NCBI RefSeq assembly: GCF_025643595.1 | Contig: NZ_CP102826.1 | Span: 3,658,001-3,722,000 of the forward strand | From: Saccharopolyspora rosea | GTDB lineage: Bacteria > Actinomycetota > Actinomycetes > Mycobacteriales > Pseudonocardiaceae | Direction of reading: 5' to 3' | DNA length: 64,000 nt | Shown: positions 1-64,000 of the stretch, piece after piece | Layout of the letters: every line of letters starts with the position of its first letter | Position numbering within the stretch: the stretch's first letter is position 1 | The notes under the pieces: generated by a model | What the model was told of the DNA's origin: nothing | The model's database searches: none | Seen by the model: the letters and a program-made list of their open reading frames with translations, nothing else | Program-made: the position numbers and the translations under genes

Positions 1-1
1 C

Positions 2-628
2 GTCGAGTGGTGGAAGGAGGAGTACAAGCTCACCGCCGACCACTACGCCAACTTCATCATCGCCCTGTGCGACGCCCTCGAACTCGAGGACCCGATCTTC
101 ATGGGCTCGTCGTTCGGCGGCAACATCGCACTGCAGCTGGCACTGCGGCGCCCGGACCGCTTCGCCGGTGTGCTCTCGGTCGAAGGCGCCGACTACTCCC
201 CTGGCTTCTACCTCGACTGGTGGCAGCACCCGCACGCCAACGCCGCGCAGGTCTGCGCCAGCGGCGTGTGGGACCTGATGGCGCCGCAGTCACCCGAGGC
301 CGACCGCTGGAAGACCTGGTTCTACTACTCCCAGGGATCCGAGTCGTTCAAGGGCGACCTGCACTTCTACTCGGTCGACCACGACCTGCGGGACAAGCTC
401 GGCGAGATCGATGGCGACCAGTGCCCCGTCGTGATGCTCACCGGTGAGTACGACTACCTCACCACGCCCGCCGACAGCGCGCGAACAGCCGCCCAGATCA
501 AGAACGGCACCTTCATCGAGATGCCGGAGATCGGGCACTTCCCGATGAGCGAGAACCACGAGCGGTTCCGCGTGCACCTGATCGAAGCGCTCAACATCCT
601 GCAGGGCGCGAAGTCCAAAACCGCATGA
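2..628 (+). CDS. Alpha/beta hydrolase, 5' end outside the window
   Basis: The reading frame is already open at base 2, so the N-terminus lies upstream. The visible 208 residues hold the catalytic half of an alpha/beta hydrolase: the nucleophile elbow GSSFGG (Ser about residue 37), an Asp in the segment GEYDYLT and a His in EIGHFPMSENH near the C-terminus, spaced as in the usual Ser-Asp-His triad. The substrate cannot be told from sequence. The gene ends just before a strong hairpin and converges on a MarR-type regulator. The family call is secure; the specific reaction is not. Confidence 0.85.
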   Translation, partial: VEWWKEEYKLTADHYANFIIALCDALELEDPIFMGSSFGGNIALQLALRRPDRFAGVLSVEGADYSPGFYLDWWQHPHANAAQVCASGVWDLMAPQSPEADRWKTWFYYSQGSESFKGDLHFYSVDHDLRDKLGEIDGDQCPVVMLTGEYDYLTTPADSARTAAQIKNGTFIEMPEIGHFPMSENHERFRVHLIEALNILQGAKSKTA

Positions 629-631
629 CAC

Positions 632-671
632 GTGCCGGCCGGCGGGAACCGCCCCGCCCGCCGGCCGGCAC
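632..671. terminator. Bidirectional hairpin terminator
   Basis: A perfect 15-bp GC-rich stem (arms 632-646 and 657-671, loop of 10) lies between two convergent stop codons (628 and 676). No U-tract follows, as is common in actinomycetes. It probably serves both genes. Confidence 0.75.
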
Positions 672-675
672 CACT

Positions 676-1137
676 TCAGCGTTGCAGCGCTGGGACCTGC
701 GTCAGCCCGTGCAGCGCCTCGACCAGCGGGGCGAGTTCCGGGGTCTGCTCCGCGGCAGCGAGCGCCGCTTCCAACGCCGCGTCGTGAGTCGGGCGGGCCC
801 GCTCCAGCAGAGCCCGGCCCGCATCAGTGAGCTCGGTGTAGATCCCCCGCCGGTCCTCTTTGCAAAGAACACGGGTCAGCAGCTCGCGGTCCTCCAGCCG
901 GCTGACCAGTCGCGTCGTCGCGCTGCCGCTGAGCGCCGTGGCGCGGGCGAGCTGCTGCATGCGCATGTGCCAGCCGTCCTGCCGGCCGAGCGCGTCGAGC
1001 ACCGTGTACTCCACGACCGACAGACCATGCTCGGCCTGGAGCGCTTTCTCCATCGCGGCATCAAGCATCCCGTGCAACGCGGCGAGCGTGCGCCAGCCGC
1101 GAGCACGCACCTCGACGGCATCGTCGGCGATTCCCAC
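676..1137 (-). CDS. MarR-family transcriptional regulator
   Basis: A 153-residue winged-helix regulator. Recognition-helix and wing segments are visible (MQQLARATALSGSATTRLVSRLE, then EDRRGIYTELTDAGRALLE), which is the MarR pattern and the family's usual length. I start it at the GTG at 1137 because AGGAGG lies 5 nt upstream; a GTG two codons earlier would sit directly on that ribosome-binding site. The gene stands alone, convergent with the hydrolase, with a palindrome just ahead of its start, suggesting autoregulation. The ligand is unknown. Confidence 0.88.
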   Translation of the reverse strand: MGIADDAVEVRARGWRTLAALHGMLDAAMEKALQAEHGLSVVEYTVLDALGRQDGWHMRMQQLARATALSGSATTRLVSRLEDRELLTRVLCKEDRRGIYTELTDAGRALLERARPTHDAALEAALAAAEQTPELAPLVEALHGLTQVPALQR

Positions 1138-1149
1138 GAGCACCTCCTG

Positions 1150-1250
1150 TCACTACAGCTGTGATACCGGCTCGCACTCATATGAGGCGTCTACAACTAT
1201 ATGCCGCATCACAGTAGGCGTCCATTGAAATAGGCCGCGTCTGCAATTAT
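1150..1250. promoter_or_regulatory. Candidate MarR operators: palindrome plus direct repeats
   Basis: TCACTACAGCTGTGA (1150-1164) is a near-palindrome centred on ACAGCTGT, 13 nt ahead of the MarR start. Further upstream, GGCGTCTACAACTAT (1186-1200) recurs with three changes as CGCGTCTGCAATTAT (1236-1250), 50 bp apart. This AT-richer stretch is the likely promoter. The rest of the gap to 1597 holds no gene I can support. Confidence 0.45.
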
Positions 1251-1597
1251 TGTCTACGCCTGCAAGGCTCAGACGCAGTCAGACAGGAAAGTCCCCGCAC
1301 ATGCCTCTCGCGCTCCTGGCGCTTGCCATCGGCGCGGCATCGTTGAAGATGTAGCACCTCCTTTCTGCCGCCGGAGGCTCAACTTCATCGTTTGCGGTGA
1401 CGCGGTCCTGCTCACGGTGCCGGACATACGGCCGCTTAGTGGGCAGCGCGGAACAGGGACCGAACGACCGCTCGGCGGCATGAGAGGACCTTCGAAAACC
1501 GCCGAGTGCAGGCCGTTGTTGCGATCGCACGATCTGACGGCGCGGGCCGAACTGGCGCAAGCGTCGCGGCGCCGGCCACAACCCGACGCCAGGGACC

Positions 1598-2437
1598 TCA
1601 GGTGAAAGCGCTGATGTGGTCGGCGATGAAGGTGGACAGGCTGCGCGGCGGGGTGCCGGTGATCGATGCCACGTCGTTGGACAGCCACGCCGCATCACCC
1701 CTGGAAATCAGATCGAACACCTGGGCGTTGGAGGCCGCGACTGTCTCGGCGATGCCGGCGCGGATCATCGACGCCCGGTGCTCGCCGGGAGAGACCGGGT
1801 GGTACTCGACGGTGTATCCCAGTGCGTCGGACAGTTCCTTCGCGACATCGGTGAAGGTGACCAGGTCAGGACCGGTCAGCAGGTAGGTGTGGCCGGCGTG
1901 GTCCGTGGGCCGGGTGACGATCGTCGCCGCGGTGGCCGCGACGTCCCGGGCGTCGATCATCCCGAACTGGCCGTCTCCGGCCGCGTTCCACAAGCCTCGC
2001 GTCTGTTTGATCGACGCCGCGAGGGCGAGAACGTTCTGCATGTAGAGGTTCGGCGCGAGCAGTGTGTAGGCCAGGCCGCTGGATCTGAGGTGTGCCTCGA
2101 TCCGCGCGTGGTCTCGGCGCCGGTTGACCGGGGAATCGTGGGACGCCTTGTGGTTGGTGATCTTGACAATGTGTGTCACGCCCTGACGCACTGCGCTGTC
2201 GATGACCGCGATCTCCTGAGCCGGCACGGACGGGGTGACCAGCAGGACGGTGTCGACGCCGCGCATCGCCGCGTCGAGGGTGTCCGGCCGATCGAAGTCG
2301 CCGATGACGATCTGGACATCGCTGCGCGGCAGTCGGGAGGGGTCACGGACCAGCGCCCGCGTGGGATGGTGCCGCGCGGCGAGCAGCCGAACGGCTTCCG
2401 AGCCGACCGTGCCGGTCGCGCCGGTAACCAAGATCAT
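1598..2437 (-). CDS. NmrA-type NAD(P)-binding atypical SDR
   Basis: 279 residues opening with the atypical SDR nucleotide motif GATGTVG at residues 6-12, followed by an NmrA/YwnB-like body (ALVRDPSRL, VDTVLLVTP, YTLLAPNLYMQN, DARDVAATA). Such proteins bind NAD(P) and act as quinone-reductase-like or redox-sensing proteins; the usual Tyr-x3-Lys catalytic pair is not evident. AAGGAG lies 5 nt before the ATG. It is divergent from an HxlR regulator with about 140 bp between, the classic arrangement of an HxlR regulator and the oxidoreductase it controls. Confidence 0.85.
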   Translation of the reverse strand: MILVTGATGTVGSEAVRLLAARHHPTRALVRDPSRLPRSDVQIVIGDFDRPDTLDAAMRGVDTVLLVTPSVPAQEIAVIDSAVRQGVTHIVKITNHKASHDSPVNRRRDHARIEAHLRSSGLAYTLLAPNLYMQNVLALAASIKQTRGLWNAAGDGQFGMIDARDVAATAATIVTRPTDHAGHTYLLTGPDLVTFTDVAKELSDALGYTVEYHPVSPGEHRASMIRAGIAETVAASNAQVFDLISRGDAAWLSNDVASITGTPPRSLSTFIADHISAFT

Positions 2438-2562
2438 GTTTTCTCCTTGGGAGAGGTGGGGTTGAGCAAGCGATGCATGGCGAACGCCGCACGTCGGCAG
2501 TGCGTTGTGGTCGCTAGGTCGATCTTGCGCGCCTCGGTATCAATTGTGAAGTGGGCACCATT

Positions 2563-2580
2563 CAGGTATATAGGTACCTG
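2563..2580. promoter_or_regulatory. Inverted repeat upstream of HxlR gene
   Basis: CAGGTA-N6-TACCTG is a perfect 6-bp inverted repeat ending immediately before the HxlR start and lying in the divergent intergenic region. Its position suits an HxlR-family operator controlling both genes. Confidence 0.5.
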
Positions 2581-2964
2581 ATGGATACCGAGGCTGACTA
2601 CGTGTACTCGGAAGACTGCCCGTCACGGACGGTGCTGGACGTGCTGGCCAACAAGTGGTCGCTCTACATCCTCGGACTGCTGCGGCGTCACGGGCGGCCG
2701 CTGCGCTTCACGGAGCTGCGCCGCCGCATCGAGGGCGTCACCCAGAAGTCCCTCACCCAGGCGCTGCGCAACCTCGAACGCGACGGGCTGGTCAGCCGCA
2801 CCATCTACCCGACCATCCCGCCGCGCGTCGAGTACGCCCTCACCGAACTCGGCGTCGAGGCCGGCACCTTGACCGCCGCGATCGCCGACTGGTCCCGAAC
2901 CAACGCCACCCGCATCCACACGGCCCGCTCCGCCTATGACAACCGACTCACCCAGTCCATGTGA
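2581..2964 (+). CDS. HxlR-family transcriptional regulator
   Basis: A 127-residue winged-helix protein with the family hallmarks: an N-terminal Cys in the segment SEDCP, LANKWSLYILGLL, LRFTELRRRIEGVTQKSLTQ and a wing containing YPTIPPRVEYALTELG. That Cys (about residue 13) matches the redox or electrophile-sensing Cys of YodB/HypR-type members. A GTG 30 nt earlier is in frame but would put coding sequence over the CAGGTA/TACCTG repeat, so I prefer the ATG at 2581. It most likely regulates the divergent SDR. Confidence 0.88.
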   Translation: MDTEADYVYSEDCPSRTVLDVLANKWSLYILGLLRRHGRPLRFTELRRRIEGVTQKSLTQALRNLERDGLVSRTIYPTIPPRVEYALTELGVEAGTLTAAIADWSRTNATRIHTARSAYDNRLTQSM

Positions 2965-3511
2965 GCCTTCCACTGGCTCGGTCACGGTTCGCGCGGCGGC
3001 CACTGCTTCGTCGACACCGCGAGGTCGGTAGCGCGGTCCGTGAATCGCCGGTGATCACTGCGTCACGAATATCCTCAACTCGGCAAAAGCGGACGTCGTC
3101 CAAAATCAGTTCATTGCAACCGCTCGCGGCATAGCGTCGCTCCGCCGATAGATCCGAGCTCGGAGCCGGGGATAGTGCACGTCGCGGACATGCCCGGTAT
3201 GTTGATCAACAGGTCAAAGGCGCACTCGCGAGCAGCACGGCTGGAAAAGTCCAGAACGAACCGCAGGTTCGACTCGTGCTTAGCCCGCACCGCGGGCCAG
3301 GTGTACTGGTAACCTCGGATATCAGAACTTGCGGAATGGGCTGTTGCGCGCCTGCCGGTCGGCCAGGGGTAGCGGTCGTCCGGTGGCCTTCATCGACTCC
3401 GAGAGGGGCTCTATACCGCTGGCCACCGTTCATGCCTGCAGGGAGGTGCCGTGTCGGTTCCGGCGTGGCGGAGATCGGATGCCGATCGTCGACGCCGCCC
3501 TGCGCGGAGGT
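2965..3511. other. Non-coding gap, nothing recognised
   Basis: About 550 bases with no supported gene. Open frames here show no family-like motif and no ribosome-binding site. No convincing terminator or repeat was seen. Confidence 0.5.
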
Positions 3512-3970
3512 TTAGGCGGGCACGGGAAGACCCGGCGCGCTCTTGATCGTCTTCATGGCGAACTGGGAGTTGGTCCTTGCCACCCCGGGCAGGCCGGTGA
3601 GCTTGGTCATGTACACCCGCTCATAGGACTGAAGGTCAGGGACCGCGATCCACAGCAGGTAGTCGGGGTGTCCGAACATCCGCTGGCAGTGCACCACCTC
3701 GTCGATCTCGGCGACTGCGGCTTCGAATGCCTCGATGGTCGCTCGGTCCTGGAGGCCCATCTCGACGTGCAGCAGTACATGGAATCCGCGCCCGACGGCG
3801 GCCGGGTCGACCGCGGCGTGGTAACCGGTGATCACGCCGCTGCTCTCAAGCTGGCGTACCCGGCGCAGGCACGGGGAGGGTGACAGGCCCACGAGGTCCG
3901 CCAGCTCGGTGTTGGCGAGCCGTCCGTCCTCCATCAGGTGCGCAAGAATTGCTCGATCTGTCTTGTCCAC
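3512..3970 (-). CDS. Lrp/AsnC-family transcriptional regulator
   Basis: 152 residues from the GTG at 3970: an N-terminal HTH (DRAILAHLMEDGRLANTELA, then LSPSPCLRRVRQLESSGVITGY) and a C-terminal RAM ligand domain (VHCQRMFGHPDYLLWIAV). These proteins bind amino acids and usually control a neighbouring amino-acid gene; here that is the divergent PLP decarboxylase. The frame is open 15 codons further (ATG 4015), but family members start at the equivalent of VDKTD and the extension runs through a palindrome, so I favour 3970, possibly leaderless. The exact start is uncertain. Confidence 0.87.
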   Translation of the reverse strand: MDKTDRAILAHLMEDGRLANTELADLVGLSPSPCLRRVRQLESSGVITGYHAAVDPAAVGRGFHVLLHVEMGLQDRATIEAFEAAVAEIDEVVHCQRMFGHPDYLLWIAVPDLQSYERVYMTKLTGLPGVARTNSQFAMKTIKSAPGLPVPA

Positions 3971-3983
3971 AGCATAAAATGCT
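3971..3983. promoter_or_regulatory. Candidate Lrp-type operator
   Basis: AGCAT-AAA-ATGCT, a perfect 5-bp inverted repeat with A/T centre, abuts the regulator's proposed start and lies between it and the divergent decarboxylase. Size and AT-rich centre suit an Lrp/AsnC site. Confidence 0.45.
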
Positions 3984-4084
3984 ACACAAGCTCCAATCAT
4001 GAGCATCTTTGGCATCGCGTGTCCTGACGATCTGGCTAGTGTGCCCAGCCAGGAAGTCCTCTACCCACATGCGAGGAGGCGCTG

Positions 4085-5521
4085 ATGCCTGACACTCCGG
4101 CGCTGAGCCTGAACGACGAGGAGCGAATGAGGGCCGGTCGGCTGCTGACCGAGTTCTTCGACGACTACGAGCGCTCGATCCCCCAGCGACCCCTCGTTCC
4201 GGCCTTGGACCGCGAGGTCCTCGCCGACATGCTGACGACGCCGCTGCCGGAGGAGGGCATCGGGGTCGAGGGACTGTTCCGTGAGATCAACCAGAAGATC
4301 CTTCCGAACTCGACCACGGTGGCCCACCCGCGGTTCCTGGCCTACGTACTCGGCCCGCCCAATGGCATCGCGCCTTACGCCGAGGCGATCGCCGCCACCA
4401 TCAACCAGAACTGCAACTTCTGGCAGCTCTCACCGGCGGCAAGCGTGGTCGAGCGGGCCGTGGTCGCGTGGCTTGCTGGACTGTTCGGCTACGGCGAGCA
4501 GGCGGGCGGGATTCTCACCGGAGGAGGGTCCATCGCCACCCTCAACGCGCTGACCACGGCCCTGCACGCCCGGCGCCCCCGCTTTCGTGAGGAGGGTCTG
4601 CAGACAGTCGACCCGACGCTGGTGGTGTACACCTCTGCTGAAGCGCACCGGTGTGTCGACAAGGCCGCAGCGATTCTGGGCATCGGCCTGAACAACGTCC
4701 GCCGTATCGCCACTGATGACCGGTATCGCATGCGCGTCGACGTCCTCGAGAAGGCGATCCGCGCCGATCGGGACGCCGGGCGAGAGCCGTTCTGCGTCGT
4801 GGCCACCCCCGGAACGGTCACCAGCGGTTCCATCGATCCGATCGCAGACATCGCGGATGTGTGCGAACGCCAGGATTTGTGGCTGCACCTCGACGGCGCA
4901 TTCGGCGGGCTGTTCGTGCTCTCCGAACGCAAGCGTGAGGCGTTTCAGGCGTGTTGCCGCGCGAACTCCATTGCCATCGATCCGCACAAGCTGTTGTTCG
5001 CCCCCTTGGAGGCGGGTTGTCTGCTGGTGCGGGACCGCACCAGCCTCACAGACGCTTACGCGTTTTCCGCGTCATACCTGACGGTCGAGGAGGATCCGGT
5101 GATGGTCGACTACATGGACTACGGCCCCCAGCTGTCGCGCGGATTCAAGGCCCTGAAGATCTGGAGCGCTCTGCAGACGTTTGGCATCGGAGCCTTCCGG
5201 TCCGTAATGGACCGCATGCTCGACCTCGCCCGGTATATGGCCGATCTCATCGAGGCCGAACGGGACCTGGAGCTCATGGCACCCGTATCGCTTACCGCCG
5301 TCTGCTTCCGGATCAACGACGCCACTGAAGCCGAGCACAACGCAGCGCTGGCCACCCTTGTCGATGAGGGCACCGCGCTCCTGGGCCCAGCACACCTCAA
5401 CGGCCAGCACGGCATGCGCGCGTGCGTCACCAACTACCGCACCAGCCACAGCGACATCGAGCAGATCGTTGCGCGCCTGGCCCGCATCGCCCGACGCCAC
5501 CGTGCAGCGGCTAACAAGTGA
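4085..5521 (+). CDS. PLP-dependent group II decarboxylase (aromatic or diamino acid type)
   Basis: 478 residues with the fold-type I group II decarboxylase signature: FLAYVLGPPNG and ATINQNCNFWQLSPAAS near the substrate site, the phosphate-binding segment GGILTGGGSIATLNAL, DLWLHLDGAFGG with the PLP-pairing Asp, and the PLP-lysine segment SIAIDPHKLLF around residue 300. Relatives decarboxylate aromatic amino acids, glutamate or 2,4-diaminobutyrate; I cannot choose. GAGGAGG precedes the ATG. It is divergent from an Lrp/AsnC regulator and is followed closely by a broken MFS gene that may once have exported the amine product. Confidence 0.88.
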   Translation: MPDTPALSLNDEERMRAGRLLTEFFDDYERSIPQRPLVPALDREVLADMLTTPLPEEGIGVEGLFREINQKILPNSTTVAHPRFLAYVLGPPNGIAPYAEAIAATINQNCNFWQLSPAASVVERAVVAWLAGLFGYGEQAGGILTGGGSIATLNALTTALHARRPRFREEGLQTVDPTLVVYTSAEAHRCVDKAAAILGIGLNNVRRIATDDRYRMRVDVLEKAIRADRDAGREPFCVVATPGTVTSGSIDPIADIADVCERQDLWLHLDGAFGGLFVLSERKREAFQACCRANSIAIDPHKLLFAPLEAGCLLVRDRTSLTDAYAFSASYLTVEEDPVMVDYMDYGPQLSRGFKALKIWSALQTFGIGAFRSVMDRMLDLARYMADLIEAERDLELMAPVSLTAVCFRINDATEAEHNAALATLVDEGTALLGPAHLNGQHGMRACVTNYRTSHSDIEQIVARLARIARRHRAAANK

Positions 5522-5549
5522 ATCTGCCGGTGTGTCGCACGATTCGCGC

Positions 5550-6604
5550 ATGAGCTACGAATATCATCGAACCTTTGACGGCGGTCGTCACCCGGTGCTG
5601 GGGCTGGTAGGGCTGTGCCTGGCGGCGGCGCTGGTGGTGCTGGAGCCAACGTGCTCAACGTGGCGCTACCGACAATCCAACGACAGCTCGGCGGCGGCCC
5701 GGACGCGGCTCTGTGGGTGCTGGACGGTTACACGCTGACATTCGCCGCGTTGCTGCTCACCGGCGGATCACTGGGCACCCGCTTCGGGGTGCGCCGGGTG
5801 TTCCTGATCGGACTGTGGATGTTCGGCCTGGCCTCGGTGGCCTGCGGACTGGCTGGGGAAACCGGGGAACTCGTCGCCGCCCGGGCGATCCAGGTCATCG
5901 GGGCGGCACTACTGGCCCCGGGATCGTTGGCGCTGATCAGCCACCTGCACCCGGAGCGGCACCGCGCCCGCGCGCTGGGGGCGTGGGCCGGGGTATCCGG
6001 GGCGGCCTTCGCCGCCGGGCCGGTCGTCAGCGGGCTGCTCATCGACACCCTCGGGTGGCGCACGCTGTTCCTGATCAACGTCCCGATGGTCCTCCTCGCG
6101 CTTGCCCTGGTGCACCCGTTCGTGCCCGCGCCCGCCGGGCAGGCACACCGCTTCGACATCGCCGGGCAGGTACTGGCCGTGGTGGGACTCGGCACACTGA
6201 CGGCAGCACTGGTCGAGGTGAGCCGGGTGGGCTGGACCTTGCCGGGCGTACTCGGCGCACTGACCGCCGGGCTGGTCCTGCTGGCCGGATTCGCCGCCGT
6301 GCAGCGGCGCAAGGAGCGCGCGGACGGGGCACCGATGCTGCCGCCGTCGCTGCTGGCGGTCCGGCCCGCCCGGGCGGGCCTGCTGGCCGCCCTGGCCTAC
6401 AACTTCGGTCTCTACGGGATGCTCGTGTTGTACACGTTCCTGCTGCAGGGGTTCCACACCGACCCGCACGCGCACACGCCGTGGGCGATGCTCCTCGTCG
6501 CGGCCGTGTTCGCGGCCGCCGCGATCACCACATGGACCTGGATCCCCCACTCAACGTCCACAGTGGAACCGCAGGAGGAGGTGATCGTCACCCAGGCGGA
6601 GTGA
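5550..6604 (+). pseudogene. DHA2-type MFS transporter, frameshifted and internally deleted
   Basis: The first transmembrane helix (LGLVGLCLAAALVVL) starts from the ATG at 5550, but the next family segment (NVLNVALPTIQRQL) lies in another frame from about 5645. Restoring one base near 5644, so that gtgctggag reads gtgctggacg, rejoins them. The body then runs through motif segments FAALLLTGGSLGTRFGVRR and HRARALGAWAGVSGAAFAAGP, but after LQGFHTD jumps to a last helix and ends at about 350 residues, against about 470 for a 14-helix member. Around 130 residues seem missing. Either it is dead or the sequence has errors here. Confidence 0.75.
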
Positions 6605-6739
6605 ACCGCCACCGTGGGACATGGGCAGCAGCGGTCCGCCGATCCTGTGCTGAGCGGGTGGTCTTGAACTTCGCCCAGGCAGCCCGCTCGATCTCCCGAG
6701 CCCTTGACCCCAGCCGCAAGCTCCCTCCCCGTCCGACAC

Positions 6740-7094
6740 CGCGGTCATGGATTCCCCCCTTCGCCCGCACGGACGCACCATCGGCTACGCGCGAGACCAG
6801 TCGATCAGCGCCTGGCTGCCCAGCTCGTCCAGCACCGCGCCTGGGCCACAGCCCAGCCTTGGCCCACTCTGTGAACCGGCGATGCGCAGTCGGCACGGTG
6901 ACACCGACGGACGGTGGCAGCAGTCGCCAGGCGCATCCACTGGTCAGCACGAACACGATCGCGGTGAACACCGCACGGTCGTCCACCGGCGCCGTTCCTC
7001 CGCCCTGGCGACGGCGGCTGAACTGCGGAATCAATGGTTCGGTCAACTTCCACAGTTCGTCCGGCACCAACCGTCGCGACAGATCATCAGCCAC
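6740..7094 (-). pseudogene. IS5-type transposase, N-terminal half, degenerate
   Basis: Reading from 7094 the frame gives the typical N-terminal half of an actinobacterial IS5-family transposase: LVPDELWKLTEPLIP, DDRAVFTAIVFVLTSGCAWRLLP and TAHRRFTEWAKAGLWPR. The frame then shifts (the next expected segment appears in a second frame as RCWTSWAARR) and returns as DGASVRAKGG before similarity ends. No catalytic C-terminal half is present. It lies next to the broken MFS gene; the matching C-terminal half of a related element is at 44.4-44.9 kb. Confidence 0.7.
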
Positions 7095-7329
7095 AACAAC
7101 CGATCACGACACATGACGATCAATCCACATGAGACATCCTCCAAATTCTTGGAAAAATCGCGTTGCAAGAAGCCGGATAACGTCCGTCGCTACTTCAAGC
7201 CGTCGGCCGGGGCCATCGCTGAGGTGTTTTGTGGCCTGCGCCGTGAGCTTCAATTCAGGCGTGTCGTGGTGGCCGGCGGGCAGGGGCGGTGAGACGTGCG
7301 TTGACGTTGCCGCCCGCTGCGCGCCCCGG

Positions 7330-7797
7330 TTACGGGTGGGCGTCGTTGACCTTGAGAGGGTCTCCGGTGTTGGAGACGAAGACGACCAAGAGCCTGGCCC
7401 GGTCCGTCTGGCTGGTGTTCTCCGTGAGGACGTGGTGGGTGCCTGGCGGCTCGACCCAGTTCTCGCCTTGGCGGTACGTGCCGACGGGCTTGTCGTCGAG
7501 CGCGCTGCGCACGCTGCCTTCGAGGACGTAGGCGTAGACGAAAGCCTCGCCGTGCCGGTGCGGCGCCGCGCGGGCACCGGGCGGGAAGTCGACGATCGCT
7601 GAGGTGAAAGTCTTGCCCTGAACATTCGGAAGGGGCTGCTGGAGCAGGGGGGTCAGGGTTTCGGTGGGTGGCTGCGATGCCGTGCTGGCCCTCGGAGCCG
7701 TGGCGGCGCCGAGCTGGTCCGGCGCGGTGCAGGCCCCGGCCAGCGTGGCAACGGCCAGGAAGCCACCGGCAATGCGCATTCCGATCATGAGGGGCAT
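7330..7797 (-). CDS. Secreted cupin-domain lipoprotein
   Basis: 155 residues with a short signal peptide ending in the lipobox LAGAC (Cys about residue 23), so predicted to be lipid-anchored outside the membrane. A single cupin domain follows, with metal-ligand motif PHRHGEAFVYAYVLEG and second motif PPGTHHVLTEN. Cupins of this type bind a metal and may detoxify or sense a small molecule; the reaction is unknown. It lies 5 bp downstream of the MDR oxidoreductase on the same strand, so the two are probably co-transcribed. A second ATG three codons in is also possible. Confidence 0.8.
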   Translation of the reverse strand: MPLMIGMRIAGGFLAVATLAGACTAPDQLGAATAPRASTASQPPTETLTPLLQQPLPNVQGKTFTSAIVDFPPGARAAPHRHGEAFVYAYVLEGSVRSALDDKPVGTYRQGENWVEPPGTHHVLTENTSQTDRARLLVVFVSNTGDPLKVNDAHP

Positions 7798-7802
7798 CCT
7801 GT

Positions 7803-8723
7803 TCAGTCTTCGGCGACGCGGATGATCGTCTTGCCCGGGATGCGCTCGCCGGCGGCGAATGCGGCGGGTGCTTCGGCGAGCGGCCGTACGGCGCCGACGA
7901 CCGGCTTCAGCCGTCCGTCCCTCAGCCGCGTGACGAGGTCGGCGAGCCGGGCGCGGTCGGGTTCGACGACGAAGAAGACGGCCCTCCCGTCCGTGGGCTG
8001 GACCTGGGGCGGCATGGCGATGGTGACGAGCGTGCCGCCGGGGCGCACCAGGGCGGCCGAGCGGGCGAGAATGTCTCCGCCGATCACGTCAAACACGACG
8101 TCGACCTCGCCGACGCCCTCCAGCTTCTCAGTCTGAAGGTCGAAGAAGGTGGCCACGCCGAGCGCGAGCGCCTGGTCCCGGTGGGAGCTCCGGCCGGTCC
8201 CGATAACGCGGGCGCCGACTTCGCGGGCGAGCTGCACCGCGATCGACCCCACACCGCCCCCAGCGCCGTGGATCAGGACGGTCTGGCCAGTGACCAGGCG
8301 GCCGTGGTCGAACAAGCCCTGCCAGGCAGTCAGTCCGGAGATCGGCAGCGCGGCCGCCACCGTGTGGTCAACCTCCGCCGGCAGCGGTGCGAGGTTGCGG
8401 GCCTCCACCGCGGCGTACTCGGCGAGCGAGCCGTTGCGGGCCCAGTCGGTCAGTCCGAACACCCGCTGGCCAACACTCAAGCCGGTGGTGCCGTATCCCA
8501 GTTCGACGACGACACCCGACAGCTCGTGGCCGGGCACGCTCGGTGTCCTGTCACGGCCCGCGCGATCGGTCCACGTGGTCGACCAGTCCAGTTCCCCGGG
8601 GGTGAAACCCGCGGCATGCACCCGCACGATGACGTCGTTCTGGGCCGCGAGCGGGTAAGGCAGGTCCGTCTGGGACAGCCCTGCGATACCGGCGTCTCGG
8701 TCTCGAACAGTGATGGCTTGCAT
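7803..8723 (-). CDS. NADP-dependent medium-chain reductase (quinone oxidoreductase-like)
   Basis: 306 residues of the zinc-independent MDR family: N-terminal GroES-like domain (DVIVRVHAAGFTPGELDW, PGHELSGVV) and the nucleotide motif HGAGGGVGSIAVQLAREVGARVIGTG. No zinc-ligand cysteines are present, so quinone or enone reduction with NADPH is likely. I start at ATG 8723 (MQAITV) because AAGGA lies just upstream; the longer frame has no such site. It is followed by the cupin lipoprotein in the same direction. Confidence 0.87.
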   Translation of the reverse strand: MQAITVRDRDAGIAGLSQTDLPYPLAAQNDVIVRVHAAGFTPGELDWSTTWTDRAGRDRTPSVPGHELSGVVVELGYGTTGLSVGQRVFGLTDWARNGSLAEYAAVEARNLAPLPAEVDHTVAAALPISGLTAWQGLFDHGRLVTGQTVLIHGAGGGVGSIAVQLAREVGARVIGTGRSSHRDQALALGVATFFDLQTEKLEGVGEVDVVFDVIGGDILARSAALVRPGGTLVTIAMPPQVQPTDGRAVFFVVEPDRARLADLVTRLRDGRLKPVVGAVRPLAEAPAAFAAGERIPGKTIIRVAED

Positions 8724-8825
8724 GACAGTCCTTGCTGGGAGGGGATCGAGCGAGCGCACCTGCTCGCGAGCGTTCCCCCGTCGTCTCGTTTTTCGTTCTC
8801 GTCAGGGAAACGAGGCAGCCCCTCG

Positions 8826-8839
8826 CCCCCCCCCCCCCC
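8826..8839. repeat. Poly-C homopolymer tract (14 C)
   Basis: Fourteen consecutive C residues in the about 400-bp gap between the MDR gene and the HD-domain gene. Long homopolymers are rare even in GC-rich genomes and are prone to slippage and sequencing error. The rest of the gap shows no supported gene. Confidence 0.9.
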
Positions 8840-9122
8840 GCGGGTTTGCGCCCGAACCGCGCGCATACTCGGCATGACGATCACTTCGCCCCACGGACCA
8901 CTTCCCCAGTAGGGTAGGCAAGTACCGCAGGTCCGCCCAGGGCAATACGACCCCAGCGAACCGGGTCCCTCGCTCGGAACTATCAGGCCACAAGACCGAG
9001 CACAGCTTGCGCTGTCATTGGTCGTGGTCAGCGTGGGTTGAAGATGCAAACGGCAGTTGCCTGCCGTCGTGTGGCGTCTTTGGTCGTGGTTTGGGTTGGG
9101 TTCGGTGGGAAACCCTGAGCTC

Positions 9123-9713
9123 ATGTTCCCGGAGACGCCCGCCGCGGCGGCTGCGCTGTCCGTGGCAACTCGCCACTACTCGCCCGCGCTGCTCAACCAC
9201 TGCGTCCGCTCCTACCTGTGGGGACAGATGTACGGCACAGCGCACGGGATCGCGTATGACAACGAGCTGTACTACGTCTCGGCGGTGCTCCACGACATCG
9301 GGCTCACGGAGGCGTTCGACAGCCACATGCTGCCGTTCGAGAACGCGGGTGGGCATCTGGCCTGGGTCTTCGGCATTGCGGCCGGCTGGCCGGCGGAACG
9401 CGCGGCCCGGGTCGAGGAGATCATCGTGTTGCACATGCGCGCCGACGTGTCCCCGGCCGCTGATCCCGAAGCCCACCTGCTGCAGATCGCCACCAGCTGG
9501 GAGGTGGTCGGGCGGCGGCCCGAGGAGTTCTCACCGGAGGTGAGGGCGGAGTTGCTCCTCCGCTATCCCCGGCTGGGATTCGGCACGGAGTTCCTGGCGC
9601 ACTTCCACGACCAGGCGAGGCGTAAGCCGGGCAGTGCCGCCGCCGCATCGGTCGACAAGAACGTCGCCGGGCGGATCGCCGCCAATCCACTCGAAGGCCA
9701 CCCGCCCACCTGA
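9123..9713 (+). CDS. HD-domain protein, cyanamide hydratase-like
   Basis: 196 residues from ATG 9123. The metal-binding HD pair is visible in VSAVLHDIGLT (about residue 60), with a further His in MLPFENAGGHLAWVFG and in EIIVLHMRAD. This pattern and length fit the cyanamide hydratase (DDI2/3)-like branch of the HD hydrolases rather than nucleotide phosphohydrolases. The substrate is unknown; it stands alone with no regulator. The frame is open upstream to 9057, but the residues there do not look like family sequence. Confidence 0.8.
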   Translation: MFPETPAAAAALSVATRHYSPALLNHCVRSYLWGQMYGTAHGIAYDNELYYVSAVLHDIGLTEAFDSHMLPFENAGGHLAWVFGIAAGWPAERAARVEEIIVLHMRADVSPAADPEAHLLQIATSWEVVGRRPEEFSPEVRAELLLRYPRLGFGTEFLAHFHDQARRKPGSAAAASVDKNVAGRIAANPLEGHPPT

Positions 9714-10050
9714 CCACCGGCGGCGGCCGAGAATCACGCCTTCCTCACCGAACTCGGCGCTGCAACGGCACTTGCTGCCCAGTCCCGCAAGCTGCCGTCC
9801 ATCCGGTTGGCATGGCCCTCGACGTGGACAACCGCACGACTACGCCCTTCTCCGAGGCCTGGCCCGACGACTGACCGTCTTGGGTGTTGGGGCCTTTCGG
9901 CTCTTCCGTGCTTTGACCGTGGCCAGCATGTTGGCGGGTGCCAATGCTGATGGGATCTCGACATGTTGAGCGACTACCGACCGCGTTTTGCTCGGTGTGC
10001 CCGATCAACGGATGGTGCTGGTTCGTGAGCCGTGCTGGGGAGGGACTGCG
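9714..10050. other. Intergenic gap, nothing recognised
   Basis: About 340 bases between the HD-domain gene and the molybdopterin operon. No gene, clear hairpin or repeat is supported. It should contain the promoter of the following three-gene operon. Confidence 0.5.
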
Positions 10051-10650
10051 ATGGGTATCGTGTCGCCTGGTTTTCAGGGGCGGCGGCGTACGGCCGGGCC
10101 ACACTTACCGCCAGGCCAGTACCTGATCGAGGATTTCCCCGTGTTGTCCGCGGGCCCGACGCCGCGGGTTCCGCTGGATGAGTGGGAGTTCGTGATCACG
10201 ACGGAGACCGGGCAGGTCCATCGCTGGTCGTGGCCGCAGTTTCGGAAGCTGCCCAGGGAGACGCCGAAAGTGGACATCCACTGCGTCACCAAGTGGTCGA
10301 AGCTGGGCACGACCTGGAGGGGCGTGTCGCTGGAGACGCTACTGGCCGAGGTGGACACGGCGGCAGATTTCGCGCTGGTGGACTCCTACGGTGGGTACAC
10401 GACGAACCTGCCGTTGGAGGATCTGCTCGATGACCAGGCGTGGATCGTCTACGAGTACGACGGTACCGATCTTCCACCCGAGCATGGAGGTCCGGCCAGG
10501 TTGCTCGTGCCGCATCTGTACTTCTGGAAATCGGCGAAGTGGGTGCACGGCATGCGGCTGCTGCTGGAGGACGAACCCGGATTTTGGGAGACCATCGGCT
10601 ATCACGATTACGGTGACCCGTGGCGCGAGCAGCGGTATCAGGGCGACTGA
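10051..10650 (+). CDS. Sulfite-oxidase-like molybdopterin oxidoreductase
   Basis: 199 residues matching the short YuiH/YedY-like branch of the sulfite oxidase family: WEFVITTETGQVHRWSWPQFRKLP, the molybdenum-ligand Cys in VDIHCVTKWSKLGTTW, GGYTTNLPLEDL and VPHLYFWKSAKWVHGMRLL. No twin-arginine signal is seen, so it appears cytoplasmic. GGGAGGGA precedes ATG 10051. It is followed, with overlap, by a flavin reductase and a zinc-ribbon protein; this trio recurs in actinomycetes, the reductase presumably supplying electrons. Confidence 0.88.
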   Translation: MGIVSPGFQGRRRTAGPHLPPGQYLIEDFPVLSAGPTPRVPLDEWEFVITTETGQVHRWSWPQFRKLPRETPKVDIHCVTKWSKLGTTWRGVSLETLLAEVDTAADFALVDSYGGYTTNLPLEDLLDDQAWIVYEYDGTDLPPEHGGPARLLVPHLYFWKSAKWVHGMRLLLEDEPGFWETIGYHDYGDPWREQRYQGD

Positions 10651-11384
10651 CCGGCCGACTGAGCTGGCGGGTCGCGCGTCTGGTCGACTACCGCGACGAG
10701 ACGCCCACGGCACGCACGCTGGTGCTGGACGCAACGGGCTGGCCGGGGCATTCGGCCGGGCAGCACGTCGATCTCCGGCTCACCGCCGCTGATGGTTACA
10801 GCGCGCAGCGCAGCTATTCACTGGCCGCCCCAGCGGACGGTGATCGGCTGGAGCTGACGGTGCAACGGGTACCCGATGGCGAGGTGTCTCCGTACCTGAC
10901 CGAGGTGTACTCGGTAGGAGACCTGGTGGAGGTGCGCGGACCCCTCGGTGGCTGGTTCGTATGGCGCCCGGCAGAGACCGAGCCGGTGCTGCTGATCGCG
11001 GGAGGATCGGGCATCGTGCCGTTGATGGCGATGGTGCGGGCGCGTCGCGCGGCCCGCAGTCGTACACCGTTTCGCTTGCTCTACTCGGTCCGCTCGCCTG
11101 CGGAGGTGTATTACGCCCGGGAGCTGGCTCAGCCGACGCGTGGGGACGACGGCCTGGACGTGACCTACGTGTACACGCGATCGGCGCCACAGGGTTGGAC
11201 CGGGAAACTCGGAAGGATCGGGATCGCGGACATCAACCGCGGTGGCTGGCCACCGGAGTTCGAACCGAGCTGTTTCGTCTGCGGCCCCACGGGTTTTGTC
11301 GAAACGGCCGCCAACATCCTCGTGGCGCTGGGCCACGCACCTGGGCACATCAAGACCGAGAGGTTCGGCCCGAGTGGAGGATGA
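10620..11384 (+). CDS. Ferredoxin-reductase-type FAD/NAD(P) oxidoreductase
   Basis: 254 residues from a GTG overlapping the previous stop by 31 bp. FAD-binding segment QRSYSLAAPAD (R-x-Y-S) at about residue 65 and NAD(P)-binding segment LLIAGGSGIVPLMAMVR at about 125 are clear, with the terminal CGPTGFVETAANILVALG. No [2Fe-2S] domain is attached. It probably passes electrons from NAD(P)H to the molybdenum enzyme encoded just upstream, to which it is translationally coupled. Confidence 0.87.
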   Translation: MARAAVSGRLTGRLSWRVARLVDYRDETPTARTLVLDATGWPGHSAGQHVDLRLTAADGYSAQRSYSLAAPADGDRLELTVQRVPDGEVSPYLTEVYSVGDLVEVRGPLGGWFVWRPAETEPVLLIAGGSGIVPLMAMVRARRAARSRTPFRLLYSVRSPAEVYYARELAQPTRGDDGLDVTYVYTRSAPQGWTGKLGRIGIADINRGGWPPEFEPSCFVCGPTGFVETAANILVALGHAPGHIKTERFGPSGG

Positions 11385-11385
11385 C

Positions 11386-11670
11386 ATGACACAGCCGAAC
11401 ACCGAGCAGCACGTAGACGGCAACGCCCTGGCCGGGCCTTTCGCGGAGGTTTTCGCGGTCGATGTCACAGCGGCCGTCGAGCGTTGCATGGGCTGCGGGC
11501 GCACCGGCCCGGTCGCTACGCTCCGCGTCTACCAGCGCGCACCCGGACTGGTCGCCCGATGTCCGGGCTGCGACGGGGTGGTGCTGCGCCTCGTCCGGGG
11601 ACCGGATAAGGCCTGGTTGGACCTGAAAGGCACGATGAGTCTCCAGATCCCGCTGGCAGGTTCCGGTTAG
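11386..11670 (+). CDS. DUF6510-family zinc-ribbon-like protein
   Basis: 94 residues starting one base after the reductase stop. Two Cys pairs (CMGCGR and CPGCDG, about 35 residues apart) make a probable zinc ribbon, flanked by the conserved start DGNALAGPFAEVFAVD. The family is known mainly as a small partner of the molybdopterin/ferredoxin-reductase pair found here. Its role is unknown; a metal-binding or assembly function is inference. Confidence 0.82.
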   Translation: MTQPNTEQHVDGNALAGPFAEVFAVDVTAAVERCMGCGRTGPVATLRVYQRAPGLVARCPGCDGVVLRLVRGPDKAWLDLKGTMSLQIPLAGSG

Positions 11671-11971
11671 CCCGTGCCCTCCCGCGTCTGGCAGTTCGCG
11701 ATATGCCGGGCCAACAGCGACGACGAGGCCCTCGATCCTGCCAACGTCGCGGCTACGTCTACTCCCGTGACACGGAGGCCCCGCACAGCAACGGCCTATC
11801 CCGCAGGTCTCGAAAGCGCGGCCGACCGATCAATCATCCGGCCACCTCCCTGGAGCTACGTGGTTTCCGCCGGGCCTCCGCGGCGCTCGCTTGAGACCGG
11901 CTTGCGCAGCAACGCGAGGGCGATCGCTGGGAACAGGGCTGGAGCACTAGAGCCAAGATCCTGACAGGCCC
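11671..11971. other. Intergenic gap
   Basis: About 300 bases between convergent operons with no gene-like frame. Confidence 0.5.
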
Positions 11972-11998
11972 TGCCCCGGCGGCCTGACCGCCGGGGCA
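11972..11998. terminator. Bidirectional hairpin terminator
   Basis: A perfect 11-bp stem (TGCCCCGGCGG / CCGCCGGGGCA) with a 5-nt loop, placed between the DUF6510 operon and the reverse-strand amine operon that ends at 12015. Confidence 0.75.
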
Positions 11999-12014
11999 CT
12001 CGCGAGCGTGGCCA

Positions 12015-12122
12015 TCACAGTTGTTTGGCGGCTTCCCCGAAGAGCAGCTCCGGGCGGAACCGCCGGCCGGTGATGCCGATCAGCGGCCGCGCGGCGGTCG
12101 AGGCATCGCCGATCGCACTCAC
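12015..12122 (-). pseudogene. PuuD-like amidohydrolase, 5' fragment (35 codons)
   Basis: A GTG overlapping the GS stop codon (GTGA) opens a 35-codon frame containing ARPLIGITGRRFR, matching the first 25 or so residues of the complete PuuD-like enzyme encoded at 24330-25127 (MRRPLIGVTGRRYR). It then diverges and stops. The catalytic Cys and His regions are absent. The GTGA coupling to the preceding GS frame is identical in both copies, so this is the truncated copy of a duplicated gene pair. Confidence 0.8.
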
Positions 12123-13492
12123 GGCAGTTCGAAGTACCGGGCGGACTCCCACTCCGAGAGCTCGGCGAACGGATCGCCGCCAGCTGTGTGGAACTGCATC
12201 CACTCCCACCGGCGAGACCCAACCCAGTAATCGACGAACTCGTCGCCCAGCAGCTCCCGCAGGATCGGGTCCGCTTCGAGTGCGTCGGCCGCCTTGGTCA
12301 TGGTGTCGGGGATCCGCTCGATGCCCAGGCCCGGCGGCAGACACCACGCCATCGCGCCCACCGGTTCCGGGGGCTCGATCTTGCGCTCAACACCCGCGAT
12401 GACACCGGCAAGCACCCCCGCCAGCGCGAGATACAGGTTCGCGTCCGCACCCGGCAGCCGGTACTCCAGGCGGGACTGCTTCGGGTGCCCGCACACAGCC
12501 CGCACCGCGGTCGTCTTATTGCGGATGCCCCAGGTGACCGTGACAGGCGGACCACTGAGATCGACCAAGCGGCGATACGACGTGATCTGCGGCAGCACGA
12601 TCGAGGTGTTGCCTTCCATCGTCGCGAGCAGACCACCAATGGCGCGGAGCATCGTCTCCGAGGGCCCATCCTCGACGTAGAACACGTTGGCCCCGTCACG
12701 CTGGAGCGAGAGGTTGATGTGCGACGCCTGACCGTAGCCCGCGGTCGGCTTGGCCATGAACGTGACAGTGTGTCCCCGTTCGAACGCGACCTCCCGCATG
12801 ATCTGCCGGGTGCGCGCCCACGCGTCAGCGACCGTGATCGGGTCGCCGGGCGCGAGGTTGAGCTCGACCTGCCCTGCCGCGTCCTCGTCGCTCCAGGCCT
12901 CCCAAGCAATACCGACCTCGTCGAAACGGGCGGCCACGGCACTCATGTACTCGACCCAGTCCTTCGACTTCGCCAAGTGGTAGGCAGTGCCGGCACCGCC
13001 CCCGAGCGGCGTCAGATCGCGGTAACCGCGGGTTCGAGCCTCATGGATCGACTCTTCGAACGCAGTCGCCTCGATCTCCACGGCGACAGTGGCAGTGAAA
13101 CCGACAGCGGAGAGACGGTCGACCATCTTCCGCACAAGGTTGCGCGGGCACAGGGGAACCGGCGTACCGTCCTTGAGCCAGTAATCGCCGATCACGGCAT
13201 CAAGGCCCTGCTCCCACTCGACCAACGTCGACATGTCGGGGCGGAAGTAGACGTCGTCGAGATGTCCACGCCAGTCGGGATAAGCGAAGCCGAACGCCGG
13301 GGCGTTGCCGAGATCGAGTCCGAACAGGAGATCAGCGAAGGCGAAACCCGAGTCCACGCCCGAGGCGAACTTCTTCCCCTCGACGGTCTTGCCCAGGAAG
13401 CAGCCCTCGGGATTCGTCGCCTCCAGCCGGACGGTCCGGGCACCGGATTCACGGGCATGGGAGCCAGGTGCGGACGTGGTGAGTTCAGTCAT
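12119..13492 (-). CDS. Glutamine-synthetase-like gamma-glutamylamine ligase
   Basis: 457 residues of the GS-like family used in amine catabolism (PuuA/GlnA3 type): FAFADLLFGLDLGNAPAFGFAYPDW near the N-terminus, EIEATAFEESIHEARTRGYRDL, VEYMSAVAARFDEVGIAWEAWSDEDAAGQVELN, the ATP-site region FMAKPTAGYGQASHINLSL and GHPKQSRLEYRLPGADANLYLALA. It would join glutamate to an amine using ATP. ATG 13492 has GGAAGG upstream and overlaps the preceding stop (ATGACTGA), so the genes are coupled. Context (PuuB-like oxidase, PuuD-like hydrolase, aldehyde dehydrogenase) favours an amine, not ammonia, as substrate. Confidence 0.88.
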   Translation of the reverse strand: MTELTTSAPGSHARESGARTVRLEATNPEGCFLGKTVEGKKFASGVDSGFAFADLLFGLDLGNAPAFGFAYPDWRGHLDDVYFRPDMSTLVEWEQGLDAVIGDYWLKDGTPVPLCPRNLVRKMVDRLSAVGFTATVAVEIEATAFEESIHEARTRGYRDLTPLGGGAGTAYHLAKSKDWVEYMSAVAARFDEVGIAWEAWSDEDAAGQVELNLAPGDPITVADAWARTRQIMREVAFERGHTVTFMAKPTAGYGQASHINLSLQRDGANVFYVEDGPSETMLRAIGGLLATMEGNTSIVLPQITSYRRLVDLSGPPVTVTWGIRNKTTAVRAVCGHPKQSRLEYRLPGADANLYLALAGVLAGVIAGVERKIEPPEPVGAMAWCLPPGLGIERIPDTMTKAADALEADPILRELLGDEFVDYWVGSRRWEWMQFHTAGGDPFAELSEWESARYFELP

Positions 13493-14150
13493 CGAAACGG
13501 ACCTTCCAGGAAGCGCCAACCATGACGGACAGCTGGGAAAGAGTGCCCTGGATCCCCAACGCACCCGAGGACAAAACCGCGATGAGATCGTCCGCACCGG
13601 AGAACACACCTGCCAGCGTGTCGGGAGCCCCGGCGATCAGGTACCGCGTGGTGCCCGCCCCGACAACGACCTGCTCCAGCCCCTCAGGCCCTTCGGTCAC
13701 CGCAACCAGTACGTCCGGAATTCCCGGCATGGAACGAGATACCTCCCAGAACCGCTGCGCGGCCTCGCGCCAGTCCGGCAGCGGCGGAGACAGGGCGGCT
13801 AGAACCCCGGCAGCAAGGTCGGCATCGCCAGTGGGATCCCCGGCCGGCGCGAACCGCGCGTTCAAGTCGACGGTCAGCGTGACGTCGGGCTCGACCAAAA
13901 CCCCGCTGGACACCTGGATGCCATCCGGAGCGAAGGAGATCGTTGCCGCCTGCGGCGTGTCGTGCGAGCGGATCCCCGCCGTGACGCCCCGTTCCTGCAG
14001 CGGCGCGAACGCGTAGCCGGCGCGAGCCGAATCCCGCAGGGTGCGGCCGATCAAGCGAACGATCGGAGAAGCATCGTCCTCGATCCGGATATCGACCTCT
14101 GCGGGCTCTCGTGCGCCCGCCGTCACCGGGGCCGTCGTGGTTTCGGCCAT
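13485..14150 (-). CDS. SCP2-like domain protein of unknown function
   Basis: 221 residues from ATG 14150, preceded by GAAAGGACC. No catalytic motif or membrane segment is seen. The C-terminal half (YLIAGAPDTLAGVFSGADDLIAVLSSGALGIQGTLSQL) looks like a sterol-carrier-protein-2 fold and the middle (ISFAPDGIQVSSGVLVEPDVTLTVDLN) like a second, weaker copy. It is co-transcribed with, and translationally coupled to, the GS-like ligase, so a hydrophobic-substrate carrier role is possible but inferred. The first codons of this gene recur at 25270-25300, where a second copy has been deleted. Confidence 0.72.
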   Translation of the reverse strand: MAETTTAPVTAGAREPAEVDIRIEDDASPIVRLIGRTLRDSARAGYAFAPLQERGVTAGIRSHDTPQAATISFAPDGIQVSSGVLVEPDVTLTVDLNARFAPAGDPTGDADLAAGVLAALSPPLPDWREAAQRFWEVSRSMPGIPDVLVAVTEGPEGLEQVVVGAGTTRYLIAGAPDTLAGVFSGADDLIAVLSSGALGIQGTLSQLSVMVGASWKVRFDD

Positions 14151-14228
14151 CTTCTGGTCCTTTCGAGTTCGTGAGATCACGTGCGTCCCGAACGATCGCT
14201 TCAGATCTCGGGCGGACGACAACCGAAT

Positions 14229-14265
14229 CTTAATCAAGCGACTAAAACGGTTGATTATGATGGTG
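14229..14265. promoter_or_regulatory. Promoter with island operator, copy 1
   Basis: Contains CTTAATCAAG (14229-14238, also at 18585-18594), the site AATCAAGCGACT (14232-14243) and TATGATGGTG (14256-14265, a good -10-like hexamer). Over 28 bases it matches 25375-25402 at 19 positions by my hand alignment. It lies upstream of the SCP2-like/GS operon and faces both ways. Confidence 0.6.
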
Positions 14266-14528
14266 AGGCACGGGTCACGAGCTGTCAATCACTTCCGAAA
14301 GGGCCGCCATGGACGACGCGCACCCTCGTCCTGGACCCACTGGACGCAGTGAGCAGTGCGCAGCTCGCGTCATCGTTCTCGGCACTCTCGACGAAGCCTG
14401 CCGGTTCAATCACCGCACCGGCAGGCTGGGCGGTGGGCGACGAACGCCGACGCTGACGTTGAACCGCATTCGGGGCTGCCCAGGCGGCAGATGCCTGCCC
14501 CGCTGCCTGGGTCGAGCAACCCGGGTCT
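14266..14528. other. Intergenic; possible remnant of a second esterase start
   Basis: The 14266-14308 stretch resembles 25409-25467 ahead of the intact esterase, including the shared TCCGAAAGG. After it, a frame around 14330 reads PSSWTHWT then stops, resembling PPSWEHLD at the esterase N-terminus. This may be the decayed start of a duplicated esterase. Nothing else is supported up to the MFS stop at 14529. Confidence 0.3.
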
Positions 14529-15986
14529 CTACGCTTTTACCGGAGTTATCCTGGTGTGCGTTTTCACCCGGGTTGCCCCGCGATTGCTGCGCTGACGAAG
14601 GCGCGAGACGAGCGTGACGAGCAAGACCAGCAGCGAGAACCCGAGGGTGATCACGTAGCCGACTGCGTAGAGGTACGCCTCCGGCACGCTGGTACCGGGC
14701 ACGGTGGCAACGGTGAGCAGGGCGGTGACCAATGCCGCTCCGAACGCGATGCCGATGGCCATGAGGGTGCCCACCATGCCCGCGGCCATCCCGGCCTTGT
14801 GCTCGGGGACGACCATCTGCGGCACGGCGAAGCTACCGCTGTAGCCCACGCGGCTACCCGCACCAACGAGAGCGGCACCGACGAGGTACTGCCACTGATC
14901 CTGGTGGGCGACCGCGAGCCAGGCGAGCCCGACCGCGCAGATCGTGGCGCCGACAACGAGAACGGAGCCCTTGCGGCCCTTTGCGACGGCCTTTTCGGCG
15001 GCCTTACCACCGATGAACATCATCAGGGCGAACGGCAGCATGAGCAGGCCGGTGCCCAGAGCGTCAACGCCCAAGCCGTATCCAGCCGAAGTGCGCGTCT
15101 GGGTGTAGTAGGCCACCAGCAGAAGGAATCCGGCGTCCACGGCGCCGAACATTCCAGCGGCGAAGCATGCCGGTTTGACGAATGGCTTTTTCAGCACCTT
15201 GACGTCGAACACCGCCGCCGAGGACCGACGCTCAACCAAAACCCACGCCACACCGCCGGCGATACCCGCGAGCAGCAGCACGAGCGCCGCAGTGCCCCAC
15301 AGCAGGCCCTGGGTCAATGCGAGCAGGATGAGGGTGAGCCACGCGAGCATCCACACCGTTCCGGGAACGCCGATCTTTCCGGACGACTCCGGCTTGGACG
15401 GGGGCAGGACGACGACCAGGGCCACCGTGGTCGCCACCATGGCGGCGGCCAGGATGAAGAAGAAGCTCTGCAGCGACAAGAACTTGACCGTCAGTCCGCC
15501 GCCGACCATCCCGGCGACAGTCCCGGAACCGGTAGCCATGATCAGCACGCTGACCGCCGTGGAGACTGCATCACCGGGCAGGTGCCGACGCAGGAAGCCG
15601 AGCGGCAGTAGCTGCGCGGAGCTGCCGAACCCGAGGAGCGCGGACCCGATGAGCAGCGTCAGGTACGAATTGCCAATGGCAGGCGCGAGCGCGCCGACCG
15701 TGAGGACAGCACCGGACAACAGTGCGGTGGTGCGGTCGCTGAGCACGTCGGCGAGACGCGGAAGCAGAACGAAGCCCGCGCCACCTCCCAGTGTCATGGC
15801 GGTGAAGATCCAAGCCGACGCCGACACGTCGAGCCCGAACTGCGCCTGCATCAACGGCACCAGGGGCGGGAACATGAAGGTGACCGCGTTGGTCACGGTG
15901 GCGAGGAGGGCCGCGACAGCCATGAGCGCACCACGCGAAGGGGCAACGCGTCTTGGCGGATCAACCGATTTGGTCAATTTGGTCAT
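14529..15986 (-). CDS. MFS transporter (DHA2-like)
   Basis: 485 residues with about 12-14 hydrophobic segments, starting ALMAVAALLATVTNAVTFMFPPLVPLMQAQFG. The MFS loop-2/3 region AGFVLLPRLADVLSDRTTALL and a central loop with LVERRSSAAVFDVKVLKKPF are typical of drug:H+ antiporter-2-like members. I use ATG 15986 (MTKLTK), which has GGAAGTGAG at good spacing, rather than the ATG four codons earlier. It sits between the oxidase and GS operon genes, so it is a candidate amine-substrate importer or exporter. Confidence 0.86.
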   Translation of the reverse strand: MTKLTKSVDPPRRVAPSRGALMAVAALLATVTNAVTFMFPPLVPLMQAQFGLDVSASAWIFTAMTLGGGAGFVLLPRLADVLSDRTTALLSGAVLTVGALAPAIGNSYLTLLIGSALLGFGSSAQLLPLGFLRRHLPGDAVSTAVSVLIMATGSGTVAGMVGGGLTVKFLSLQSFFFILAAAMVATTVALVVVLPPSKPESSGKIGVPGTVWMLAWLTLILLALTQGLLWGTAALVLLLAGIAGGVAWVLVERRSSAAVFDVKVLKKPFVKPACFAAGMFGAVDAGFLLLVAYYTQTRTSAGYGLGVDALGTGLLMLPFALMMFIGGKAAEKAVAKGRKGSVLVVGATICAVGLAWLAVAHQDQWQYLVGAALVGAGSRVGYSGSFAVPQMVVPEHKAGMAAGMVGTLMAIGIAFGAALVTALLTVATVPGTSVPEAYLYAVGYVITLGFSLLVLLVTLVSRLRQRSNRGATRVKTHTRITPVKA

Positions 15987-16210
15987 GCTCACTTCCAATG
16001 ATCATTTCGCCGTGCGCTGCGATGGCGACGCGCTCCGCGCCGCGACACCACATCTTGACGTCGATTCCCGATCTCGCTCACGAGCTGTCTCCTCCTCGCG
16101 TGTGCCCAAACTCCCTTCCCGGCCGGGGATCGCCCGAGGACGGCCGCGGAACCCGACGAGCCGGAGTGACTCCGACGGGCTCGGGGACGGGACAACTCTC
16201 TGGTGGATCT

Positions 16211-17560
16211 TCAAGCCACTGGCACCGAATGCCTTCGAGCATGTCGCCGACTCCCGTTCACCAAGTCGTTGAACCGGTCGACGGCCCAGATGGTGCGTAG
16301 TCCTCGCGGGCCCAGCATCATCGGGCGAGGGAACTTGGGCTTCTTCTGCCACAGGACGTCAAAATCTTCGTGTCGCCGGCCGTCGACGATCAGATCGGCC
16401 ATCAGCGATCCGACGTACGGTGCCTGAGCCAGGCCGTGGCCGTTGCACGCGATCGAGTAGAAGATGTCATCGCCGAGTTGACCGGCGAGCGGCAGGAACG
16501 TCGAGGTGATCGCGATCCACCCTCCCCACGCGCGCTCCAGGGACACATCGGCCAGGGTCGGGAACCGCATCGCGAAGGCTTCCGCGAGTTCCTCGACGAG
16601 CGCCGGGTCCGGCGTCTTCGACGGCGGCAGTGGATAGGTCGTGCCGCGTTCGAGCCGCCGGACGCCGAAGACGATGGTGTTGCGCGGGGTCAGCCGGTAG
16701 TTCTCCATGATGTTGTGCTGAGTCACCAGCCCAGACCGGGTGGTCCACCCCAGCGCCGCCAGACGTCCGGGATCGATCGGCTCGGTCTCCACCTCGGCGA
16801 CGTAGATGGGGACGGCGAGATGGCGGGGTGTGATGTCCCACTCGCCAGCGAAGGCGTTGGTCGCGAGCACCGCCTTGTCCGCACGGACTTCACCACGAGG
16901 AGTCGAGATGACGACCTGACCTCCGTCCCGGGTGACGTCGATGACCTTCGTCCGCTCGAAGACTTGAGCATCCGATGACAGCAGGGCCCGACGCAGGCCC
17001 AGCGTGAACTTGCCGGGGTTCATGATCCCGCCGACCACCTCGCGCATTCCGCCGAGGAATCCGCGTGGGATGCCGAGTTCGTCGCTCGTGCCCAGCTCGA
17101 CGTCGGTACCGGACCTCCGCAGGATCTTGGCCACTCGGCGCACGCGCCCCATCTGTCCGCGGGAGACCGCGGCGAAGCAGTTGCCGACCGGTTCGTAGTC
17201 GCAGTCGATGTCGAGCCTCTTGATCAGGTCTTCCACGTGATGCGCGGCGTTGTCGGTGAACCGCGACATGGCCGGCATCTTCTTGCGGAAGAACAGGTTC
17301 AGCAGCTGCATGTCGCCACCCGGGGCGCCGGCCAGCTGCCCGGCGTTGCGGGAGCTGGAGCCGTGACCGCAGAACTCGGCTTCCAAGAGCACGACATCGT
17401 GGCCGCGCTCGGCCAACCGCAGCGCCGTCGACATGCCGTTGATTCCGCCGCCGATGACCGCGACCGCGCAGGTGCGGTCGCCGGCCAAGGCGGGCTGGAC
17501 ATCGCCGGGAGGGTCGACCCAACCGCTGAAGGCGGCGTACTCCACGTTGTCTGTCTTCAT
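16211..17560 (-). CDS. FAD-dependent oxidase, PuuB / D-amino-acid-oxidase type
   Basis: 449 residues from ATG 17560 (MKTDNVEYAAF). The FAD motif VIGGGINGMSTALRLAERG at about residue 40 is followed by FCGHGSSSRNAGQLAG, typical of gamma-glutamylputrescine oxidase-like DAO proteins; the C-terminus carries AWGGWIAITSTFLPLAGQL and ACNGHGLAQAPYVGSLMADLI. With a GS-like ligase in the same cluster it probably oxidises a gamma-glutamylated amine, releasing an aldehyde and H2O2. The frame is open far upstream, but that part is the shadow of the neighbouring membrane gene. Confidence 0.87.
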   Translation of the reverse strand: MKTDNVEYAAFSGWVDPPGDVQPALAGDRTCAVAVIGGGINGMSTALRLAERGHDVVLLEAEFCGHGSSSRNAGQLAGAPGGDMQLLNLFFRKKMPAMSRFTDNAAHHVEDLIKRLDIDCDYEPVGNCFAAVSRGQMGRVRRVAKILRRSGTDVELGTSDELGIPRGFLGGMREVVGGIMNPGKFTLGLRRALLSSDAQVFERTKVIDVTRDGGQVVISTPRGEVRADKAVLATNAFAGEWDITPRHLAVPIYVAEVETEPIDPGRLAALGWTTRSGLVTQHNIMENYRLTPRNTIVFGVRRLERGTTYPLPPSKTPDPALVEELAEAFAMRFPTLADVSLERAWGGWIAITSTFLPLAGQLGDDIFYSIACNGHGLAQAPYVGSLMADLIVDGRRHEDFDVLWQKKPKFPRPMMLGPRGLRTIWAVDRFNDLVNGSRRHARRHSVPVA

Positions 17561-17604
17561 TGGACGGCCTCTCGAAAATGCTTTGCTACTCCCGGATGCG
17601 GCGC

Positions 17605-18306
17605 TCAGCCTCGAACAACTCCCTGCTTGTTCGAAGCCGGTTCCGCACCCGTCGCCACGTTGTGGTGGTGCAAAGCGCGGTATGCGGAGAAGTACCCGAA
17701 CAGCTGGCATCCCCAGGTGGCCAGCGCGGCGGCGTAGAAGAGCGTTCGGTGCGCATCGTCGCCCGGAATCGGGAAGAAGTCGTACGTGATCGCGATGACG
17801 GATCCCGCGGCGGTGACCAGCGCCGCGAGGGTGGCCATGCCCTTCGCGCCGATGCGCCAGAGCCGCCACGAGAAGTAGACGAGGAAGAGCGTGGTGAGCA
17901 CGTTGACCACGACGTAGAACGTGGCCGGACCGACGTAAAACGTGGGGGCGCGGAACTGCTGGAGGTACAGCCCGGCGACGATAGCCAGCGCGAACGCGCC
18001 CACATCGACCGTCACGGTCGGCTTGTACCGGTGCGTCACGCGCATCAGGCCCATGACGAGGATGAGTGTGATGCCGACCGATCGCGAGAAGGCGTCGAAG
18101 AAGTACGCGATGCTGTACAGGAAGCTTCCTTCGTCTCCGCCGAGGAGCGCCCAGAGGAGGAAGTTCGAGCCGGACGTGGCGACGATCATCCATTCCAGGC
18201 CGAGCAGGTAGTTGTTGTAGTGTCGGATGAACTTCCATCCGAAGTAGAAGCCGGCGAAGATCATCCAGAGATCGGCCAGCATGAAGAGCAGGTCCTTCAT
18301 GTTCAT
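17605..18306 (-). CDS. Seven-helix integral membrane protein, unknown function
   Basis: 233 residues with about seven hydrophobic helices (for example LADLWMIFAGFYFGWKFI, MIVATSGSNFLLWALL, VGAFALAIVAGLYLQ, FYVVVNVLTTLFLVYFSW) and a short hydrophilic tail. I recognise no transporter family. ATG 18306 has GAAGGA 5 nt before; the upstream extension of the frame is Arg-rich and not gene-like. It is the first gene after the divergent operator region and lies 44 bp ahead of the PuuB-like oxidase, so it is probably a transport or sensing component for the amine. Confidence 0.78.
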   Translation of the reverse strand: MNMKDLLFMLADLWMIFAGFYFGWKFIRHYNNYLLGLEWMIVATSGSNFLLWALLGGDEGSFLYSIAYFFDAFSRSVGITLILVMGLMRVTHRYKPTVTVDVGAFALAIVAGLYLQQFRAPTFYVGPATFYVVVNVLTTLFLVYFSWRLWRIGAKGMATLAALVTAAGSVIAITYDFFPIPGDDAHRTLFYAAALATWGCQLFGYFSAYRALHHHNVATGAEPASNKQGVVRG

Positions 18307-18506
18307 TGATTCCTTCGGGTCATGCCTTCGTCTCTGCGCTGAAGGCGGCGAGTCGATGTCACCCGCCGCGACGGGTGTCGCAGCGCACTGCACAGGGCGA
18401 GAAGTCGCCTCGCGGCCGAGTCCGGCAGGCCGAGTCGCGCTGGAACGACGCCGAGTCGATGTTGTGATCTGCCTCATATGCTAGCGGCTAGTTAGCCACT
18501 GGATCA

Positions 18507-18518
18507 AGTCGTTTGACT
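18507..18518. promoter_or_regulatory. Island operator at the membrane-protein promoter
   Basis: AGTCGTTTGACT is an RGTC-N4-GACT element like those at 14232, 25375 and 26472, located upstream of the reverse operon that starts with the seven-helix protein and divergent from the TetR gene. Confidence 0.55.
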
Positions 18519-18580
18519 AAGAAGCTCTCCAGGCTGGTCGCCGCATCCGTCCACCCCGGCCCCAGCTGCTAGGCTGAGTC

Positions 18581-18594
18581 TTGACTTAATCAAG
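18581..18594. promoter_or_regulatory. Palindrome upstream of TetR gene
   Basis: TTGACTTAATCAAG, or CTTGA-N5-TCAAG when the preceding base is included. The CTTAATCAAG part recurs exactly at 14229-14238. It overlaps a GTG at 18594, which argues that the TetR protein starts later, at 18633. Confidence 0.55.
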
Positions 18595-18632
18595 TGTCCA
18601 ACGACGTGGACGCCTTGCACTGGGAGGACTTC

Positions 18633-19241
18633 GTGCCACGGATCCCCGTTGCGCAACGACGTAGCGAATTCATCAAAGCCGCTGTCGACGTCATCGCGAT
18701 CTACGGAATCGAAGGCGCAACAACCAGACGGATCGCTGAGCAGGCTCAGGCGAACCTGGCGATGCTGCACTACTGCTACGACTCCAAGGAGGACCTCTTC
18801 GCCGATGTCTACGAGTACGTAGCCAGCAGGTTCCGCGATGTCATCAAAGACAGCGATCCGCACGGCAACTTGGCGGACACAGCTCGCCGGATCCTGCGCG
18901 GAGTCATGGAGTTCTACCTCGAATCACCCAACTTCGCCGCTGCAACACTGGAACTCATCAGCTGGGCACGACGCCAGCGCGGAAACCGCGGTATCACGGT
19001 GTACGAGCAGGCCATGGAAACCGTGCGCGCCACCCTCCGCGGCGCCAGCTCGGACCATCCGATCGAACCAGAAACCATCGATCAGCTCGCCTATGTCCTC
19101 GCCACCTTGGCCGACGGTTTCGCCCTGAACTGGTTCACTTACGGGGATCGGTCCGCCGCAACGGAGCAGATGGAAATCACCACCTCAGTACTCGACAGTT
19201 GGCTCGCGGTTCGGCTCGGATCCGCGCCAGTGGCACCGTGA
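18633..19241 (+). CDS. TetR-family transcriptional regulator of the amine island
   Basis: 202 residues from GTG 18633, which has GGGAGG at 6 nt; a GTG at 18594 is in frame but lies inside the palindrome. The TetR HTH is clear: FIKAAVDVIAIYGIEGATTRRIAEQ then NLAMLHYCYDSKEDLF. The C-terminal ligand domain is typical (YVLATLADGFALNWF). It is divergent from the membrane protein/oxidase operon, and the sites in its promoter recur at the other island promoters, making it the best candidate regulator. Confidence 0.87.
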   Translation: MPRIPVAQRRSEFIKAAVDVIAIYGIEGATTRRIAEQAQANLAMLHYCYDSKEDLFADVYEYVASRFRDVIKDSDPHGNLADTARRILRGVMEFYLESPNFAAATLELISWARRQRGNRGITVYEQAMETVRATLRGASSDHPIEPETIDQLAYVLATLADGFALNWFTYGDRSAATEQMEITTSVLDSWLAVRLGSAPVAP

Positions 19242-19287
19242 TCGAGCCACTGGACGCCGCTGCCCTCGCCGACCGCGCGTGGTGTTG

Positions 19288-20751
19288 TCACAACGGCAGC
19301 TCGGGCGAATCGACACCGACGACCCGGTCGCCGCAGAAGACGCGCACCGATTCGGCCGGTCCATGGCCACCGATGCCGGCCGGACCCCAGAAGCTCTGCG
19401 CCGAGTCGTCACCGAGGTCGGCGAGCTTGGCGCCATTGATGCGCACCTCGCCGGACACGATGCGGGAGCCGATGTCGATCGCGCGGTCGGTGTCGGCACC
19501 GAACACGTAGGCGTCGAGGCCCGAGGGATTGGCGTTGGCGACGCGCAAGGCCTGTTCGTCGGAGTCCACTGCGTGCAGCGAGACGACCGGACCGAACAAC
19601 TCGGCGGTGGCCTGAGCAGGGTCGGCGCCGGCGGCGATAGTCGGCGACAAGAAGAAGCCGTCGAGCTCGGGCAGCTGGGCGGGCTCGCGGATGGTCGCGC
19701 CGAGGTCGCGCAGCTCTTCGATCCTGCGCTGGAGGGTCTGGAAGTGCGGCGCGTTGGAGATCGGGCCGATCTCGACGTCCTCATCGAGGGAGTGACCGAC
19801 GACGAGTTTGGAGACTCGCTCGGTCAACGCCTCAAGGAGAGGACCGGCGAGGCTGCGGTGAACGAGGATCTTGCCCGGCCCCTCACACCACTGACCGTTG
19901 AGCTTGGTCATGCCGTCGAGGATGCCGTCGGCGGCGACGTCGAGGTCGGCATCGTCGAGCACGAGCACGGGATTGTTCCCGCCGAGCTCCAGCTGCAAGA
20001 CCTTGAAGTCCTCCGCACCGGCCCGCGCGATGGCTCGGCCCGCACCCGGGCCGCCGGTGAACGAGACGATCTTGATGCGCGAGTCGGCAGTCAGCCCGGC
20101 GCCGACGTCGCCGCCGCCGTGCACCAGCTGCAGTGCGCCGCTGGGCAGCCCCGCCTCCAGGAAGCACTCGACGATGATCTGCGCGCTGCTGGGCGCGTGC
20201 TCCGACGGCTTGAGGATGACGGGGCAGCCAGCCGCGATCGCGCTGGCCATCTTGGCCGCGGGAATGAAGCTCGGGCCGTTCCACGGCGTGAGGATCGCGG
20301 CCGGCCCCCACGGCACCTTGTACAGGCGGACATCGCGGCCGCCGGCCGCCAGCGCGGTGACACGCGGGATGTTCACCAGGTCCGACGCCGCCGCCCGGAT
20401 CCTCGCGGGCAGGAAGGCCGCGACCGTGCGCGTGACGCTGATGGGCGTGCCGCTGGTCAGCGAATCCGTGCGTGCGATGTCCTCGGCACGGGCCTCGATG
20501 ATCTCGGCTACGCGCTCGAACATGTCGGCGCGCTCACGCCGAGCGCCCTCGTCCCAGTGGCCGATGTCGTACACGCGCTCCGCGTGCCGCAGCGCGCGTT
20601 CGAGATCCCCGGGTGCTGTCGTGACCTGGCGGTGGACGGGCTCGCGCGTGTTGGGGTCGACGTTCCACGCGTCCTCCACCGTCGCGCACTCGCCCCAATC
20701 GTCGGCGATGTAGTTCACCGGCTGGGGAATCGTGGGCTGGTTGCTCGCCAT
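19288..20751 (-). CDS. NAD(P)-dependent aldehyde dehydrogenase
   Basis: 487 residues from ATG 20751, with GAGGTGAG upstream. The catalytic Glu is in LQLELGGNNPVLVLDDADLD and the catalytic Cys in LNGQWCEGPGKILVHRS, both at the usual spacing; SFTGGPGAGRAIAR is the nucleotide-contact segment. It would oxidise the aldehyde made by the island's oxidase or alcohol dehydrogenase to an acid. It is the last gene of the operon that begins near 25300 and follows the alcohol dehydrogenase with a 28-bp gap. Confidence 0.9.
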   Translation of the reverse strand: MASNQPTIPQPVNYIADDWGECATVEDAWNVDPNTREPVHRQVTTAPGDLERALRHAERVYDIGHWDEGARRERADMFERVAEIIEARAEDIARTDSLTSGTPISVTRTVAAFLPARIRAAASDLVNIPRVTALAAGGRDVRLYKVPWGPAAILTPWNGPSFIPAAKMASAIAAGCPVILKPSEHAPSSAQIIVECFLEAGLPSGALQLVHGGGDVGAGLTADSRIKIVSFTGGPGAGRAIARAGAEDFKVLQLELGGNNPVLVLDDADLDVAADGILDGMTKLNGQWCEGPGKILVHRSLAGPLLEALTERVSKLVVGHSLDEDVEIGPISNAPHFQTLQRRIEELRDLGATIREPAQLPELDGFFLSPTIAAGADPAQATAELFGPVVSLHAVDSDEQALRVANANPSGLDAYVFGADTDRAIDIGSRIVSGEVRINGAKLADLGDDSAQSFWGPAGIGGHGPAESVRVFCGDRVVGVDSPELPL

Positions 20752-20779
20752 GGAGCTCACCTCGGCGTTCACTCGGTGG

Positions 20780-21877
20780 TCAGGACTGGAGATCGACGAC
20801 GATGCGGGTCACATCTCCGGACTTCATCGCCTCGAAGCCCTCGTTGATCTCGGCGAACGGAATGACGCGCGTGACCATCTCGTCGAGCAGCAGACGTCCC
20901 TGCTGGTACAGGCGCGCGAGCTGACCGATGTCCTGCCGTGCCTGGCCCGAGCCCATGTAGGAGCCGATGAGTCGCTTCTCCTCGAAGAAGAAGTTCGATG
21001 CCGGGACGCTGAGCTCGGTGCCCCCGGGCGCGATCCCGACCAGGCACGCGGTACCCGTCGGGCGCACGAGGGCCAGGGCCGTCGCCGCGGTGCGGGCCGA
21101 GCCGACCGCTTCGAACGAGTAGTCCACCCCGTCACCGAGCCGGCGGTGGAGTTCCGCGACCGGGTCGCAGTCCCCGCCGTTGATGACGTGGGTGGCCCCG
21201 TAGCCGCGTGCAGCCTTGAGTCGTGCGTCGTCCAGGTCGATCGCGACGATGACCGAGGCACCGGCGAGCCTGGCACCCTGGATGATCGCCGACCCCACGC
21301 CGCCGCAGCCGATGACCGCGACCGTGCTGCCCGGTCGTACCTGAGCGCCGCGGAAGACCGCGCCGACGCCGGTGATGACACAGCAGGCCAGGAGGCACCC
21401 GACGTGCAGCGGCACGTCGTCGGGGAGCTTCACCAGCGCGTCCTCGCGCATGAGGATGTGCCGGGAGAACGCCCCGATGGCACCGAGTCGCTCGATCGAC
21501 CGACCGCTCGTGGTCTGGAACGCCGGCCGCGGGCGGCGGCGGATCTCCGCCAGGCGCCGGCACTGGGTCGACCGTCCTGCCTCGCAGTTGATACAGCGGC
21601 CGCAGGAGGGGGTCAGCGCGCCGACCACGCGGTCGCCGCGGCGCAATCCGGTCACCTCGGAGCCGACGGACTCGACCACGCCGGCCACCTCGTGCCCGAC
21701 CACGACCGGCAGGTCGGTCGGCACCGTTCCGGTCATGTAGTGCAGGTCGCTGTGGCACAGCCCCACGTTCGTGACCGCGACCCGCACCTCGTGCGGTTCC
21801 GGGTCGTCCACCCGGATGGTGGTCAGTTCGAGCTGCTCGTTGACCGCGGTGAGCACCGCGGCCGTGGTGTCGATCAT
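20780..21877 (-). CDS. Zinc-dependent alcohol dehydrogenase
   Basis: 365 residues from ATG 21877 (GAGGAAT upstream). It has the catalytic-zinc Cys in VGLCHSDLHYMTG, the GHEVAGVVESVG segment, the structural-zinc cysteines CGRCINCEAGRSTQC, and the nucleotide fold VAVIGCGGVGSAIIQGARLAGA. It resembles class III-like or long-chain alcohol dehydrogenases. In the proposed pathway it would oxidise the hydroxy acid released from a lactone; aldehyde dehydrogenase follows immediately. Confidence 0.9.
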   Translation of the reverse strand: MIDTTAAVLTAVNEQLELTTIRVDDPEPHEVRVAVTNVGLCHSDLHYMTGTVPTDLPVVVGHEVAGVVESVGSEVTGLRRGDRVVGALTPSCGRCINCEAGRSTQCRRLAEIRRRPRPAFQTTSGRSIERLGAIGAFSRHILMREDALVKLPDDVPLHVGCLLACCVITGVGAVFRGAQVRPGSTVAVIGCGGVGSAIIQGARLAGASVIVAIDLDDARLKAARGYGATHVINGGDCDPVAELHRRLGDGVDYSFEAVGSARTAATALALVRPTGTACLVGIAPGGTELSVPASNFFFEEKRLIGSYMGSGQARQDIGQLARLYQQGRLLLDEMVTRVIPFAEINEGFEAMKSGDVTRIVVDLQS

Positions 21878-21930
21878 GTCGATTCCTCTGAGATCGGTCG
21901 GTGAAGGTGGTGGCGAGCCCGGGGCGACGG

Positions 21931-24333
21931 TCAGGCTCTGTTGCCTCTGGCGGACCAGTAGCGCTCGATCCCCGCACTGAGGGCTCCGCTCTCCCACGCC
22001 GTGCTCGCCGCGCGGTCCTCACGGGCGAAGGCCGCTTCGATCTCCGCTGCCTGCGGGCGCAGGAGCGCGAGGTGAAGGGCTGTCGTGCTTCCCTCGGGTG
22101 TCCACTCGATGGCGGTGTCGATGGCGCGGCCGACGAGCTCGCCGGGCTCGACGATCTCGTCGAGGAGCCCGATCCGCAGGGCCTCGTCGGCTCGGATGCG
22201 CGGGGATCCGAGGATCATGCGCATCGCGTGATTCCCGACGAGGCGTCTGAGCAGCACGCTGGACGCGTTCGAGATCGTGAGGCCCCGGATGTTCTCCGGC
22301 TGGTAGTACTCCGTGGCCGGGGTTCCGATGCGGGTGTCGCAGCACAGGGTGATCTCCGAGGCTCCGCCGACCGCGAGTCCGTTGACGGCCGCGACCACGG
22401 GAACCCGGGTCTCCAGGATGGCCCGGGTGATGTCGTGGAAGCTCTCGACCGCCGCCCGGACCTCGGCGTCCGTCGAGGGCGCGTTCTGGAGGTCCTCACC
22501 CGCGGAGAAGGCCCGGCCCGCGCCGGTGAGCACGATCCCGCGCACGCGCTCGCCGGTGCCGAACCCGCGGATGGCCGCGGCCAGCCGCAGCCGGGTGGCG
22601 ACGTCCAGCGCGTTGAGCTTGTCGGGACGCTGGAATGTCAGCACCGCGACGCCCCGGATGACGTCGACGTCAAGGGATCCTGCACCGGACGCCGTGTGCG
22701 ACGCGGTGCTGTTCCTTCGTGCACCGAGGTCGTAGGTCACGCCGGGATCGTCTTTGGCGCGGGCCTTGAGCGCGGGCTTGGAGACGCGTTCGGACGGCGT
22801 CCTGGGGAAGTCGGCGACGAACTCGATGTAGCGCGGCACCTTGAAGCGAGCGAGCTCCTTGCCTGCCCGCTCGACGATCCCCTCAGCGGTCGCCCGATCG
22901 GCCGGTACGCCGGCCACCAGCTGGACGAAGGCTTTGATCTCCTCACCGAGGATCTCGTCGGGTTCGGCGACGACGACCGCCGCGACCACCCGGTCGTCTC
23001 GTTCCAGGGCGGCCTCGACCTCGACGCTCGCGACGTTCTCGCCGCCGCGTCGCACCATGTCCTTGATCCGCCCGACCAGCTGGATGCCGCCGTCGGGGCG
23101 GCGGACCGCGAGATCGCCGGTGTGCAGCCACCCCTCCCGCAGGGTCCGCGCGGTGTCGTCCGGGCGGTTCCAGTAACCGTTCATCATCGGTGTGCCCGTG
23201 ATGATCAGCTCCCCCGGCCCGCCATCGGGCACGTCGGTGCCGTCGGGATCGACGACGCGGACCCGCTTCGTGGGCACCGCGTGTCCCAGGCTCCCGCTTC
23301 CCACGGCGCCGGTGTCGTCGAACGGGCTGAACAGGTCGATCCCGGATTCGGTCATCCCGTAGACCTCGCGCCACGGTGCGCCCCAACGCTCCTCCAGCTG
23401 CGCGTGCAGGCCGACCGGGATGCCCGAGCAGAACACGAGTCGGAGGTCGTTGTCGCGGTCCTCCGGGGCAGGCGGCTGCTTGAACAACAGGGTCGGCATC
23501 GACCCGAGGACGTAGCAGAACGTCGCGCGGTGCCGGCGAACGTCCGCCATGAAGGTCGACGCGGAGAACCGGGGCAGCACGACCAGGGGAGCGCCGACCG
23601 TGAGGGCGAGCGCGGTGTTCCACTGTGGATCCATGTAGGAGAACGGCTGAGCCGTCAGGAGCACGTCCCCTGGCCCGAGCCCGGTCGCCGCTGCGCAGAT
23701 CCAGCCCAGCCGGACCCAGTAGTCGTGCGGGAGCATGCACGCTTTCGGGAACCCGGTCGTGCCGGAGGTGTACTGCAGGTTCGCCAGCGTTGCCGCGTCG
23801 ACCGGCACCGCGGGCGCGGTGTCCGGGTAGTGCTCGGATCCGTCGTCGGCGACGTCGACGACGCGGACGTCGGCGAGCCCCGCCTCGGCGGCCGTGACAT
23901 CGGCGACCAGCCCGGACCGCTCGGCGTCGGTGAACACGACGCGTGCCCCCGAGTCCCGGAGGACGAAGTCGAGGTCGGCCCGCCGGTAGGAGGAGTTGAT
24001 CGGTACGGCGACCGCCCCCGCCTTCAGCGCGGCGAGCCAGACGAGGGGCCAGTGCACGACGTTCGGGAGCATGATCGCCACCCGGTCGCCCGGCTGGATG
24101 CCGTCGACTTCGATCATCCGGTGCGCCAGCCGGGAGCTCCAGGCGTCGATCTCGGCGAAATTCCAGGACCATTCGCCGAATCGCAGGAACTCCCGTTCCG
24201 GTGAGTCCTGCGCGCGCTGCGACAGCAGCTCGGTCAGGGTCGGGATAGTGGGGTCATCACCCATCTGCTCGGGCTGCACGACTGGTCCCGGTCGGGTTCG
24301 ACCGGCTTGCTCGGCCGCCACGTTCGCGGTCAT
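21931..24333 (-). CDS. Fused acyl-CoA ligase (ANL) and enoyl-CoA hydratase (crotonase)
   Basis: 800 residues in one frame. Residues about 1-540 are an AMP-forming CoA ligase: P-loop YTSGTTGFPKACMLP, YGMTESG, WLHTGDLAVRRPDGGIQLVGR and the C-terminal RTPSERVSKPALK typical of carnitine/cyclic-acid CoA ligases. A 20-residue linker leads to a full crotonase domain: FQRPDKLNALDVATRLRL, GAGRAFSAGEDL and AAVNGLAVGGASEITLCCD, the oxyanion-hole segments. No start codon with a ribosome-binding site occurs at the junction. The start overlaps the PuuD-like stop (ATGA). Activating an acid and hydrating its enoyl-CoA in one chain is unusual. Confidence 0.85.
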   Translation of the reverse strand: MTANVAAEQAGRTRPGPVVQPEQMGDDPTIPTLTELLSQRAQDSPEREFLRFGEWSWNFAEIDAWSSRLAHRMIEVDGIQPGDRVAIMLPNVVHWPLVWLAALKAGAVAVPINSSYRRADLDFVLRDSGARVVFTDAERSGLVADVTAAEAGLADVRVVDVADDGSEHYPDTAPAVPVDAATLANLQYTSGTTGFPKACMLPHDYWVRLGWICAAATGLGPGDVLLTAQPFSYMDPQWNTALALTVGAPLVVLPRFSASTFMADVRRHRATFCYVLGSMPTLLFKQPPAPEDRDNDLRLVFCSGIPVGLHAQLEERWGAPWREVYGMTESGIDLFSPFDDTGAVGSGSLGHAVPTKRVRVVDPDGTDVPDGGPGELIITGTPMMNGYWNRPDDTARTLREGWLHTGDLAVRRPDGGIQLVGRIKDMVRRGGENVASVEVEAALERDDRVVAAVVVAEPDEILGEEIKAFVQLVAGVPADRATAEGIVERAGKELARFKVPRYIEFVADFPRTPSERVSKPALKARAKDDPGVTYDLGARRNSTASHTASGAGSLDVDVIRGVAVLTFQRPDKLNALDVATRLRLAAAIRGFGTGERVRGIVLTGAGRAFSAGEDLQNAPSTDAEVRAAVESFHDITRAILETRVPVVAAVNGLAVGGASEITLCCDTRIGTPATEYYQPENIRGLTISNASSVLLRRLVGNHAMRMILGSPRIRADEALRIGLLDEIVEPGELVGRAIDTAIEWTPEGSTTALHLALLRPQAAEIEAAFAREDRAASTAWESGALSAGIERYWSARGNRA

Positions 24334-25127
24334 TGCAAGCTCCTCTGCATCTCGTCACCGCAGTGGGCCGCCGCGGCCTGGACGATCCACGTGAACGTCG
24401 GGTCCGCGCTGTTCATCCACTCCGGGTGCCACTGGACTCCGAGCACCGGCGCTCCTGGGAGCTCGACCGACTCGATCACGCCGTCACTGGTCCGCCCGGT
24501 GACGACCAAGCCGGTGCCGCAGCGGTCGACGGCCTGGTGGTGCCAGGAGTTGGTCGTGGCGTGTTCGCCGAACAGGCCGGCGGCGATCGAGCCGGGCTCG
24601 AAGGTCACCAGGTGATCGTCGGGGCCGTCGGTCGGCGCGGCCTCCGCCGACAGATGGCTCACGGAGCCAGGCGGAAGATCGGCGACGAGCGTGCCGCCGA
24701 GCGCGACGTTGAGCACCTGCAGGCCCCGGCACACACCCAGCACGGGAATCTCCCGTTCCAACGCGGCCCGGACGAGCGCGATCTCGTACTCGTCCCGGGC
24801 CCCGTCGTGCACCATCGGGTCCGTCCGGGGATCGATGTCGCGGACCACTGACGTGTCGCCACCCCAGCACGCCGGATGGACGTCCTGTCCGCCGGTGATC
24901 ACGACCCCGGACAGCCACTGGCACACGTCCGTCGCGTCGGTGTCGTAGGACAGGTGCACCGGGAGCCCTCCGGCCTCCGCGATCCGGGTCGCGAAGTCGG
25001 ACATGCAGCTGTCGACACAACGGTCGCCGTACCGCTCGTCAGCTCCCTTGATCAGGTCCAGCCGGTACCGCCGCCCGGTGACGCCGATCAACGGCCGCCT
25101 CATGGCGGCCCCGTCACGCGCGCTCAC
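24330..25127 (-). CDS. PuuD-like class I gamma-glutamyl amidohydrolase
   Basis: 265 residues from a GTG overlapping the mini-ORF stop (GTGA). The Cys nucleophile is in VLGVCRGLQVLNVALGGTL and the His-Glu pair in GVQWHPEWM, the triad of gamma-glutamyl-GABA hydrolase (PuuD). It would release glutamate from a gamma-glutamylated carboxylate. An ATG eight codons in is possible, but the GTGA coupling is shared with the truncated copy at 12122. It is followed with ATGA overlap by the ligase-crotonase fusion. Confidence 0.88.
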   Translation of the reverse strand: MSARDGAAMRRPLIGVTGRRYRLDLIKGADERYGDRCVDSCMSDFATRIAEAGGLPVHLSYDTDATDVCQWLSGVVITGGQDVHPACWGGDTSVVRDIDPRTDPMVHDGARDEYEIALVRAALEREIPVLGVCRGLQVLNVALGGTLVADLPPGSVSHLSAEAAPTDGPDDHLVTFEPGSIAAGLFGEHATTNSWHHQAVDRCGTGLVVTGRTSDGVIESVELPGAPVLGVQWHPEWMNSADPTFTWIVQAAAAHCGDEMQRSLQ

Positions 25128-25300
25128 GGCAGTTCGAAGTAACGAGCCGACTCCCATTCCGAGAGCTCGGCGAACGGGTCGCCGCCAGCGGTGTGGAACT
25201 GCACCCACTCCCGCGTGATCCAGTAGTCGACGAACTCGTCGTCGAAGATCTCGGGCGGGATCTGGTCGACGTGGGGGCCGTCATGGTTTCGGTCATCCAT
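25124..25300 (-). CDS. Mini-ORF: start of SCP2-like gene joined to the tail of the GS gene
   Basis: 58 codons from ATG 25300 with GAAAGGACC just upstream. The last 25 residues, from QFHTAGGDPF onward, are identical to the C-terminus of the GS-like ligase at 12119. The DNA around the start (CGAAAGGACC, then CCGAAACC and GACGGCC) matches the start of the SCP2-like gene at 14150. So a former SCP2-GS gene pair has lost about 1.9 kb internally. No catalytic GS part remains; translation may now only serve to couple ribosomes to PuuD. Confidence 0.75.
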   Translation of the reverse strand: MDDRNHDGPHVDQIPPEIFDDEFVDYWITREWVQFHTAGGDPFAELSEWESARYFELP

Positions 25301-25374
25301 CGGTCCTTTCGACTTGCGCGAGCTCACGCGACACGTCGGAGCCGCGCCGTCTCGAACTGCCGGGAGCAGTTCTT

Positions 25375-25408
25375 AGTCATATGACTCGAACGAATGACTA
25401 TGATGGTG
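25375..25408. promoter_or_regulatory. Divergent promoter with island operator, copy 2
   Basis: AGTCATATGACT (25375-25386) is a perfect 12-bp palindrome, followed by TATGATGGTG (25399-25408), identical to 14256-14265. It lies between the mini-ORF/PuuD operon and the forward esterase gene. Confidence 0.65.
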
Positions 25409-25467
25409 CGGTATGGATCACAACGTGTCAACACCGTCCGCGCCACCTCCTCCGAAAGGTCCCTCGC

Positions 25468-26442
25468 ATGACCAAGCCAGTCCCCCCGAGCTGGGAACAC
25501 CTCGACGCCGACGCGCTGCTCGTCGCTAAGGCGATCGCGGAGGCGTTGCCGGCGTCCATCCGCGAACTCGGAGCCGAGGCGGCCCGGGAGCTGTTGGCGA
25601 GCGCGCCGCCCGACTCTCCGCTGACACCCCTCGACCGAGTCGAGGAGGTGGCCGTGCCGACCCGTGCCGGACAACTTCGCGCACGCCGCTACCAACCGCC
25701 CCGTGCGCGAACCATGAGTCCGCGACCGATGCTGCTGTATCTCCACGGCGGTGGATTCGTTCTCGGGACCCTCGACGGAGTGGACGAGGTCTGCCGCGCC
25801 ATCACCGCACGTTCGGGATGGGAGGTGCCCTCCCTGGAGTACCGGCTCGCCCCGGAACACCCCTACCCTGCGGCCCTCGAAGACTCGCTCGACACGTTCA
25901 CCTGGCTCCGCGAGTCAGCCGGCGATCTGGGCATCGATCCGGACCTGATCGCCGTCGGCGGTGACTCCGCGGGCGGCAACCTCGCCGCCGCACTCTGCCT
26001 CTCTCTCCGGGACCGCGGACTCGCACTGCCCGCGTCACAAGTCCTCGTCTACCCCGCGGTCGACGACCGGTTCGCCAGACCCTCCTGGACTCAGTTCGCC
26101 GACGCGCCCCTGCTGACCGCGGCCGACGCGCGGTGGTTGTGGGAACAGTACGTCGGCTCCGAGCGCCAAGGCGACGTCGATCAGTACGCCGCCCCCATGA
26201 AGGCGGCGTCCCTCCGTGGCTTGCCGCCAGCCCTGATCCTCACCGCCGAGGTCGATCCGCTGCGCGACGACGCCGAGGCGTACGCCGAACGGCTGCGAAA
26301 CGACGGCGTGCCCACTACCTCCATTCGCCACTCGGGCGTGTTCCACGGGTTCTTCACCGAGGTCGGCGTCTTCGGCAAGACCGACGCGGCGATCGATGAC
26401 GTGGTCCGGCACCTGCGCGGCATCGCCAGCGCGAGGCATTGA
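25468..26442 (+). CDS. HSL-family alpha/beta hydrolase (esterase/lactonase)
   Basis: 324 residues from ATG 25468 (GAAAGG upstream). The hormone-sensitive-lipase signature is complete: oxyanion motif YLHGGGFVLG at about residue 95, nucleophile GDSAGGN at about 165, Asp in TAEVDPLRDDAEAYAE and His in GVFHGFFTE. In the proposed pathway it would open the lactone made by the Baeyer-Villiger enzyme encoded next. The 103-bp gap to that gene holds another operator. Confidence 0.9.
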   Translation: MTKPVPPSWEHLDADALLVAKAIAEALPASIRELGAEAARELLASAPPDSPLTPLDRVEEVAVPTRAGQLRARRYQPPRARTMSPRPMLLYLHGGGFVLGTLDGVDEVCRAITARSGWEVPSLEYRLAPEHPYPAALEDSLDTFTWLRESAGDLGIDPDLIAVGGDSAGGNLAAALCLSLRDRGLALPASQVLVYPAVDDRFARPSWTQFADAPLLTAADARWLWEQYVGSERQGDVDQYAAPMKAASLRGLPPALILTAEVDPLRDDAEAYAERLRNDGVPTTSIRHSGVFHGFFTEVGVFGKTDAAIDDVVRHLRGIASARH

Positions 26443-26471
26443 CTGTCGTCACAACGCACAGCTACCTTCTT

Positions 26472-26497
26472 GGTCACCTGACTCAGACCATTGACTA
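26472..26497. promoter_or_regulatory. Island operator upstream of the monooxygenase
   Basis: GGTCACCTGACT (26472-26483) followed by TGACTA; 19 of 28 bases match 25375-25402 in the same order. It implies a separate, co-regulated promoter for the monooxygenase operon. Confidence 0.55.
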
Positions 26498-26545
26498 CCT
26501 CGCTGTGGCCTGTCGACACATCCAGACCACGAGAAGGCAGAGGCC

Positions 26546-28204
26546 ATGACCAACACCAACTCCACCGGCCACGTTGTCGACATCCTGTGCGTCGGTGCCG
26601 GGTTCTCCGGCCTGTACGCCGCATACAAGGCAGCCGAGCAGGGCTGGACGTTCGCCGGATACGAAAAGGCACCCGACGTTGGCGGTACCTGGTTCTGGAA
26701 CACCTATCCGGGCGCGCGGTGCGACGTCGAGAGCATCTACTACTCGTACTCGTTCAGCGAGGAGCTCCAGCAGGAGTGGACCTGGAGCGAGCGTTTCGCC
26801 CCGCAGTCCGAGATTCTGCGCTACCTCAACCACGTCGCCGACCGCTTCGACCTGCGCCGGCACTTCCGGTTCGACACCACGGTGGTGGCGGCGAACTGGC
26901 TTGCCGACGAGCAGGTCTGGGAGCTGACCCTCGACTCCGGCGAGACCCGCCGTGGTCGCTACCTCGTGGCCGCCTCGGGCGGGCTCTCCACACCGAAGGA
27001 CGCCGACGTGCCCGGCATGGAGAACTTCACCGGGCTGACCGTGTCGACGAGCCGCTGGAACATCTCGCTCGACGACCTCGCCGGCAAGCGGGTCGCGGTC
27101 ATCGGCACCGGATCGTCGGGCGTGCAGTGCATCCCGCTCATCGCTGAGGTGGCCGAGCACCTCACCGTGTTCCAGCGGACTCCCAACTGGGTCTTCCCGG
27201 CCCGCAACGCCACATTGCCCCCGGAGACCGTCGCGGAGATCAAGAACAGGTATCCCGCGATCCGCGAGGAGTGCCGGCACTCCCCCGGCGGCATCCCGGA
27301 CCGTCCGGTGACCGACCGCGCCTTCGACGTCTCCGACGAGGAGCGTCAGCGGCGCTACGAGGAGGCTTACGAGCGCAGCGGATTCCTCGGCGTGGGCGCG
27401 GAATTCGCCGACCTCCTCACCGACCGCAGGGCCAACGAGACCGCGGCCGAGTTCATGCGCCAGAAGATCCGGCAGATCGTCCACGATCCACGGACCGCGT
27501 CCCTTTTGGAGCCCCAGTTTCCCCTGGGCGCACGGCGCAGCTGTTTCGGAACCGGCTACTACGAGACGTTCAACCGTCCGAACGTCTCGCTCGTCTCGCT
27601 GCGCGAAGAACCGATCACGACCATGACCTCCGGCAGCATCGTCACCGAAGGCGGGTCTTACGACGTGGACGCCATCGTCCTCGCCATCGGTTTCGACGCC
27701 TTCACCGGGCCACTGTTCGCGCTCAACGTCACCACGCCGCACGCCGGCACACTGCGGGACGCCTGGCGTGACGGGGTGCGCACCTACTTGGGCATCATGA
27801 CCGCCGGATTCCCCAACTTCTTCATGGTCGGGGGCCCGCAGAGCCCGGCGCTGGCGAGCAACGTCGCGGTCACGATCGAGCAGGCGGTCGACTGGATCGC
27901 CGACCTGATCACCTATGCCAGGACCACGGGCCGCGAGGTCGTCGAACCCACCACGCAGGCCCAGGACGACTGGGGGAACATCACCGAGACCACGGTCAAC
28001 CAGACGCTCTACGCGACGACCGACTCCTGGTACCGCGGCTCCAATGTGGACGGCAAGCCGACGACCTTCCTCGGCTACGTCGGTGGCGTCGGCAAGTACC
28101 GCCGCATCTGCACCGAAATCGCCAAGCGCGGCTACCCCGGCGTCATGATCGGCGGACAGGCCGTCGCTCCCGGAATCGGCCGCATCGACGAGGAGATCTC
28201 ATGA
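26546..28204 (+). CDS. Type I Baeyer-Villiger monooxygenase (cyclohexanone monooxygenase-like)
   Basis: 552 residues with FAD motif CVGAGFSGLYAAYKAAEQG, NADPH motif VAVIGTGSSGVQ, the long fingerprint GGTWFWNTYPGARCD ([AG]GxWxxxx[FY]P[GM]xxxD), and the late CHMO-type segments SIEQ-like TIEQAVDWIADLI and WYRGSNVDGKP. It should insert oxygen into a ketone to give an ester or lactone using NADPH and O2. The short fingerprint FxGxxxHxxxW[PD] reads FTGLTVSTSRWN, so its His is Ser and the last residue Asn. It overlaps the next gene (ATGA). Confidence 0.88.
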   Translation: MTNTNSTGHVVDILCVGAGFSGLYAAYKAAEQGWTFAGYEKAPDVGGTWFWNTYPGARCDVESIYYSYSFSEELQQEWTWSERFAPQSEILRYLNHVADRFDLRRHFRFDTTVVAANWLADEQVWELTLDSGETRRGRYLVAASGGLSTPKDADVPGMENFTGLTVSTSRWNISLDDLAGKRVAVIGTGSSGVQCIPLIAEVAEHLTVFQRTPNWVFPARNATLPPETVAEIKNRYPAIREECRHSPGGIPDRPVTDRAFDVSDEERQRRYEEAYERSGFLGVGAEFADLLTDRRANETAAEFMRQKIRQIVHDPRTASLLEPQFPLGARRSCFGTGYYETFNRPNVSLVSLREEPITTMTSGSIVTEGGSYDVDAIVLAIGFDAFTGPLFALNVTTPHAGTLRDAWRDGVRTYLGIMTAGFPNFFMVGGPQSPALASNVAVTIEQAVDWIADLITYARTTGREVVEPTTQAQDDWGNITETTVNQTLYATTDSWYRGSNVDGKPTTFLGYVGGVGKYRRICTEIAKRGYPGVMIGGQAVAPGIGRIDEEIS

Positions 28205-29559
28205 CGGCATCAGCAGACGTGCGTGCGGAGACTCGCGAGATCGTCGTGGTCGGCGCCGGCATGGCGGGGTTGATGGCGGCGACCACCCTGGCCGACCGGG
28301 ACGTCGTCGTGCTCGAAGCAGCCGGCCGCGCCGGCGGGCGTGTGGAGTCGGTTCGCCAGGGCGACTACTGGATCAACCTCGGCACCCAGTTCACGGAGGG
28401 AACCGGTCCCCTGATCGACGCCCTCGAACGCCACCAGATCACCATGGGGACGCTGGCGGGCAAGAAGGTGGCCCTCGCGCTGCGCGGAAAGCAGATCGAC
28501 ACCTCCAATCCGTTCGGCCTGATGGTTCGCTCCCGGATGAGCTTCCTGGACCGGGTCGGGCTGGCGGCGGTCGGAGCCCGCATCCTCGCGGCAGTGCCAT
28601 TCCTGGAGTTGAACCCGGAGAACCAGCTGGCGAAGCGGGTCCGGGCCAGGCTCGACGCCCGATCCGCCTCCTACGTGCTCCGCGGAATCCGCTCCAAGGT
28701 CGCCCGGGACATGGTCAGGTCCTGGTCCGGGCAGTGGATGGGATGCGAGCCCGAGGAGACGGCTGCGACGCAGTTCGTCATCTCGATGGGGATCCTGCTG
28801 ACCGACCCGGCGAAGGTCCCGAACTTCGCCCTGCCGGAAGGGGGAAACCAAACCCTCACCGACATCCTGGCGGCCGACCTCGGTGATCGCCTGCGCCTGA
28901 ACTCACCGGCGAAGTCGGTCGAATGGACCAACGACGGCGTCGTCGTGGACTACGAGGACGACAACGGACCGGCTCGGATCCGCGCCCGCCGTGCGATCGT
29001 GGCCGTTCCCGGCGATGTGGCCGTGAAGATCATGCCTGGCCTGCCGCCTGAGTACCGGGCGGCGTTCGACGACATCCACTACGGCCGGTACGTGGTCGTG
29101 GGCTTCTTCACCCATGAAGAAGGGCCGCAGCTGTGGGACGACTACATCGCCGTGTCGACGCCCCAGATGTCGTTCCAGGCGATGTTCAACCACGCCGCGG
29201 CCCTGCGCGGTCCCGGCCCGCGGAAGCCCGGTGGCGCGCTGGCCTGCTTCGCCGGCGGCGCGGTGGCCGACCGGCTGTTCGAGCTCACCGACTCCGAGAT
29301 CGTCGCCCGGTTCACCGCGGACCTCGTTGCGCTCTATCCCGAACTCAAGGGAAAGCTCGGCGACACGTTCGTGCGACGTCACCGGCGGGTCGTGCCGTTC
29401 TGGCCACCCGACCGACGTGCCTCACTGCCGACGCTGCGTGAGCCCCTCGGCCCCGTCCACCTGGCCGGCGACTACCAGCTCGACATGCCCTCACTCGCCG
29501 ACGCGGCCGCCTCGGGTGAGCGCGCCGCGCAGCAGGTTCGGGCGAGCCTGTACCGCTGA
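28201..29559 (+). CDS. Flavin monoamine oxidase family protein
   Basis: 452 residues with the amine-oxidase FAD signature VVVGAGMAGLMAATTLADRDVVVLEA, AGGRVESV, YWINLGTQF, the mid-protein VPGDVAVKIMPGLP and the C-terminal LAGDYQLDMPSLADAAASGERAA. It would oxidise an amine to an imine and so to a ketone or aldehyde. Its start overlaps the monooxygenase stop, implying stoichiometric co-expression: amine oxidase then Baeyer-Villiger enzyme is the order of cyclohexylamine breakdown. A desaturase role cannot be excluded. Confidence 0.82.
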   Translation: MTASADVRAETREIVVVGAGMAGLMAATTLADRDVVVLEAAGRAGGRVESVRQGDYWINLGTQFTEGTGPLIDALERHQITMGTLAGKKVALALRGKQIDTSNPFGLMVRSRMSFLDRVGLAAVGARILAAVPFLELNPENQLAKRVRARLDARSASYVLRGIRSKVARDMVRSWSGQWMGCEPEETAATQFVISMGILLTDPAKVPNFALPEGGNQTLTDILAADLGDRLRLNSPAKSVEWTNDGVVVDYEDDNGPARIRARRAIVAVPGDVAVKIMPGLPPEYRAAFDDIHYGRYVVVGFFTHEEGPQLWDDYIAVSTPQMSFQAMFNHAAALRGPGPRKPGGALACFAGGAVADRLFELTDSEIVARFTADLVALYPELKGKLGDTFVRRHRRVVPFWPPDRRASLPTLREPLGPVHLAGDYQLDMPSLADAAASGERAAQQVRASLYR

Positions 29560-29586
29560 CCCTCCGCTCGCATCCGAAAGGTCACC

Positions 29587-30819
29587 ATGTCCGCCCTTCC
29601 CACCCCGGTCCGCCAGGCGGACCGGCTCTACCACGACCTGCTTTCCCCTGCGGAGATCCGGGAGTTCCGGGACCGCGCACGCAAGATCGCCGCCGACGTG
29701 GTCGCACCCTCCGCACGCCGGATCGCCGACGGCGACGAACGCGTCGACGGCTTCCCCCGGGACGTCTTCGACGGTCTCGCCTCCGCCGGGCTGTTCCGGG
29801 TGCCCTTCGCCGCCGAGGTGGGCGGCGACGGCCTCGCGCACCCGGTCACCGCGATCGCCGTCGCGATCGAGGAGCTGGCGTACTACTCCAGCAGCATCGC
29901 GGCGGTGTTCGACGTGCACTGCATCCTGGCCGGCAATGCACTGACCCACGGCACCCCAGCACAGCAACAACAGTGGCTGTCCCAGGTCACCAACGGCTCC
30001 GTCGTCGGCGCCTTCGCCACCACCGAGCCCGACGCATCCTCCGACCTGAGCCCGCACGCGGTCCAGACGATCGCCGTCCAGCACGGCGACGCCTGGATCC
30101 TCAACGGCCGCAAGCGCTGGATCTCCAACTCGCCGGTCGCAGGACTCGTCGTCACCCTCGCCCGCACCGGCGACCGGCTCTCGATGTTCGTCGTCGACAC
30201 TTCCCTGCCCGGAGTTCGAGTCGGCGAACCCGACCAGAAGATGGGCAACCGCGGCCAGCTCACCGCCGACGTGTGGTTCGAGGACGTCGAGCTGGCAAGC
30301 GACTGCTTGCTCGGCGGCCAGCCTGGGCACGGACTCCGTCACGCGCTCGCCACGCTCACGCTTGGCCGCATCGGCATCGCCGCCGCCGGTGTCGGCATGG
30401 CCCAGGCCGCCTTCGACCACGCTGTCGCGCACCTATCGACGCGGGAGGCGTTCGGGCGAAAACTGGCCACCAACCAGCACTGGCAGTTCCTGATGGCCGA
30501 CCGCGCCACGGAGATCGAGAACGCCCGCAACCTCTACCTCAAGGCCGCGCTGCGCCGTGACGCCGGCGAGGCGTTCCCCGAACCGGAAGCCGCGATGGCG
30601 AAGCAGTACAGAAGCCGGCTGGCGGTCGACATGGCCCGCGATGCGGTCCAGGCGTTCGGTGGTCTCGGCTTCGCTCGGGAGCTCGGCGCCGACGGCACGC
30701 CGGGTCCGGTCGAGGCGATCTACCGCGACAGCAAGATCGGGGAGATCTACGAAGGCACCAACGAAATCCTGAAATGGATCATCGCTCGCGACATCTTCGG
30801 CAAGGAGATCACCGGATGA
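29587..30819 (+). CDS. Acyl-CoA dehydrogenase
   Basis: 410 residues with the complete family pattern: GAFATTEPDASSD, LNGRKRWISNSPVAGL, REAFGRKLATNQHWQFLMAD, AVQAFGGLGFARE and the C-terminal IYEGTNEILKWIIARDI holding the catalytic Glu segment. It introduces a trans-2 double bond into an acyl-CoA with FAD. It lies 27 bp after the amine oxidase gene and overlaps the SDR start (ATGA), so it is part of the same operon. Confidence 0.92.
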   Translation: MSALPTPVRQADRLYHDLLSPAEIREFRDRARKIAADVVAPSARRIADGDERVDGFPRDVFDGLASAGLFRVPFAAEVGGDGLAHPVTAIAVAIEELAYYSSSIAAVFDVHCILAGNALTHGTPAQQQQWLSQVTNGSVVGAFATTEPDASSDLSPHAVQTIAVQHGDAWILNGRKRWISNSPVAGLVVTLARTGDRLSMFVVDTSLPGVRVGEPDQKMGNRGQLTADVWFEDVELASDCLLGGQPGHGLRHALATLTLGRIGIAAAGVGMAQAAFDHAVAHLSTREAFGRKLATNQHWQFLMADRATEIENARNLYLKAALRRDAGEAFPEPEAAMAKQYRSRLAVDMARDAVQAFGGLGFARELGADGTPGPVEAIYRDSKIGEIYEGTNEILKWIIARDIFGKEITG

Positions 30820-31640
30820 GCCTCGCGGGACGCACCATGCTCATGTCGGGCGGCAGTCGCGGCATCGGCCTGGCGATCGCCATCGCCGCCGCCCGCCGCG
30901 GCGCCAACGTGATTCTGCTGGCCAAGACCGACACTCCGGACCCTCGGTTGTCCGGCACCATCCACACCGCTGCCGCGGAGATCGAGGCCGCTGGCGGCAG
31001 TGCGCTTGCCGTCGTCGGGGACGTCCGCGACGAGGCATCGGTGCAGCGAGCTGTCGAACGAGGCGTGGACAGGTTCGGAGGCATCGACATCGTGGTCAAC
31101 AACGCTTCCGCGCTGGCGATCGACGGCACAGACACGCTGACGCTGAAGCGGTTCGACCTGATGACCGACATTCAACTGCGCGGCACCTACCTGCTCTCCA
31201 GCAAGGCCCTCCCCCATCTGCGCAAGGGGACCAACCCGCACATCCTCTCGCTGAGCCCACCCCTCAACCTGTCCCCCGCCTGGCTCGGGAAGCACCCGGC
31301 TTACACGATGGCCAAGTACGGCATGACGATCCTGACCCTCGGGTGGGCGGCGGAGTACGCCGAACACGGCGTGGCCGCCAACTGCTTGTGGCCCGAGACC
31401 TACATCGCCACTGACGCGGTGAAGAACATCCTCGGCGGCGACGCCGCGATCGACAGGTCACGCTCGCCCGAGATCGTGGCCGATGCCGCCGGCATGATCC
31501 TCGACCGGCCCGCAAACGAGTGCACCGGCAACACATTCCTCGACGTCGAGGTGCTCCGGGACGCCGGAGTCACCGACCTGTCCTCGTACGGCGGCACAGG
31601 GGAACTCAAGTACGACATCTTCGTCGACCGACCGCGATGA
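30816..31640 (+). CDS. Short-chain dehydrogenase, HSDL2-like
   Basis: 274 residues from ATG 30816, overlapping the acyl-CoA dehydrogenase stop. Classical SDR motifs: SGGSRGIGLAIA, DIVVNNASAL and the catalytic YTMAK; the segments PHILSLSPPLNLSPAW and ECTGNTFLDVEVLRDAGVTDL resemble the HSDL2 branch, linked to fatty-acyl or hydroxy-acyl oxidation. A beta-hydroxyacyl-CoA dehydrogenase-like role would complete the beta-oxidation set of the operon. Confidence 0.87.
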   Translation: MSLAGRTMLMSGGSRGIGLAIAIAAARRGANVILLAKTDTPDPRLSGTIHTAAAEIEAAGGSALAVVGDVRDEASVQRAVERGVDRFGGIDIVVNNASALAIDGTDTLTLKRFDLMTDIQLRGTYLLSSKALPHLRKGTNPHILSLSPPLNLSPAWLGKHPAYTMAKYGMTILTLGWAAEYAEHGVAANCLWPETYIATDAVKNILGGDAAIDRSRSPEIVADAAGMILDRPANECTGNTFLDVEVLRDAGVTDLSSYGGTGELKYDIFVDRPR

Positions 31641-31731
31641 CGACGTACACGGCCGCGCTCGGGCCAACGAGCGGACCCCCCGTTCCAACCGCGGGCGAGC
31701 AAGCCCGCCGCGAGGCTCATGAGGAATCACG

Positions 31732-32630
31732 ATGCTGAACCTGTCGATGCTGCTCGAAGACTCCGCCCGCAAGTACCCCGACCGCGAAGCTGTGGTACTG
31801 GGCCCGACCCGCCTGACCTACAGCCAGGTGAACGCCGCGGCCAACCAGGTCGCGAACCTGCTCGTGGAGCGCGGGATCCGCCCCGGTGACAGAGTGGCCC
31901 TCAGCTGCCCGAACCTGCCGCACTTCCCGGTCGTCTACTACGGCATCCTCAAGACCGGCGCGGCTGTCGTCCCGCTCAACGTGCTCCTGAAAGACCGCGA
32001 GATCGCCTACCACCTGGACGACGCCGACGTGAAGGCCTATTTCTGCTTCGAGGGCACCCCCGAGTTGCCCCTGTGCGCCGAGGGCTTCGCCGGCTTCAAA
32101 CAGGTCGACCCGGTCGAGCACTTCTTCGTCATCACCGACGACCCGGCCGCCCGCAGTCCCATCGACGGCGTCGAGACGCTCGGCAGTGCCCTCGTCGGCC
32201 ATGGCACAACGTTCGACTCAATACCGACCGAGCCGACCGACACGGCGGCCATCCTCTCTTCCGCACCGGCGACCTCGCACGACGCGACGAGGACGGCTTC
32301 TACTACATCGTCGACCGCTCGAAGGACCTCATCATCAGGGGCGGCTTCAACGTGTATCCGCGTGAGGTCGAAGAAGTCCTCATGAAACATCCGGAGGTCA
32401 GCTTGGCCGCCGTCATCGGCGTCGCCCACGACAGCCACGGCGAGGAGATCAAGGCCTTCGTCATCCTCCAGCCCGGCGCGTCCCTCACCCCCGACGAGCT
32501 CATCGCGTGGGGCAAGGACCAGATGGCGTCTTACAAGTACCCGCGCATCGTCGAGTTCGTCCCCAGCCTGCCGATGACCGCAACCGGAAAGATCCTCAAG
32601 CGCGAGCTGGCCCGCAGAACAACGGAGTGA
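31732..32630 (+). pseudogene. Long-chain acyl-CoA ligase with internal out-of-frame deletion
   Basis: The 5' part is a normal ANL ligase N-terminus (MLNLSMLLEDSARKYPDREAV to PTEPTDTAAIL). Directly after the codons for AAIL, where YTSGTTG should follow, the DNA jumps to the segment FRTGDLARRDEDGFYYIVDRS in a different frame, which continues correctly to the C-terminus (PMTATGKILKRELARR). About 210 residues, including the ATP-binding P-loop, are missing. The join is near 32256 at a CTCT tetramer. It is the last gene of the forward operon. Confidence 0.85.
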
Positions 32631-33015
32631 CACCCACGAATACACCGTGGTCGACACCGAGAGCAGCCGATGCTTAGGCCGTCTCCGCAGGTCGCCGCGT
32701 TACGCCGCCGACTCGCGCCCCATGCGAGCTGCGTGTGCGGGCTGGGTGTTGCTGGTCGGTGAACCGGGTGTCGGCAAGACCAGCCTCGCCGAGTCGCTGT
32801 CCCGGCACCCGACGCGCGGCAGGGCACCCGGCACCCACCCCGCGTACGCCCTGGCATGCGAACAACGCCAGCAACGACGCGCACTGCGCCGCTACCGCGG
32901 CTGGCTTTCCGCGAAGCAGGACACACCAGCTGCGATGTGCGGCAAGCGCTGATCGGCTGCACTCAACGTCGCACAAAGCGCCAGGACGATCACGCACCCG
33001 CTGATCCCGAGCGCC
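32631..33015. other. Gap with a possible ATPase-regulator fragment
   Basis: A forward frame around 32719-32820 reads GWVLLVGEPGVGKTSLAESL, a Walker A motif like that of LuxR-type ATPase regulators, then degenerates into Arg-rich sequence and stops at 32952. No other domain is present. It is at most a remnant. Confidence 0.3.
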
Positions 33016-33576
33016 CTACAGGAGAGCTGACACTGCCTGGCGGATCGTGGACAGGACTTCACTGCGGCGCGGCACCAGGTAGAAGTGATCGCCGGGGAGG
33101 ACCACGAGGTCGCACCGGTTCCGGGTGAGCTGTCGCCAGTCCTGCACCTCCGCCACGGTGGTCTCGGGGTCGTCTGCGGCGAAGAATGCCGTGATCGGGC
33201 ATTCGAGCGGAGGTTGCGAGCTCGCAGGCCGGTAGGTCTCGTTCACCCGGTAGTCCGCGCGGACCGCGGGGAGGAGAAGGCCGCGGACCTCTGGTTGCAC
33301 CAGCACATCCGCGCGGTCGGGCATGAGCCTGGCGAGCTCGCCGCAGAGGTCCTCATCCGAACGCCGGTGGAAGTCTTCGGCTCGGTGGTGTTGCGGGGGT
33401 TCTTTTGCCGAGACGAACAGGCGGCTCGGTTCCCGCCCCAGTTCTCGGCGCAGGGCTTGCGCTGTTTCGTAGGCGACGGTTGCCCCGAGGCTGTGTCCGA
33501 ACAGGACGAACGGACGCTCGTCGAGCCGACTGCGGACACCGGCGACCACGTCCTGGACGAGGTCGGGCCTGCCGCT
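33016..33576 (-). pseudogene. Type II thioesterase, 5'-truncated
   Basis: The visible frame has the thioesterase II core: RPFVLFGHSLGATVAYETA with the Ser nucleophile, FFAADDPETT with the Asp and LPGDHFYLV with the His. About 70 N-terminal residues (the usual FPHAGG region) are missing: upstream of about 33577 the DNA becomes part of a reductase gene and an in-frame TGA intervenes. Such enzymes edit polyketide and peptide synthetases, yet no synthetase is near. A GTG at 33549 could still start a 177-residue protein. Confidence 0.7.
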
Positions 33577-34245
33577 TCAGCACCGATCCGTCGGCGAAGT
33601 GCAACTGGAGCGCGTCGAGTTCCCCGGTCGCCTTCGCCAGCGACTCGGTGCGCACCTGCACTCCGCGTGCCGCGAGCTTGGCGATCACCTCGTCCGGCAA
33701 TTCGTGCGCACCGTGGGTCACCACCACCACGTCGTCGCTGTGGCGATCAGCCAGGTACAGCCCGAGCATCACCTGCGGGACGTCGCGGCCGAGCACCGCA
33801 AGGGTTTTGCCGGTGGCCTCCCAGCCGTGGCAGAAGGGGCAGTGGAAGATGCTGCGGCCGAATCGCTCCGGCACGCCCGGGATGTCGTAGGGCTCGTCCA
33901 CCTGGCCGGTCGCCAGGACCAGCCGGCGCGCCCGTTCCCTGGTCCCGTCGGCGAATTCCACGGTGAAGTCGTCGATGTCACCGGAAACGGAGGCGACCTG
34001 GTCCTGGCGCAGCTCGACACCGGGGTAGGCGGCCAGCTCTGCGCGCCCCAGTGCCAACAGCTCGTGCGGCGAGAACCCGTCGCGGCTCAAGTACATGTGC
34101 ATCTCGTCCGCTGGCGCGTTGCGGACCTGGCCGCCGTCGGCGACCAGCACCCGGCGCCGCTGCCGGCCCAGCACGAGCGCGGCGCTGAGCCCCGCGGGCC
34201 CACCGCCGATCACGAGACCCAGTTGCGCTCGGTCCAGCCAACAGG
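33577..34245 (-). pseudogene. Thioredoxin-reductase-like FAD oxidoreductase, truncated at both ends
   Basis: The frame contains LVIGGGPAGLSAALVLGRQRRRVLVAD, YDIPGVPERFGRSIFHCPFCHGWE (a CxxC pair as in thioredoxin-reductase-like proteins) and LHFADGSVL. It lacks the first residues before the FAD motif and about 80 C-terminal residues, being cut at 33577 where thioesterase sequence begins. Both flanks are abrupt joins to unrelated genes. Confidence 0.75.
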
Positions 34246-34267
34246 CTTTCCCGAACCCGTCGACGCG

Positions 34268-34726
34268 ATGCCCTTCCTGCCAACCGAGAGCACCCGAATG
34301 GCAGCGGACCTCAGCCTCGACGAACTGCGCTTCTACACGGCCTACGCCTCCGAGGCCATTCCGACGACCTTGGCGATGGCTTGGGCGGACGACCCCGAAT
34401 TCAGGGACGACTACGTCGAACCGCTGACGCAGGCGGCGAAATCGGATCTGCAGGAGCGCGACCCGTACTACGTGCTGACCGCCCTCGTCCCCACCGCCGC
34501 CGGCGTGCCACCGTCGCTGACACTGCGCACCCGCGACCCGTACCAGCTCAGCGGAGTGGTCGCGGCACTGACCGCCGAAGCCGTCCTCCAGGAGAAGATC
34601 AACCCGGGAGCGCACTTCGCGGACAGCGTGCTAGATCCCGCAGACATCGCCGAAGCACTCCAAGGCGACCCACTCGTCCAGTCGCTTTCCATACAGGGCC
34701 GAGCCACTGGCGAACATCGACAGTAG
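34268..34726 (+). CDS. Hypothetical protein
   Basis: 152 residues (142 if the ATG at 34298 is used). It is soluble and acidic, with segments LSLDELRFYTAYASEAIPTTLAMAW and QLSGVVAALTAEAVLQEKINPG. No signal peptide, membrane helix or known motif. I do not recognise the family. Composition and codon use look coding. It sits between the truncated reductase and the Zur-type module, and converges on the L36 gene. Confidence 0.5.
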   Translation: MPFLPTESTRMAADLSLDELRFYTAYASEAIPTTLAMAWADDPEFRDDYVEPLTQAAKSDLQERDPYYVLTALVPTAAGVPPSLTLRTRDPYQLSGVVAALTAEAVLQEKINPGAHFADSVLDPADIAEALQGDPLVQSLSIQGRATGEHRQ

Positions 34727-34734
34727 CGATCACC

Positions 34735-34875
34735 TCATCCCGGCCGGCCCTTGAACCGCGGGTTCAGCTTGTTGATGACGTAGACCTTCCCCCGTCGGCG
34801 CACGACCTGTGCGTCGGGCTGGTTCTTCAACGACTTCACGGACGCCCGCACCTTCCTGTTGATAATGATTTTCAT
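34735..34875 (-). CDS. rpmJ: Ribosomal protein L36, zinc-independent paralogue
   Basis: 46 residues ending [16 protein letters not shown], with the core [22 protein letters not shown]. The zinc-binding Cys/His residues of ordinary L36 are all absent, which defines the paralogue made under zinc starvation to replace the zinc form in the large ribosomal subunit. The start codon lies inside a Zur-type palindrome and no ribosome-binding site is evident, so a leaderless transcript or a later GTG start (the VRAS point, family-like) is possible. Confidence 0.85.
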
Positions 34876-34879
34876 TATC
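34861..34879. promoter_or_regulatory. Zur-type box 1
   Basis: GATAATGATTTTCATTATC is a perfect palindrome (8-bp arms, TTT centre) with the AATGA/TCATT core typical of actinobacterial Zur sites. It lies between divergent zinc-starvation genes (L36 paralogue and COG0523-like protein). Confidence 0.85.
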
Positions 34880-34923
34880 GTAGTATCCGTGCGTCGAGTC
34901 GACGAGGAGATGAGGGATGCCGG

Positions 34924-35955
34924 ATGGACACGGTGAACGTGATCGCGGTGGTCGGCGCGTGCGCGCGGCAACGCGCGCGGTACGCGAAACAGCTGGCCGA
35001 GACGACCGGACACGTCCTCATCGCCTCCTTCCTCCGGCCGGACGCGACCGAGGTCGCGCAGGAGGTGGCCGCCAGAGCGAGGTGGCCTTGTGCAGGTAGG
35101 GGTGCGGTCGTGGACGTCCCCGAACAAGTCTCAGTAACCGAGCTCATCGGCGTGCTCACGGCCGATCCCGCGCTACCGACTGTGAGGCTGGACGCGGTGA
35201 TCTGCGTCGTGGACGCCGCGCACCTGCTCACCGATCTCGGCAGTGACGATTACGTCGCCCAGCCGAACGAGAGCGGGCAGACCCTCACGGCACGGGCACT
35301 GCTGACCGCGGCACATCTGGAGTTCGCCTCACACCTCGTGATCGTGAACTGGGAACCGATCGCCACCGCGGAACTGGCGACGCTGTTGGCTCTGGCCTCC
35401 CACCTCAGTCCCCGCGCTGTCCTGCGCTTGCACCACGGAGCACCTCAAGCCCCGGTACCGACCGCGGCCTACACCGCCGACCAGGACCGGCCGGGATGGG
35501 TGTGCCTGCTCAACGGCGAGTTCGAACCGCACATGACCGACCTTCGCGTGAGCGCGTTCCGCTACGAGAACTTCCGCCCGTTCCACCCCGAGCGCCTTCA
35601 GCGCCTGCTCGACGAACGAGTCGAGCTCGGCGAATTCGGCACCCTGGTGCGCTCGGCCGGATTCTGCCGTCTCGCCACCCGTCCGGACATCGTCGCGCAG
35701 TGGGAGCAGACCGGGCACATGCTCTCGTTCACACCGCTCGGCCGGGACGGCCACGCCAGCGAGGACGCGGAGTTGCTCGCACTCGGCCAGGACATCGCGT
35801 TCATCGGCCTGGACCTCGACCACGACAGCCTGACCGCAGCGCTCGACGACGCCACGCTCACCGACGAGGAACTGGCGGCCGGACCGCCCGCGTGGGCGCG
35901 CTTTCCCGATCCGTTCCCAGCCTGGCACCTCGCCCAGAACCCGACGGACCAGTGA
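34924..35955 (+). CDS. COG0523/CobW-like protein lacking a P-loop
   Basis: 343 residues. The C-terminal CobW domain is clear ([44 protein letters not shown]) and the middle has family segments [13 protein letters not shown] and [13 protein letters not shown]. But where GxxGxGKT is expected, after VIAVVG, the sequence is [11 protein letters not shown], and no CxCC zinc motif exists. It therefore probably cannot bind GTP normally. Similar degenerate members occur in mycobacteria. ATG 34924 follows GAGGAGATGAGGG. The Zur-type box upstream ties it to zinc limitation. Confidence 0.82.
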
Positions 35956-35984
35956 CCACCAAGGCAGCGATACCAAGGACATCC

Positions 35985-36392
35985 ATGGCTTCCGCGGCAC
36001 CCCACGCCGAGAACAACTCCCGCAGCGGTCTCACCGCGATCGTCTGCGACAGCTGCGAAGACAACGGGGAGCGCACGTTGCTCGCAGCGCTCAAGGAAAC
36101 GATTCGCCGCCTCCCCCACGCAGTCCTCGTCCGCACGACCTGCCCGTTCAGCCAGATGTGGTGCCACACCAGGAAGACCTCGGCATCGCGCGGCGCAGGT
36201 CAGGTCGTGCTGGTGCAGCGATGCACCGACACCCGCAAGCCCTTGGGCCCCGTCATCGTCGTCGGCCCCGTCGAAACCGCCGATGACGTCGCGGTGTTGA
36301 CGCGCTGGCTCGAAACCAGCCCGCTGGCCGTCGGATCGCTCCCCCAACGCCTGCGACGACTCCAGAACACCAACCACACCAACCCGAACTGA
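35985..36392 (+). CDS. Small Cys-containing protein of the zinc module (ferredoxin-like?)
   Basis: 135 residues from ATG 35985 (AAGGA upstream); a GTG at 35952 overlapping the previous stop is an alternative. Cysteines occur in VCDSCEDNG, VRTTCPFSQMWC and VQRCTDTRKPLGP, a pattern like thioredoxin-fold (2Fe-2S) ferredoxins or DUF1636 proteins, but I cannot confirm the family. It is co-directional with the COG0523-like gene and the methyltransferase, so it is presumably part of the same zinc-starvation operon. Confidence 0.6.
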   Translation: MASAAPHAENNSRSGLTAIVCDSCEDNGERTLLAALKETIRRLPHAVLVRTTCPFSQMWCHTRKTSASRGAGQVVLVQRCTDTRKPLGPVIVVGPVETADDVAVLTRWLETSPLAVGSLPQRLRRLQNTNHTNPN

Positions 36393-36405
36393 ACCGAGGA
36401 ACCCC

Positions 36406-37134
36406 GTGAACGACGAATACGCCGAATCCGCCGAGTTCATCGACCTCCTGATCAGCCCGTTCTGGAACGACCTCGCCCCAGCCCTGACCGAAGCGATCAA
36501 GGCGACTGCCCCCGGCCCCGTGGTGGACGTCGGCGCCGGAAGCGGCTGCGGAACCGCGGTGCTCGCGGACGCGATCCCGGAAGCCGAGATCTTCGCGGTG
36601 GAACCCTCCACCAGCCTGCGCACAGCACTGCTCGCCAGGGTCAACGCCGACGACTCGTTGCGCGAGCGAGTGACCGTCCTCCCGGACAAGCTCCTGGCCG
36701 CGGACCTGCCCGAACAGCTGGGCCTGGTGATCGCCATGAACGTCATCGGCCACTTCTCCCCGACCGAACGCCAGGCGTTCTGGGAGCTGCTCGCCACACG
36801 TCTCGCACCCGGAGGCCAGGCGGTGCTCAACCTCCAGCCTCCGTCCGAACCGGTCGACATTCCGGAAGCAGTGGCAGCGACCAGGCAGGTAGGACGCCGG
36901 CGCTACGAAGTCCGAGCACGAGCCCGAGCGACCAGCGATGCGACGCTGACCTGGCACATGACCTATCGCACCTACCAAGGCGAAGACCTCGTCGACGAAC
37001 GGGCGCTGAACTACACCTGGCACCTGGTCAACGAATCCGCGCTGCATGACGAACTCGCCCGAGCAGGCCTGCGACCGCACGCCCTGGAACCGACCGACCT
37101 CGGCATGTTCACCATCACCCGAGCGCCGGCATGA
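36406..37134 (+). CDS. Class I SAM-dependent methyltransferase
   Basis: 242 residues from GTG 36406. SAM motif I is VVDVGAGSGCGTAVLADAIP, motif II EIFAVEPSTSLR, and a later AMNVIGHFSPTERQAFWELLATRLAPGGQAVLNLQPP. The substrate is unknown. Its place 13 bp after the Cys-containing gene, behind a Zur-type box, suggests a role in zinc limitation, perhaps in making a metallophore or modifying a protein; this is inference. Confidence 0.83.
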   Translation: MNDEYAESAEFIDLLISPFWNDLAPALTEAIKATAPGPVVDVGAGSGCGTAVLADAIPEAEIFAVEPSTSLRTALLARVNADDSLRERVTVLPDKLLAADLPEQLGLVIAMNVIGHFSPTERQAFWELLATRLAPGGQAVLNLQPPSEPVDIPEAVAATRQVGRRRYEVRARARATSDATLTWHMTYRTYQGEDLVDERALNYTWHLVNESALHDELARAGLRPHALEPTDLGMFTITRAPA

Positions 37135-37282
37135 AGCCGGCAGCCAGCGGCGAGGACTGAGCCCCGGTCGGCGATGTGAAGCCAGCGCCGTGCCGGCGAG
37201 CTGACGCCTTACCGCAGTCGTTCGTCAAGGCCGTCGAGGACGAAAACGACCCGCCGGCCGCCGCGGTCGCGGAGACGGGATG

Positions 37283-38734
37283 CTACGAGTCGGCGAGGGT
37301 GGGCAGGATTCGTTCGGCTTGCTGGATTTCCGTGGTCAGTGGGTGGTCGTGCGGGATGTGCGGGAGCGCGGCGGTCGCGTGTTCGTAGGCATCGCGCAGG
37401 CGCGTATGAGGAAGTTCTCGCTCGGCGAGTCGTAGCGCTCGAACGGCCCCCAGCAGCTCGCAGGCGAGAACGGTGCGGTAGGCGCTGGTGGCGGTGACGG
37501 TGGCGCGGATGGCGTGCGTGGAGAAGCTGGCGTGGTCTTCGAGCCCGCGTGAGATCACCGCGGTGCCGAGGGTGACCGGGGCGGCCGCGTGCCGGAGTTG
37601 GGCGAGCGCGTCGTGTGCGACGTATTCCAGGATCATGATCCCGGAGCTGCCGGCCGGCCCCTGGGCGAGAAACGCCGGCAGGCCCGTGAGATCGGGTTCG
37701 ACGAGGTCACTGAGCCGGGCCGCGGACAGTTCGGCCACGTGGTGCAGCGCGGCGCGCAGGTGGTCGAACACCAACGCGAGGTGTGCGGTGGAGAACTGCC
37801 CGTGGTGGTACGCCTGCTCGGTTTCGATGTCAATGAGCGGGTTTTCCGCGGCCGCGTTGAGGTCGATGGTGAGCACCTGCTCGACGGCCGCGGCGGCGTC
37901 CAGCGCAGGCCCCTGCACCTGGGGAAAGGCGCGCAGGCCGAACGGGTCTTGCAGCCGTTGGCCGGGTGTGAGCTCGCCGTCCATGCCCAGCAGGCGGCGC
38001 ATTTCGACCGCACAACGCATCGAGCCGGGGTGCGGGCGCGCGGCGTGCACCCGCTCGGAATACGCTTCGGGCGAACCACCCAGCGCGCAGAAACTGAGTG
38101 CGGTGACCACGTGGCTGGCGGCCAGCACGCGCGTGAGTTCGTGCCAGGCGAGGACGGCTTCGGCCAGCGTGGCCGCGTTGCTGGAGATGAACGCCAGCGC
38201 GTCGCCGGGGCTGATCGCGATCGGGTTCAGCGCGCCGACCGACCAGGGATGCTCGCCGGCCAGGGTCAGCGCGATCTCGGCGAGCGCCGTGAGATCGCCG
38301 GTGCCGATCGCGCCGCGCGAGTGCACCAGTGGGACGGCACCGACGCGCAGCGCGGTTTCCAACGTGCGCAACACCCTGGGGTGCACGCCGCTGCCGGCAG
38401 CGGCGAGCTGGTTGAGGCGGATGAGCATCGCGGCGCGGACCACGTCATCGGCCAGCGGCTCACCCGTGCCGCCGGCGTGGCTGCGCAGCAACCGCAACCC
38501 GTGCTGATCCGCGGCGTCCGGGTCCACGACGGTGTGCCGGTTGGCACCGACACCGGTGGTGCGGCCGTAGACCGCCCGTGTCGCGCCGAGTTCGACGGCG
38601 AGCCGGTGGGCCCTGTCCGCGCGGGTCACCGCGTCATCCTGCAGCTCGGCCCACGCCCGACGGTGCGCGACCCGGACCACGTCCCCGCAACGCAGGTCGG
38701 TCCCGGTGATCTCGATCCGGCTGTCGTCGATCAT
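37283..38734 (-). CDS. HAL/PAL-family aromatic amino acid lyase homologue lacking the MIO motif
   Basis: 483 residues with overall histidine/phenylalanine ammonia-lyase similarity: YGRTTGVGANRH near the catalytic Tyr, GSGVHPRVLRTLE, LNPIAISPGDALAFISSN, ARPHPGSMRCAVEMRRLL, DPFGLRAFPQVQGPALD and NPLIDIETEQAYHHGQF. The MIO prosthetic group forms from Ala-Ser-Gly in RGSVGASGDL; here the same place reads RGAIGTGDL, so no MIO can form as usual. It may have another activity. It is divergent from an RpiR regulator with a palindrome between. Confidence 0.85.
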   Translation of the reverse strand: MIDDSRIEITGTDLRCGDVVRVAHRRAWAELQDDAVTRADRAHRLAVELGATRAVYGRTTGVGANRHTVVDPDAADQHGLRLLRSHAGGTGEPLADDVVRAAMLIRLNQLAAAGSGVHPRVLRTLETALRVGAVPLVHSRGAIGTGDLTALAEIALTLAGEHPWSVGALNPIAISPGDALAFISSNAATLAEAVLAWHELTRVLAASHVVTALSFCALGGSPEAYSERVHAARPHPGSMRCAVEMRRLLGMDGELTPGQRLQDPFGLRAFPQVQGPALDAAAAVEQVLTIDLNAAAENPLIDIETEQAYHHGQFSTAHLALVFDHLRAALHHVAELSAARLSDLVEPDLTGLPAFLAQGPAGSSGIMILEYVAHDALAQLRHAAAPVTLGTAVISRGLEDHASFSTHAIRATVTATSAYRTVLACELLGAVRALRLAERELPHTRLRDAYEHATAALPHIPHDHPLTTEIQQAERILPTLADS

Positions 38735-38770
38735 CGCACCTCGCTTGACAGATATTCATTCATGCCTACT

Positions 38771-38782
38771 GTTTCATGAAAC
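38771..38782. promoter_or_regulatory. Candidate RpiR operator
   Basis: GTTTCATGAAAC, a perfect 12-bp palindrome in the 80-bp divergent region between the lyase homologue and the RpiR gene, surrounded by ATTCATTC repeats. Confidence 0.6.
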
Positions 38783-38815
38783 TATTCATTCGTTGATCTG
38801 GCAAGGAGGTACCGG

Positions 38816-39634
38816 GTGACCCGGTCGCTGCACGACCTGCTCGCCACGCACCGGCTCACCCCGGCGCAGCGGAGGATCGCCAGCTACCTGGCCGCTCACC
38901 CCACCGTCGCGGCGGCGCTCAGCAGCACGGAATTGGCGCGGTATGCCGGGGTCAGCCAGCCGTCGGTGACCCGGTTCGTCGCACTACTCGGTTTTGACGG
39001 CTACGCCGAGTTCCGCCGGTACCTGCGTGACTCGGCCGCCGATGCGCCCGCCACCGGCAACAAGTTCCAGGCCGGAGTCGACGCGGACATCCGGCGTCTG
39101 AACGCGCTGCGCGAGCAGCTCGCCGACGACGCGCGCCTGCTCCGGCTCGGTGCCAGCCTGGTGGAGTCGGATCCCTTGGTGGTACTGGGAAATCGGGTAT
39201 CCGCCGCCCAGGCCGCATCGTTCGGCTACCTCGCCGCGAAGATCCACCCCGACGTCCGAGTGCTGACCGACGCCGGCAGCGTGCTCGGCGACCACCTGCG
39301 GCACGCCCACCGGTGTGGTGCACGGGTGGTGGTCGTGTTCGCGCTTCCCCGCTACCCACGGGAGAGCCGGGACTCCTTGGTGCAGGCCAAAGAACTCGGC
39401 CTGCGCAGCGTTCTGATCACGGACAAGCCGGTGTCGTTGTTGACGCCGGACGCCGACGAGGTGCTCAGCGCCGGTGTCGGCTCGGAGTTCGTGTTCGACT
39501 CCCACGCCGCGGTCACCTCACTGACCGTGGCGCTGGTCGAGGCGATGGCCGACGCCGCCGGCGCGGCCGCGCAGAAGCGATTGGAGGCGTTCGAAGACTA
39601 TGCCGCCCGCCAGGAGCTCTTCCTCCCCGACTGA
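38816..39634 (+). CDS. MurR/RpiR-family transcriptional regulator
   Basis: 272 residues from GTG 38816 with GGAGG upstream. N-terminal RpiR HTH (LTPAQRRIASYLAAHP, STELARYAGVSQPSVTRFVALLGFDGYAEF) and a C-terminal SIS sugar-isomerase-like ligand domain (DPLVVLGNRVSAAQAASFGYLAAK, VFALPRYPRESRDSLVQAKELG). SIS domains usually sense sugar phosphates. It overlaps the following MFS gene and is divergent from the lyase homologue, so it likely controls both. Confidence 0.9.
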   Translation: MTRSLHDLLATHRLTPAQRRIASYLAAHPTVAAALSSTELARYAGVSQPSVTRFVALLGFDGYAEFRRYLRDSAADAPATGNKFQAGVDADIRRLNALREQLADDARLLRLGASLVESDPLVVLGNRVSAAQAASFGYLAAKIHPDVRVLTDAGSVLGDHLRHAHRCGARVVVVFALPRYPRESRDSLVQAKELGLRSVLITDKPVSLLTPDADEVLSAGVGSEFVFDSHAAVTSLTVALVEAMADAAGAAAQKRLEAFEDYAARQELFLPD

Positions 39635-40934
39635 CACCACCGTTACCGCATTCGACGACGTCCCACTCAATCGTTTCCATCTCCGGATTACCGCGCTCAC
39701 ATTCTGCGCCAACTATTCCGACGGCTACGAGCTTGGCATCATCAGCATCGCCCTGCCGGTGATCGCCGGCCAACTGGGTTTCGGCTCGGTATGGGAAGGG
39801 CTGCTCGGCGCGTCCGCGCTGCTCGGGATCTTCGTCGGGAGCATCGTGGTCGGCTGGGCCGCCGACCGCATAGGCCGGCAGCGCCTGTACATGTTGGACT
39901 TCCTGCTGATCGCGGTCGCCTCGGCCGCCGAATTCTTCGTCACCGCCCCGGCACAGTTGTTCGTGTTGCGCCTGCTCATCGGGATCGGAATCGGGGCTGA
40001 TTATGCGCTTGGCCCCACATTGGTCGCCGAGTTCGTGCCGCGCCGTTACCGCGGTAAACTGCTGGCTTCGTTGACCGTCCTGTGGACCGTCGGTTATGTG
40101 GTGGCCTTCTTCCTCGGCAACTACATGGTCTCACTCGGCGGCGAGTCCTGGCGCTGGCTGCTGGCCACGAGTTGCCTGCCCGCGATCGCGGTCGTGCTGC
40201 TGCGCATCGGGGTCCCGGAATCCCCGCGCTGGCTGTTGGCCCGGGGCAAGGTCGATCAGGCGCGCGCGGTCGTCCGCCGGCTCGGTGGTGACGAGCACAG
40301 TCTCGACTCACTCGTCGACGCGGACTCCGGCCGGCGCACGGCCCGCTACCGGGAACTGTTCGGGCGTCGCCACTGGCGCAACACCGCCTTCGGCGCGATT
40401 TTCTACAACGCCCAAGTCATCCCGTACTTCGCGATCTATACCTTCCTGCCGCTGGTCCTCAAGATGGGCGTGGGGCAGGAAGACACGTCCAGCGACGGCT
40501 TGCTCAACCTGTTCCTGCTCGCCGGAAGCCTCGGCGGGCTCTGGCTGGTGGCGAAGATGACCCGGCGCGGGCTGATCATCTGGTCGTTCGCCATGCTCGC
40601 CGCATCCCTGGCGCCGATGGCGGTCTGGCCGGACGCACCCACGGCGCTCCTGTTCCCGCTGTTCCTGATCTTCACCTTCACCATGTCCGCGGCCGTCAAC
40701 CTCGACCAGGTCTATCCGCCCGAACTGTTCCCCACCGACCTGCGCAGCTCCGGCGTCGGCCTACTCAACGGTCTGAGCCGCGTCGGCTCCGCCATCGGTA
40801 CCTTCCTGCTGCCGCTCAGCCTGGACTCACTCGGCTTCTCGCCGACCATGCTCGCGCTCGCCCTCGTGCTGGTCGCCGGGCTGGTCACGGCCGTGCTGTG
40901 GGCACCGGAAACCAAGGACGCCGCGCTGCGCTAG
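39600..40934 (+). CDS. MFS transporter (sugar/aromatic acid porter type)
   Basis: 444 residues, 12 helices. Characteristic loops: GSIVVGWAADRIGRQRLYMLDFLL (motif A), ADYALGPTLVAEFVPRRYRGKLLA, and LDQVYPPELFPTDLRSSGVGL in the second half, which place it in the sugar porter/AAHS group. Its start lies 35 bp inside the RpiR gene, so the two are co-translated. It probably imports the substrate of the neighbouring lyase homologue. Confidence 0.88.
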   Translation: MPPARSSSSPTDTTVTAFDDVPLNRFHLRITALTFCANYSDGYELGIISIALPVIAGQLGFGSVWEGLLGASALLGIFVGSIVVGWAADRIGRQRLYMLDFLLIAVASAAEFFVTAPAQLFVLRLLIGIGIGADYALGPTLVAEFVPRRYRGKLLASLTVLWTVGYVVAFFLGNYMVSLGGESWRWLLATSCLPAIAVVLLRIGVPESPRWLLARGKVDQARAVVRRLGGDEHSLDSLVDADSGRRTARYRELFGRRHWRNTAFGAIFYNAQVIPYFAIYTFLPLVLKMGVGQEDTSSDGLLNLFLLAGSLGGLWLVAKMTRRGLIIWSFAMLAASLAPMAVWPDAPTALLFPLFLIFTFTMSAAVNLDQVYPPELFPTDLRSSGVGLLNGLSRVGSAIGTFLLPLSLDSLGFSPTMLALALVLVAGLVTAVLWAPETKDAALR

Positions 40935-40943
40935 GGCCTGTCC

Positions 40944-41162
40944 TCAAAGCCAGGTGGTGAGGGTGGCCAGGTCTTGGAGCCGTCGGACACCGGCATGGAA
41001 CCGCTTTGCGTTGGCGGTGAATTCCTGCGTTTTCGCCGGTTGCAGCGTGCCCAGGTCGACCGCGATCTGATCGGCCACCGCATCACCGATCTCCTGCGCG
41101 ACGCCAGCGCGACCTCGTGGCCGCACCCCACGCGGCGTAATGAAAATGATTGTCGTTATCAT
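40944..41162 (-). pseudogene. Possible fragment of a ZnuA-like metal-binding lipoprotein
   Basis: The reverse frame reads VAQEIGDAVADQIAVDLGTLQPAKTQEFTANAKRFHAGVRRLQDL (given here in pieces: IADQ-like helix, DLGTLQPAKTQEF, NAKRFHAGV), resembling the middle helix of ZnuA-type zinc ABC binding proteins. There is no signal peptide and no His-rich loop. Its 5' end lies in Zur-type box 2, where a znuA-type gene would be expected. Similarity is short, so this is tentative. Confidence 0.3.
41142..41160. promoter_or_regulatory. Zur-type box 2
   Basis: GAAAATGATTGTCGTTATC matches box 1 at 16 of 19 positions and keeps the AATGATT core. It lies 36 bp upstream of the small Cys protein / COG0523 GTPase / WD40 operon. 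Confidence 0.75.
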
Positions 41163-41196
41163 CTAGGCCGAGTTCAGAAGAGACCTGCGAGGTGCG

Positions 41197-41499
41197 ATGA
41201 ACGAAGCGCTGGACCGACTACTAGGCCGATCGAACCGGCCGGACTCCGCTCGCGCCGATCGCGCGGGCGAGATCGCGGACCTGGTGCACACCACACTCGG
41301 CCTCGACCAGCAGGCGGCGGTAACGGTGCAGGAACTCGCCTGCGCCGAACCTGGGTGCCCACCGATCGAGACCAAAATCGCCGTGCTAGGCGCAACACCA
41401 AGGCGCTGGACGATCCACGCCCCTCTGTCCGAAGTGGATGACGAGACCGTCCGCCAGACCCTGACCGACAACCCCGACGGGGAGAACACGCCGCGATGA
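41197..41499 (+). CDS. Conserved small protein upstream of COG0523 GTPase
   Basis: 100 residues with the distinctive segment [21 protein letters not shown] and [13 protein letters not shown]. The Cys-x5-Cys in a CAEPGCPP context is shared by small proteins encoded next to COG0523 GTPases; its role is unknown, perhaps as a client or partner in zinc transfer (inference). Its stop overlaps the GTPase start (ATGA). Zur-type box 2 lies just upstream. Confidence 0.75.
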
Positions 41500-42506
41500 A
41501 CGACACCGACAACCGCGTACCGGTCACCGTGCTCACCGGATTCCTCGGATCCGGCAAGACCACCCTGCTCAACCGAATCCTCACCGAGAACCACGGCAAG
41601 CGGATCGCCGTGATCGAGAATGAGTTCGGCGAGGTCGGCATCGACGACGGGCTCGTGCTCGACGCCGAAGAAGAAGTCTTCGAGATGAACAACGGCTGCA
41701 TCTGCTGCACCGTCCGCGGCGACCTGATCCGCATCCTCGGCGCGCTGCTCAAACGCAAGGACCGCTTCGACGCCATCCTCATCGAGACCACCGGCCTCGC
41801 CGACCCCGCCCCGGTCGCACAGACCTTCTTCGTCGACGACACTCTGCGCTCCCAGCTGCGCCTGGACGCGATCGTGACCGTCGTCGACGCCAAGCACATC
41901 ACCCAGCACCTCGACGACGACAAGCCCGAAGGCACCGAGAACGAAGCGGTCGAGCAGCTCGCCTTCGCCGACCGCGTCGTTCTCAACAAGACCGACCTCG
42001 TCGATGCGGCGGATATCGAAACCGTCCGCAAGCGGATCCAGGCCATCAACGCCGGCGTGCGGATCCTCCCCGCGCAGCGCGGCGACGTCGACCTCGACGA
42101 GATCCTCGGCGTGCGGGCGTTCGACCTGGACAAGATCCTCGCCGACGAACCCGAGTTCCTCACCGACTCCGACCACCAGCACGACCTCACCGTGACCAGC
42201 GTCGGCATCGAGACCGACGGCGCGGTCAACGTCGAGAAGCTCAACGAGTGGCTGGGCGTGCTGCTCGGCGAGCGCGGCACGGATCTGTTCCGCAGCAAGG
42301 GAATCCTCAACCTCGCCGGATCGGACCAGCGCTACGTCTTCCAGGGCGTGCACATGCTCCACGACGGCAACCTCGGCGCGCCCTGGCGCGACGGCGAACC
42401 GCGCCGGAACCGCATGGTGTTCATCGGCCGCAACCTCGACCGCGCCCAACTGGAGCGGGAATTTCGCGAATGCCTGGAACCGGTCACCGCGGAGGCCACG
42501 GCATGA
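41496..42506 (+). CDS. COG0523 (CobW/YciC-type) G3E GTPase, zinc chaperone
   Basis: 336 residues with P-loop [16 protein letters not shown], the metal-binding [13 protein letters not shown] (CxCC), [15 protein letters not shown], the guanine motif LNKTDLVD, and a CobW C-domain containing [20 protein letters not shown]. Zur-linked members deliver zinc to client proteins under starvation, using GTP. It is complete and canonical, in contrast to the degenerate relative at 34924. It overlaps both neighbours by ATGA. Confidence 0.92.
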
Positions 42507-43549
42507 CGACCACCGAGAACAGCTCGCTGAAACCCCGCTGGCAAGCCGACCTCGGCGAACCCGTGGTCGCGCTCGACGTCCTGCCAGGCGGCACCGGCAA
42601 CCCGGACGCCGTGGTCGCCGGAGGATCCGAAGGTGCGGTCGAGGTGTTCGACCCGGACGGCTCCACGCGCTACGAACGAGATCTCGACGACGCGTTGCTA
42701 ACGGTCGCAGCGAGCCCGGACGGCACCCGGATCGCCGCGCTAGGAGTGGGAAGTCGACGGCTGTGGAGCGCTACCGATGGCGCCGTCCTGCACACCGAGC
42801 AGGCCGGATGGTCGGCCTCGGCCGCCTGGGACCGCCGCTCCCAGTCGCTCGCGGTCGCCGACGGCAGGCGGGTGCGGGTGCTCGACCGCTCAGGGCGGGC
42901 CCGCTGGAACTCCGCTCCGCTTTCCAGCACCGTCACCAACGTGCTGTGGCCGCGCGGCCGCCTGCGCGTGGCGGCGTCGTCCTACCGAGGCGTGACGATC
43001 TTCGAACCCGAGACCGACCGGATCACCAACACCCTGGAAGCACCCGGCGCGATTTCCGGACTGACCGCCGCACCGAACGGCCGCTGGGTCGTAGGCGGCA
43101 GCCAGGACGCCACCCTGCACGGCTGGAAGGTCGACGACGGCTCCGATTTCCAGATGTCCGGCTTCCCTGCCACCGTCTCACACCTGGCTTTCGAAGACGG
43201 CGGTCGCTGGATGGCCTGCGAATCCGCCGAAGTCCTCACCTGCTGGGACTTCTCCGGCCGCGGACCCACCGGCCGCGCCGGGGTGGTCCTCACCGGCCAC
43301 CAAACCGCCGTGACCGCCTTCGCCTGGGCACCCGGCCACCGCGCAACGCTGATCAGCGGCGACCAGGACGGCAACGTGCTGGTCTGGCGAATCACGTCAT
43401 CGACCAGGCCCGGCGACGAAATCCGCCCGGCTGGTGGCCTCCGCGACGACGACCCCGTCACCGCGATCACCACCGGCCACGGCACCACCAGCCCGACCGT
43501 CCACATCGGCCGCCGATCCGGCCGCATCGACACCCTCGCCATCACCTGA
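42503..43549 (+). CDS. WD40-repeat protein of the zinc operon
   Basis: 348 residues from ATG 42503, overlapping the GTPase stop. About six to seven WD40/beta-propeller blades can be followed, for example [31 protein letters not shown] and [16 protein letters not shown], the last two closest to consensus. No enzyme motif or signal peptide. Such propellers act as protein-binding platforms; translational coupling suggests it partners the zinc GTPase. A terminator follows. Confidence 0.85.
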
Positions 43550-43581
43550 TACACGACCGGATCCCAGAACTGAGAACAACG

Positions 43582-43616
43582 GTGGGGTGAGCGCACAAGA
43601 CTCGCGCTCACCCCAC
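43582..43616. terminator. Hairpin terminator of the zinc operon
   Basis: Perfect 13-bp stem, GTGGGGTGAGCGC paired with GCGCTCACCCCAC, 9-nt loop, 33 bp after the WD40 stop. The following 43617-43975 holds no supported gene. Confidence 0.8.
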
Positions 43617-43975
43617 GGCTCCCCTGAACCGCTCGGAAAAAGGAGCGGGCGCACGCACCAACGCCCGTTGATCATGAAGAACCCCCGCACAAGATCTCTT
43701 TCTCGGTCTGGCAGCATTGCGGCTGCTTCGCCGCCTGTTTCGAGCGGCGCCGCCGGAGGATCTCGATCACGAGGAGACCGCCTTGCGGCCGGAGACAATG
43801 GGTGTGTCGTCGTCGCGGCACTACGGGGAGGGTTCGAGCTTCGCGGATTGATCAAGCTATGTCGGGTCTCCAGAGGGGTGTCCTCGACCAGCGCGGGGTA
43901 CCCAAGTGATGCGCTTGGACAGCAACCGGGGCCGTCGGCCCTTGTTCTTGACAACGAATAACGAATGTCGCCACC

Positions 43976-44407
43976 TTGGGGGAATCAGTCGTTAGCACCC
44001 AACGGCCTGCACCGGAATCTGAGGGCAGCACTCGGCTTGCGTACCTGCTCGGCGTGCCGCTCGCCGACGACATCGAACGCCAGTGGCCCCAGATGGGCGA
44101 AGTTGTGCGCGGTCGTGAGCGCGTCGCCGCCGTCGAGGGCAACTTTCCCGATCTCACCCTCGAAGTCGGCCGGCGGCTGCATCTCGACGACGAGATCGTC
44201 GTGGTCGAATGGACCGCCAACTACGGCGACGGTCGCCTCTACCGCAACGTCACCATCGGCGAACTCCACGACGGCCAGGCGGTCCGCGTGACCGATTATT
44301 GGGGTGCACCCGCCACCACCCCCGAATGGCGCCAGGGACTTACAGACCGGCTGTCCATGCCCGGCGAGGGCATCTGGAAAGATGCCGAGCATCTCGCCAG
44401 TCACTAA
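43976..44407 (+). CDS. SnoaL/NTF2-like protein, possibly N-terminally replaced
   Basis: 143 residues. From ADDIERQWPQMGEVVRGRERVAAVEGNFPDL onward it follows the SnoaL-like polyketide-cyclase/NTF2 fold (VEWTANYGDGRLYRNVTIGELHDGQAVRVTDYWG). The usual first helices (about 30 residues before ADDI) are replaced by unrelated sequence, so the gene may have lost its real start. The role is unknown. It abuts the degenerate IS5-type remnant. Confidence 0.6.
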   Translation: MGESVVSTQRPAPESEGSTRLAYLLGVPLADDIERQWPQMGEVVRGRERVAAVEGNFPDLTLEVGRRLHLDDEIVVVEWTANYGDGRLYRNVTIGELHDGQAVRVTDYWGAPATTPEWRQGLTDRLSMPGEGIWKDAEHLASH

Positions 44408-44409
44408 CA

Positions 44410-44925
44410 GCTCGTTCCAGAATGATGTCGTGAGTTGGCGGTAGCAGATCAGGACGCATCCGAGTTGGAGCAGTCCGAGATGGGTGTCGGCGCGTCGTTC
44501 GGAGCGCGTGCGGAGGCGTTTGAACTGGTGCAGCCAGGCAAAAGTGCGTTCCACGACCCAGCGGATCGCGCCGAGGCCGGAGCCGTGACCGGCGTTCTTG
44601 CGGGCGATATGCGGAAACGTTTCCGCTGTCTCGTAAGGATTTCCGGTGATGTTCGTAGTCGTAGCCCCGATCGCCGTAGAGCCAGCGCGGCCGTTGCCAC
44701 GGCCGGCCGCGTTTGCCCCGGATCATCGGCAGGGCGTCGACAAGCGGGATCAGCTGGGTGCTGTCATGGCGGTTGCCGCCGGTGAGGGTGACGGCCAGCG
44801 GGATGCCACCGCGGTCGATGATCACGTGGTGTTTCGAGCCGATGCGAGCCCGATCGACGGGCGAGGGGCCCGTGGCCGCCCCCTTTTGAGCGCCCGCACA
44901 TGCGAACCATCGTTGCGGCTTGGGC
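44410..44925 (-). pseudogene. IS5-type transposase, C-terminal half, frameshifted
   Basis: Reverse-strand frames give GPSPVDRARIGSKHHVIIDRGGIPLAVTLTGGNRHDS, RPRWLYGDRGYDYEHHR, then after a frame change ERTFAWLHQFKRLRTRSERRADTHLGLLQLGC: the DDE C-terminal half of an IS5-family transposase, ending at YRQLTTSFWNELL. At least one frameshift and no N-terminal half. It pairs in content with the N-terminal fragment at 6.7-7.1 kb. No terminal inverted repeats were found. Bases 44926-45177 show nothing clear. Confidence 0.7.
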
Positions 44926-45177
44926 ACACGCCGCGCCGGATTGTGGGGTGATCGGCTCGCCGGTGTGATAGCGCGGCGGGGCCCACCCACCGCCGCAGCA
45001 CCGCGTTCCTGCGCGTGTGCTTGCAACTGCGTCATCAGCGTCGGCGACACGCGTTGCCACCCGCTGGCTTTCGCCCTCCGCGCTGTATCGCAGCCCCGAG
45101 GCCACACTGTTGGGATCTGCTGATCGAGCAGGCTGACCCGTTGCTCGACCCTTGCCGACCGATGACCACTGGCCAGG

Positions 45178-45768
45178 TCAACTTGGCCACAGCGCCCGGA
45201 CCGCATCCGGGAACCCGGCTACCCCGCTCGGGCCGAGCAGGGCCAGGTTGAACAGGAACCCCGGCAGGATCGACAGGATCACCCGGGCTAGTACGTCCGC
45301 GGGCGCCCCCGTCCAGGTCCCGGCCTGCTGGCGCTCACGGACGAGTGCGGCCATGTCCTGACTCATGCGGACCGTCGCCGCTTCCAGGCGCTCGGCCAGC
45401 GCCGGATTGCGCAAAGCCTCGGACCAGACCATCAGCGCCACGGTCGCCAGCTGCTTGTCGTGGTGCCGCTCGATCACCGCCTCCAGCAGGTCCGCCATCA
45501 CCTCACCCACGCCACGCTCACCATCAACGCGGGTCAGTGCGGTGCGCAGCACCTCGGTGACGTCGTCCAGGTTCTGGGTGGCGACGCCCACGATCATGTC
45601 CTCCTTCTTCGGGAAGTACCGGTAGACGGCGCCTGCGGACCTACCGGCCTCGGTGAACACGTCCTGCATGGACGTGCGGTGAAAGCCGTTGCGGACGAAG
45701 CACCGGCGTGCCGCCGCCAGGATCTCGGCGCGTTGGTCGTCCTTGTACTGCTGGCTCACCCGCGGCAT
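45178..45768 (-). CDS. TetR-family transcriptional regulator
   Basis: 196 residues from ATG 45768 (AGGAAGGA upstream). HTH: AEILAAARRCFVRNGFHRTSMQDVFTEAGRSAGAVYRYFPKKEDMI, fully typical. The C-domain is AefR/TetR_C_6-like. A 24-bp near-palindrome lies 54 bp upstream in the divergent region shared with the CMD-like/SMP-30 genes, which it probably represses. Confidence 0.88.
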   Translation of the reverse strand: MPRVSQQYKDDQRAEILAAARRCFVRNGFHRTSMQDVFTEAGRSAGAVYRYFPKKEDMIVGVATQNLDDVTEVLRTALTRVDGERGVGEVMADLLEAVIERHHDKQLATVALMVWSEALRNPALAERLEAATVRMSQDMAALVRERQQAGTWTGAPADVLARVILSILPGFLFNLALLGPSGVAGFPDAVRALWPS

Positions 45769-45821
45769 GGGCAGTCCTTCCTCGGCAATTGACATCCGAC
45801 GCCCACGAGCCTAGCTTAAAG

Positions 45822-45845
45822 AAAAGCGGATGTCCGTCCTCTTTT
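45822..45845. promoter_or_regulatory. Candidate TetR operator, 24-bp near-palindrome
   Basis: AAAAG-n-GGA at the left (45822-45830) is mirrored by TCC-n-CTTTT at the right (45837-45845) around a GTCC centre, between divergent genes. Size and symmetry suit a TetR dimer pair. Confidence 0.6.
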
Positions 45846-45882
45846 ATTCGGGCCGGCCGCAGCGCTGCGAGGGAGAAGATCC

Positions 45883-46101
45883 ATGCGACTACCACTGCTC
45901 CGCCCGGCGGACCTGACCGCCGAGCAACAACCCCTGTACCGCGCCTTCGAAGCGATGGTCGAGGCGAGGAGTACACGGGCTTCGAGGATCGGCGTTGAGG
46001 GCATCGTCGATGTCACCGTGCTGATGGGCTGGTTCACCAGTGTCGCGCTGACCCTTGCCGCCTTCGATGCGCCCTCGAACGCCGTCGGCCGCGACCAGTA
46101 A
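45883..46101 (+). pseudogene. Carboxymuconolactone decarboxylase-like, in-frame internal deletion
   Basis: 72 codons. The first 28 (RLPLLRPADLTAEQQPLYRAF) match the N-terminus and the last 40 (IGVEGIVDVTVLMGWFTSVALTLAAFD) the C-terminus of the about 180-residue CMD-like proteins. The middle, with the CxxxH catalytic region, is gone, though the frame is kept. A product, if made, would lack activity. Confidence 0.75.
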
Positions 46102-46122
46102 CCAACCAAACGGAGGCTTGTC

Positions 46123-47109
46123 ATGCCGATGACCCCTGTCCCCGAAGTCACCCTGACTGCAGTCGCGCATTTCCCGCAAAAGTACTTCCTGGAAAATCTC
46201 GCCGTCCGCGCCGACGGTTCGGTGCTGGTCACCGCAGTACTCCAGAAGGAACTCTGGATAGTGCCAAGCGCACCGCCGGATTCGACGGCCAGCCCGATTC
46301 TGGTGCACCGTTTCGACCACCCGATCACCGGCATTGTCGAAGTCGAACCCGACGTGTTCGTCATCAGCCTGACCGAGGGCTATACCACCCACGAATCGCA
46401 TCTCGTGCGGATCGACGTCAACGGCTGGACGCCCGGTGAGCCGGTGTCACCCGAGATCATCTTCACCTTCGACGACCGGGTCCGCGCCCTCAACGGCAGC
46501 TGCCTGCTCTACCCCGGAGTGCTGGCCATCGCCGACTGCTTCGCCGGGCTGATCTGGCGGGTTGATCTGGGACAGGGCGCGCGGAGTGCGACCGCCCGGG
46601 TCTGGCTCGCCCACGACACCATGGCCGACGACCCGGACAGCGAGGTCGCGCCGCCGCCGCAGCCCGGCGTCAACGGCGTCCGCTACAGCGCGCGGACCGG
46701 CTACCTCTACTACACCTCGACCGCGCAGAAGGTCTTCATGCGCGTCCCGGTCGACCCGGCCGCGCTCGACCCGGCCGGTGGCGCCGAGTTCGTCGCCGCG
46801 ATCGACAACGCCGACGACTTCTGCGTCGACGAGGACGCGGGATTCGCTTATGTCACCCGGCATCGCGCCAACACGCTCGACCGGGTGCCACTCACGCCAC
46901 GGCACGGCAGCGAGGTCCGCCACCTCGCCGGCGACCCGTTCGACGAAGTTCTGGTCGGGCCGTCCAGCGCCGTCTGGGGTCGCAGCCCCGGCGACTACGG
47001 CCGGGTGATCTACGTCACCACCGACGGCGGCACCACCGCCCCGCCCGACGGGACCGTCCGCAACGCAGCGCTGCTGCGCGTCGAACTGCACGCCCAGGCC
47101 GAGCGATGA
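46123..47109 (+). CDS. SMP-30/gluconolactonase-like beta-propeller protein
   Basis: 328 residues, no signal peptide. Propeller segments LENLAVRADGSVLVTAV, ALNGSCLLYPGVLAIADCFAGLIWRVDL and PGVNGVRYSARTGYLYYTSTAQKVFMRVPVD resemble the SMP-30/Gluconolactonase/LRE fold with metal-site Glu and Asn positions (LENL, GVNGV). It may hydrolyse a lactone. It is in line with the CMD-like remnant and overlaps the hydrolase remnant (ATGA). Confidence 0.82.
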   Translation: MPMTPVPEVTLTAVAHFPQKYFLENLAVRADGSVLVTAVLQKELWIVPSAPPDSTASPILVHRFDHPITGIVEVEPDVFVISLTEGYTTHESHLVRIDVNGWTPGEPVSPEIIFTFDDRVRALNGSCLLYPGVLAIADCFAGLIWRVDLGQGARSATARVWLAHDTMADDPDSEVAPPPQPGVNGVRYSARTGYLYYTSTAQKVFMRVPVDPAALDPAGGAEFVAAIDNADDFCVDEDAGFAYVTRHRANTLDRVPLTPRHGSEVRHLAGDPFDEVLVGPSSAVWGRSPGDYGRVIYVTTDGGTTAPPDGTVRNAALLRVELHAQAER

Positions 47110-47504
47110 ACCGCCACAACGACGTCGTCACCACCGGTGCCGTCTCCATCGAGACCTACATCGACGGCACCGGCCCCGACGTGGTCACCCTTCCGTCCTA
47201 TGGCCGGGACAGCGGCGAAGACTTCAACACGTTCACCACTGCCCTGGCCGACGCGGGTTACCGCGTCCTGCGTCCCCAGCCGCGCGGCATCGCACGATCG
47301 GTGTGCGGGTGGCCGGGACGCCCCCACGCGGGGAAGAGACGAGCATGCGAGCGACGACTGCCTCTCGCCGATATCTCGATGATCTCGGGCTTGATCGTCT
47401 CGGCGGTGGCCTACTGGTCGGCCTGCCGCTCGATCGACGTGGAAGCCGAGAAGCGGCGGATCACCGAGGCCGATCGCGACATCGAAACCAACCGCGTCGA
47501 ATGA
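47106..47504 (+). pseudogene. Alpha/beta hydrolase, N-terminal fragment
   Basis: About 65 codons (ETYIDGTGPDVVTLPSYGRD, DAGYRVLRPQPRG) match the N-terminus of an alpha/beta hydrolase up to the residue pair before the oxyanion region. After about 47300 the frame continues into unrelated sequence (AYWSACRSIDVEAEKRR) and stops. No nucleophile elbow. The 47505-47663 stretch is non-coding. Confidence 0.7.
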
Positions 47505-47663
47505 CCCGGTCCGCGACGAGGGCTCCGCAGACCGCTTCCGGTGCGCGGAGCCCTTCGGCGATCCGGTCCCACGCCGGGGCGTCGCTCGGAGCCTTGACGC
47601 GGAGTGGGATCAAGGGAAGACTCCGAAACCGGAACTTGCGTTCGCATTTTGTCGGAGGTCCCC

Positions 47664-48866
47664 ATGCCCATGAACGTGTCGACCGCGGCCGGCGAGGTGG
47701 CGAGCCTGTTGCAGGCACTTCGCTCGTTGCGCCCGCAGCTCGCCGAGAACGGGGCCCGTGCCGACCGGGAGCACGCCGATCCGGGCGAGAACATGGCTCT
47801 GCTCGGGGACGCCGGGGCAGCTCGTCTGCTGGTGCCCGCCGAGTTCGGCGGGCTGTGGGAGGGCTGGACCTTCGGCGGCTGGGGACACTTCGTCAAGGCC
47901 ATGACGGAGATCTCCGCCGGGGATGGCCCCACCGGGCAGAACTGGGGAACCACGGCGCTGGTGTGCCGGGAGATCTTCGGCGCCCGCGACGCCTTGCCCG
48001 AGCGGACCCGCGCGGAGATCGCCCGCCGCGTCCTCGACGAGGGCCTTCGCTTGGTGGCCTCCAACGCCGAAGCGGGTGTCGCCGGGCGGGTCACCGCGCG
48101 CGCGGTGCGCGGTGGGGTGGTGCTCAGCGGCACCAAGTCGTTCAACACCAACAGCGGCGGCGGTGGCCTGGCCAACGTCGGCTGCGTGCTGGAGGGCGGG
48201 CCCGGCGGACGCCACCACGTGCTCGTCGAGCTGTCCCATCCCGACGTCGAGCTCCACGACGACTGGGACAACATGGGCCAGCGGGGCACCTGCAGCCAGA
48301 CCGTCACCTACCACGACGTCTTCGTCCCGGACGGCTGGCACTACGCCGGGGTCGATCCCGCCCCGGAGTTCGTCGGCGCGGTGATGCTGCTGCACGCCGC
48401 CCTGATGCAGGGCATCGGTGACGGCGCCCTCGACGCGATGGTTGACTACGTCCGCACCCTCAAGCGCGCAACCCTGCCCGAGTTCGCCACCGCGGCGGAG
48501 GACCCGCTCATCACGCGCCGCATCGGCGAGGTCTCCAGCCGGCTCGCAGCCTCCCGCGCGCTGCTCGACGCGACCGCCGAAACGGTCGCCCAGCTCGACA
48601 ACGCCGGCGCCGAAGCCGTCTCCCAGGCCACGGTCGCCGCCATCCGGGCCAAGGTGGCCTGCGTCGAGGCGTCGTTGGCAGCGGCATCGACCGTGCACGA
48701 GGTCTCCGGCGCCCGCAGCACGTCGAACCGGTTCCGGCTCGACCGGTTCTGGCGCAACGCCCGCACCTTCGCCTCGCACGATCCGACCGACACGAAGAAC
48801 GTCTACATCGGCCGGTACGAAACCTCCGGAGAACTGCCGCCGATCTCCACGCTCCTGCGGGTCTGA
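47664..48866 (+). CDS. Acyl-CoA dehydrogenase-fold monooxygenase (DszC-like)
   Basis: 400 residues from ATG 47664 (GGAGG upstream). ACAD-fold segments are present (MALLGDAGAARLLVPAEFGG, GVVLSGTKSFNTNSGGGG) but the YEGT catalytic segment is absent; instead the C-terminus reads RFWRNARTFASHDPTDTKNVYIGRYE, the pattern of flavin-dependent DszC/SfnB-type monooxygenases. It probably hydroxylates a substrate with a reduced flavin supplied by a separate reductase. It converges on a TetR gene. Confidence 0.83.
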   Translation: MPMNVSTAAGEVASLLQALRSLRPQLAENGARADREHADPGENMALLGDAGAARLLVPAEFGGLWEGWTFGGWGHFVKAMTEISAGDGPTGQNWGTTALVCREIFGARDALPERTRAEIARRVLDEGLRLVASNAEAGVAGRVTARAVRGGVVLSGTKSFNTNSGGGGLANVGCVLEGGPGGRHHVLVELSHPDVELHDDWDNMGQRGTCSQTVTYHDVFVPDGWHYAGVDPAPEFVGAVMLLHAALMQGIGDGALDAMVDYVRTLKRATLPEFATAAEDPLITRRIGEVSSRLAASRALLDATAETVAQLDNAGAEAVSQATVAAIRAKVACVEASLAAASTVHEVSGARSTSNRFRLDRFWRNARTFASHDPTDTKNVYIGRYETSGELPPISTLLRV

Positions 48867-48909
48867 CCGCGAGCACGTCGGCGCGACGTGGGGGCGGAAA
48901 GCGCGGCGG

Positions 48910-49548
48910 CTACGCGGAAACCGCCGACTCCGCAGTGGTCAAGTAGACGATCGCCATCTCGGAGAGCTGATTCGCGTACCATTCCCAGCTCCGCTCGTAA
49001 CCGGGTGCCGAGTCGCGCGGCATCGACGCGCGGTGGACGCAGGAGCCGACGACCATCTGGTGCACCGCGGAGACCGCGGCACGCGGATCCTGGCGGCGCA
49101 CCTCTGGCAGGAACGGCTCGGTCGCCTCCTCGAAGATCCGCTGCATCGACGCCACCGCCTGCCTGCCGCGCCCCGCCAACTCGGCAGCAGGTCTGAGCAG
49201 TTCCGGGAACGCGCGGTCGTTCGCGGCCAACGACGCCGTGATGGAGTCCACGAACGCCCGGACCGTGCTCGCCAGATCGGTGCCCGAGGCGCGGACCGAC
49301 TCTTCGAGGCTCTCCTCCAGCGCCGAGAGCATGCGGTCCTTGACCGCGGCGAGCAATTCCTCCTTGCCCGCGAACCGGCGGTAGATCGCCCCCACCGAGA
49401 CACCAGCGTCCTCAGCGACCGCGGCCATCGTGAACTCCTCGAACCCGTCGGCGACGAGCACCCGCTCCGCCGAGGACAGCACGCGCCGGAGCACCTCCCG
49501 GCTCCGCGCCTGCTGGGGCGGATGAGACCCCACCTGGTCCGAACGCAC
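48910..49548 (-). CDS. TetR-family transcriptional regulator
   Basis: 212 residues from a [51 protein letters not shown]-terminal domain with [18 protein letters not shown] and [12 protein letters not shown]. It is convergent with the DszC-like gene; the target is unknown, perhaps the lost gene whose remnant lies upstream at 49645. Confidence 0.88.
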
Positions 49549-49644
49549 GCAACGATGCTAGCCACCGGGCGCACGAGCGAAGAACACGGGATGTTGACGC
49601 ACCCACAGTCCGGCAGCGGCCACCGCCAGCAACCCGAGGTGCAC

Positions 49645-49770
49645 CATCGTTCCACGAGATCTTGTAGACGTCGTCGGTGCGCTGCACCAGGTCGACCTCC
49701 TGGTCCTCGACCCAGCAGCCGCCGACCGTGCCGCTGTGGATGCGGTAGTCGATGGTGGTGGCGTGCGCGC
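49645..49770 (-). pseudogene. Phenolic acid decarboxylase fragment
   Basis: About 40 reverse-strand codons read [20 protein letters not shown] followed by [19 protein letters not shown], a close match to the central strand region of phenolic acid decarboxylase (PadC type). Neither the N-terminus nor the C-terminal half is present in any frame nearby. Flanking bases (49549-49644 and 49771-49858) show nothing else. Confidence 0.7.
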
Positions 49771-49858
49771 GGATTCCGGGCCGCTGACCACTGACGTGCA
49801 ACGGCATGCCACCATCGCCGACAGATGAGTGCCGAAGCGGTCCGATGGAGGCCAGTGG

Positions 49859-50338
49859 ATGGCTGAACTGAGTCGCAGTGCTCGCGAGGTCGCCGCCGCG
49901 CTGGCGGAGCGCGGCATTGACACCACCGTGCAGGAGCTTCCCGACAGCACCCGCAGCGCCCGCGACGCCGCCGCGGCGCTCGGGTGCGAGCTCGCGCAGA
50001 TCACCAAGTCGCTCGTCTTCCGCGAGGTGGCATCCGACCGCCCCGTGCTGGTGCTCGCCTCCGGCCCTGACCGAGTCGACGAGTCCAAGCTCGCGGACCT
50101 GCTCGGCGGTGCCGTCGAGCAGGCGCAGGCGGCGTGGGTCAAACAGCGCACCGGATTCGCCGTCGGCGGGGTGCCGCCACTCGGGCACACCGAACCGCTC
50201 ACGACGTTCATCGACGAGCGGCTGCTGCGGCACGACACGGTGTGGGCCGCTGCGGGCACGCCCCGCGCGGTGTTTCCCGCCGCGCCGCGCGCGCTCGCCG
50301 AAGCGGCGAAGGCCGAGATCGTCTCCTTGGTTCGGTGA
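49859..50338 (+). CDS. YbaK/EbsC-family aminoacyl-tRNA deacylase
   Basis: 159 residues from ATG 49859 (GGAGG at 8 nt). Family pattern: [24 protein letters not shown] with the conserved Lys, [34 protein letters not shown] and the C-terminal [20 protein letters not shown]. These enzymes hydrolyse mischarged tRNA (for example Cys-tRNA-Pro) in trans. It is a stand-alone housekeeping-type gene. Confidence 0.9.
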
Positions 50339-50468
50339 AAGCCTCGGCTGCGGCTCGACGCCGGCGTCCACCCCGAACGCAGCGGTGCGCTCGCACACCA
50401 GCCGGAAAGCTGTCCGCGGGCCCGTAGGCCGGCATGACGCGTTGCGGAACACGGTTCCGCAGCCGAAA

Positions 50469-51878
50469 TCAGATGCCGTGGACGCTCCGTCGCGCCGCCC
50501 GGTAGGCGTGGCGGACCTCCGCGCCGCTGTCGACGTCGGTGGCCTCGTACGCGGTCGTGCGCAGACCCCACCGCGGCGGCGAAGCGGCGCCCGAAACCGC
50601 CCACGCGGCCTGCCGTGCCGCGCCGAGCGCGACGTACTCGGCCGGTTCCGGGACTTCCACGCCGACGCCGAACAACGACGGAGCCAGCGCACGGACCGCG
50701 CGGGAGGCGCTGCCACCACCGATCAGCAGGACGCGGCGCACCCCGGCTCCGACTTGGCGCAGCGCGTCGATGCCGTCGGCCAGGCCGCACAGCATCCCTT
50801 CCACCGCCGCGCGGGCCAGGTTCTGCGGCGTCATGTTCGTGCCGCGCATCCCGGTGAGCGTGCCCGCGGCGTCGGGCAGATCCGGGGTGCGTTCGCCCTC
50901 GAAGTAGGGCAACAGCGTCAGTCCGTCGGCGCCGGGGTTCGCCGACAGGGCCAACTCGCTCAGGCCGTCCAGGTCGGTGCCGAGCAGGCGCGCGGTGGAG
51001 GTGAGCACGCGGGCGGCGTTCAGCGTGCACACCAGGGGCAGGAAACGGCCGGTGGCGTCGCAGAATCCCGCCACGGTCCCGGTCTCGTCCGCGCACGGCT
51101 CGTCGCGGACGGAGAAGGTGGTGCCCGAGGTTCCCACGGACACGACCACGTCGCCGCTGCCGATGCCGAGGCCGAGCGCGCCCGCCATGTTGTCCCCGGT
51201 CCCCGCCGCGAGCAGGGCGCCTCCCAGCGGACCGGCGGCGACCGCTCCCGGCGACTCGGTCGGCCCGAGGACGTCCGGCAGCCGCGGGCTGCGACCGCCC
51301 ATCGCCTCGGTCAGCAGGTCGGGCAGCCACCGCCCGGTTCCGGGCGAGTAGTAGCCGGTGCCGGAGGCGTCCCCGCGGTCGGTGCAGGCCCGCTCCGGCG
51401 ACCCGGCCAACCGCCACGTGAGCCAGTCGTGCGGCAGGAGGACGCGGTCGACGGCGTCGGCGTTGCCGGGTTCGTGCTCGGCCAGCCATGCCAGTTTCGC
51501 GATGGTGAAGCTGGCGACGGGCACGAGCCCCGTGCGGCGCGCGAGGTCGGCGGCCCCGTGCCGGGCGACCAGGGCCCGGGCCTGCGGCGCGGACCGCGTG
51601 TCGTTCCACAGCAGGGCGTCGCGCACCGGCTTCCCGGAGGGGTCGAGGGCCACCATGCCGTGCTGCTGCCCGGCGACGGCCACGGCCTCCACCGGCGCGG
51701 AGACCCCGGCGAGGGCGTGGTGGACCGCCTGCTCGCACGCGGCCCACCACGCCTCGGGGGCGACCTCGGTGCCCTCGGGATGCGCGGCCCTGCCCTCGCC
51801 GAGGACACGACCGTCCTCGGCGTCGACCACCAATGCCTTGGTGGACTGGGTGGACGAGTCGATGCCCACGACTACCAC
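50469..51878 (-). CDS. xylB: Xylulokinase
   Basis: 469 residues of the FGGY kinase family: [16 protein letters not shown] at the N-terminus, [54 protein letters not shown] and the C-terminal [16 protein letters not shown]. It phosphorylates D-xylulose with ATP. It lies 14 bp downstream of xylose isomerase in the same operon, which fixes the substrate. Confidence 0.93.
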
Positions 51879-51892
51879 GGTCTTGCCTCCTG

Positions 51893-53053
51893 TCAGCGCA
51901 CACCCATGAGGTGGTCCAGGGCCAGCTGGTCGAGGCGCTCGTAGTGCATCCCGCGCGAGGCGGCCCGGTCGACGTCGAAGTCGTCCTCCGCCAACAGGTC
52001 CGCGTGGCCCTCACCGGGAGCGAGCGTAGGTGTCGCCAGTTCCGGCACGCGCGCCGCCTCCAGGGCCTCCTGGACCCGCGGGTCCGCCCGGAAGGCCGCC
52101 GCGCGCTCCCTCAGGATCAGGTAGTTGCGCATGCACCCGGCCGCCGAGGCCCAGACTCCCTCGGCGTCCTCGGTGCGCGGGGGTTTGAAGTCGAAGTGGC
52201 GCGGACCGTCGTACCCGGCCGACTCCAGCAGGTCCACCAGGAAGAACGCGTTCTTCACGTCACCGGCGCCGAACCGCAGGTCCTGGTCGTACTTGATGCC
52301 GTGCTGGCCGTTGAGGTCCAGGTGGAACAGCTTGCCCGCCCACAACGCCTGCGCGATGCCGTGCACGTAGTTCAACCCCGCCATCTGCTCGTGCCCGACC
52401 TCGGGGTTCACGCCGACCATCTCCGGGTGCTCCAGCCGTTCGATGAACGCCAGCGCGTGCCCGACGGTCGGCAGCAGGATGTCGCCGCGCGGCTCGTTCG
52501 GCTTGGGCTCCAGGGCGATCCGCAGGTCGTAGCCGCGGTCGCGGACGAACTCGCAGACGAGGTCGATGCCCTCCTTGTAGCGGTCCAGCGCCACCCGCAC
52601 GTCCTTGGCCGCGTCGGTCTCCGCTCCTTCCCGACCGCCCCAGGCGACGAAGGTCCGCGCACCCAGCTCCGCGGCCAGCTCGACGTTGCGCAGCACCTTG
52701 CGCAGCGCGAAGCGCCGCACGTCGCGGTCGTTCGCGGTCAACGCCCCGTCCTTGAACACCGGGTGCGAGAACAGGTTCGTGGTCACCATCGGCACCACCA
52801 CCCCGGTCTCGTCCAGCGCGGCGCGGAACCGGGAGAGGATCCGGGCGCGCTCGGCTGCGTCGCTGCCGAACGGGACGAGGTCGTCGTCGTGGAACGTGAT
52901 GCCCCACGCGCCCAACCCGGCCAACCGCCGCACGGCCTGCACGGGGTCGAGCGGACTCCGCGTCGCCTCCCCGAAGGGGTCGCGCCCCTGGAAGCCGACC
53001 GTCCACAGGCCGAAGGAGAACTTGTCGGACGGCGTGGGCGTGTAGTCGTTCAC
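51893..53053 (-). CDS. xylA: Xylose isomerase
   Basis: 386 residues from GTG 53053 (GGAAGGGAA upstream). Hallmarks of the actinobacterial class I enzyme: [30 protein letters not shown] with the active-site His, [44 protein letters not shown] and [14 protein letters not shown]. It interconverts D-xylose and D-xylulose with divalent metal. It is divergent from the ROK repressor. Confidence 0.96.
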
Positions 53054-53226
53054 TGGCGGTTCCCTTCCTTCCACAGTGGATGTCGGGAGTGCTGACATGC
53101 GGTCAGCCTCCAGGTGGTCTCGGGGGACGAAGGCCCGCACGAGGAGCACCGATGGCGCAGACCGCGGCCGCGACGTACGCCCTCGGCTGACCCGCCATGA
53201 CGCGGCTCCCTCGACTCGGGAATAAT

Positions 53227-53250
53227 ATTTGTCAGAGGAAAAAACAAAAT
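53227..53250. promoter_or_regulatory. AT-rich operator/promoter between xylA and the ROK gene
   Basis: ATTTGT (53227-53232) and ACAAAAT (53244-53250) form an imperfect inverted repeat within a strikingly A-rich stretch. ROK repressors bind such A/T-rich split sites, so this is the likely xyl operator. Confidence 0.6.
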
Positions 53251-53332
53251 GCCTCCCGTGTCAACCCTCGCGCGGCGATGCGCGATGCTGACCAGCGGGA
53301 GGAGCCGCCGAGACCAGCGAAACGAGGAGACG

Positions 53333-54502
53333 GTGACCGCATCGACCTCGACGGGGCGGGATTCGGCCAGCCTGCGCCGCCACAACCTGCGGACGCTGCT
53401 GCGACACCTGCACCTGCACGGGACCACCAGCCGCGCCGAGCTGACCCGGGCCACCGGACTCACCCGCAGCGCGATCGCCGACCTGGTCGGCGAGCTGGCC
53501 GAGCGCGGCCTGGCGGTGGAAGGCGGCGGCCGTGCCACCGGCCGCGGACGACCTGCCCTGCGGGTCTCCCCCAGCGCGGACACCGCCTACGTGCTGGCCG
53601 CCTCGATCGAGGTCGAGACCCTGCGGGTCAGCCGCGTCGGGTTCGGCGGCGCGATCCTGGACGAGGCGCACGCCCCGCACCAGACCGCCGCGGGAAAGCC
53701 GGAGAACACGGTCGAACAGCTCACCGACCTGCTGACCCGCTGCCTCGCCGACGAACCACCGCTCGCGCTGGGAGTGGCCGTCCCGGGCCTGGTCCGCGCC
53801 GCGGACCAGCGCGTGGTGCAGGCCCCGAACCTCGGATGGTCCGACCTCGCCCTGCACGACCGGTTGCGGCGCGCCACGGGCCTGCCCGGTCCCGTGCTCA
53901 TCGGCAACGAGGCCCGCCTGGCCGCGCTGGCCGAACACCGCCGAGGCGCGGGGCGCGACTGCAGCGACCTGGTCTACGTCTCGGCCGAGGTCGGCGTGGG
54001 CGGCGGGGTCGTCTCCGGCAACCGCGTCCTGACCGGCAACGACGGCTACGGCGGCGAAATCGGCCACATGATCACCCGCCCGGGCGGTCGCCGCTGCCGG
54101 TGCGGACGCCGAGGTTGCTGGGAGACCGAGATCGGTGCCGACGCCCTCCTCCGCCACGCCGGTCGGCGAGCACCCCGCGACCGCCACGCGGCGATCGACG
54201 ACCTGCTCACCCGGGCCGACCGACGCGAGGACCGGGCCGTCGCCGCCTTCCGCTCCCTGAGCGAACCCGTCGCGGTCGGACTGGCCAACCTGACCAGCAT
54301 CTTCAACCCGCAGCGGATCATCCTGGGCGGCCTGCTCGAACCGATGCTCCGCAACGCGGGAGACGACCTGCGAGCGGCCCTCGACGACCTCGGCGGCCTT
54401 CCCGAACCCCTCGAACTCGCCCCCGCCGAACTCGGCGAGCACGGACGCCTGCTCGGAGCCGCGGAAGCGGCCTTCGACCGCTTCATCACCGAACTCGACT
54501 GA
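53333..54502 (+). CDS. ROK-family transcriptional repressor (XylR-type)
   Basis: 389 residues from GTG 53333 (GAGGAG upstream). N-terminal winged HTH (TSRAELTRATGLTRSAIADLVGELAERGLAVE) then a ROK sugar-kinase-like domain: LALGVAVPGLV, YVSAEVGVGGGVVSGNRVL, EIGHMITRPGGRRCRCGRRGCWETEIG (zinc-type His/Cys motif). It probably senses xylose and represses the divergent xylAB. The frame is open 28 codons upstream, but that part crosses the promoter. Confidence 0.9.
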   Translation: MTASTSTGRDSASLRRHNLRTLLRHLHLHGTTSRAELTRATGLTRSAIADLVGELAERGLAVEGGGRATGRGRPALRVSPSADTAYVLAASIEVETLRVSRVGFGGAILDEAHAPHQTAAGKPENTVEQLTDLLTRCLADEPPLALGVAVPGLVRAADQRVVQAPNLGWSDLALHDRLRRATGLPGPVLIGNEARLAALAEHRRGAGRDCSDLVYVSAEVGVGGGVVSGNRVLTGNDGYGGEIGHMITRPGGRRCRCGRRGCWETEIGADALLRHAGRRAPRDRHAAIDDLLTRADRREDRAVAAFRSLSEPVAVGLANLTSIFNPQRIILGGLLEPMLRNAGDDLRAALDDLGGLPEPLELAPAELGEHGRLLGAAEAAFDRFITELD

Positions 54503-54781
54503 CGTTCGTCCACTATGGAACGAATCCGGACAACGCGTCGGATCCGGCGATCGACACTGTCAGCACCGGAGCCGCGACAGGTCCACTGCGCGACCACTGT
54601 GGACAGATCGACGCGCCCGATTCGGGAGTCCGGCCGCGAGCGGGAACAGCCACCTCCACCGCGTTGATGCCCACTCCGCAGCCCCGCCATCCTCGGTGGT
54701 GAGCCCGACCGCCACAGCCACGACACCGCCGATTCCAGCCGCAGTGGACCGCCGCGACCCCGGCGAGTCCGGGGAAGTCGG

Positions 54782-55681
54782 TCAGTGCTGGTCGATTCGG
54801 CGGTAGTGGGAGGGCGTGGTGCCCGTGGTGGCGCGGAACTGCCGGTTGAAGTTCGACAGGTTGGTGAAGCCCACCCGGTAGCAGATCTCCGCGACCGGCA
54901 GGTCGGTGGTGCGCAGCAGGCGCGAGGCTTCCGTGACGCGCATGCGGTTCACGGTTCGGCTGAAGCCGACACCGGTGGCCTTGGAGAACAGCCGGGAGAA
55001 GGCGTCGCGGCTCAAGCCGACCTCGTCGGCCACGTCCCGCAGGCGCATCCGGTCCGCGAGGTGGTCGGTGATGTAGCTCAGCGCCCGGTTGAACAGCTCG
55101 GTCTCCTCCACGCCCAGCCGGTAGGAACCGCCGTGGCTGTCGAGGTAGCGGCGGTCCGGCTCGGGCGACTCGGCCAGCACGCTCAACAGCTCGGCGACCG
55201 CGGCCAGGCGCCGCAGGCCGAAGGTGCCCTGCACGGCTTCCAGGGCCGCGGCGCCCTCGACCGCCGTGCGGCCGCAGTACTCGACGCCGCGGGCCGCGTC
55301 GTCCAGCAACGGTCGCAACGACTCCAGTTCCGGCAGGGTCTCGGCGGCGGCGAGGAACCGGTCCTGGTCGAGCTGCAGGACCACGTCGCGGTTGCGCACC
55401 GTTTCGGCGTCGCCGAGGTGGGAGATCCAGTTGTGCGGCAGGAAGGAGCCGATGAGGCTCAGGTGGCCTGGGCCGAACGGGCCCACGTAGTCACCGACCA
55501 TCACGGTCCCGGAGGACTCGCGGACGAGGTGGATCTCCACCTCGGGGTGGTAGTGCCAGCGGGCCAGCGGGTGCGGCCAGTCGTGCTGGTGCCACCGCAC
55601 GGAGCTCGACGGGTCCGGGACCACCAGTTCCCGCACCGGCGAGGCGGCTTCGCTCGTCCTGCTCCGCGCGGCGGCACCCAC
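54782..55681 (-). CDS. AraC-family transcriptional regulator
   Basis: 299 residues from GTG 55681, two bases after the dehydrogenase stop. N-terminal cupin-like sensor (WHQHDWPHPLARWHYHPEVEIHLV, GHLSLIGSFLPHNWIS) and C-terminal double HTH (MRLRDVADEVGLSRDAFSRLFSKATG, LPVAEICYRVGFTNLSNFNRQFRATTGTTPSHYR). It likely senses the polyol and activates its own operon with dehydrogenase and permease. The 54503-54781 gap before it holds nothing clear. Confidence 0.9.
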   Translation of the reverse strand: MGAAARSRTSEAASPVRELVVPDPSSSVRWHQHDWPHPLARWHYHPEVEIHLVRESSGTVMVGDYVGPFGPGHLSLIGSFLPHNWISHLGDAETVRNRDVVLQLDQDRFLAAAETLPELESLRPLLDDAARGVEYCGRTAVEGAAALEAVQGTFGLRRLAAVAELLSVLAESPEPDRRYLDSHGGSYRLGVEETELFNRALSYITDHLADRMRLRDVADEVGLSRDAFSRLFSKATGVGFSRTVNRMRVTEASRLLRTTDLPVAEICYRVGFTNLSNFNRQFRATTGTTPSHYRRIDQH

Positions 55682-55683
55682 GG

Positions 55684-56724
55684 TCAGGCTCCCGCCACCC
55701 GGATCTGGATCTTGGTGTCGGTGGGTCGTGCCTCGGCGCCGCGCTCGAAGGCGGTCACGGCCTCCTCGAAGGGGTAGGTGGCGCTGATCAGAGCGCCCAG
55801 GTCCACGGCCGGGGAAGCGGCCAGTTCGATGGCCCGCGGGTAGGCGTTGGCGTAGCGGAACACCGTCTCGATGCGCAGTTCCCGAGCTTGCGCGGCGGCG
55901 ACGTCCAGGGACACCGGCGACACGGGGATGCCCACGAGCACGACCGCCCCGCCGGGCGCGGGCGCCTCCCACAACGAGCCGAAGGCGCGCGGGTTGCCGC
56001 TGGCCTCGAACACCACGTCCGCGCCCCAGCCCTCGGTCGCCTCGCGCACCACCTCGGCCAGGTCCTGCTCGCCGGCGTCGACGGGGTGGATGGTCGGGTA
56101 CGCCCGGAGCTTGGCGAACTTCTCCGGTGCCACGTCGGAAACGTACACGCGGGACGCGCCACTGGCCGTGGCGGCGATCGCGGTGAGCACCCCGATCGTG
56201 CCGGCGCCCACGACGGCGACGACGTCGCCGGGCGAGATCCGCGCCTTGGTCACGGCGTGCACGGCCACCGCGAAGGGCTCGATGAGCGCGCCCTCCTCCA
56301 GGGACAGCCGGTCGGGCAGCTTGTAGGTGAAGTCGGCCGGGTGGACGATCTCCGGCCGCAGGCAGCCGTGCACCGGCGGGGTGGCCCAGAACCGCACGTC
56401 CGGGTCGACGTTGTAGATGCCCAGGCGGGAGGCCCGGGAACGCGGGTCGGGGATGCCCGGCTCCATGCACACCCGGTCGCCGACGGCCAGGTGGGTGACG
56501 TCCGCGCCGACTTCCAGGACGGTGCCGGAGGCTTCGTGGCCCAGCACCATCGGGTCCTCGACGACGTAGGGGCCGATCCGCCCGTGCGTGTAGTAGTGGA
56601 CGTCGCTGCCGCAGATGCCGACGGTGTGCACGCCGATGCGCACCTCGTCGGGGCCCACCCGACCCGGTCCGGGGACGGGGCGGATCCGGATCTCGTGCCG
56701 GCGTTCGAGGACGACGGCGTTCAT
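55684..56724 (-). CDS. Zinc-dependent polyol (xylitol/sorbitol) dehydrogenase
   Basis: 346 residues from ATG 56724 (AGGAG at 6 nt). Zinc Cys in [41 protein letters not shown], and the fold [22 protein letters not shown]. The GSDVHYY...EDPMVLGHE layout is that of sorbitol/xylitol dehydrogenases. The structural-zinc Cys cluster is reduced: the lobe reads [18 protein letters not shown]. It would give xylulose from xylitol, feeding xylB. Confidence 0.88.
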
Positions 56725-56786
56725 CGTCTTCTCCTGCGTGGTCGGGTCGGTCGCGCTGGTCGCGGAGTTCATGGTCGCAGGTCCTT

Positions 56787-58067
56787 TCAGGCGATGTCGG
56801 CGAAGCGTTCGCGGCGCGGCAGCATCCGACCGGTCTCCGAGGTGATGCCGGGCTGGGGCGGGTGGATGAAGAAGGTGGTGATCGTGCCCAGCACCATCAG
56901 GCCGGCGAAGGCCCAGCAGACCCCGACCGGTCCGACCACCGGCAGCAGGGCCGTGGCGATGCCCGGGCCGAGGAACGTGGTCAGCCCGGAGGCGAGGTTG
57001 TGGGCGGAGATCGCCGCCCCGCGGTGCTCGGGGGCCAGTGCCGGGAAGATCGCTCCCATGGGCACGAACGCGGTGACGGACAGCGCGAAGAGCACGGCGG
57101 CCACGACCATCAGCGGGAAGCTGGCCCCGAACCACACCGGGACGTAGGCGAAGGCCAGGGTCGCGATCGCCATGCCGCCGAAACCGCACCAGCGCATCTG
57201 CCGCATCCAGCCGTAGCGGTCACCGAGCCGTCCCCACACGACGTTGGCTCCGATGGTGATGGCGTTCATGATCGCCCACAGCGTCATCCACTCGGACAGC
57301 GAGAACCACGCCTCGCCACCGATGCCGTTGGTGGTCAGGTAGAGCGGCATCAACATCGGGAAGGCGTAGAGCGTCAGGTTGCACAGCACCCGGATGACCA
57401 CGGACAGCGCGATCTGCCGGTTCTCGACCAGGATGGTCACCCCGCGCAGCAGCTCCCGAGTCCGGCTCTCGCCGTCGAGCTCACGCGAGCGGTCCGCCTC
57501 GGGCGGGGCGCCGGGGACGAGGAAGGCGCACATGGCGGTACCCGCCGCCACGAAGGCCAGGGAGGCCCACAGGGTCGCGTACTCGCCGATGACCGGGACC
57601 AGCAGACTCGGCACGTAGGCACCCAGGACCCCGATGCCCAGCGAGAACGAGGCCCAGAACCACCCCATGGCCGAGGCCAGCCGACCGGGGTGCACCGACT
57701 GGGCGATGAGCACCACGAACGAGTACATGAACAGCGGGTAGGCCACGCCTCGCAGGCCGTAGATCACGATCGTGCCGAGCACGCTCCGCAGTCCCACCGT
57801 GAGGAACAGGACGTGCAGGACCATCCACAGGACGCCGCCGAGCAACATCAGGCGCCGGGCGCCGACGACCTCGGCCAGCACACCGGTTGTCCAGGCGGAG
57901 AAGGCCACCACCAGCCCGTAGACGGTGAACACGAGGCCGGCCTGGGTGGGCGAGAAGCCGTGCTCGACGAGGAAGCGGGACAGGAACGTGAGCTCAAAAC
58001 CATCACCGGTCATGAACACGGCGAGCGCGAGATAGCCGAACAGCAAGCGCCGCGGCATGCCGAACAT
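56787..58067 (-). CDS. MFS polyol permease
   Basis: 426 residues, 12 helices, with VFMTGDGFELTFLSRFLVEHGFSPTQAGLVFTVYG at the N-terminus, typical of the ribitol/arabitol permease (RbtT/DalT) branch, and GAIFPALAPEHRGAAISAHNL in the second half. It is upstream of the dehydrogenase and AraC genes in one operon, so it should import the polyol. Confidence 0.88.
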   Translation of the reverse strand: MFGMPRRLLFGYLALAVFMTGDGFELTFLSRFLVEHGFSPTQAGLVFTVYGLVVAFSAWTTGVLAEVVGARRLMLLGGVLWMVLHVLFLTVGLRSVLGTIVIYGLRGVAYPLFMYSFVVLIAQSVHPGRLASAMGWFWASFSLGIGVLGAYVPSLLVPVIGEYATLWASLAFVAAGTAMCAFLVPGAPPEADRSRELDGESRTRELLRGVTILVENRQIALSVVIRVLCNLTLYAFPMLMPLYLTTNGIGGEAWFSLSEWMTLWAIMNAITIGANVVWGRLGDRYGWMRQMRWCGFGGMAIATLAFAYVPVWFGASFPLMVVAAVLFALSVTAFVPMGAIFPALAPEHRGAAISAHNLASGLTTFLGPGIATALLPVVGPVGVCWAFAGLMVLGTITTFFIHPPQPGITSETGRMLPRRERFADIA

Positions 58068-58307
58068 CCGGAGTCACTCCTTTGTGGACACCTATGGGGA
58101 CGGCACCTGACGAGCGGGAACAAGAGCCCGAGGCGCCAGATCGCCACAAAGCTAGGTCGCCACGGCGGAGCACACTAGACGGATAAATCGGCTCGCACTG
58201 ATACTTTCGTGCACCCGCCCCCGCTCCGGCCCCGGGGCCACCGGCGCACGCGGCGGACGGGAATGCCGGTCCCGGTGCCCGGTTTCGGCCGAAGCCGCCG
58301 GGATGCC
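58068..58307. other. Intergenic region with operon promoter
   Basis: About 240 bases. Presumed to carry the promoter for the permease operon (reverse); no clear operator or hairpin was identified. Confidence 0.4.
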
Positions 58308-58790
58308 TCAGTCCGCCTCCGGGCCCAGGTGGTACAGCTCGGGGAGGTTGACCACGATCGCCTCCTGGGTGCTGCGGGCGATCACCACCACCGCCGGGTC
58401 GTTCGGGTCCGGGTTCTCCTCGCGGTGTGGCACGAACGGCGGCACGAAGATGTAGTCGCCCGGCTCGGTCTTGATCCGGACCTCCTCGACGCCGTCGTGG
58501 AAGACGAACTCCGGGTGGCCGCTGACCACGTAGATCGCGGTCTCCGACTCGCCGTGGTGGTGGTTGTCCGACGACGTCGACGGGCCGACGTGCGTCTCCC
58601 CCATCCAGATCCGCTCCGAACCGACCAGGTCACCGCTGATCGCCGCGAGCCGCCGCATGCCCTCGGTCTGCGCGGTCTTGTTGTCGAGGTCGGCGGCCCG
58701 GACGTGGTGCAGCCGGGTGCGCAGCGAGCGGCGCTGCGCCTCGGGCACCGAGGTCGAGAGATCCGGGTGGAACGCGTCGTGCTGGCTCAT
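58308..58790 (-). CDS. Cupin-domain protein
   Basis: 160 residues from ATG 58790 (AAGGAAGG upstream). Cupin motif 1 is SDNHHHGESETAIYVVSGHPEF and motif 2 GDYIFVPPFVPHREENPDP, giving the usual His/Glu metal site. The N-terminal segment ERIWMGETHVGPST recurs in this subfamily. No reaction assigned. It lies 16 bp after the hydrolase-Rrf2 fusion gene in the same direction. Confidence 0.85.
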   Translation of the reverse strand: MSQHDAFHPDLSTSVPEAQRRSLRTRLHHVRAADLDNKTAQTEGMRRLAAISGDLVGSERIWMGETHVGPSTSSDNHHHGESETAIYVVSGHPEFVFHDGVEEVRIKTEPGDYIFVPPFVPHREENPDPNDPAVVVIARSTQEAIVVNLPELYHLGPEAD

Positions 58791-58806
58791 CAGATTCCTT
58801 CCTTGC

Positions 58807-59838
58807 TCACCGATCGCCGACCAGCGGCAACCCGTCGAGGAACGCGCTGACCTGACGGCCGAGCTCGCGCCACACCTCGGCGCCGGGTGAACCGTTGTGC
58901 ACCGAGGTGACCCCGCCTTCCACCGCTCGCACAACCTCGCCGATGGTGATCTTCTCGGCCGGCCGCGCCAGCGAGTAGCCGCCGTCGCAGCCGCGCTGGC
59001 TGGTCACCAGTCCGGCCCGCCGCAACTCGACCATCAGGTTGACCAGCGAGTTCAGCGGAATGCCCTGCCGCCGGGCGATGACTTCGCATTTGACCGGCTC
59101 GCTGCCGCTGCCGATCAGGTCGCGCAGCGCCCGCACCGAGTAGTCGGTGCGAGCCGAGATGTGCACCGGAGCGGACCTGCGGGTGCGCTGCACGGCCGGC
59201 GCCTCGGGCAGCAGCACCGCGCCCTTGCCGATCTCCTCGCAGAACAGCACGATGCGCGCGGCCACGCTCCGGTGGAACTGGTCGTTGAGGATGTCGTGCA
59301 CACCGTCTTTGAACACCGCCAGCGAACTCTGCGGGTGCTTGGCCGCCAGCAAGGTCACCGGCGCGACCGGCGCGAGCGTGTCGGCGTCGCCGTGCAGCAG
59401 CAGGATCGGCACGTCGGGCAGCTGCTTCGGCGGCTCGGGGACGTCCTCGGTCAACCGGCCCCACTCGAACTCCGGATCGTTCTCCAGTAGTTCGCGGTGC
59501 ACCGGGCACGACGTGCGCGCCCCGATCTCGTCGTCCCGGTCGACGGGACTCTGGCCCCGGGCGAGCGGGGTGCCCGCGAGGATCAGGCCGTCCACCTCGA
59601 TCTCCAACGCGAGCGCCCACGCGCGCAGCGCCCCGACGTCAGTGCCGACCAGGAAGCGGGCCGCGCCGGGTTGGAACCACGTCTCGGGATCGGTGTCCGC
59701 TTCCGGCACCACCACGGCGTAGCCGTCGGCGGACAGCCTCCGGCCGAAGCGCTGGTAGACAGCCGGGTTCTCGCCTCTACCCGGCAGCACCACCACGGTG
59801 CCGCGGCAGGCCCCGTCCGGGGACCAAGTCCGGCTCAT
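58807..59838 (-). CDS. Fusion of alpha/beta hydrolase-like domain and Rrf2 regulator
   Basis: 343 residues from ATG 59838. Residues about 1-205 follow the alpha/beta hydrolase fold (TVVVLPGRGENPAVYQRFGRRLS, ILLLHGDADTLAPVAP, DGVHDILND), but the nucleophile elbow reads VGTDVGAL, with Asp in place of Ser. Residues about 215-343 are an Rrf2 HTH domain (TDYSVRALRDLIG, IARRQGIPLNSLVNLMVELRRAGLVTSQRGCDGGYSLARPAEKITIGEVVRAVEG). Only one Cys is near the cluster-binding loop, so an Fe-S cluster is doubtful. The hydrolase-like part may be a ligand sensor. Confidence 0.85.
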   Translation of the reverse strand: MSRTWSPDGACRGTVVVLPGRGENPAVYQRFGRRLSADGYAVVVPEADTDPETWFQPGAARFLVGTDVGALRAWALALEIEVDGLILAGTPLARGQSPVDRDDEIGARTSCPVHRELLENDPEFEWGRLTEDVPEPPKQLPDVPILLLHGDADTLAPVAPVTLLAAKHPQSSLAVFKDGVHDILNDQFHRSVAARIVLFCEEIGKGAVLLPEAPAVQRTRRSAPVHISARTDYSVRALRDLIGSGSEPVKCEVIARRQGIPLNSLVNLMVELRRAGLVTSQRGCDGGYSLARPAEKITIGEVVRAVEGGVTSVHNGSPGAEVWRELGRQVSAFLDGLPLVGDR

Positions 59839-59928
59839 GTCAACTCCGTTCACAGAACTGCGGGATCAGCTTGTGCAGCGGTGCGCACCGCACGCGTCTG
59901 CCGCCACCTGCGAAGCAGCACAAGGACG

Positions 59929-60894
59929 TCAGTTTCCGGGGTACAGGGCCCGATCGCATGCCTTGGCCACGTCCACGTGCTTTCGCAGCACGCCCGCCCG
60001 GAAATAGCGGTCGGCCACGGCTTGCAGGTCGGCGACCACGTCATCGGTCAAGGGCCGAACCTCCTGCTTGGTCCGGGTCAGGATCTGGTGCGCCACCTGC
60101 GGTTCCAGCGACGTCAGCTTCTCGTAGACGCGCTGGTACTCCTCCGGGTGCTCGTCGCTCCACCGCCACGCCGCCTCGAACCGGCGCATTGCGTCGGCCA
60201 GCGCCACCCGCTTGAGCGGATCTGCGGCGGCCGCGGTGGACACCGACAGGATGCCGTTGCGGCCGTTGATGCCTTGGCCGTCGCGGATCACCCGGGCCCC
60301 GGCGTGCTCCGCGATCGACAGGTACGGGTCGAAGGTCGCCCAGGCGTCGATGTGCCCGGCGCTGAAACCGGCTTGCGCGTCGGTCGGCAGGCTGAAGGTG
60401 ACCTGCACGTCCTGCTGCGTCAGCCCGGCTTCCTCCAGCGCGCCGAGCGCGGTGTAGTGCGAGACGCTGCCTGGCGCGGTGGAGACCACGAGGTGCTTGC
60501 CGCGCAGGTCGGCCAGGGTGCGGATCGGCGATCCCGGCGGCACGATGATCGCCGTCGACGACGGGGACGCCGCTGTCGCCACTGCGGGCCGGGCCGGCAC
60601 GCCACCGGCGATGGCCTGCACCGTGGGTGCGTCGGCGGCGGTCGCGGTGTCCACGTCGCCGGAGCGCATGGCCTCGAAAAGCGGTGCCGCGCCTTGGAAG
60701 TTGGCCCAGCGGATCTTGTAGGGGGCGTCCTTGAACGCTCCGGACGCTTCCACCCTGGCGCGCAGTCCGCCCGCCTGGTCGCCGAGCACCAGAGTCACGT
60801 CGGACAGCGACTTGGGCGAGTTGTCTCCGGAGCAGCCGGCCACGGCAAGAAGCACCGCGGCCAGTACCGCCACCAGGGTTCTGCTCGTTCGCAC
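59929..60894 (-). CDS. ABC transporter substrate-binding lipoprotein (SsuA/TauA-like)
   Basis: 321 residues with lipobox LAVAGCSG (Cys about 21), so anchored outside the membrane. The body matches the sulfonate/nitrate-type binding proteins: RWANFQGAAPLFEAMRSGDVD, TLADLRGKHLVVSTAPGSVSHY and AGHIDAWATFDPYLSIAEH. It works with the ATPase and permease encoded downstream in the window order. Substrate class (sulfonates) follows from family and from the LLM monooxygenase between them. Confidence 0.88.
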   Translation of the reverse strand: MRTSRTLVAVLAAVLLAVAGCSGDNSPKSLSDVTLVLGDQAGGLRARVEASGAFKDAPYKIRWANFQGAAPLFEAMRSGDVDTATAADAPTVQAIAGGVPARPAVATAASPSSTAIIVPPGSPIRTLADLRGKHLVVSTAPGSVSHYTALGALEEAGLTQQDVQVTFSLPTDAQAGFSAGHIDAWATFDPYLSIAEHAGARVIRDGQGINGRNGILSVSTAAAADPLKRVALADAMRRFEAAWRWSDEHPEEYQRVYEKLTSLEPQVAHQILTRTKQEVRPLTDDVVADLQAVADRYFRAGVLRKHVDVAKACDRALYPGN

Positions 60895-60910
60895 TCTGTT
60901 GTCTCCAGTC

Positions 60911-61723
60911 TCAGTCGGGCAGATCCGGCTGCTCGTGCACGATCTCCTCGAAGAGCGGGGCGAACGTCACCCAACCCGGATCGCGGTGCTCCTGGTACTG
61001 CTGCCTGGTGTGCTGCGCGATCTCGTGCGGGATCAGCTGCAGCGGCCCGGCCGCCTGGGCGACGATCTGGACCTTCGAGTTCCGCTCGGCGGCGACGTAC
61101 AGCGACACCGCCTCCTCCAGGCTGCGGCCAACGGTCAGCAGGCCGTGGTTGGCCAGGATGGCCAGCCGGCGCTGCCCGAGCGTCGAGGCGATCCGGCGGC
61201 CTTCCTCCAGGTCCAGCACGATCCCGGAGAAGTCCGGCACGATCACGTTGTCCTCGTAGAACTGAGCGCTGTCCTGCGTGATCGGCAGCAGCTCGGTGCC
61301 CAGCGCGGCGAGCGCCTTGCCCCAGATCGAGTGGCTGTGCGCGGCCGCGTCCACGTCGGGGCGGGCCTGGTGGATCTGCGAGTGGATGGCGAACGCGGCC
61401 TGGTTGACCGGGTGGTCGCCGTGCACGATCTCGCCGTCGTGGTTGACCAGCAGCAGCTCGGAAGCCTTGATCCGGCTGAAGGCCCGGCCGAGCGGGTTGA
61501 CCCAGAAGTGGTCCGGCAGCTCCGGGTCGCGGACCGTGATGTGGCCGGCGGCGCCCTCGTTGTAGCCGAGCTTGCCGAAGATCCGCAGCGCCGCGGCGAG
61601 CCGCTGCTTGCGGAACTGACGCTCGTGCTCGACGTCGTCGAAGACAGGCCGGGCCGGGAAGCTGTTCTGCCGCGGGGAAAGGTTCCGGGCGAACTCGGAT
61701 CGCCCGGTTGCGACGGTCGTCAT
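60911..61723 (-). CDS. Class II aldolase/adducin family protein
   Basis: 270 residues. Metal-site His residues are in AAHSHSIWGKALAALG and in LANHGLLTVGRSLEEAV, and the N-terminal GAAGHITVRDPELPDHFWVNPLG is typical of the adducin-like group. It would cleave or epimerise a hydroxy-carbonyl compound using a divalent metal. It is located inside the ABC/monooxygenase operon, suggesting it acts on the imported compound's carbon skeleton. Confidence 0.87.
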   Translation of the reverse strand: MTTVATGRSEFARNLSPRQNSFPARPVFDDVEHERQFRKQRLAAALRIFGKLGYNEGAAGHITVRDPELPDHFWVNPLGRAFSRIKASELLLVNHDGEIVHGDHPVNQAAFAIHSQIHQARPDVDAAAHSHSIWGKALAALGTELLPITQDSAQFYEDNVIVPDFSGIVLDLEEGRRIASTLGQRRLAILANHGLLTVGRSLEEAVSLYVAAERNSKVQIVAQAAGPLQLIPHEIAQHTRQQYQEHRDPGWVTFAPLFEEIVHEQPDLPD

Positions 61724-61801
61724 GTGGGTCTCCTCTTCAGGTCTGCGCGCGCAGTGGTGCCTGACTCATGGCTCTTTCGCGCGAAATCGCCGCGCCTCGT
61801 G

Positions 61802-62905
61802 TCAGGAAGCCGCTTCGCGGCGGGCGATTTCCCGGCGTACCAGTGGGATCAGCTCGCGGCCGTATTCCACCGCGTCGTCGAACGGGTCGTAGCCGCGGAT
61901 CAGCAGCGTTGTGACGCCGATGTCGACGTAGTCCAGCAGCGCCGCCGCCACCGTCTCCGGGGTTCCCACGAGCGCGGTCGAGTTCCCCGCCGCGTTCGTG
62001 GCCGCCGCCGTGGGCGTCCACAGTGCACGGTCGTGCAGCTCCCCCGCTTCGGCAGCGGCGAGGAGGCGTTGCGAACCGACGTTGGCGACCTCCTGGCCGG
62101 GATTCAGGGTCTTCGGCCCGGTGAACGACGCCAGCCCGCCGCGCGCCGCGTTGATCCGGTCGAGGATGTGGTGCGCCCGTTCCCACGCCTGCTCCTCGGT
62201 CGCGCCCAGGATCGGCCGGAACGACACGCTGATCCGCGGCGGCTCGGACCGGCCGGCATCGGCCGCGACCTTGCGGACCGCGGCGATCTGCTCGGCGGTC
62301 TGCGCCAGCGGCTCGCCCCACATCGCGTAGACGTCGGCGTGTTTGCCCCCGACGCGAAGCGCGGCTTCCGAGGAACCGCCGAAGTACAGCGGGATCCCGG
62401 ACTGCTGCACCGGGCGGACGACCGCGTTGTGGTCCTCGAATCGGTAGTGCGCGCCCTCGTGGCTCACCGGCCCCTCGGCGGTCCACACCCGGCGGAGGAC
62501 GTCCAGGTACTCGTCGGTGCGCGCGTACCGCTCGTCCTTGCCCAGGTAGTCGCCGTCGCGGCGCTGGTCCGCGTCGTTGCCGCCGGTGATGATGTGCACC
62601 GCGATCCGGCCGCCGGTGAGGTGGTCGGCGGTGGCGAAGGTGCGGGCCGCCAGCGTCGGGGCCACGAAGCCGGGTCGGTGCGCGATCAGGAAGCCCAGCC
62701 GCTCGGTGTGCGCGGCGGCGTAGGCGGCCAGCTGGGTGGTCTCCGGGCTGCTCGACCCGTAGCCGATCAGCACCCGGTCGAACCCCGCCTTCTCGTGGGC
62801 CTGGGCGAACTCGCGCAGGAACGCCGGGTTCACCGCAGGTCCTTCGGCGGCGTGGATCTCCGAGACGTGCTGCGCCCCGATCATCCCGATGAACTCGACG
62901 GTCAT
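61802..62905 (-). CDS. LLM-class FMN-dependent monooxygenase (SsuD-like)
   Basis: 367 residues from ATG 62905, overlapping the ATPase stop (ATGA). Bacterial luciferase-like pattern close to alkanesulfonate monooxygenase: FDRVLIGYGSSSPETTQLAAYAA, LIAHRPGFVAPTLAARTFATADHLTGGRIAVHIITGGND, DEYLDVLRRVWTAEGPVSHEGAHYRFED and LYFGGSSEAA. It would cleave a sulfonate to aldehyde and sulfite with reduced FMN and O2. No flavin reductase is in view. Confidence 0.9.
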   Translation of the reverse strand: MTVEFIGMIGAQHVSEIHAAEGPAVNPAFLREFAQAHEKAGFDRVLIGYGSSSPETTQLAAYAAAHTERLGFLIAHRPGFVAPTLAARTFATADHLTGGRIAVHIITGGNDADQRRDGDYLGKDERYARTDEYLDVLRRVWTAEGPVSHEGAHYRFEDHNAVVRPVQQSGIPLYFGGSSEAALRVGGKHADVYAMWGEPLAQTAEQIAAVRKVAADAGRSEPPRISVSFRPILGATEEQAWERAHHILDRINAARGGLASFTGPKTLNPGQEVANVGSQRLLAAAEAGELHDRALWTPTAAATNAAGNSTALVGTPETVAAALLDYVDIGVTTLLIRGYDPFDDAVEYGRELIPLVRREIARREAAS

Positions 62906-63639
62906 GACGAACTCCCCCCTCCGGTCCCGACACCCAGCCAGGACAGCAGTTCCGCGCGCAGCGCCAGGAAAGCCGGGTCGGTGACATCGCGCGCGCGATC
63001 CAGGTCCAGCACCTGGTCGTAGCCGATGCGGCCGTCGCGCATCACCAGCACCCGGTCGGCCAGCAGCAGCGCCTCCTCCACGTCGTGAGTGACGAGCAAG
63101 ATCGCGCAGCCGTGGCGTTGCCACAGCTCGCCGACCAGCTGCTGGGCCTTGATCCGGGTCAGCGCGTCCAGCGCCGAGAACGGCTCGTCCAGCAGCAGCA
63201 GATCGGGTTCGCGCACCAGCGCACGCGCCAGCGACACCCGCTGCGCCTCGCCACCGGAGAGCACCTTCGGCCACACGTCCACGCGGTGGCCGAGACCGAC
63301 CTCCTCCAGCGCTGCCACCGCCCGTTGCTTGTCCGGGCGGCCGGGCAGGCCGAGGACCACGTTTCGCCACACTCGCTTCCACGGCATCAGCCGCGGCGCC
63401 TGGAACGCCACTGCGCGCCGGACGGCGACTTCGACCTCGCCGGTCACCTCCCGGTCGAGGTCGGCCAAGATCCGCAGCAGCGTGCTCTTACCGCAGCCGC
63501 TCGGGCCGAGCAGCGCCACGAACTGACCTGGTTCGATCTCCAGGTCCAGGTCGTCGAGCACGGTGCGGTCGCCGAAGCGGCGGCTCAGGCCGCGCACCGA
63601 CGCGGGTTTCACTACGCTCCGCTGAACGCCGGTCGCCAT
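62902..63639 (-). CDS. ABC transporter ATP-binding protein (SsuB-like)
   Basis: 245 residues from ATG 63639, 28 bp inside the permease gene. Walker A LLGPSGCGKSTLLRILADL, Q-loop VAFQAPRLMPW, signature LSGGEAQRVSLARALV, Walker B LLLLDEPFSALD, H-loop LVTHDVEEALLLADRV. The short SsuB/TauB-like architecture matches the neighbouring binding protein. Confidence 0.93.
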   Translation of the reverse strand: MATGVQRSVVKPASVRGLSRRFGDRTVLDDLDLEIEPGQFVALLGPSGCGKSTLLRILADLDREVTGEVEVAVRRAVAFQAPRLMPWKRVWRNVVLGLPGRPDKQRAVAALEEVGLGHRVDVWPKVLSGGEAQRVSLARALVREPDLLLLDEPFSALDALTRIKAQQLVGELWQRHGCAILLVTHDVEEALLLADRVLVMRDGRIGYDQVLDLDRARDVTDPAFLALRAELLSWLGVGTGGGSSS

Positions 63640-64000
63640 GCCAGCACGGTCCTTTCCAGCAGTCGGACGATGAAGTCGGCGACGAGGCCGAGCAGTGCGT
63701 ACAGCACCAGGCAGACCACGATCACGTCGGTCTGGAAGAACTCGCGGGCCATGTTCATCTCGTAGCCGATGCCTGCGGTGGCGTTGATCGTCTCGCCGAA
63801 GACCAGCGCCAGCCACGCCGAACCCAGCGAATACCGGAGCCCCACCAGGGCGTTGGGCATCGCGGCGGGCAGGATGATGTGCCGCACCTGGGCGAACCGG
63901 CCGAGCCTGAGCGTCTCGGCCGCTTCCACCAGGCCCGCGTCGACGTTGCGGATGCCGCCGTAGATGTTCATGTACAGCGGGAAGGTCACGGCCAGCGCGA
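63612..64000 (-). CDS. ABC transporter permease (SsuC-like), N-terminus outside the window
   Basis: The C-terminal about 130 residues are visible and the frame is open to the window end. The EAA loop EAAETLRLGRFAQVRHIILPAAMPN contacts the ATPase; AWLALVFGETINATAGIGYEMN and VVCLVLYALLGLVADFIVRLLE are helices typical of SsuC/TauC. Confidence 0.9.
   Translation of the reverse strand, partial: ALAVTFPLYMNIYGGIRNVDAGLVEAAETLRLGRFAQVRHIILPAAMPNALVGLRYSLGSAWLALVFGETINATAGIGYEMNMAREFFQTDVIVVCLVLYALLGLVADFIVRLLERTVLAWRPAFSGA

Follow-up and report, generated by a model that had tools for sequence, protein, structure and literature searches.

Which compound is degraded by the products of the two divergent gene runs that span 12119..32630 of the window, as we call the whole 64,000 nt of Saccharopolyspora rosea DNA analysed here (GCF_025643595.1, NZ_CP102826.1 3,658,001-3,722,000), and by what chemistry? 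The initial annotation had taken them for a complete cyclohexylamine/cyclohexanone route, unexpectedly joined to a gamma-glutamylation set. The two runs do exist, and GC3 across them is strongly that of coding sequence; the open reading frames (ORFs) that it named lie where it placed them and belong to the families that it gave. An amine-catabolic cluster that includes an amine-oxidase fold, an enzyme of the Baeyer-Villiger monooxygenase (BVMO) family, an esterase, two dehydrogenases and CoA-ester steps is borne out; the cyclohexylamine/ChnBCDE route is not. An SCP2-like protein, a membrane protein, the beta-aminoacyl-CoA ammonia lyase of relatives and a broken second ligase had been overlooked.

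Eighty loci were fetched via the CoA ligase-crotonase fusion, whose presence is hence no evidence in itself, and 65 of them contain the same gene set, so that the co-conservation in other actinomycetes raised by the initial annotation is found. Among these 65 cluster loci the GS-like ligase and the C26 gamma-glutamyl hydrolase are each present in 65, the SCP2-like protein, the alcohol dehydrogenase (ADH) and the BVMO in 64, the esterase in 63 and the aldehyde dehydrogenase (ALDH) in 62. Gene order is kept as well, the SCP2-like, GS and C26 genes being adjacent, in that order, in 63/65 loci and the ligase, ADH and ALDH genes in 62/65. In the other 15 of the 80 loci the ligase-crotonase stands by itself, the remaining cluster genes being absent save for weak (25-30%) ADH or SDR matches. 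Given the shared gene set and kept order, the cluster genes form one system, beyond chance. Of 249 genomes sampled from the family, 14 have the oxidase orthologue and 11 the SCP2-like gene, each of these 11 being among the 14 (Fisher p 8e-17, uncorrected for relatedness). The distance between the two genes is 3.6-5.6 kb in 10 genomes and 14.7 kb in that of the window; in 3 of the 14 the oxidase is present and the SCP2-like gene absent, which counts against the preferred reading given below. The copy of the cluster in the window is a rearranged version. In a phylum sample of 396 genomes the SCP2-like gene was found only in the window's genome and one other (G284), and the distribution of the cluster is therefore patchy. 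G284 has a distant SCP2L-GS-C26 trio (locus L125) adjoining patatin and signalling genes, which give no clue to the substrate. The gene cluster is real and widely conserved in soil actinobacteria; the class of its substrate is what we infer.

The gamma-glutamylation set, which had been read as a sign of a hybrid or two-branch pathway, varies least of all parts of the cluster and is the core of the system, not an odd neighbour or a second branch. It comprises the GS-like ligase (12119..13492, reverse strand; PF00120, 265 bits), a proposed gamma-glutamyl-amine synthetase, and the PuuD-like C26 hydrolase (24330..25208, reverse strand; PF07722, 175 bits), whose nucleophile Cys is kept in 51/51 rows. 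The gene directly upstream of GS, on the same strand (13485..14150), is predicted to encode a divergent SCP2-like small-molecule/lipid-binding protein that does not reach the PF02036 cut-off: PF02036 gives no match to the window's own protein and 18.6 bits (E 0.0025; Pfam cut-off 21.3) for its orthologue in locus L046, while the AF2 model (pLDDT 86) has SCP2 domains as its best Foldseek matches (E about 1e-3), with TM to target of 0.35-0.58 among the top 20. Also on the reverse strand are an MFS transporter (14529..15998; PF07690, 117 bits; 21/65 loci have an MFS relative of at least 45%), a DAO-type FAD oxidase (16211..17560; PF01266, 196 bits; DAO or DAO2 type in 58/65 loci) and a conserved multi-pass membrane protein (17605..18300; no Pfam match; TMP or u289 type in 61/65 loci), and a TetR-family regulator lies on the forward strand (18594..19241; PF00440; 56/65 loci). 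The oxidase had been described as 'PuuB-like' on the ORF 16211-18238; its DAO-type family stands, but the ORF is too long, its first ~225 codons running out of frame over the membrane-protein gene. The nearest NCBIfam models of this oxidase, aminophosphonate oxidoreductase and L-pipecolate oxidase, are far under their cut-offs, and relatives of the DAO, ADH and ligase proteins gave no substrate clue, the best matches being generic.

The CoA ligase-crotonase fusion (21931..24333, reverse strand; PF00501 247 bits, PF00378 121 bits) would combine a beta-aminoacyl-CoA ligase with a hydratase/ammonia lyase. Judged by eye from the sequence, its crotonase half presumably keeps two Glu motifs and is without the Pro-containing loop of common hydratases. 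Next to it on the same strand lie the zinc ADH (20780..21877; PF08240/PF00107; GHE motif in 63/63 rows) and the ALDH (19288..20772; PF00171, 340 bits; catalytic Cys and Glu motifs in 62/62 aligned rows). A separate hot-dog lyase gene occurs in 43/65 loci and is lacking in 22/65; it is present in 34/37 loci with only variant A of the BVMO and lacking in 18/25 with only variant B, and a search of the whole genome found none in the window's genome. Its best solved relative is beta-alanyl-CoA:ammonia lyase (67.7 bits, the next at 22). NF052388, the model of the 3-aminobutyryl-CoA ammonia lyase (Kal) of lysine fermentation, matches three cluster copies over their full length at 151.2, 149.7 and 155.8 bits, short of the cut-off of 160, which a ~60% relative beside lysine 5,6-aminomutase passes at 195 bits. 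The lyase thus resembles both enzymes (150-156 and 67.7 bits); as a difference from the Kal system, the cluster copies form a paralogous branch that shares about 60% identity with the aminomutase-linked copy, and the window's genome has none. A CoA ligase with a crotonase-family beta-aminoacyl-CoA ammonia lyase is also found in the beta-valine pathway of Pseudomonas sp. SBV1 (BvaA, BvaB1/B2), which differs, in the accessible part of that report, by a phenylacetate-CoA-ligase-type ligase, separate genes and a listed insert without glutamylation or BVMO (PMC4619459). Further genes on the forward strand encode an acyl-CoA dehydrogenase (29587..30819; PF00441 and partners; 12/65 loci at 60% or more, a count held down by the 10 kb flank of the fetched loci) and an SDR oxidoreductase (30774..31640; PF00106; NCBIfam PRK08278, 410 bits, cut-off 250). 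The forward-strand region 31732..32630 is no single ORF: against an intact relative (in L072) it aligns to residues 1-183 in one frame and to 398-515 in another, with the middle 214 codons gone, and reads as a second acyl-CoA ligase that is broken in the window, a relic.

Also on the forward strand lies the HSL-type esterase (25381..26442; Abhydrolase_3, 236 bits), which keeps HGGG and GDSAG in 28/28 rows each, followed by the BVMO (26546..28204), an FMO-like flavoprotein. By bit score the BVMO does match cyclohexanone monooxygenase (CHMO, 461), as its earlier label of CHMO-like implied, but it is closer to the phenylacetone (PAMO, 1w4x; 528) and steroid (STMO; 516) enzymes. The type I consensus is given as G/AGxWxxxxF/YPG/MxxxD, followed by FxGxxxHxxxWP/D, in the available part of PMC5407406. 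The window enzyme has the first, as GGTWFWNTYPGARCD, along with GxGxxG/A, as GAGFSG, but at the second it reads FTGLTVSTSRWN, with Ser for the fingerprint His. Since Ser stands at this position in 38/39 rows of variant A (the 39th is a fragment), against His in 25/26 rows of variant B, the change is clade-wide and not an error; the last letter of the variant-A fingerprint is N in 29, T in 8 and D in 1. An amphetamine/phenylacetone substrate was considered and rejected, as a literature search gave no such cluster and glutamylation would be left without explanation.

The MAO-fold flavoprotein oxidase (28201..29559, forward strand; PF01593, 129 bits; 49/65 loci) had been assigned to the cyclohexylamine-oxidase type. 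That assignment is not supported: in a sequence search at E 1e-5 the highest score to any solved relative is only 54 bits, with cyclohexylamine oxidase not in the best 60 of the 61 matches, while a genuine MAO encoded at a related locus, run as a control, scores 230 bits against that enzyme. The AF2 model (pLDDT 77) has monoamine and putrescine oxidases as best Foldseek matches, and its TM of 0.72-0.77 to cyclohexylamine oxidase is no better than to other monoamine oxidases, so the fold leaves the subfamily undecided.

What could such a combination do, then? The reading that we prefer, tentatively and at somewhat less than an even chance, is that the operon pair breaks down an amine via an aminoketone, which is most probably a 2-substituted cyclic imine in its open form. 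The gene content, families, conserved order and active-site motifs are seen; the reactions and their order, as we infer them, would be the following. The MAO-fold and/or DAO oxidase would produce the imine/ketone, and the GS-like ligase would gamma-glutamylate the amine, blocking re-cyclisation or elimination. The BVMO would then put oxygen next to the carbonyl group, producing an ester that the HSL-type esterase would split into a carboxylic acid plus a gamma-glutamyl amino alcohol or, should the oxygen enter on the other side, into an alcohol plus a gamma-glutamyl amino acid. The alcohol would be oxidised by the ADH and then the ALDH, and glutamate taken off by the C26 hydrolase. The freed beta-amino acid could be converted by the ligase half of the fusion into a beta-aminoacyl-CoA, from which ammonia would be lost by the hot-dog lyase in most relatives and perhaps by the crotonase half itself in the window, with hydration to follow, and the other fragment may be handled by the acyl-CoA dehydrogenase and SDR. 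As far as the accessible parts of the sources go, there is precedent for BVMOs, including PAMO, converting N-protected beta-aminoketones, which a lipase then takes to beta-amino acid and beta-amino alcohol (PMC7986699), for ligases with crotonase-type beta-aminoacyl-CoA ammonia lyases (PMC4619459) and, as a proposal, for breakdown of ethanolamine by GS, dehydrogenase, ALDH and amidohydrolase (PMC6529630). Imine-reductase relatives, in 8/65 loci and in L128, speak for a cyclic imine, but at so few loci they leave that part of the reading weak. Also against the reading stand the lack of the lyase in the window's genome and in 22/65 loci, the lyase score just short of the NCBIfam cut-off, the missing fingerprint His in the BVMO clade of the window and the 15 loci in which the ligase-crotonase is on its own.

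A wider form of the proposal, possible if on the unlikely side, is an actinobacterial natural protecting-group strategy for Baeyer-Villiger cleavage, in which an aminoketone trapped from its cyclic imine would carry glutamate on the nitrogen while the ketone is cut. The length of the released amino acid would set the terminal module (CoA ligase and ammonia lyase for a beta-amino acid, transaminase and succinate-semialdehyde dehydrogenase, SSADH, for GABA), and one clade would have exchanged the BVMO fingerprint His for Ser. The plasmid relative L127, which speaks for the narrower proposal as well, has SCP2L-GS-ADH-ALDH and relatives of C26, BVMO and HSL, with no match to the ligase or the lyase, and annotated GABA transaminase and SSADH genes nearby. 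Counting against it, the GABA genes lie on the opposite strand with a regulator in between, and two PhyH dioxygenases in L127 are without a place in the route.

How do other readings compare? An acyclic beta-aminoketone or diamine, with the carbonyl beta to nitrogen, would have the BVMO and esterase free a gamma-glutamyl beta-amino acid directly and the ADH and ALDH process the alcohol fragment. Here N-protected beta-aminoketones are an exact chemical precedent within the part of PMC7986699 at hand, and the ammonia lyase family acts on 3-aminobutyryl- and beta-alanyl-CoA. We nevertheless regard this as rather unlikely: the ADH and ALDH genes adjoin the ligase in 62/65 loci and come after GS in the ligase-less plasmid relatives, which suggests that they act on the glutamylated fragment, and the GABA genes of L127 misfit a beta-amino acid. 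Polyamine or amino-alcohol catabolism to beta-alanine or GABA, in which the BVMO and esterase would act on some other compound, appears less likely again. The Puu putrescine pathway of E. coli uses a GS-like ligase, a DAO-type oxidase, an ALDH and a C26 hydrolase, glutamate protecting the amino aldehyde. These classes recur in the cluster, which adds BVMO, esterase, ADH and CoA ligase. The Puu NCBIfam models are all far under cut-off (GS 173 vs 650, PuuC 177 vs 850, hydrolase 84 vs 266 bits), the GS-like ligase being far under those of both GlnA and gamma-glutamylputrescine synthetase, and the BVMO and esterase are nearly constant (64/65 and 63/65 loci). Similarly, the GlnA4 cluster of Streptomyces coelicolor (SCO1610-SCO1615) unites a GS-like ligase, alcohol dehydrogenase, ALDH and gamma-glutamyl hydrolase for a proposed ethanolamine route whose later steps are its authors' predictions, and the cluster follows the same logic; the GlnA4 hydrolase is of another family, and the accessible part of that description makes no mention of BVMO, esterase, flavin oxidases, an SCP2-like protein or CoA steps (PMC6529630).

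There is also the question whether variant A is a Baeyer-Villiger enzyme at all, the Ser/His split between the variants being what one might expect had it become an N- or S-monooxygenase or an amine hydroxylase. We consider this very unlikely, as the remaining BVMO motifs are kept in the 39-row alignment (GGTW...NTYPGARCD type in all six patterns listed, SWY in 38 rows, the Arg of K/R-R-S in all patterns listed) and variant A stands, accompanied by an esterase, at the operon position that canonical variant B takes. The most improbable reading is the cyclohexylamine-type route itself, from an exocyclic amine through cyclic ketone, lactone, hydroxy acid and dicarboxylate to a CoA ester, with gamma-glutamylation as a separate branch. 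Its enzyme classes are present in plausible number (amine oxidase, BVMO, esterase, ADH and ALDH are common to CHAO/ChnBCDE), the oxidase fold matches include cyclohexylamine oxidase and the BVMO matches CHMO too. However, the oxidase subfamily differs and that of the BVMO appears to, as described above, the ammonia lyase of 43/65 loci is left without explanation, and the route has no place for GS and C26, found in 65/65; to our knowledge the glutamylation core is absent from it.

A search of the open-licence literature found no description of the cluster. The clade with Ser for His is a ready natural test of the role of the fingerprint His. If true, the preferred reading would account for some dozen genes that are conserved as a block in Streptomyces, Amycolatopsis, Nocardia, Nocardioides, Rhodococcus, Gordonia and Mycobacterium. 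It would provide enzymes for the synthesis of beta-amino acids and amino alcohols, as chemists make them from N-protected aminoketones, and would add a whole amine-degradation route to the actinobacteria.

The cluster is real and widely conserved, and its function is something that we infer. All the ORFs named in the initial annotation are present in this single-contig genome (6.56 Mb; window 3658001–3722000), with families as stated there, and three gene models were corrected within the window. The DAO ORF is overlong, its excess covering a membrane-protein gene, and an SCP2-like gene (SCP2L; 13485–14150, minus strand) was found upstream of the glutamine-synthetase-like ligase (GS; 12119–13492, minus strand). 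This pair has moved to 12–14 kb, apart from the gamma-glutamyl hydrolase (C26; 24330–25208, minus strand). A second acyl-CoA ligase (31732–32630) is a relic in two frames, with 214 middle codons gone compared to an intact relative. Elsewhere, a molybdopterin oxidoreductase adjoins an FAD/NAD reductase gene (9988–11384), and an aromatic amino acid lyase gene (37283–38734; PF00221, 388 bits) precedes genes for an RpiR/SIS regulator and a sugar-type transporter, a region showing no conservation with the cluster among the loci examined.

Conservation in other actinomycetes, a check proposed in the initial annotation, was borne out. In a single scan, the CoA ligase-crotonase fusion (21931–24333, minus strand) matched 116 relatives in named genomes, and among the best 80 the cluster is present in 65 loci and the fusion alone in 15. 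Per-gene counts among the 65, made with thresholds of our choosing, are lower bounds due to 10-kb flanks and contig ends: at least 65 loci contain GS and C26, 64 SCP2L, ADH and a Baeyer-Villiger monooxygenase (BVMO) of variant A or B, 63 some esterase, 62 ALDH, 61 some membrane protein, 58 a DAO-type oxidase, 56 TetR, 49 the MAO-fold oxidase and 43 a hot-dog lyase, then at least 21 MFS, 17 AMP ligase, 12 ACAD, 11 each amino-acid permease and PucR, 10 each SDR and true MAO, and 8 imine reductase. SCP2L-GS-C26 is contiguous in 63/65 loci, ligase-ADH-ALDH in 62/65 and the whole six-gene run in 40/65. Among 249 family genomes the MAO-fold oxidase has orthologs in 14, which include all 11 with SCP2L; of the remaining three, one copy (G157) lies on a short contig and two genomes (G038, G199) lack the core in the fetched stretch. 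A distant SCP2L-GS-C26 trio in another actinobacterial genome (L125:7498–11005) adjoins a patatin-like gene.

The initial annotation had proposed a cyclohexylamine/cyclohexanone route, and our verdict is against it: the BVMO (26546–28204, plus strand) is closest to phenylacetone and steroid monooxygenases, and the MAO-fold oxidase (28201–29559, plus strand) matches solved amine oxidases weakly, at only 54 bits. An amine-oxidase fold is supported, since monoamine and putrescine oxidases align with the predicted model (pLDDT 77) with TM scores of about 0.7–0.8, but this fold gives no support for any particular substrate; cyclohexylamine oxidase is among these structural matches, at ranks 35–36. 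Across the whole genome the flavin amine oxidase family is matched 19 times, some of these matches being short FAD-domain pieces. Where the published BVMO consensus is FxGxxxHxxxWP/D (PMC5407406), the window's enzyme reads FTGLTVSTSRWN. The fingerprint position is Ser in 38/39 aligned rows of variant A, the window's type (the other row being a 69-residue fragment), and His in 25/26 of variant B (the other also a fragment); a position-filtered recount, missing one overlong ORF, gave 38/39 and 24/26. Judged by record titles, both variants co-occur in some genomes, for example in Rhodococcus koreensis (L102, L060), Gordonia asplenii (L092, L056) and Nocardia rhizosphaerihabitans (L082, L101), and in one Amycolatopsis (L064) a variant-A cluster begins immediately after a variant-B cluster.

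The most economical interpretation, with a place for nearly every gene, is that an aminoketone would be protected by glutamylation, cut by BVMO and esterase, and used as an amino acid. N-protected beta-aminoketones are described as accepted by many BVMOs, PAMO among them, with subsequent lipase treatment giving beta-amino acid and beta-amino alcohol (PMC7986699), and a similar GS-alcohol-aldehyde-hydrolase logic was proposed for an ethanolamine route (PMC6529630). Since catalytic motifs of esterase, C26, ALDH, ADH and GS are preserved in aligned rows, the core enzymes, the window's included, look functional in general. The substrate may derive from a cyclic imine, its opened form being trapped by glutamylation; suggested by the need for protection, imine-reductase relatives in 8/65 loci and a beta-amino acid/GABA pairing, this origin is the weakest part of the mechanism. 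We found no account of this cluster in open-licence literature.

SCP2L was matched in only 4 of 72,556 plasmid records. Rhodococcus gordoniae pDND3A carries SCP2L (42%), GS (58%), ADH (46%), ALDH (32%), C26 (44%), a variant-B-like BVMO (43%) and an HSL relative (41%), with annotated gabT and SSADH nearby on the opposite strand and no match to ligase-crotonase or lyase. On R. qingshengii RQCS_2 lie SCP2L, GS, ADH, C26, amidase, ALDH, relatives of BVMO (34%) and imine reductase, and a PhyH dioxygenase. The cluster on Tsukamurella plasmid 9 is of the variant-B form. BVMOs of plasmid relatives L127, L128 and L129 have His at the fingerprint position. The two reduced forms keep glutamylation, alcohol/aldehyde oxidation, C26 and BVMO, and would differ in amino-acid use.

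The small hot-dog gene, which adjoins BVMO in 43/65 cluster loci, best matches beta-alanyl-CoA:ammonia lyase among solved structures (67.7 bits; next 22) and scores 150–156 bits with the 3-aminobutyryl-CoA ammonia lyase model, below its cut-off of 160. In one Pseudonocardiaceae-family genome (L130:2448–5166) a lyase over that cut-off adjoins a gene for the lysine 5,6-aminomutase alpha subunit, itself over cut-off. The seven copies at 82–100% identity all lie in cluster-bearing genomes; at E 1e-15 none was found in the other four cluster-bearing family genomes, the window's included. These matches and this distribution point to a beta-amino acid intermediate in most relatives. In the window's genome the lyase step may have been lost, or else may be done by the crotonase half, by analogy with the beta-valine pathway, where the crotonase-type BvaB1/B2 are described as performing the ammonia-lyase step (PMC4619459). 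Lyase relatives, mostly at about 55–65% identity, occur in 103/249 family genomes; together with the L130 gene pair, this suggests that the lysine fermentation route is used aerobically.
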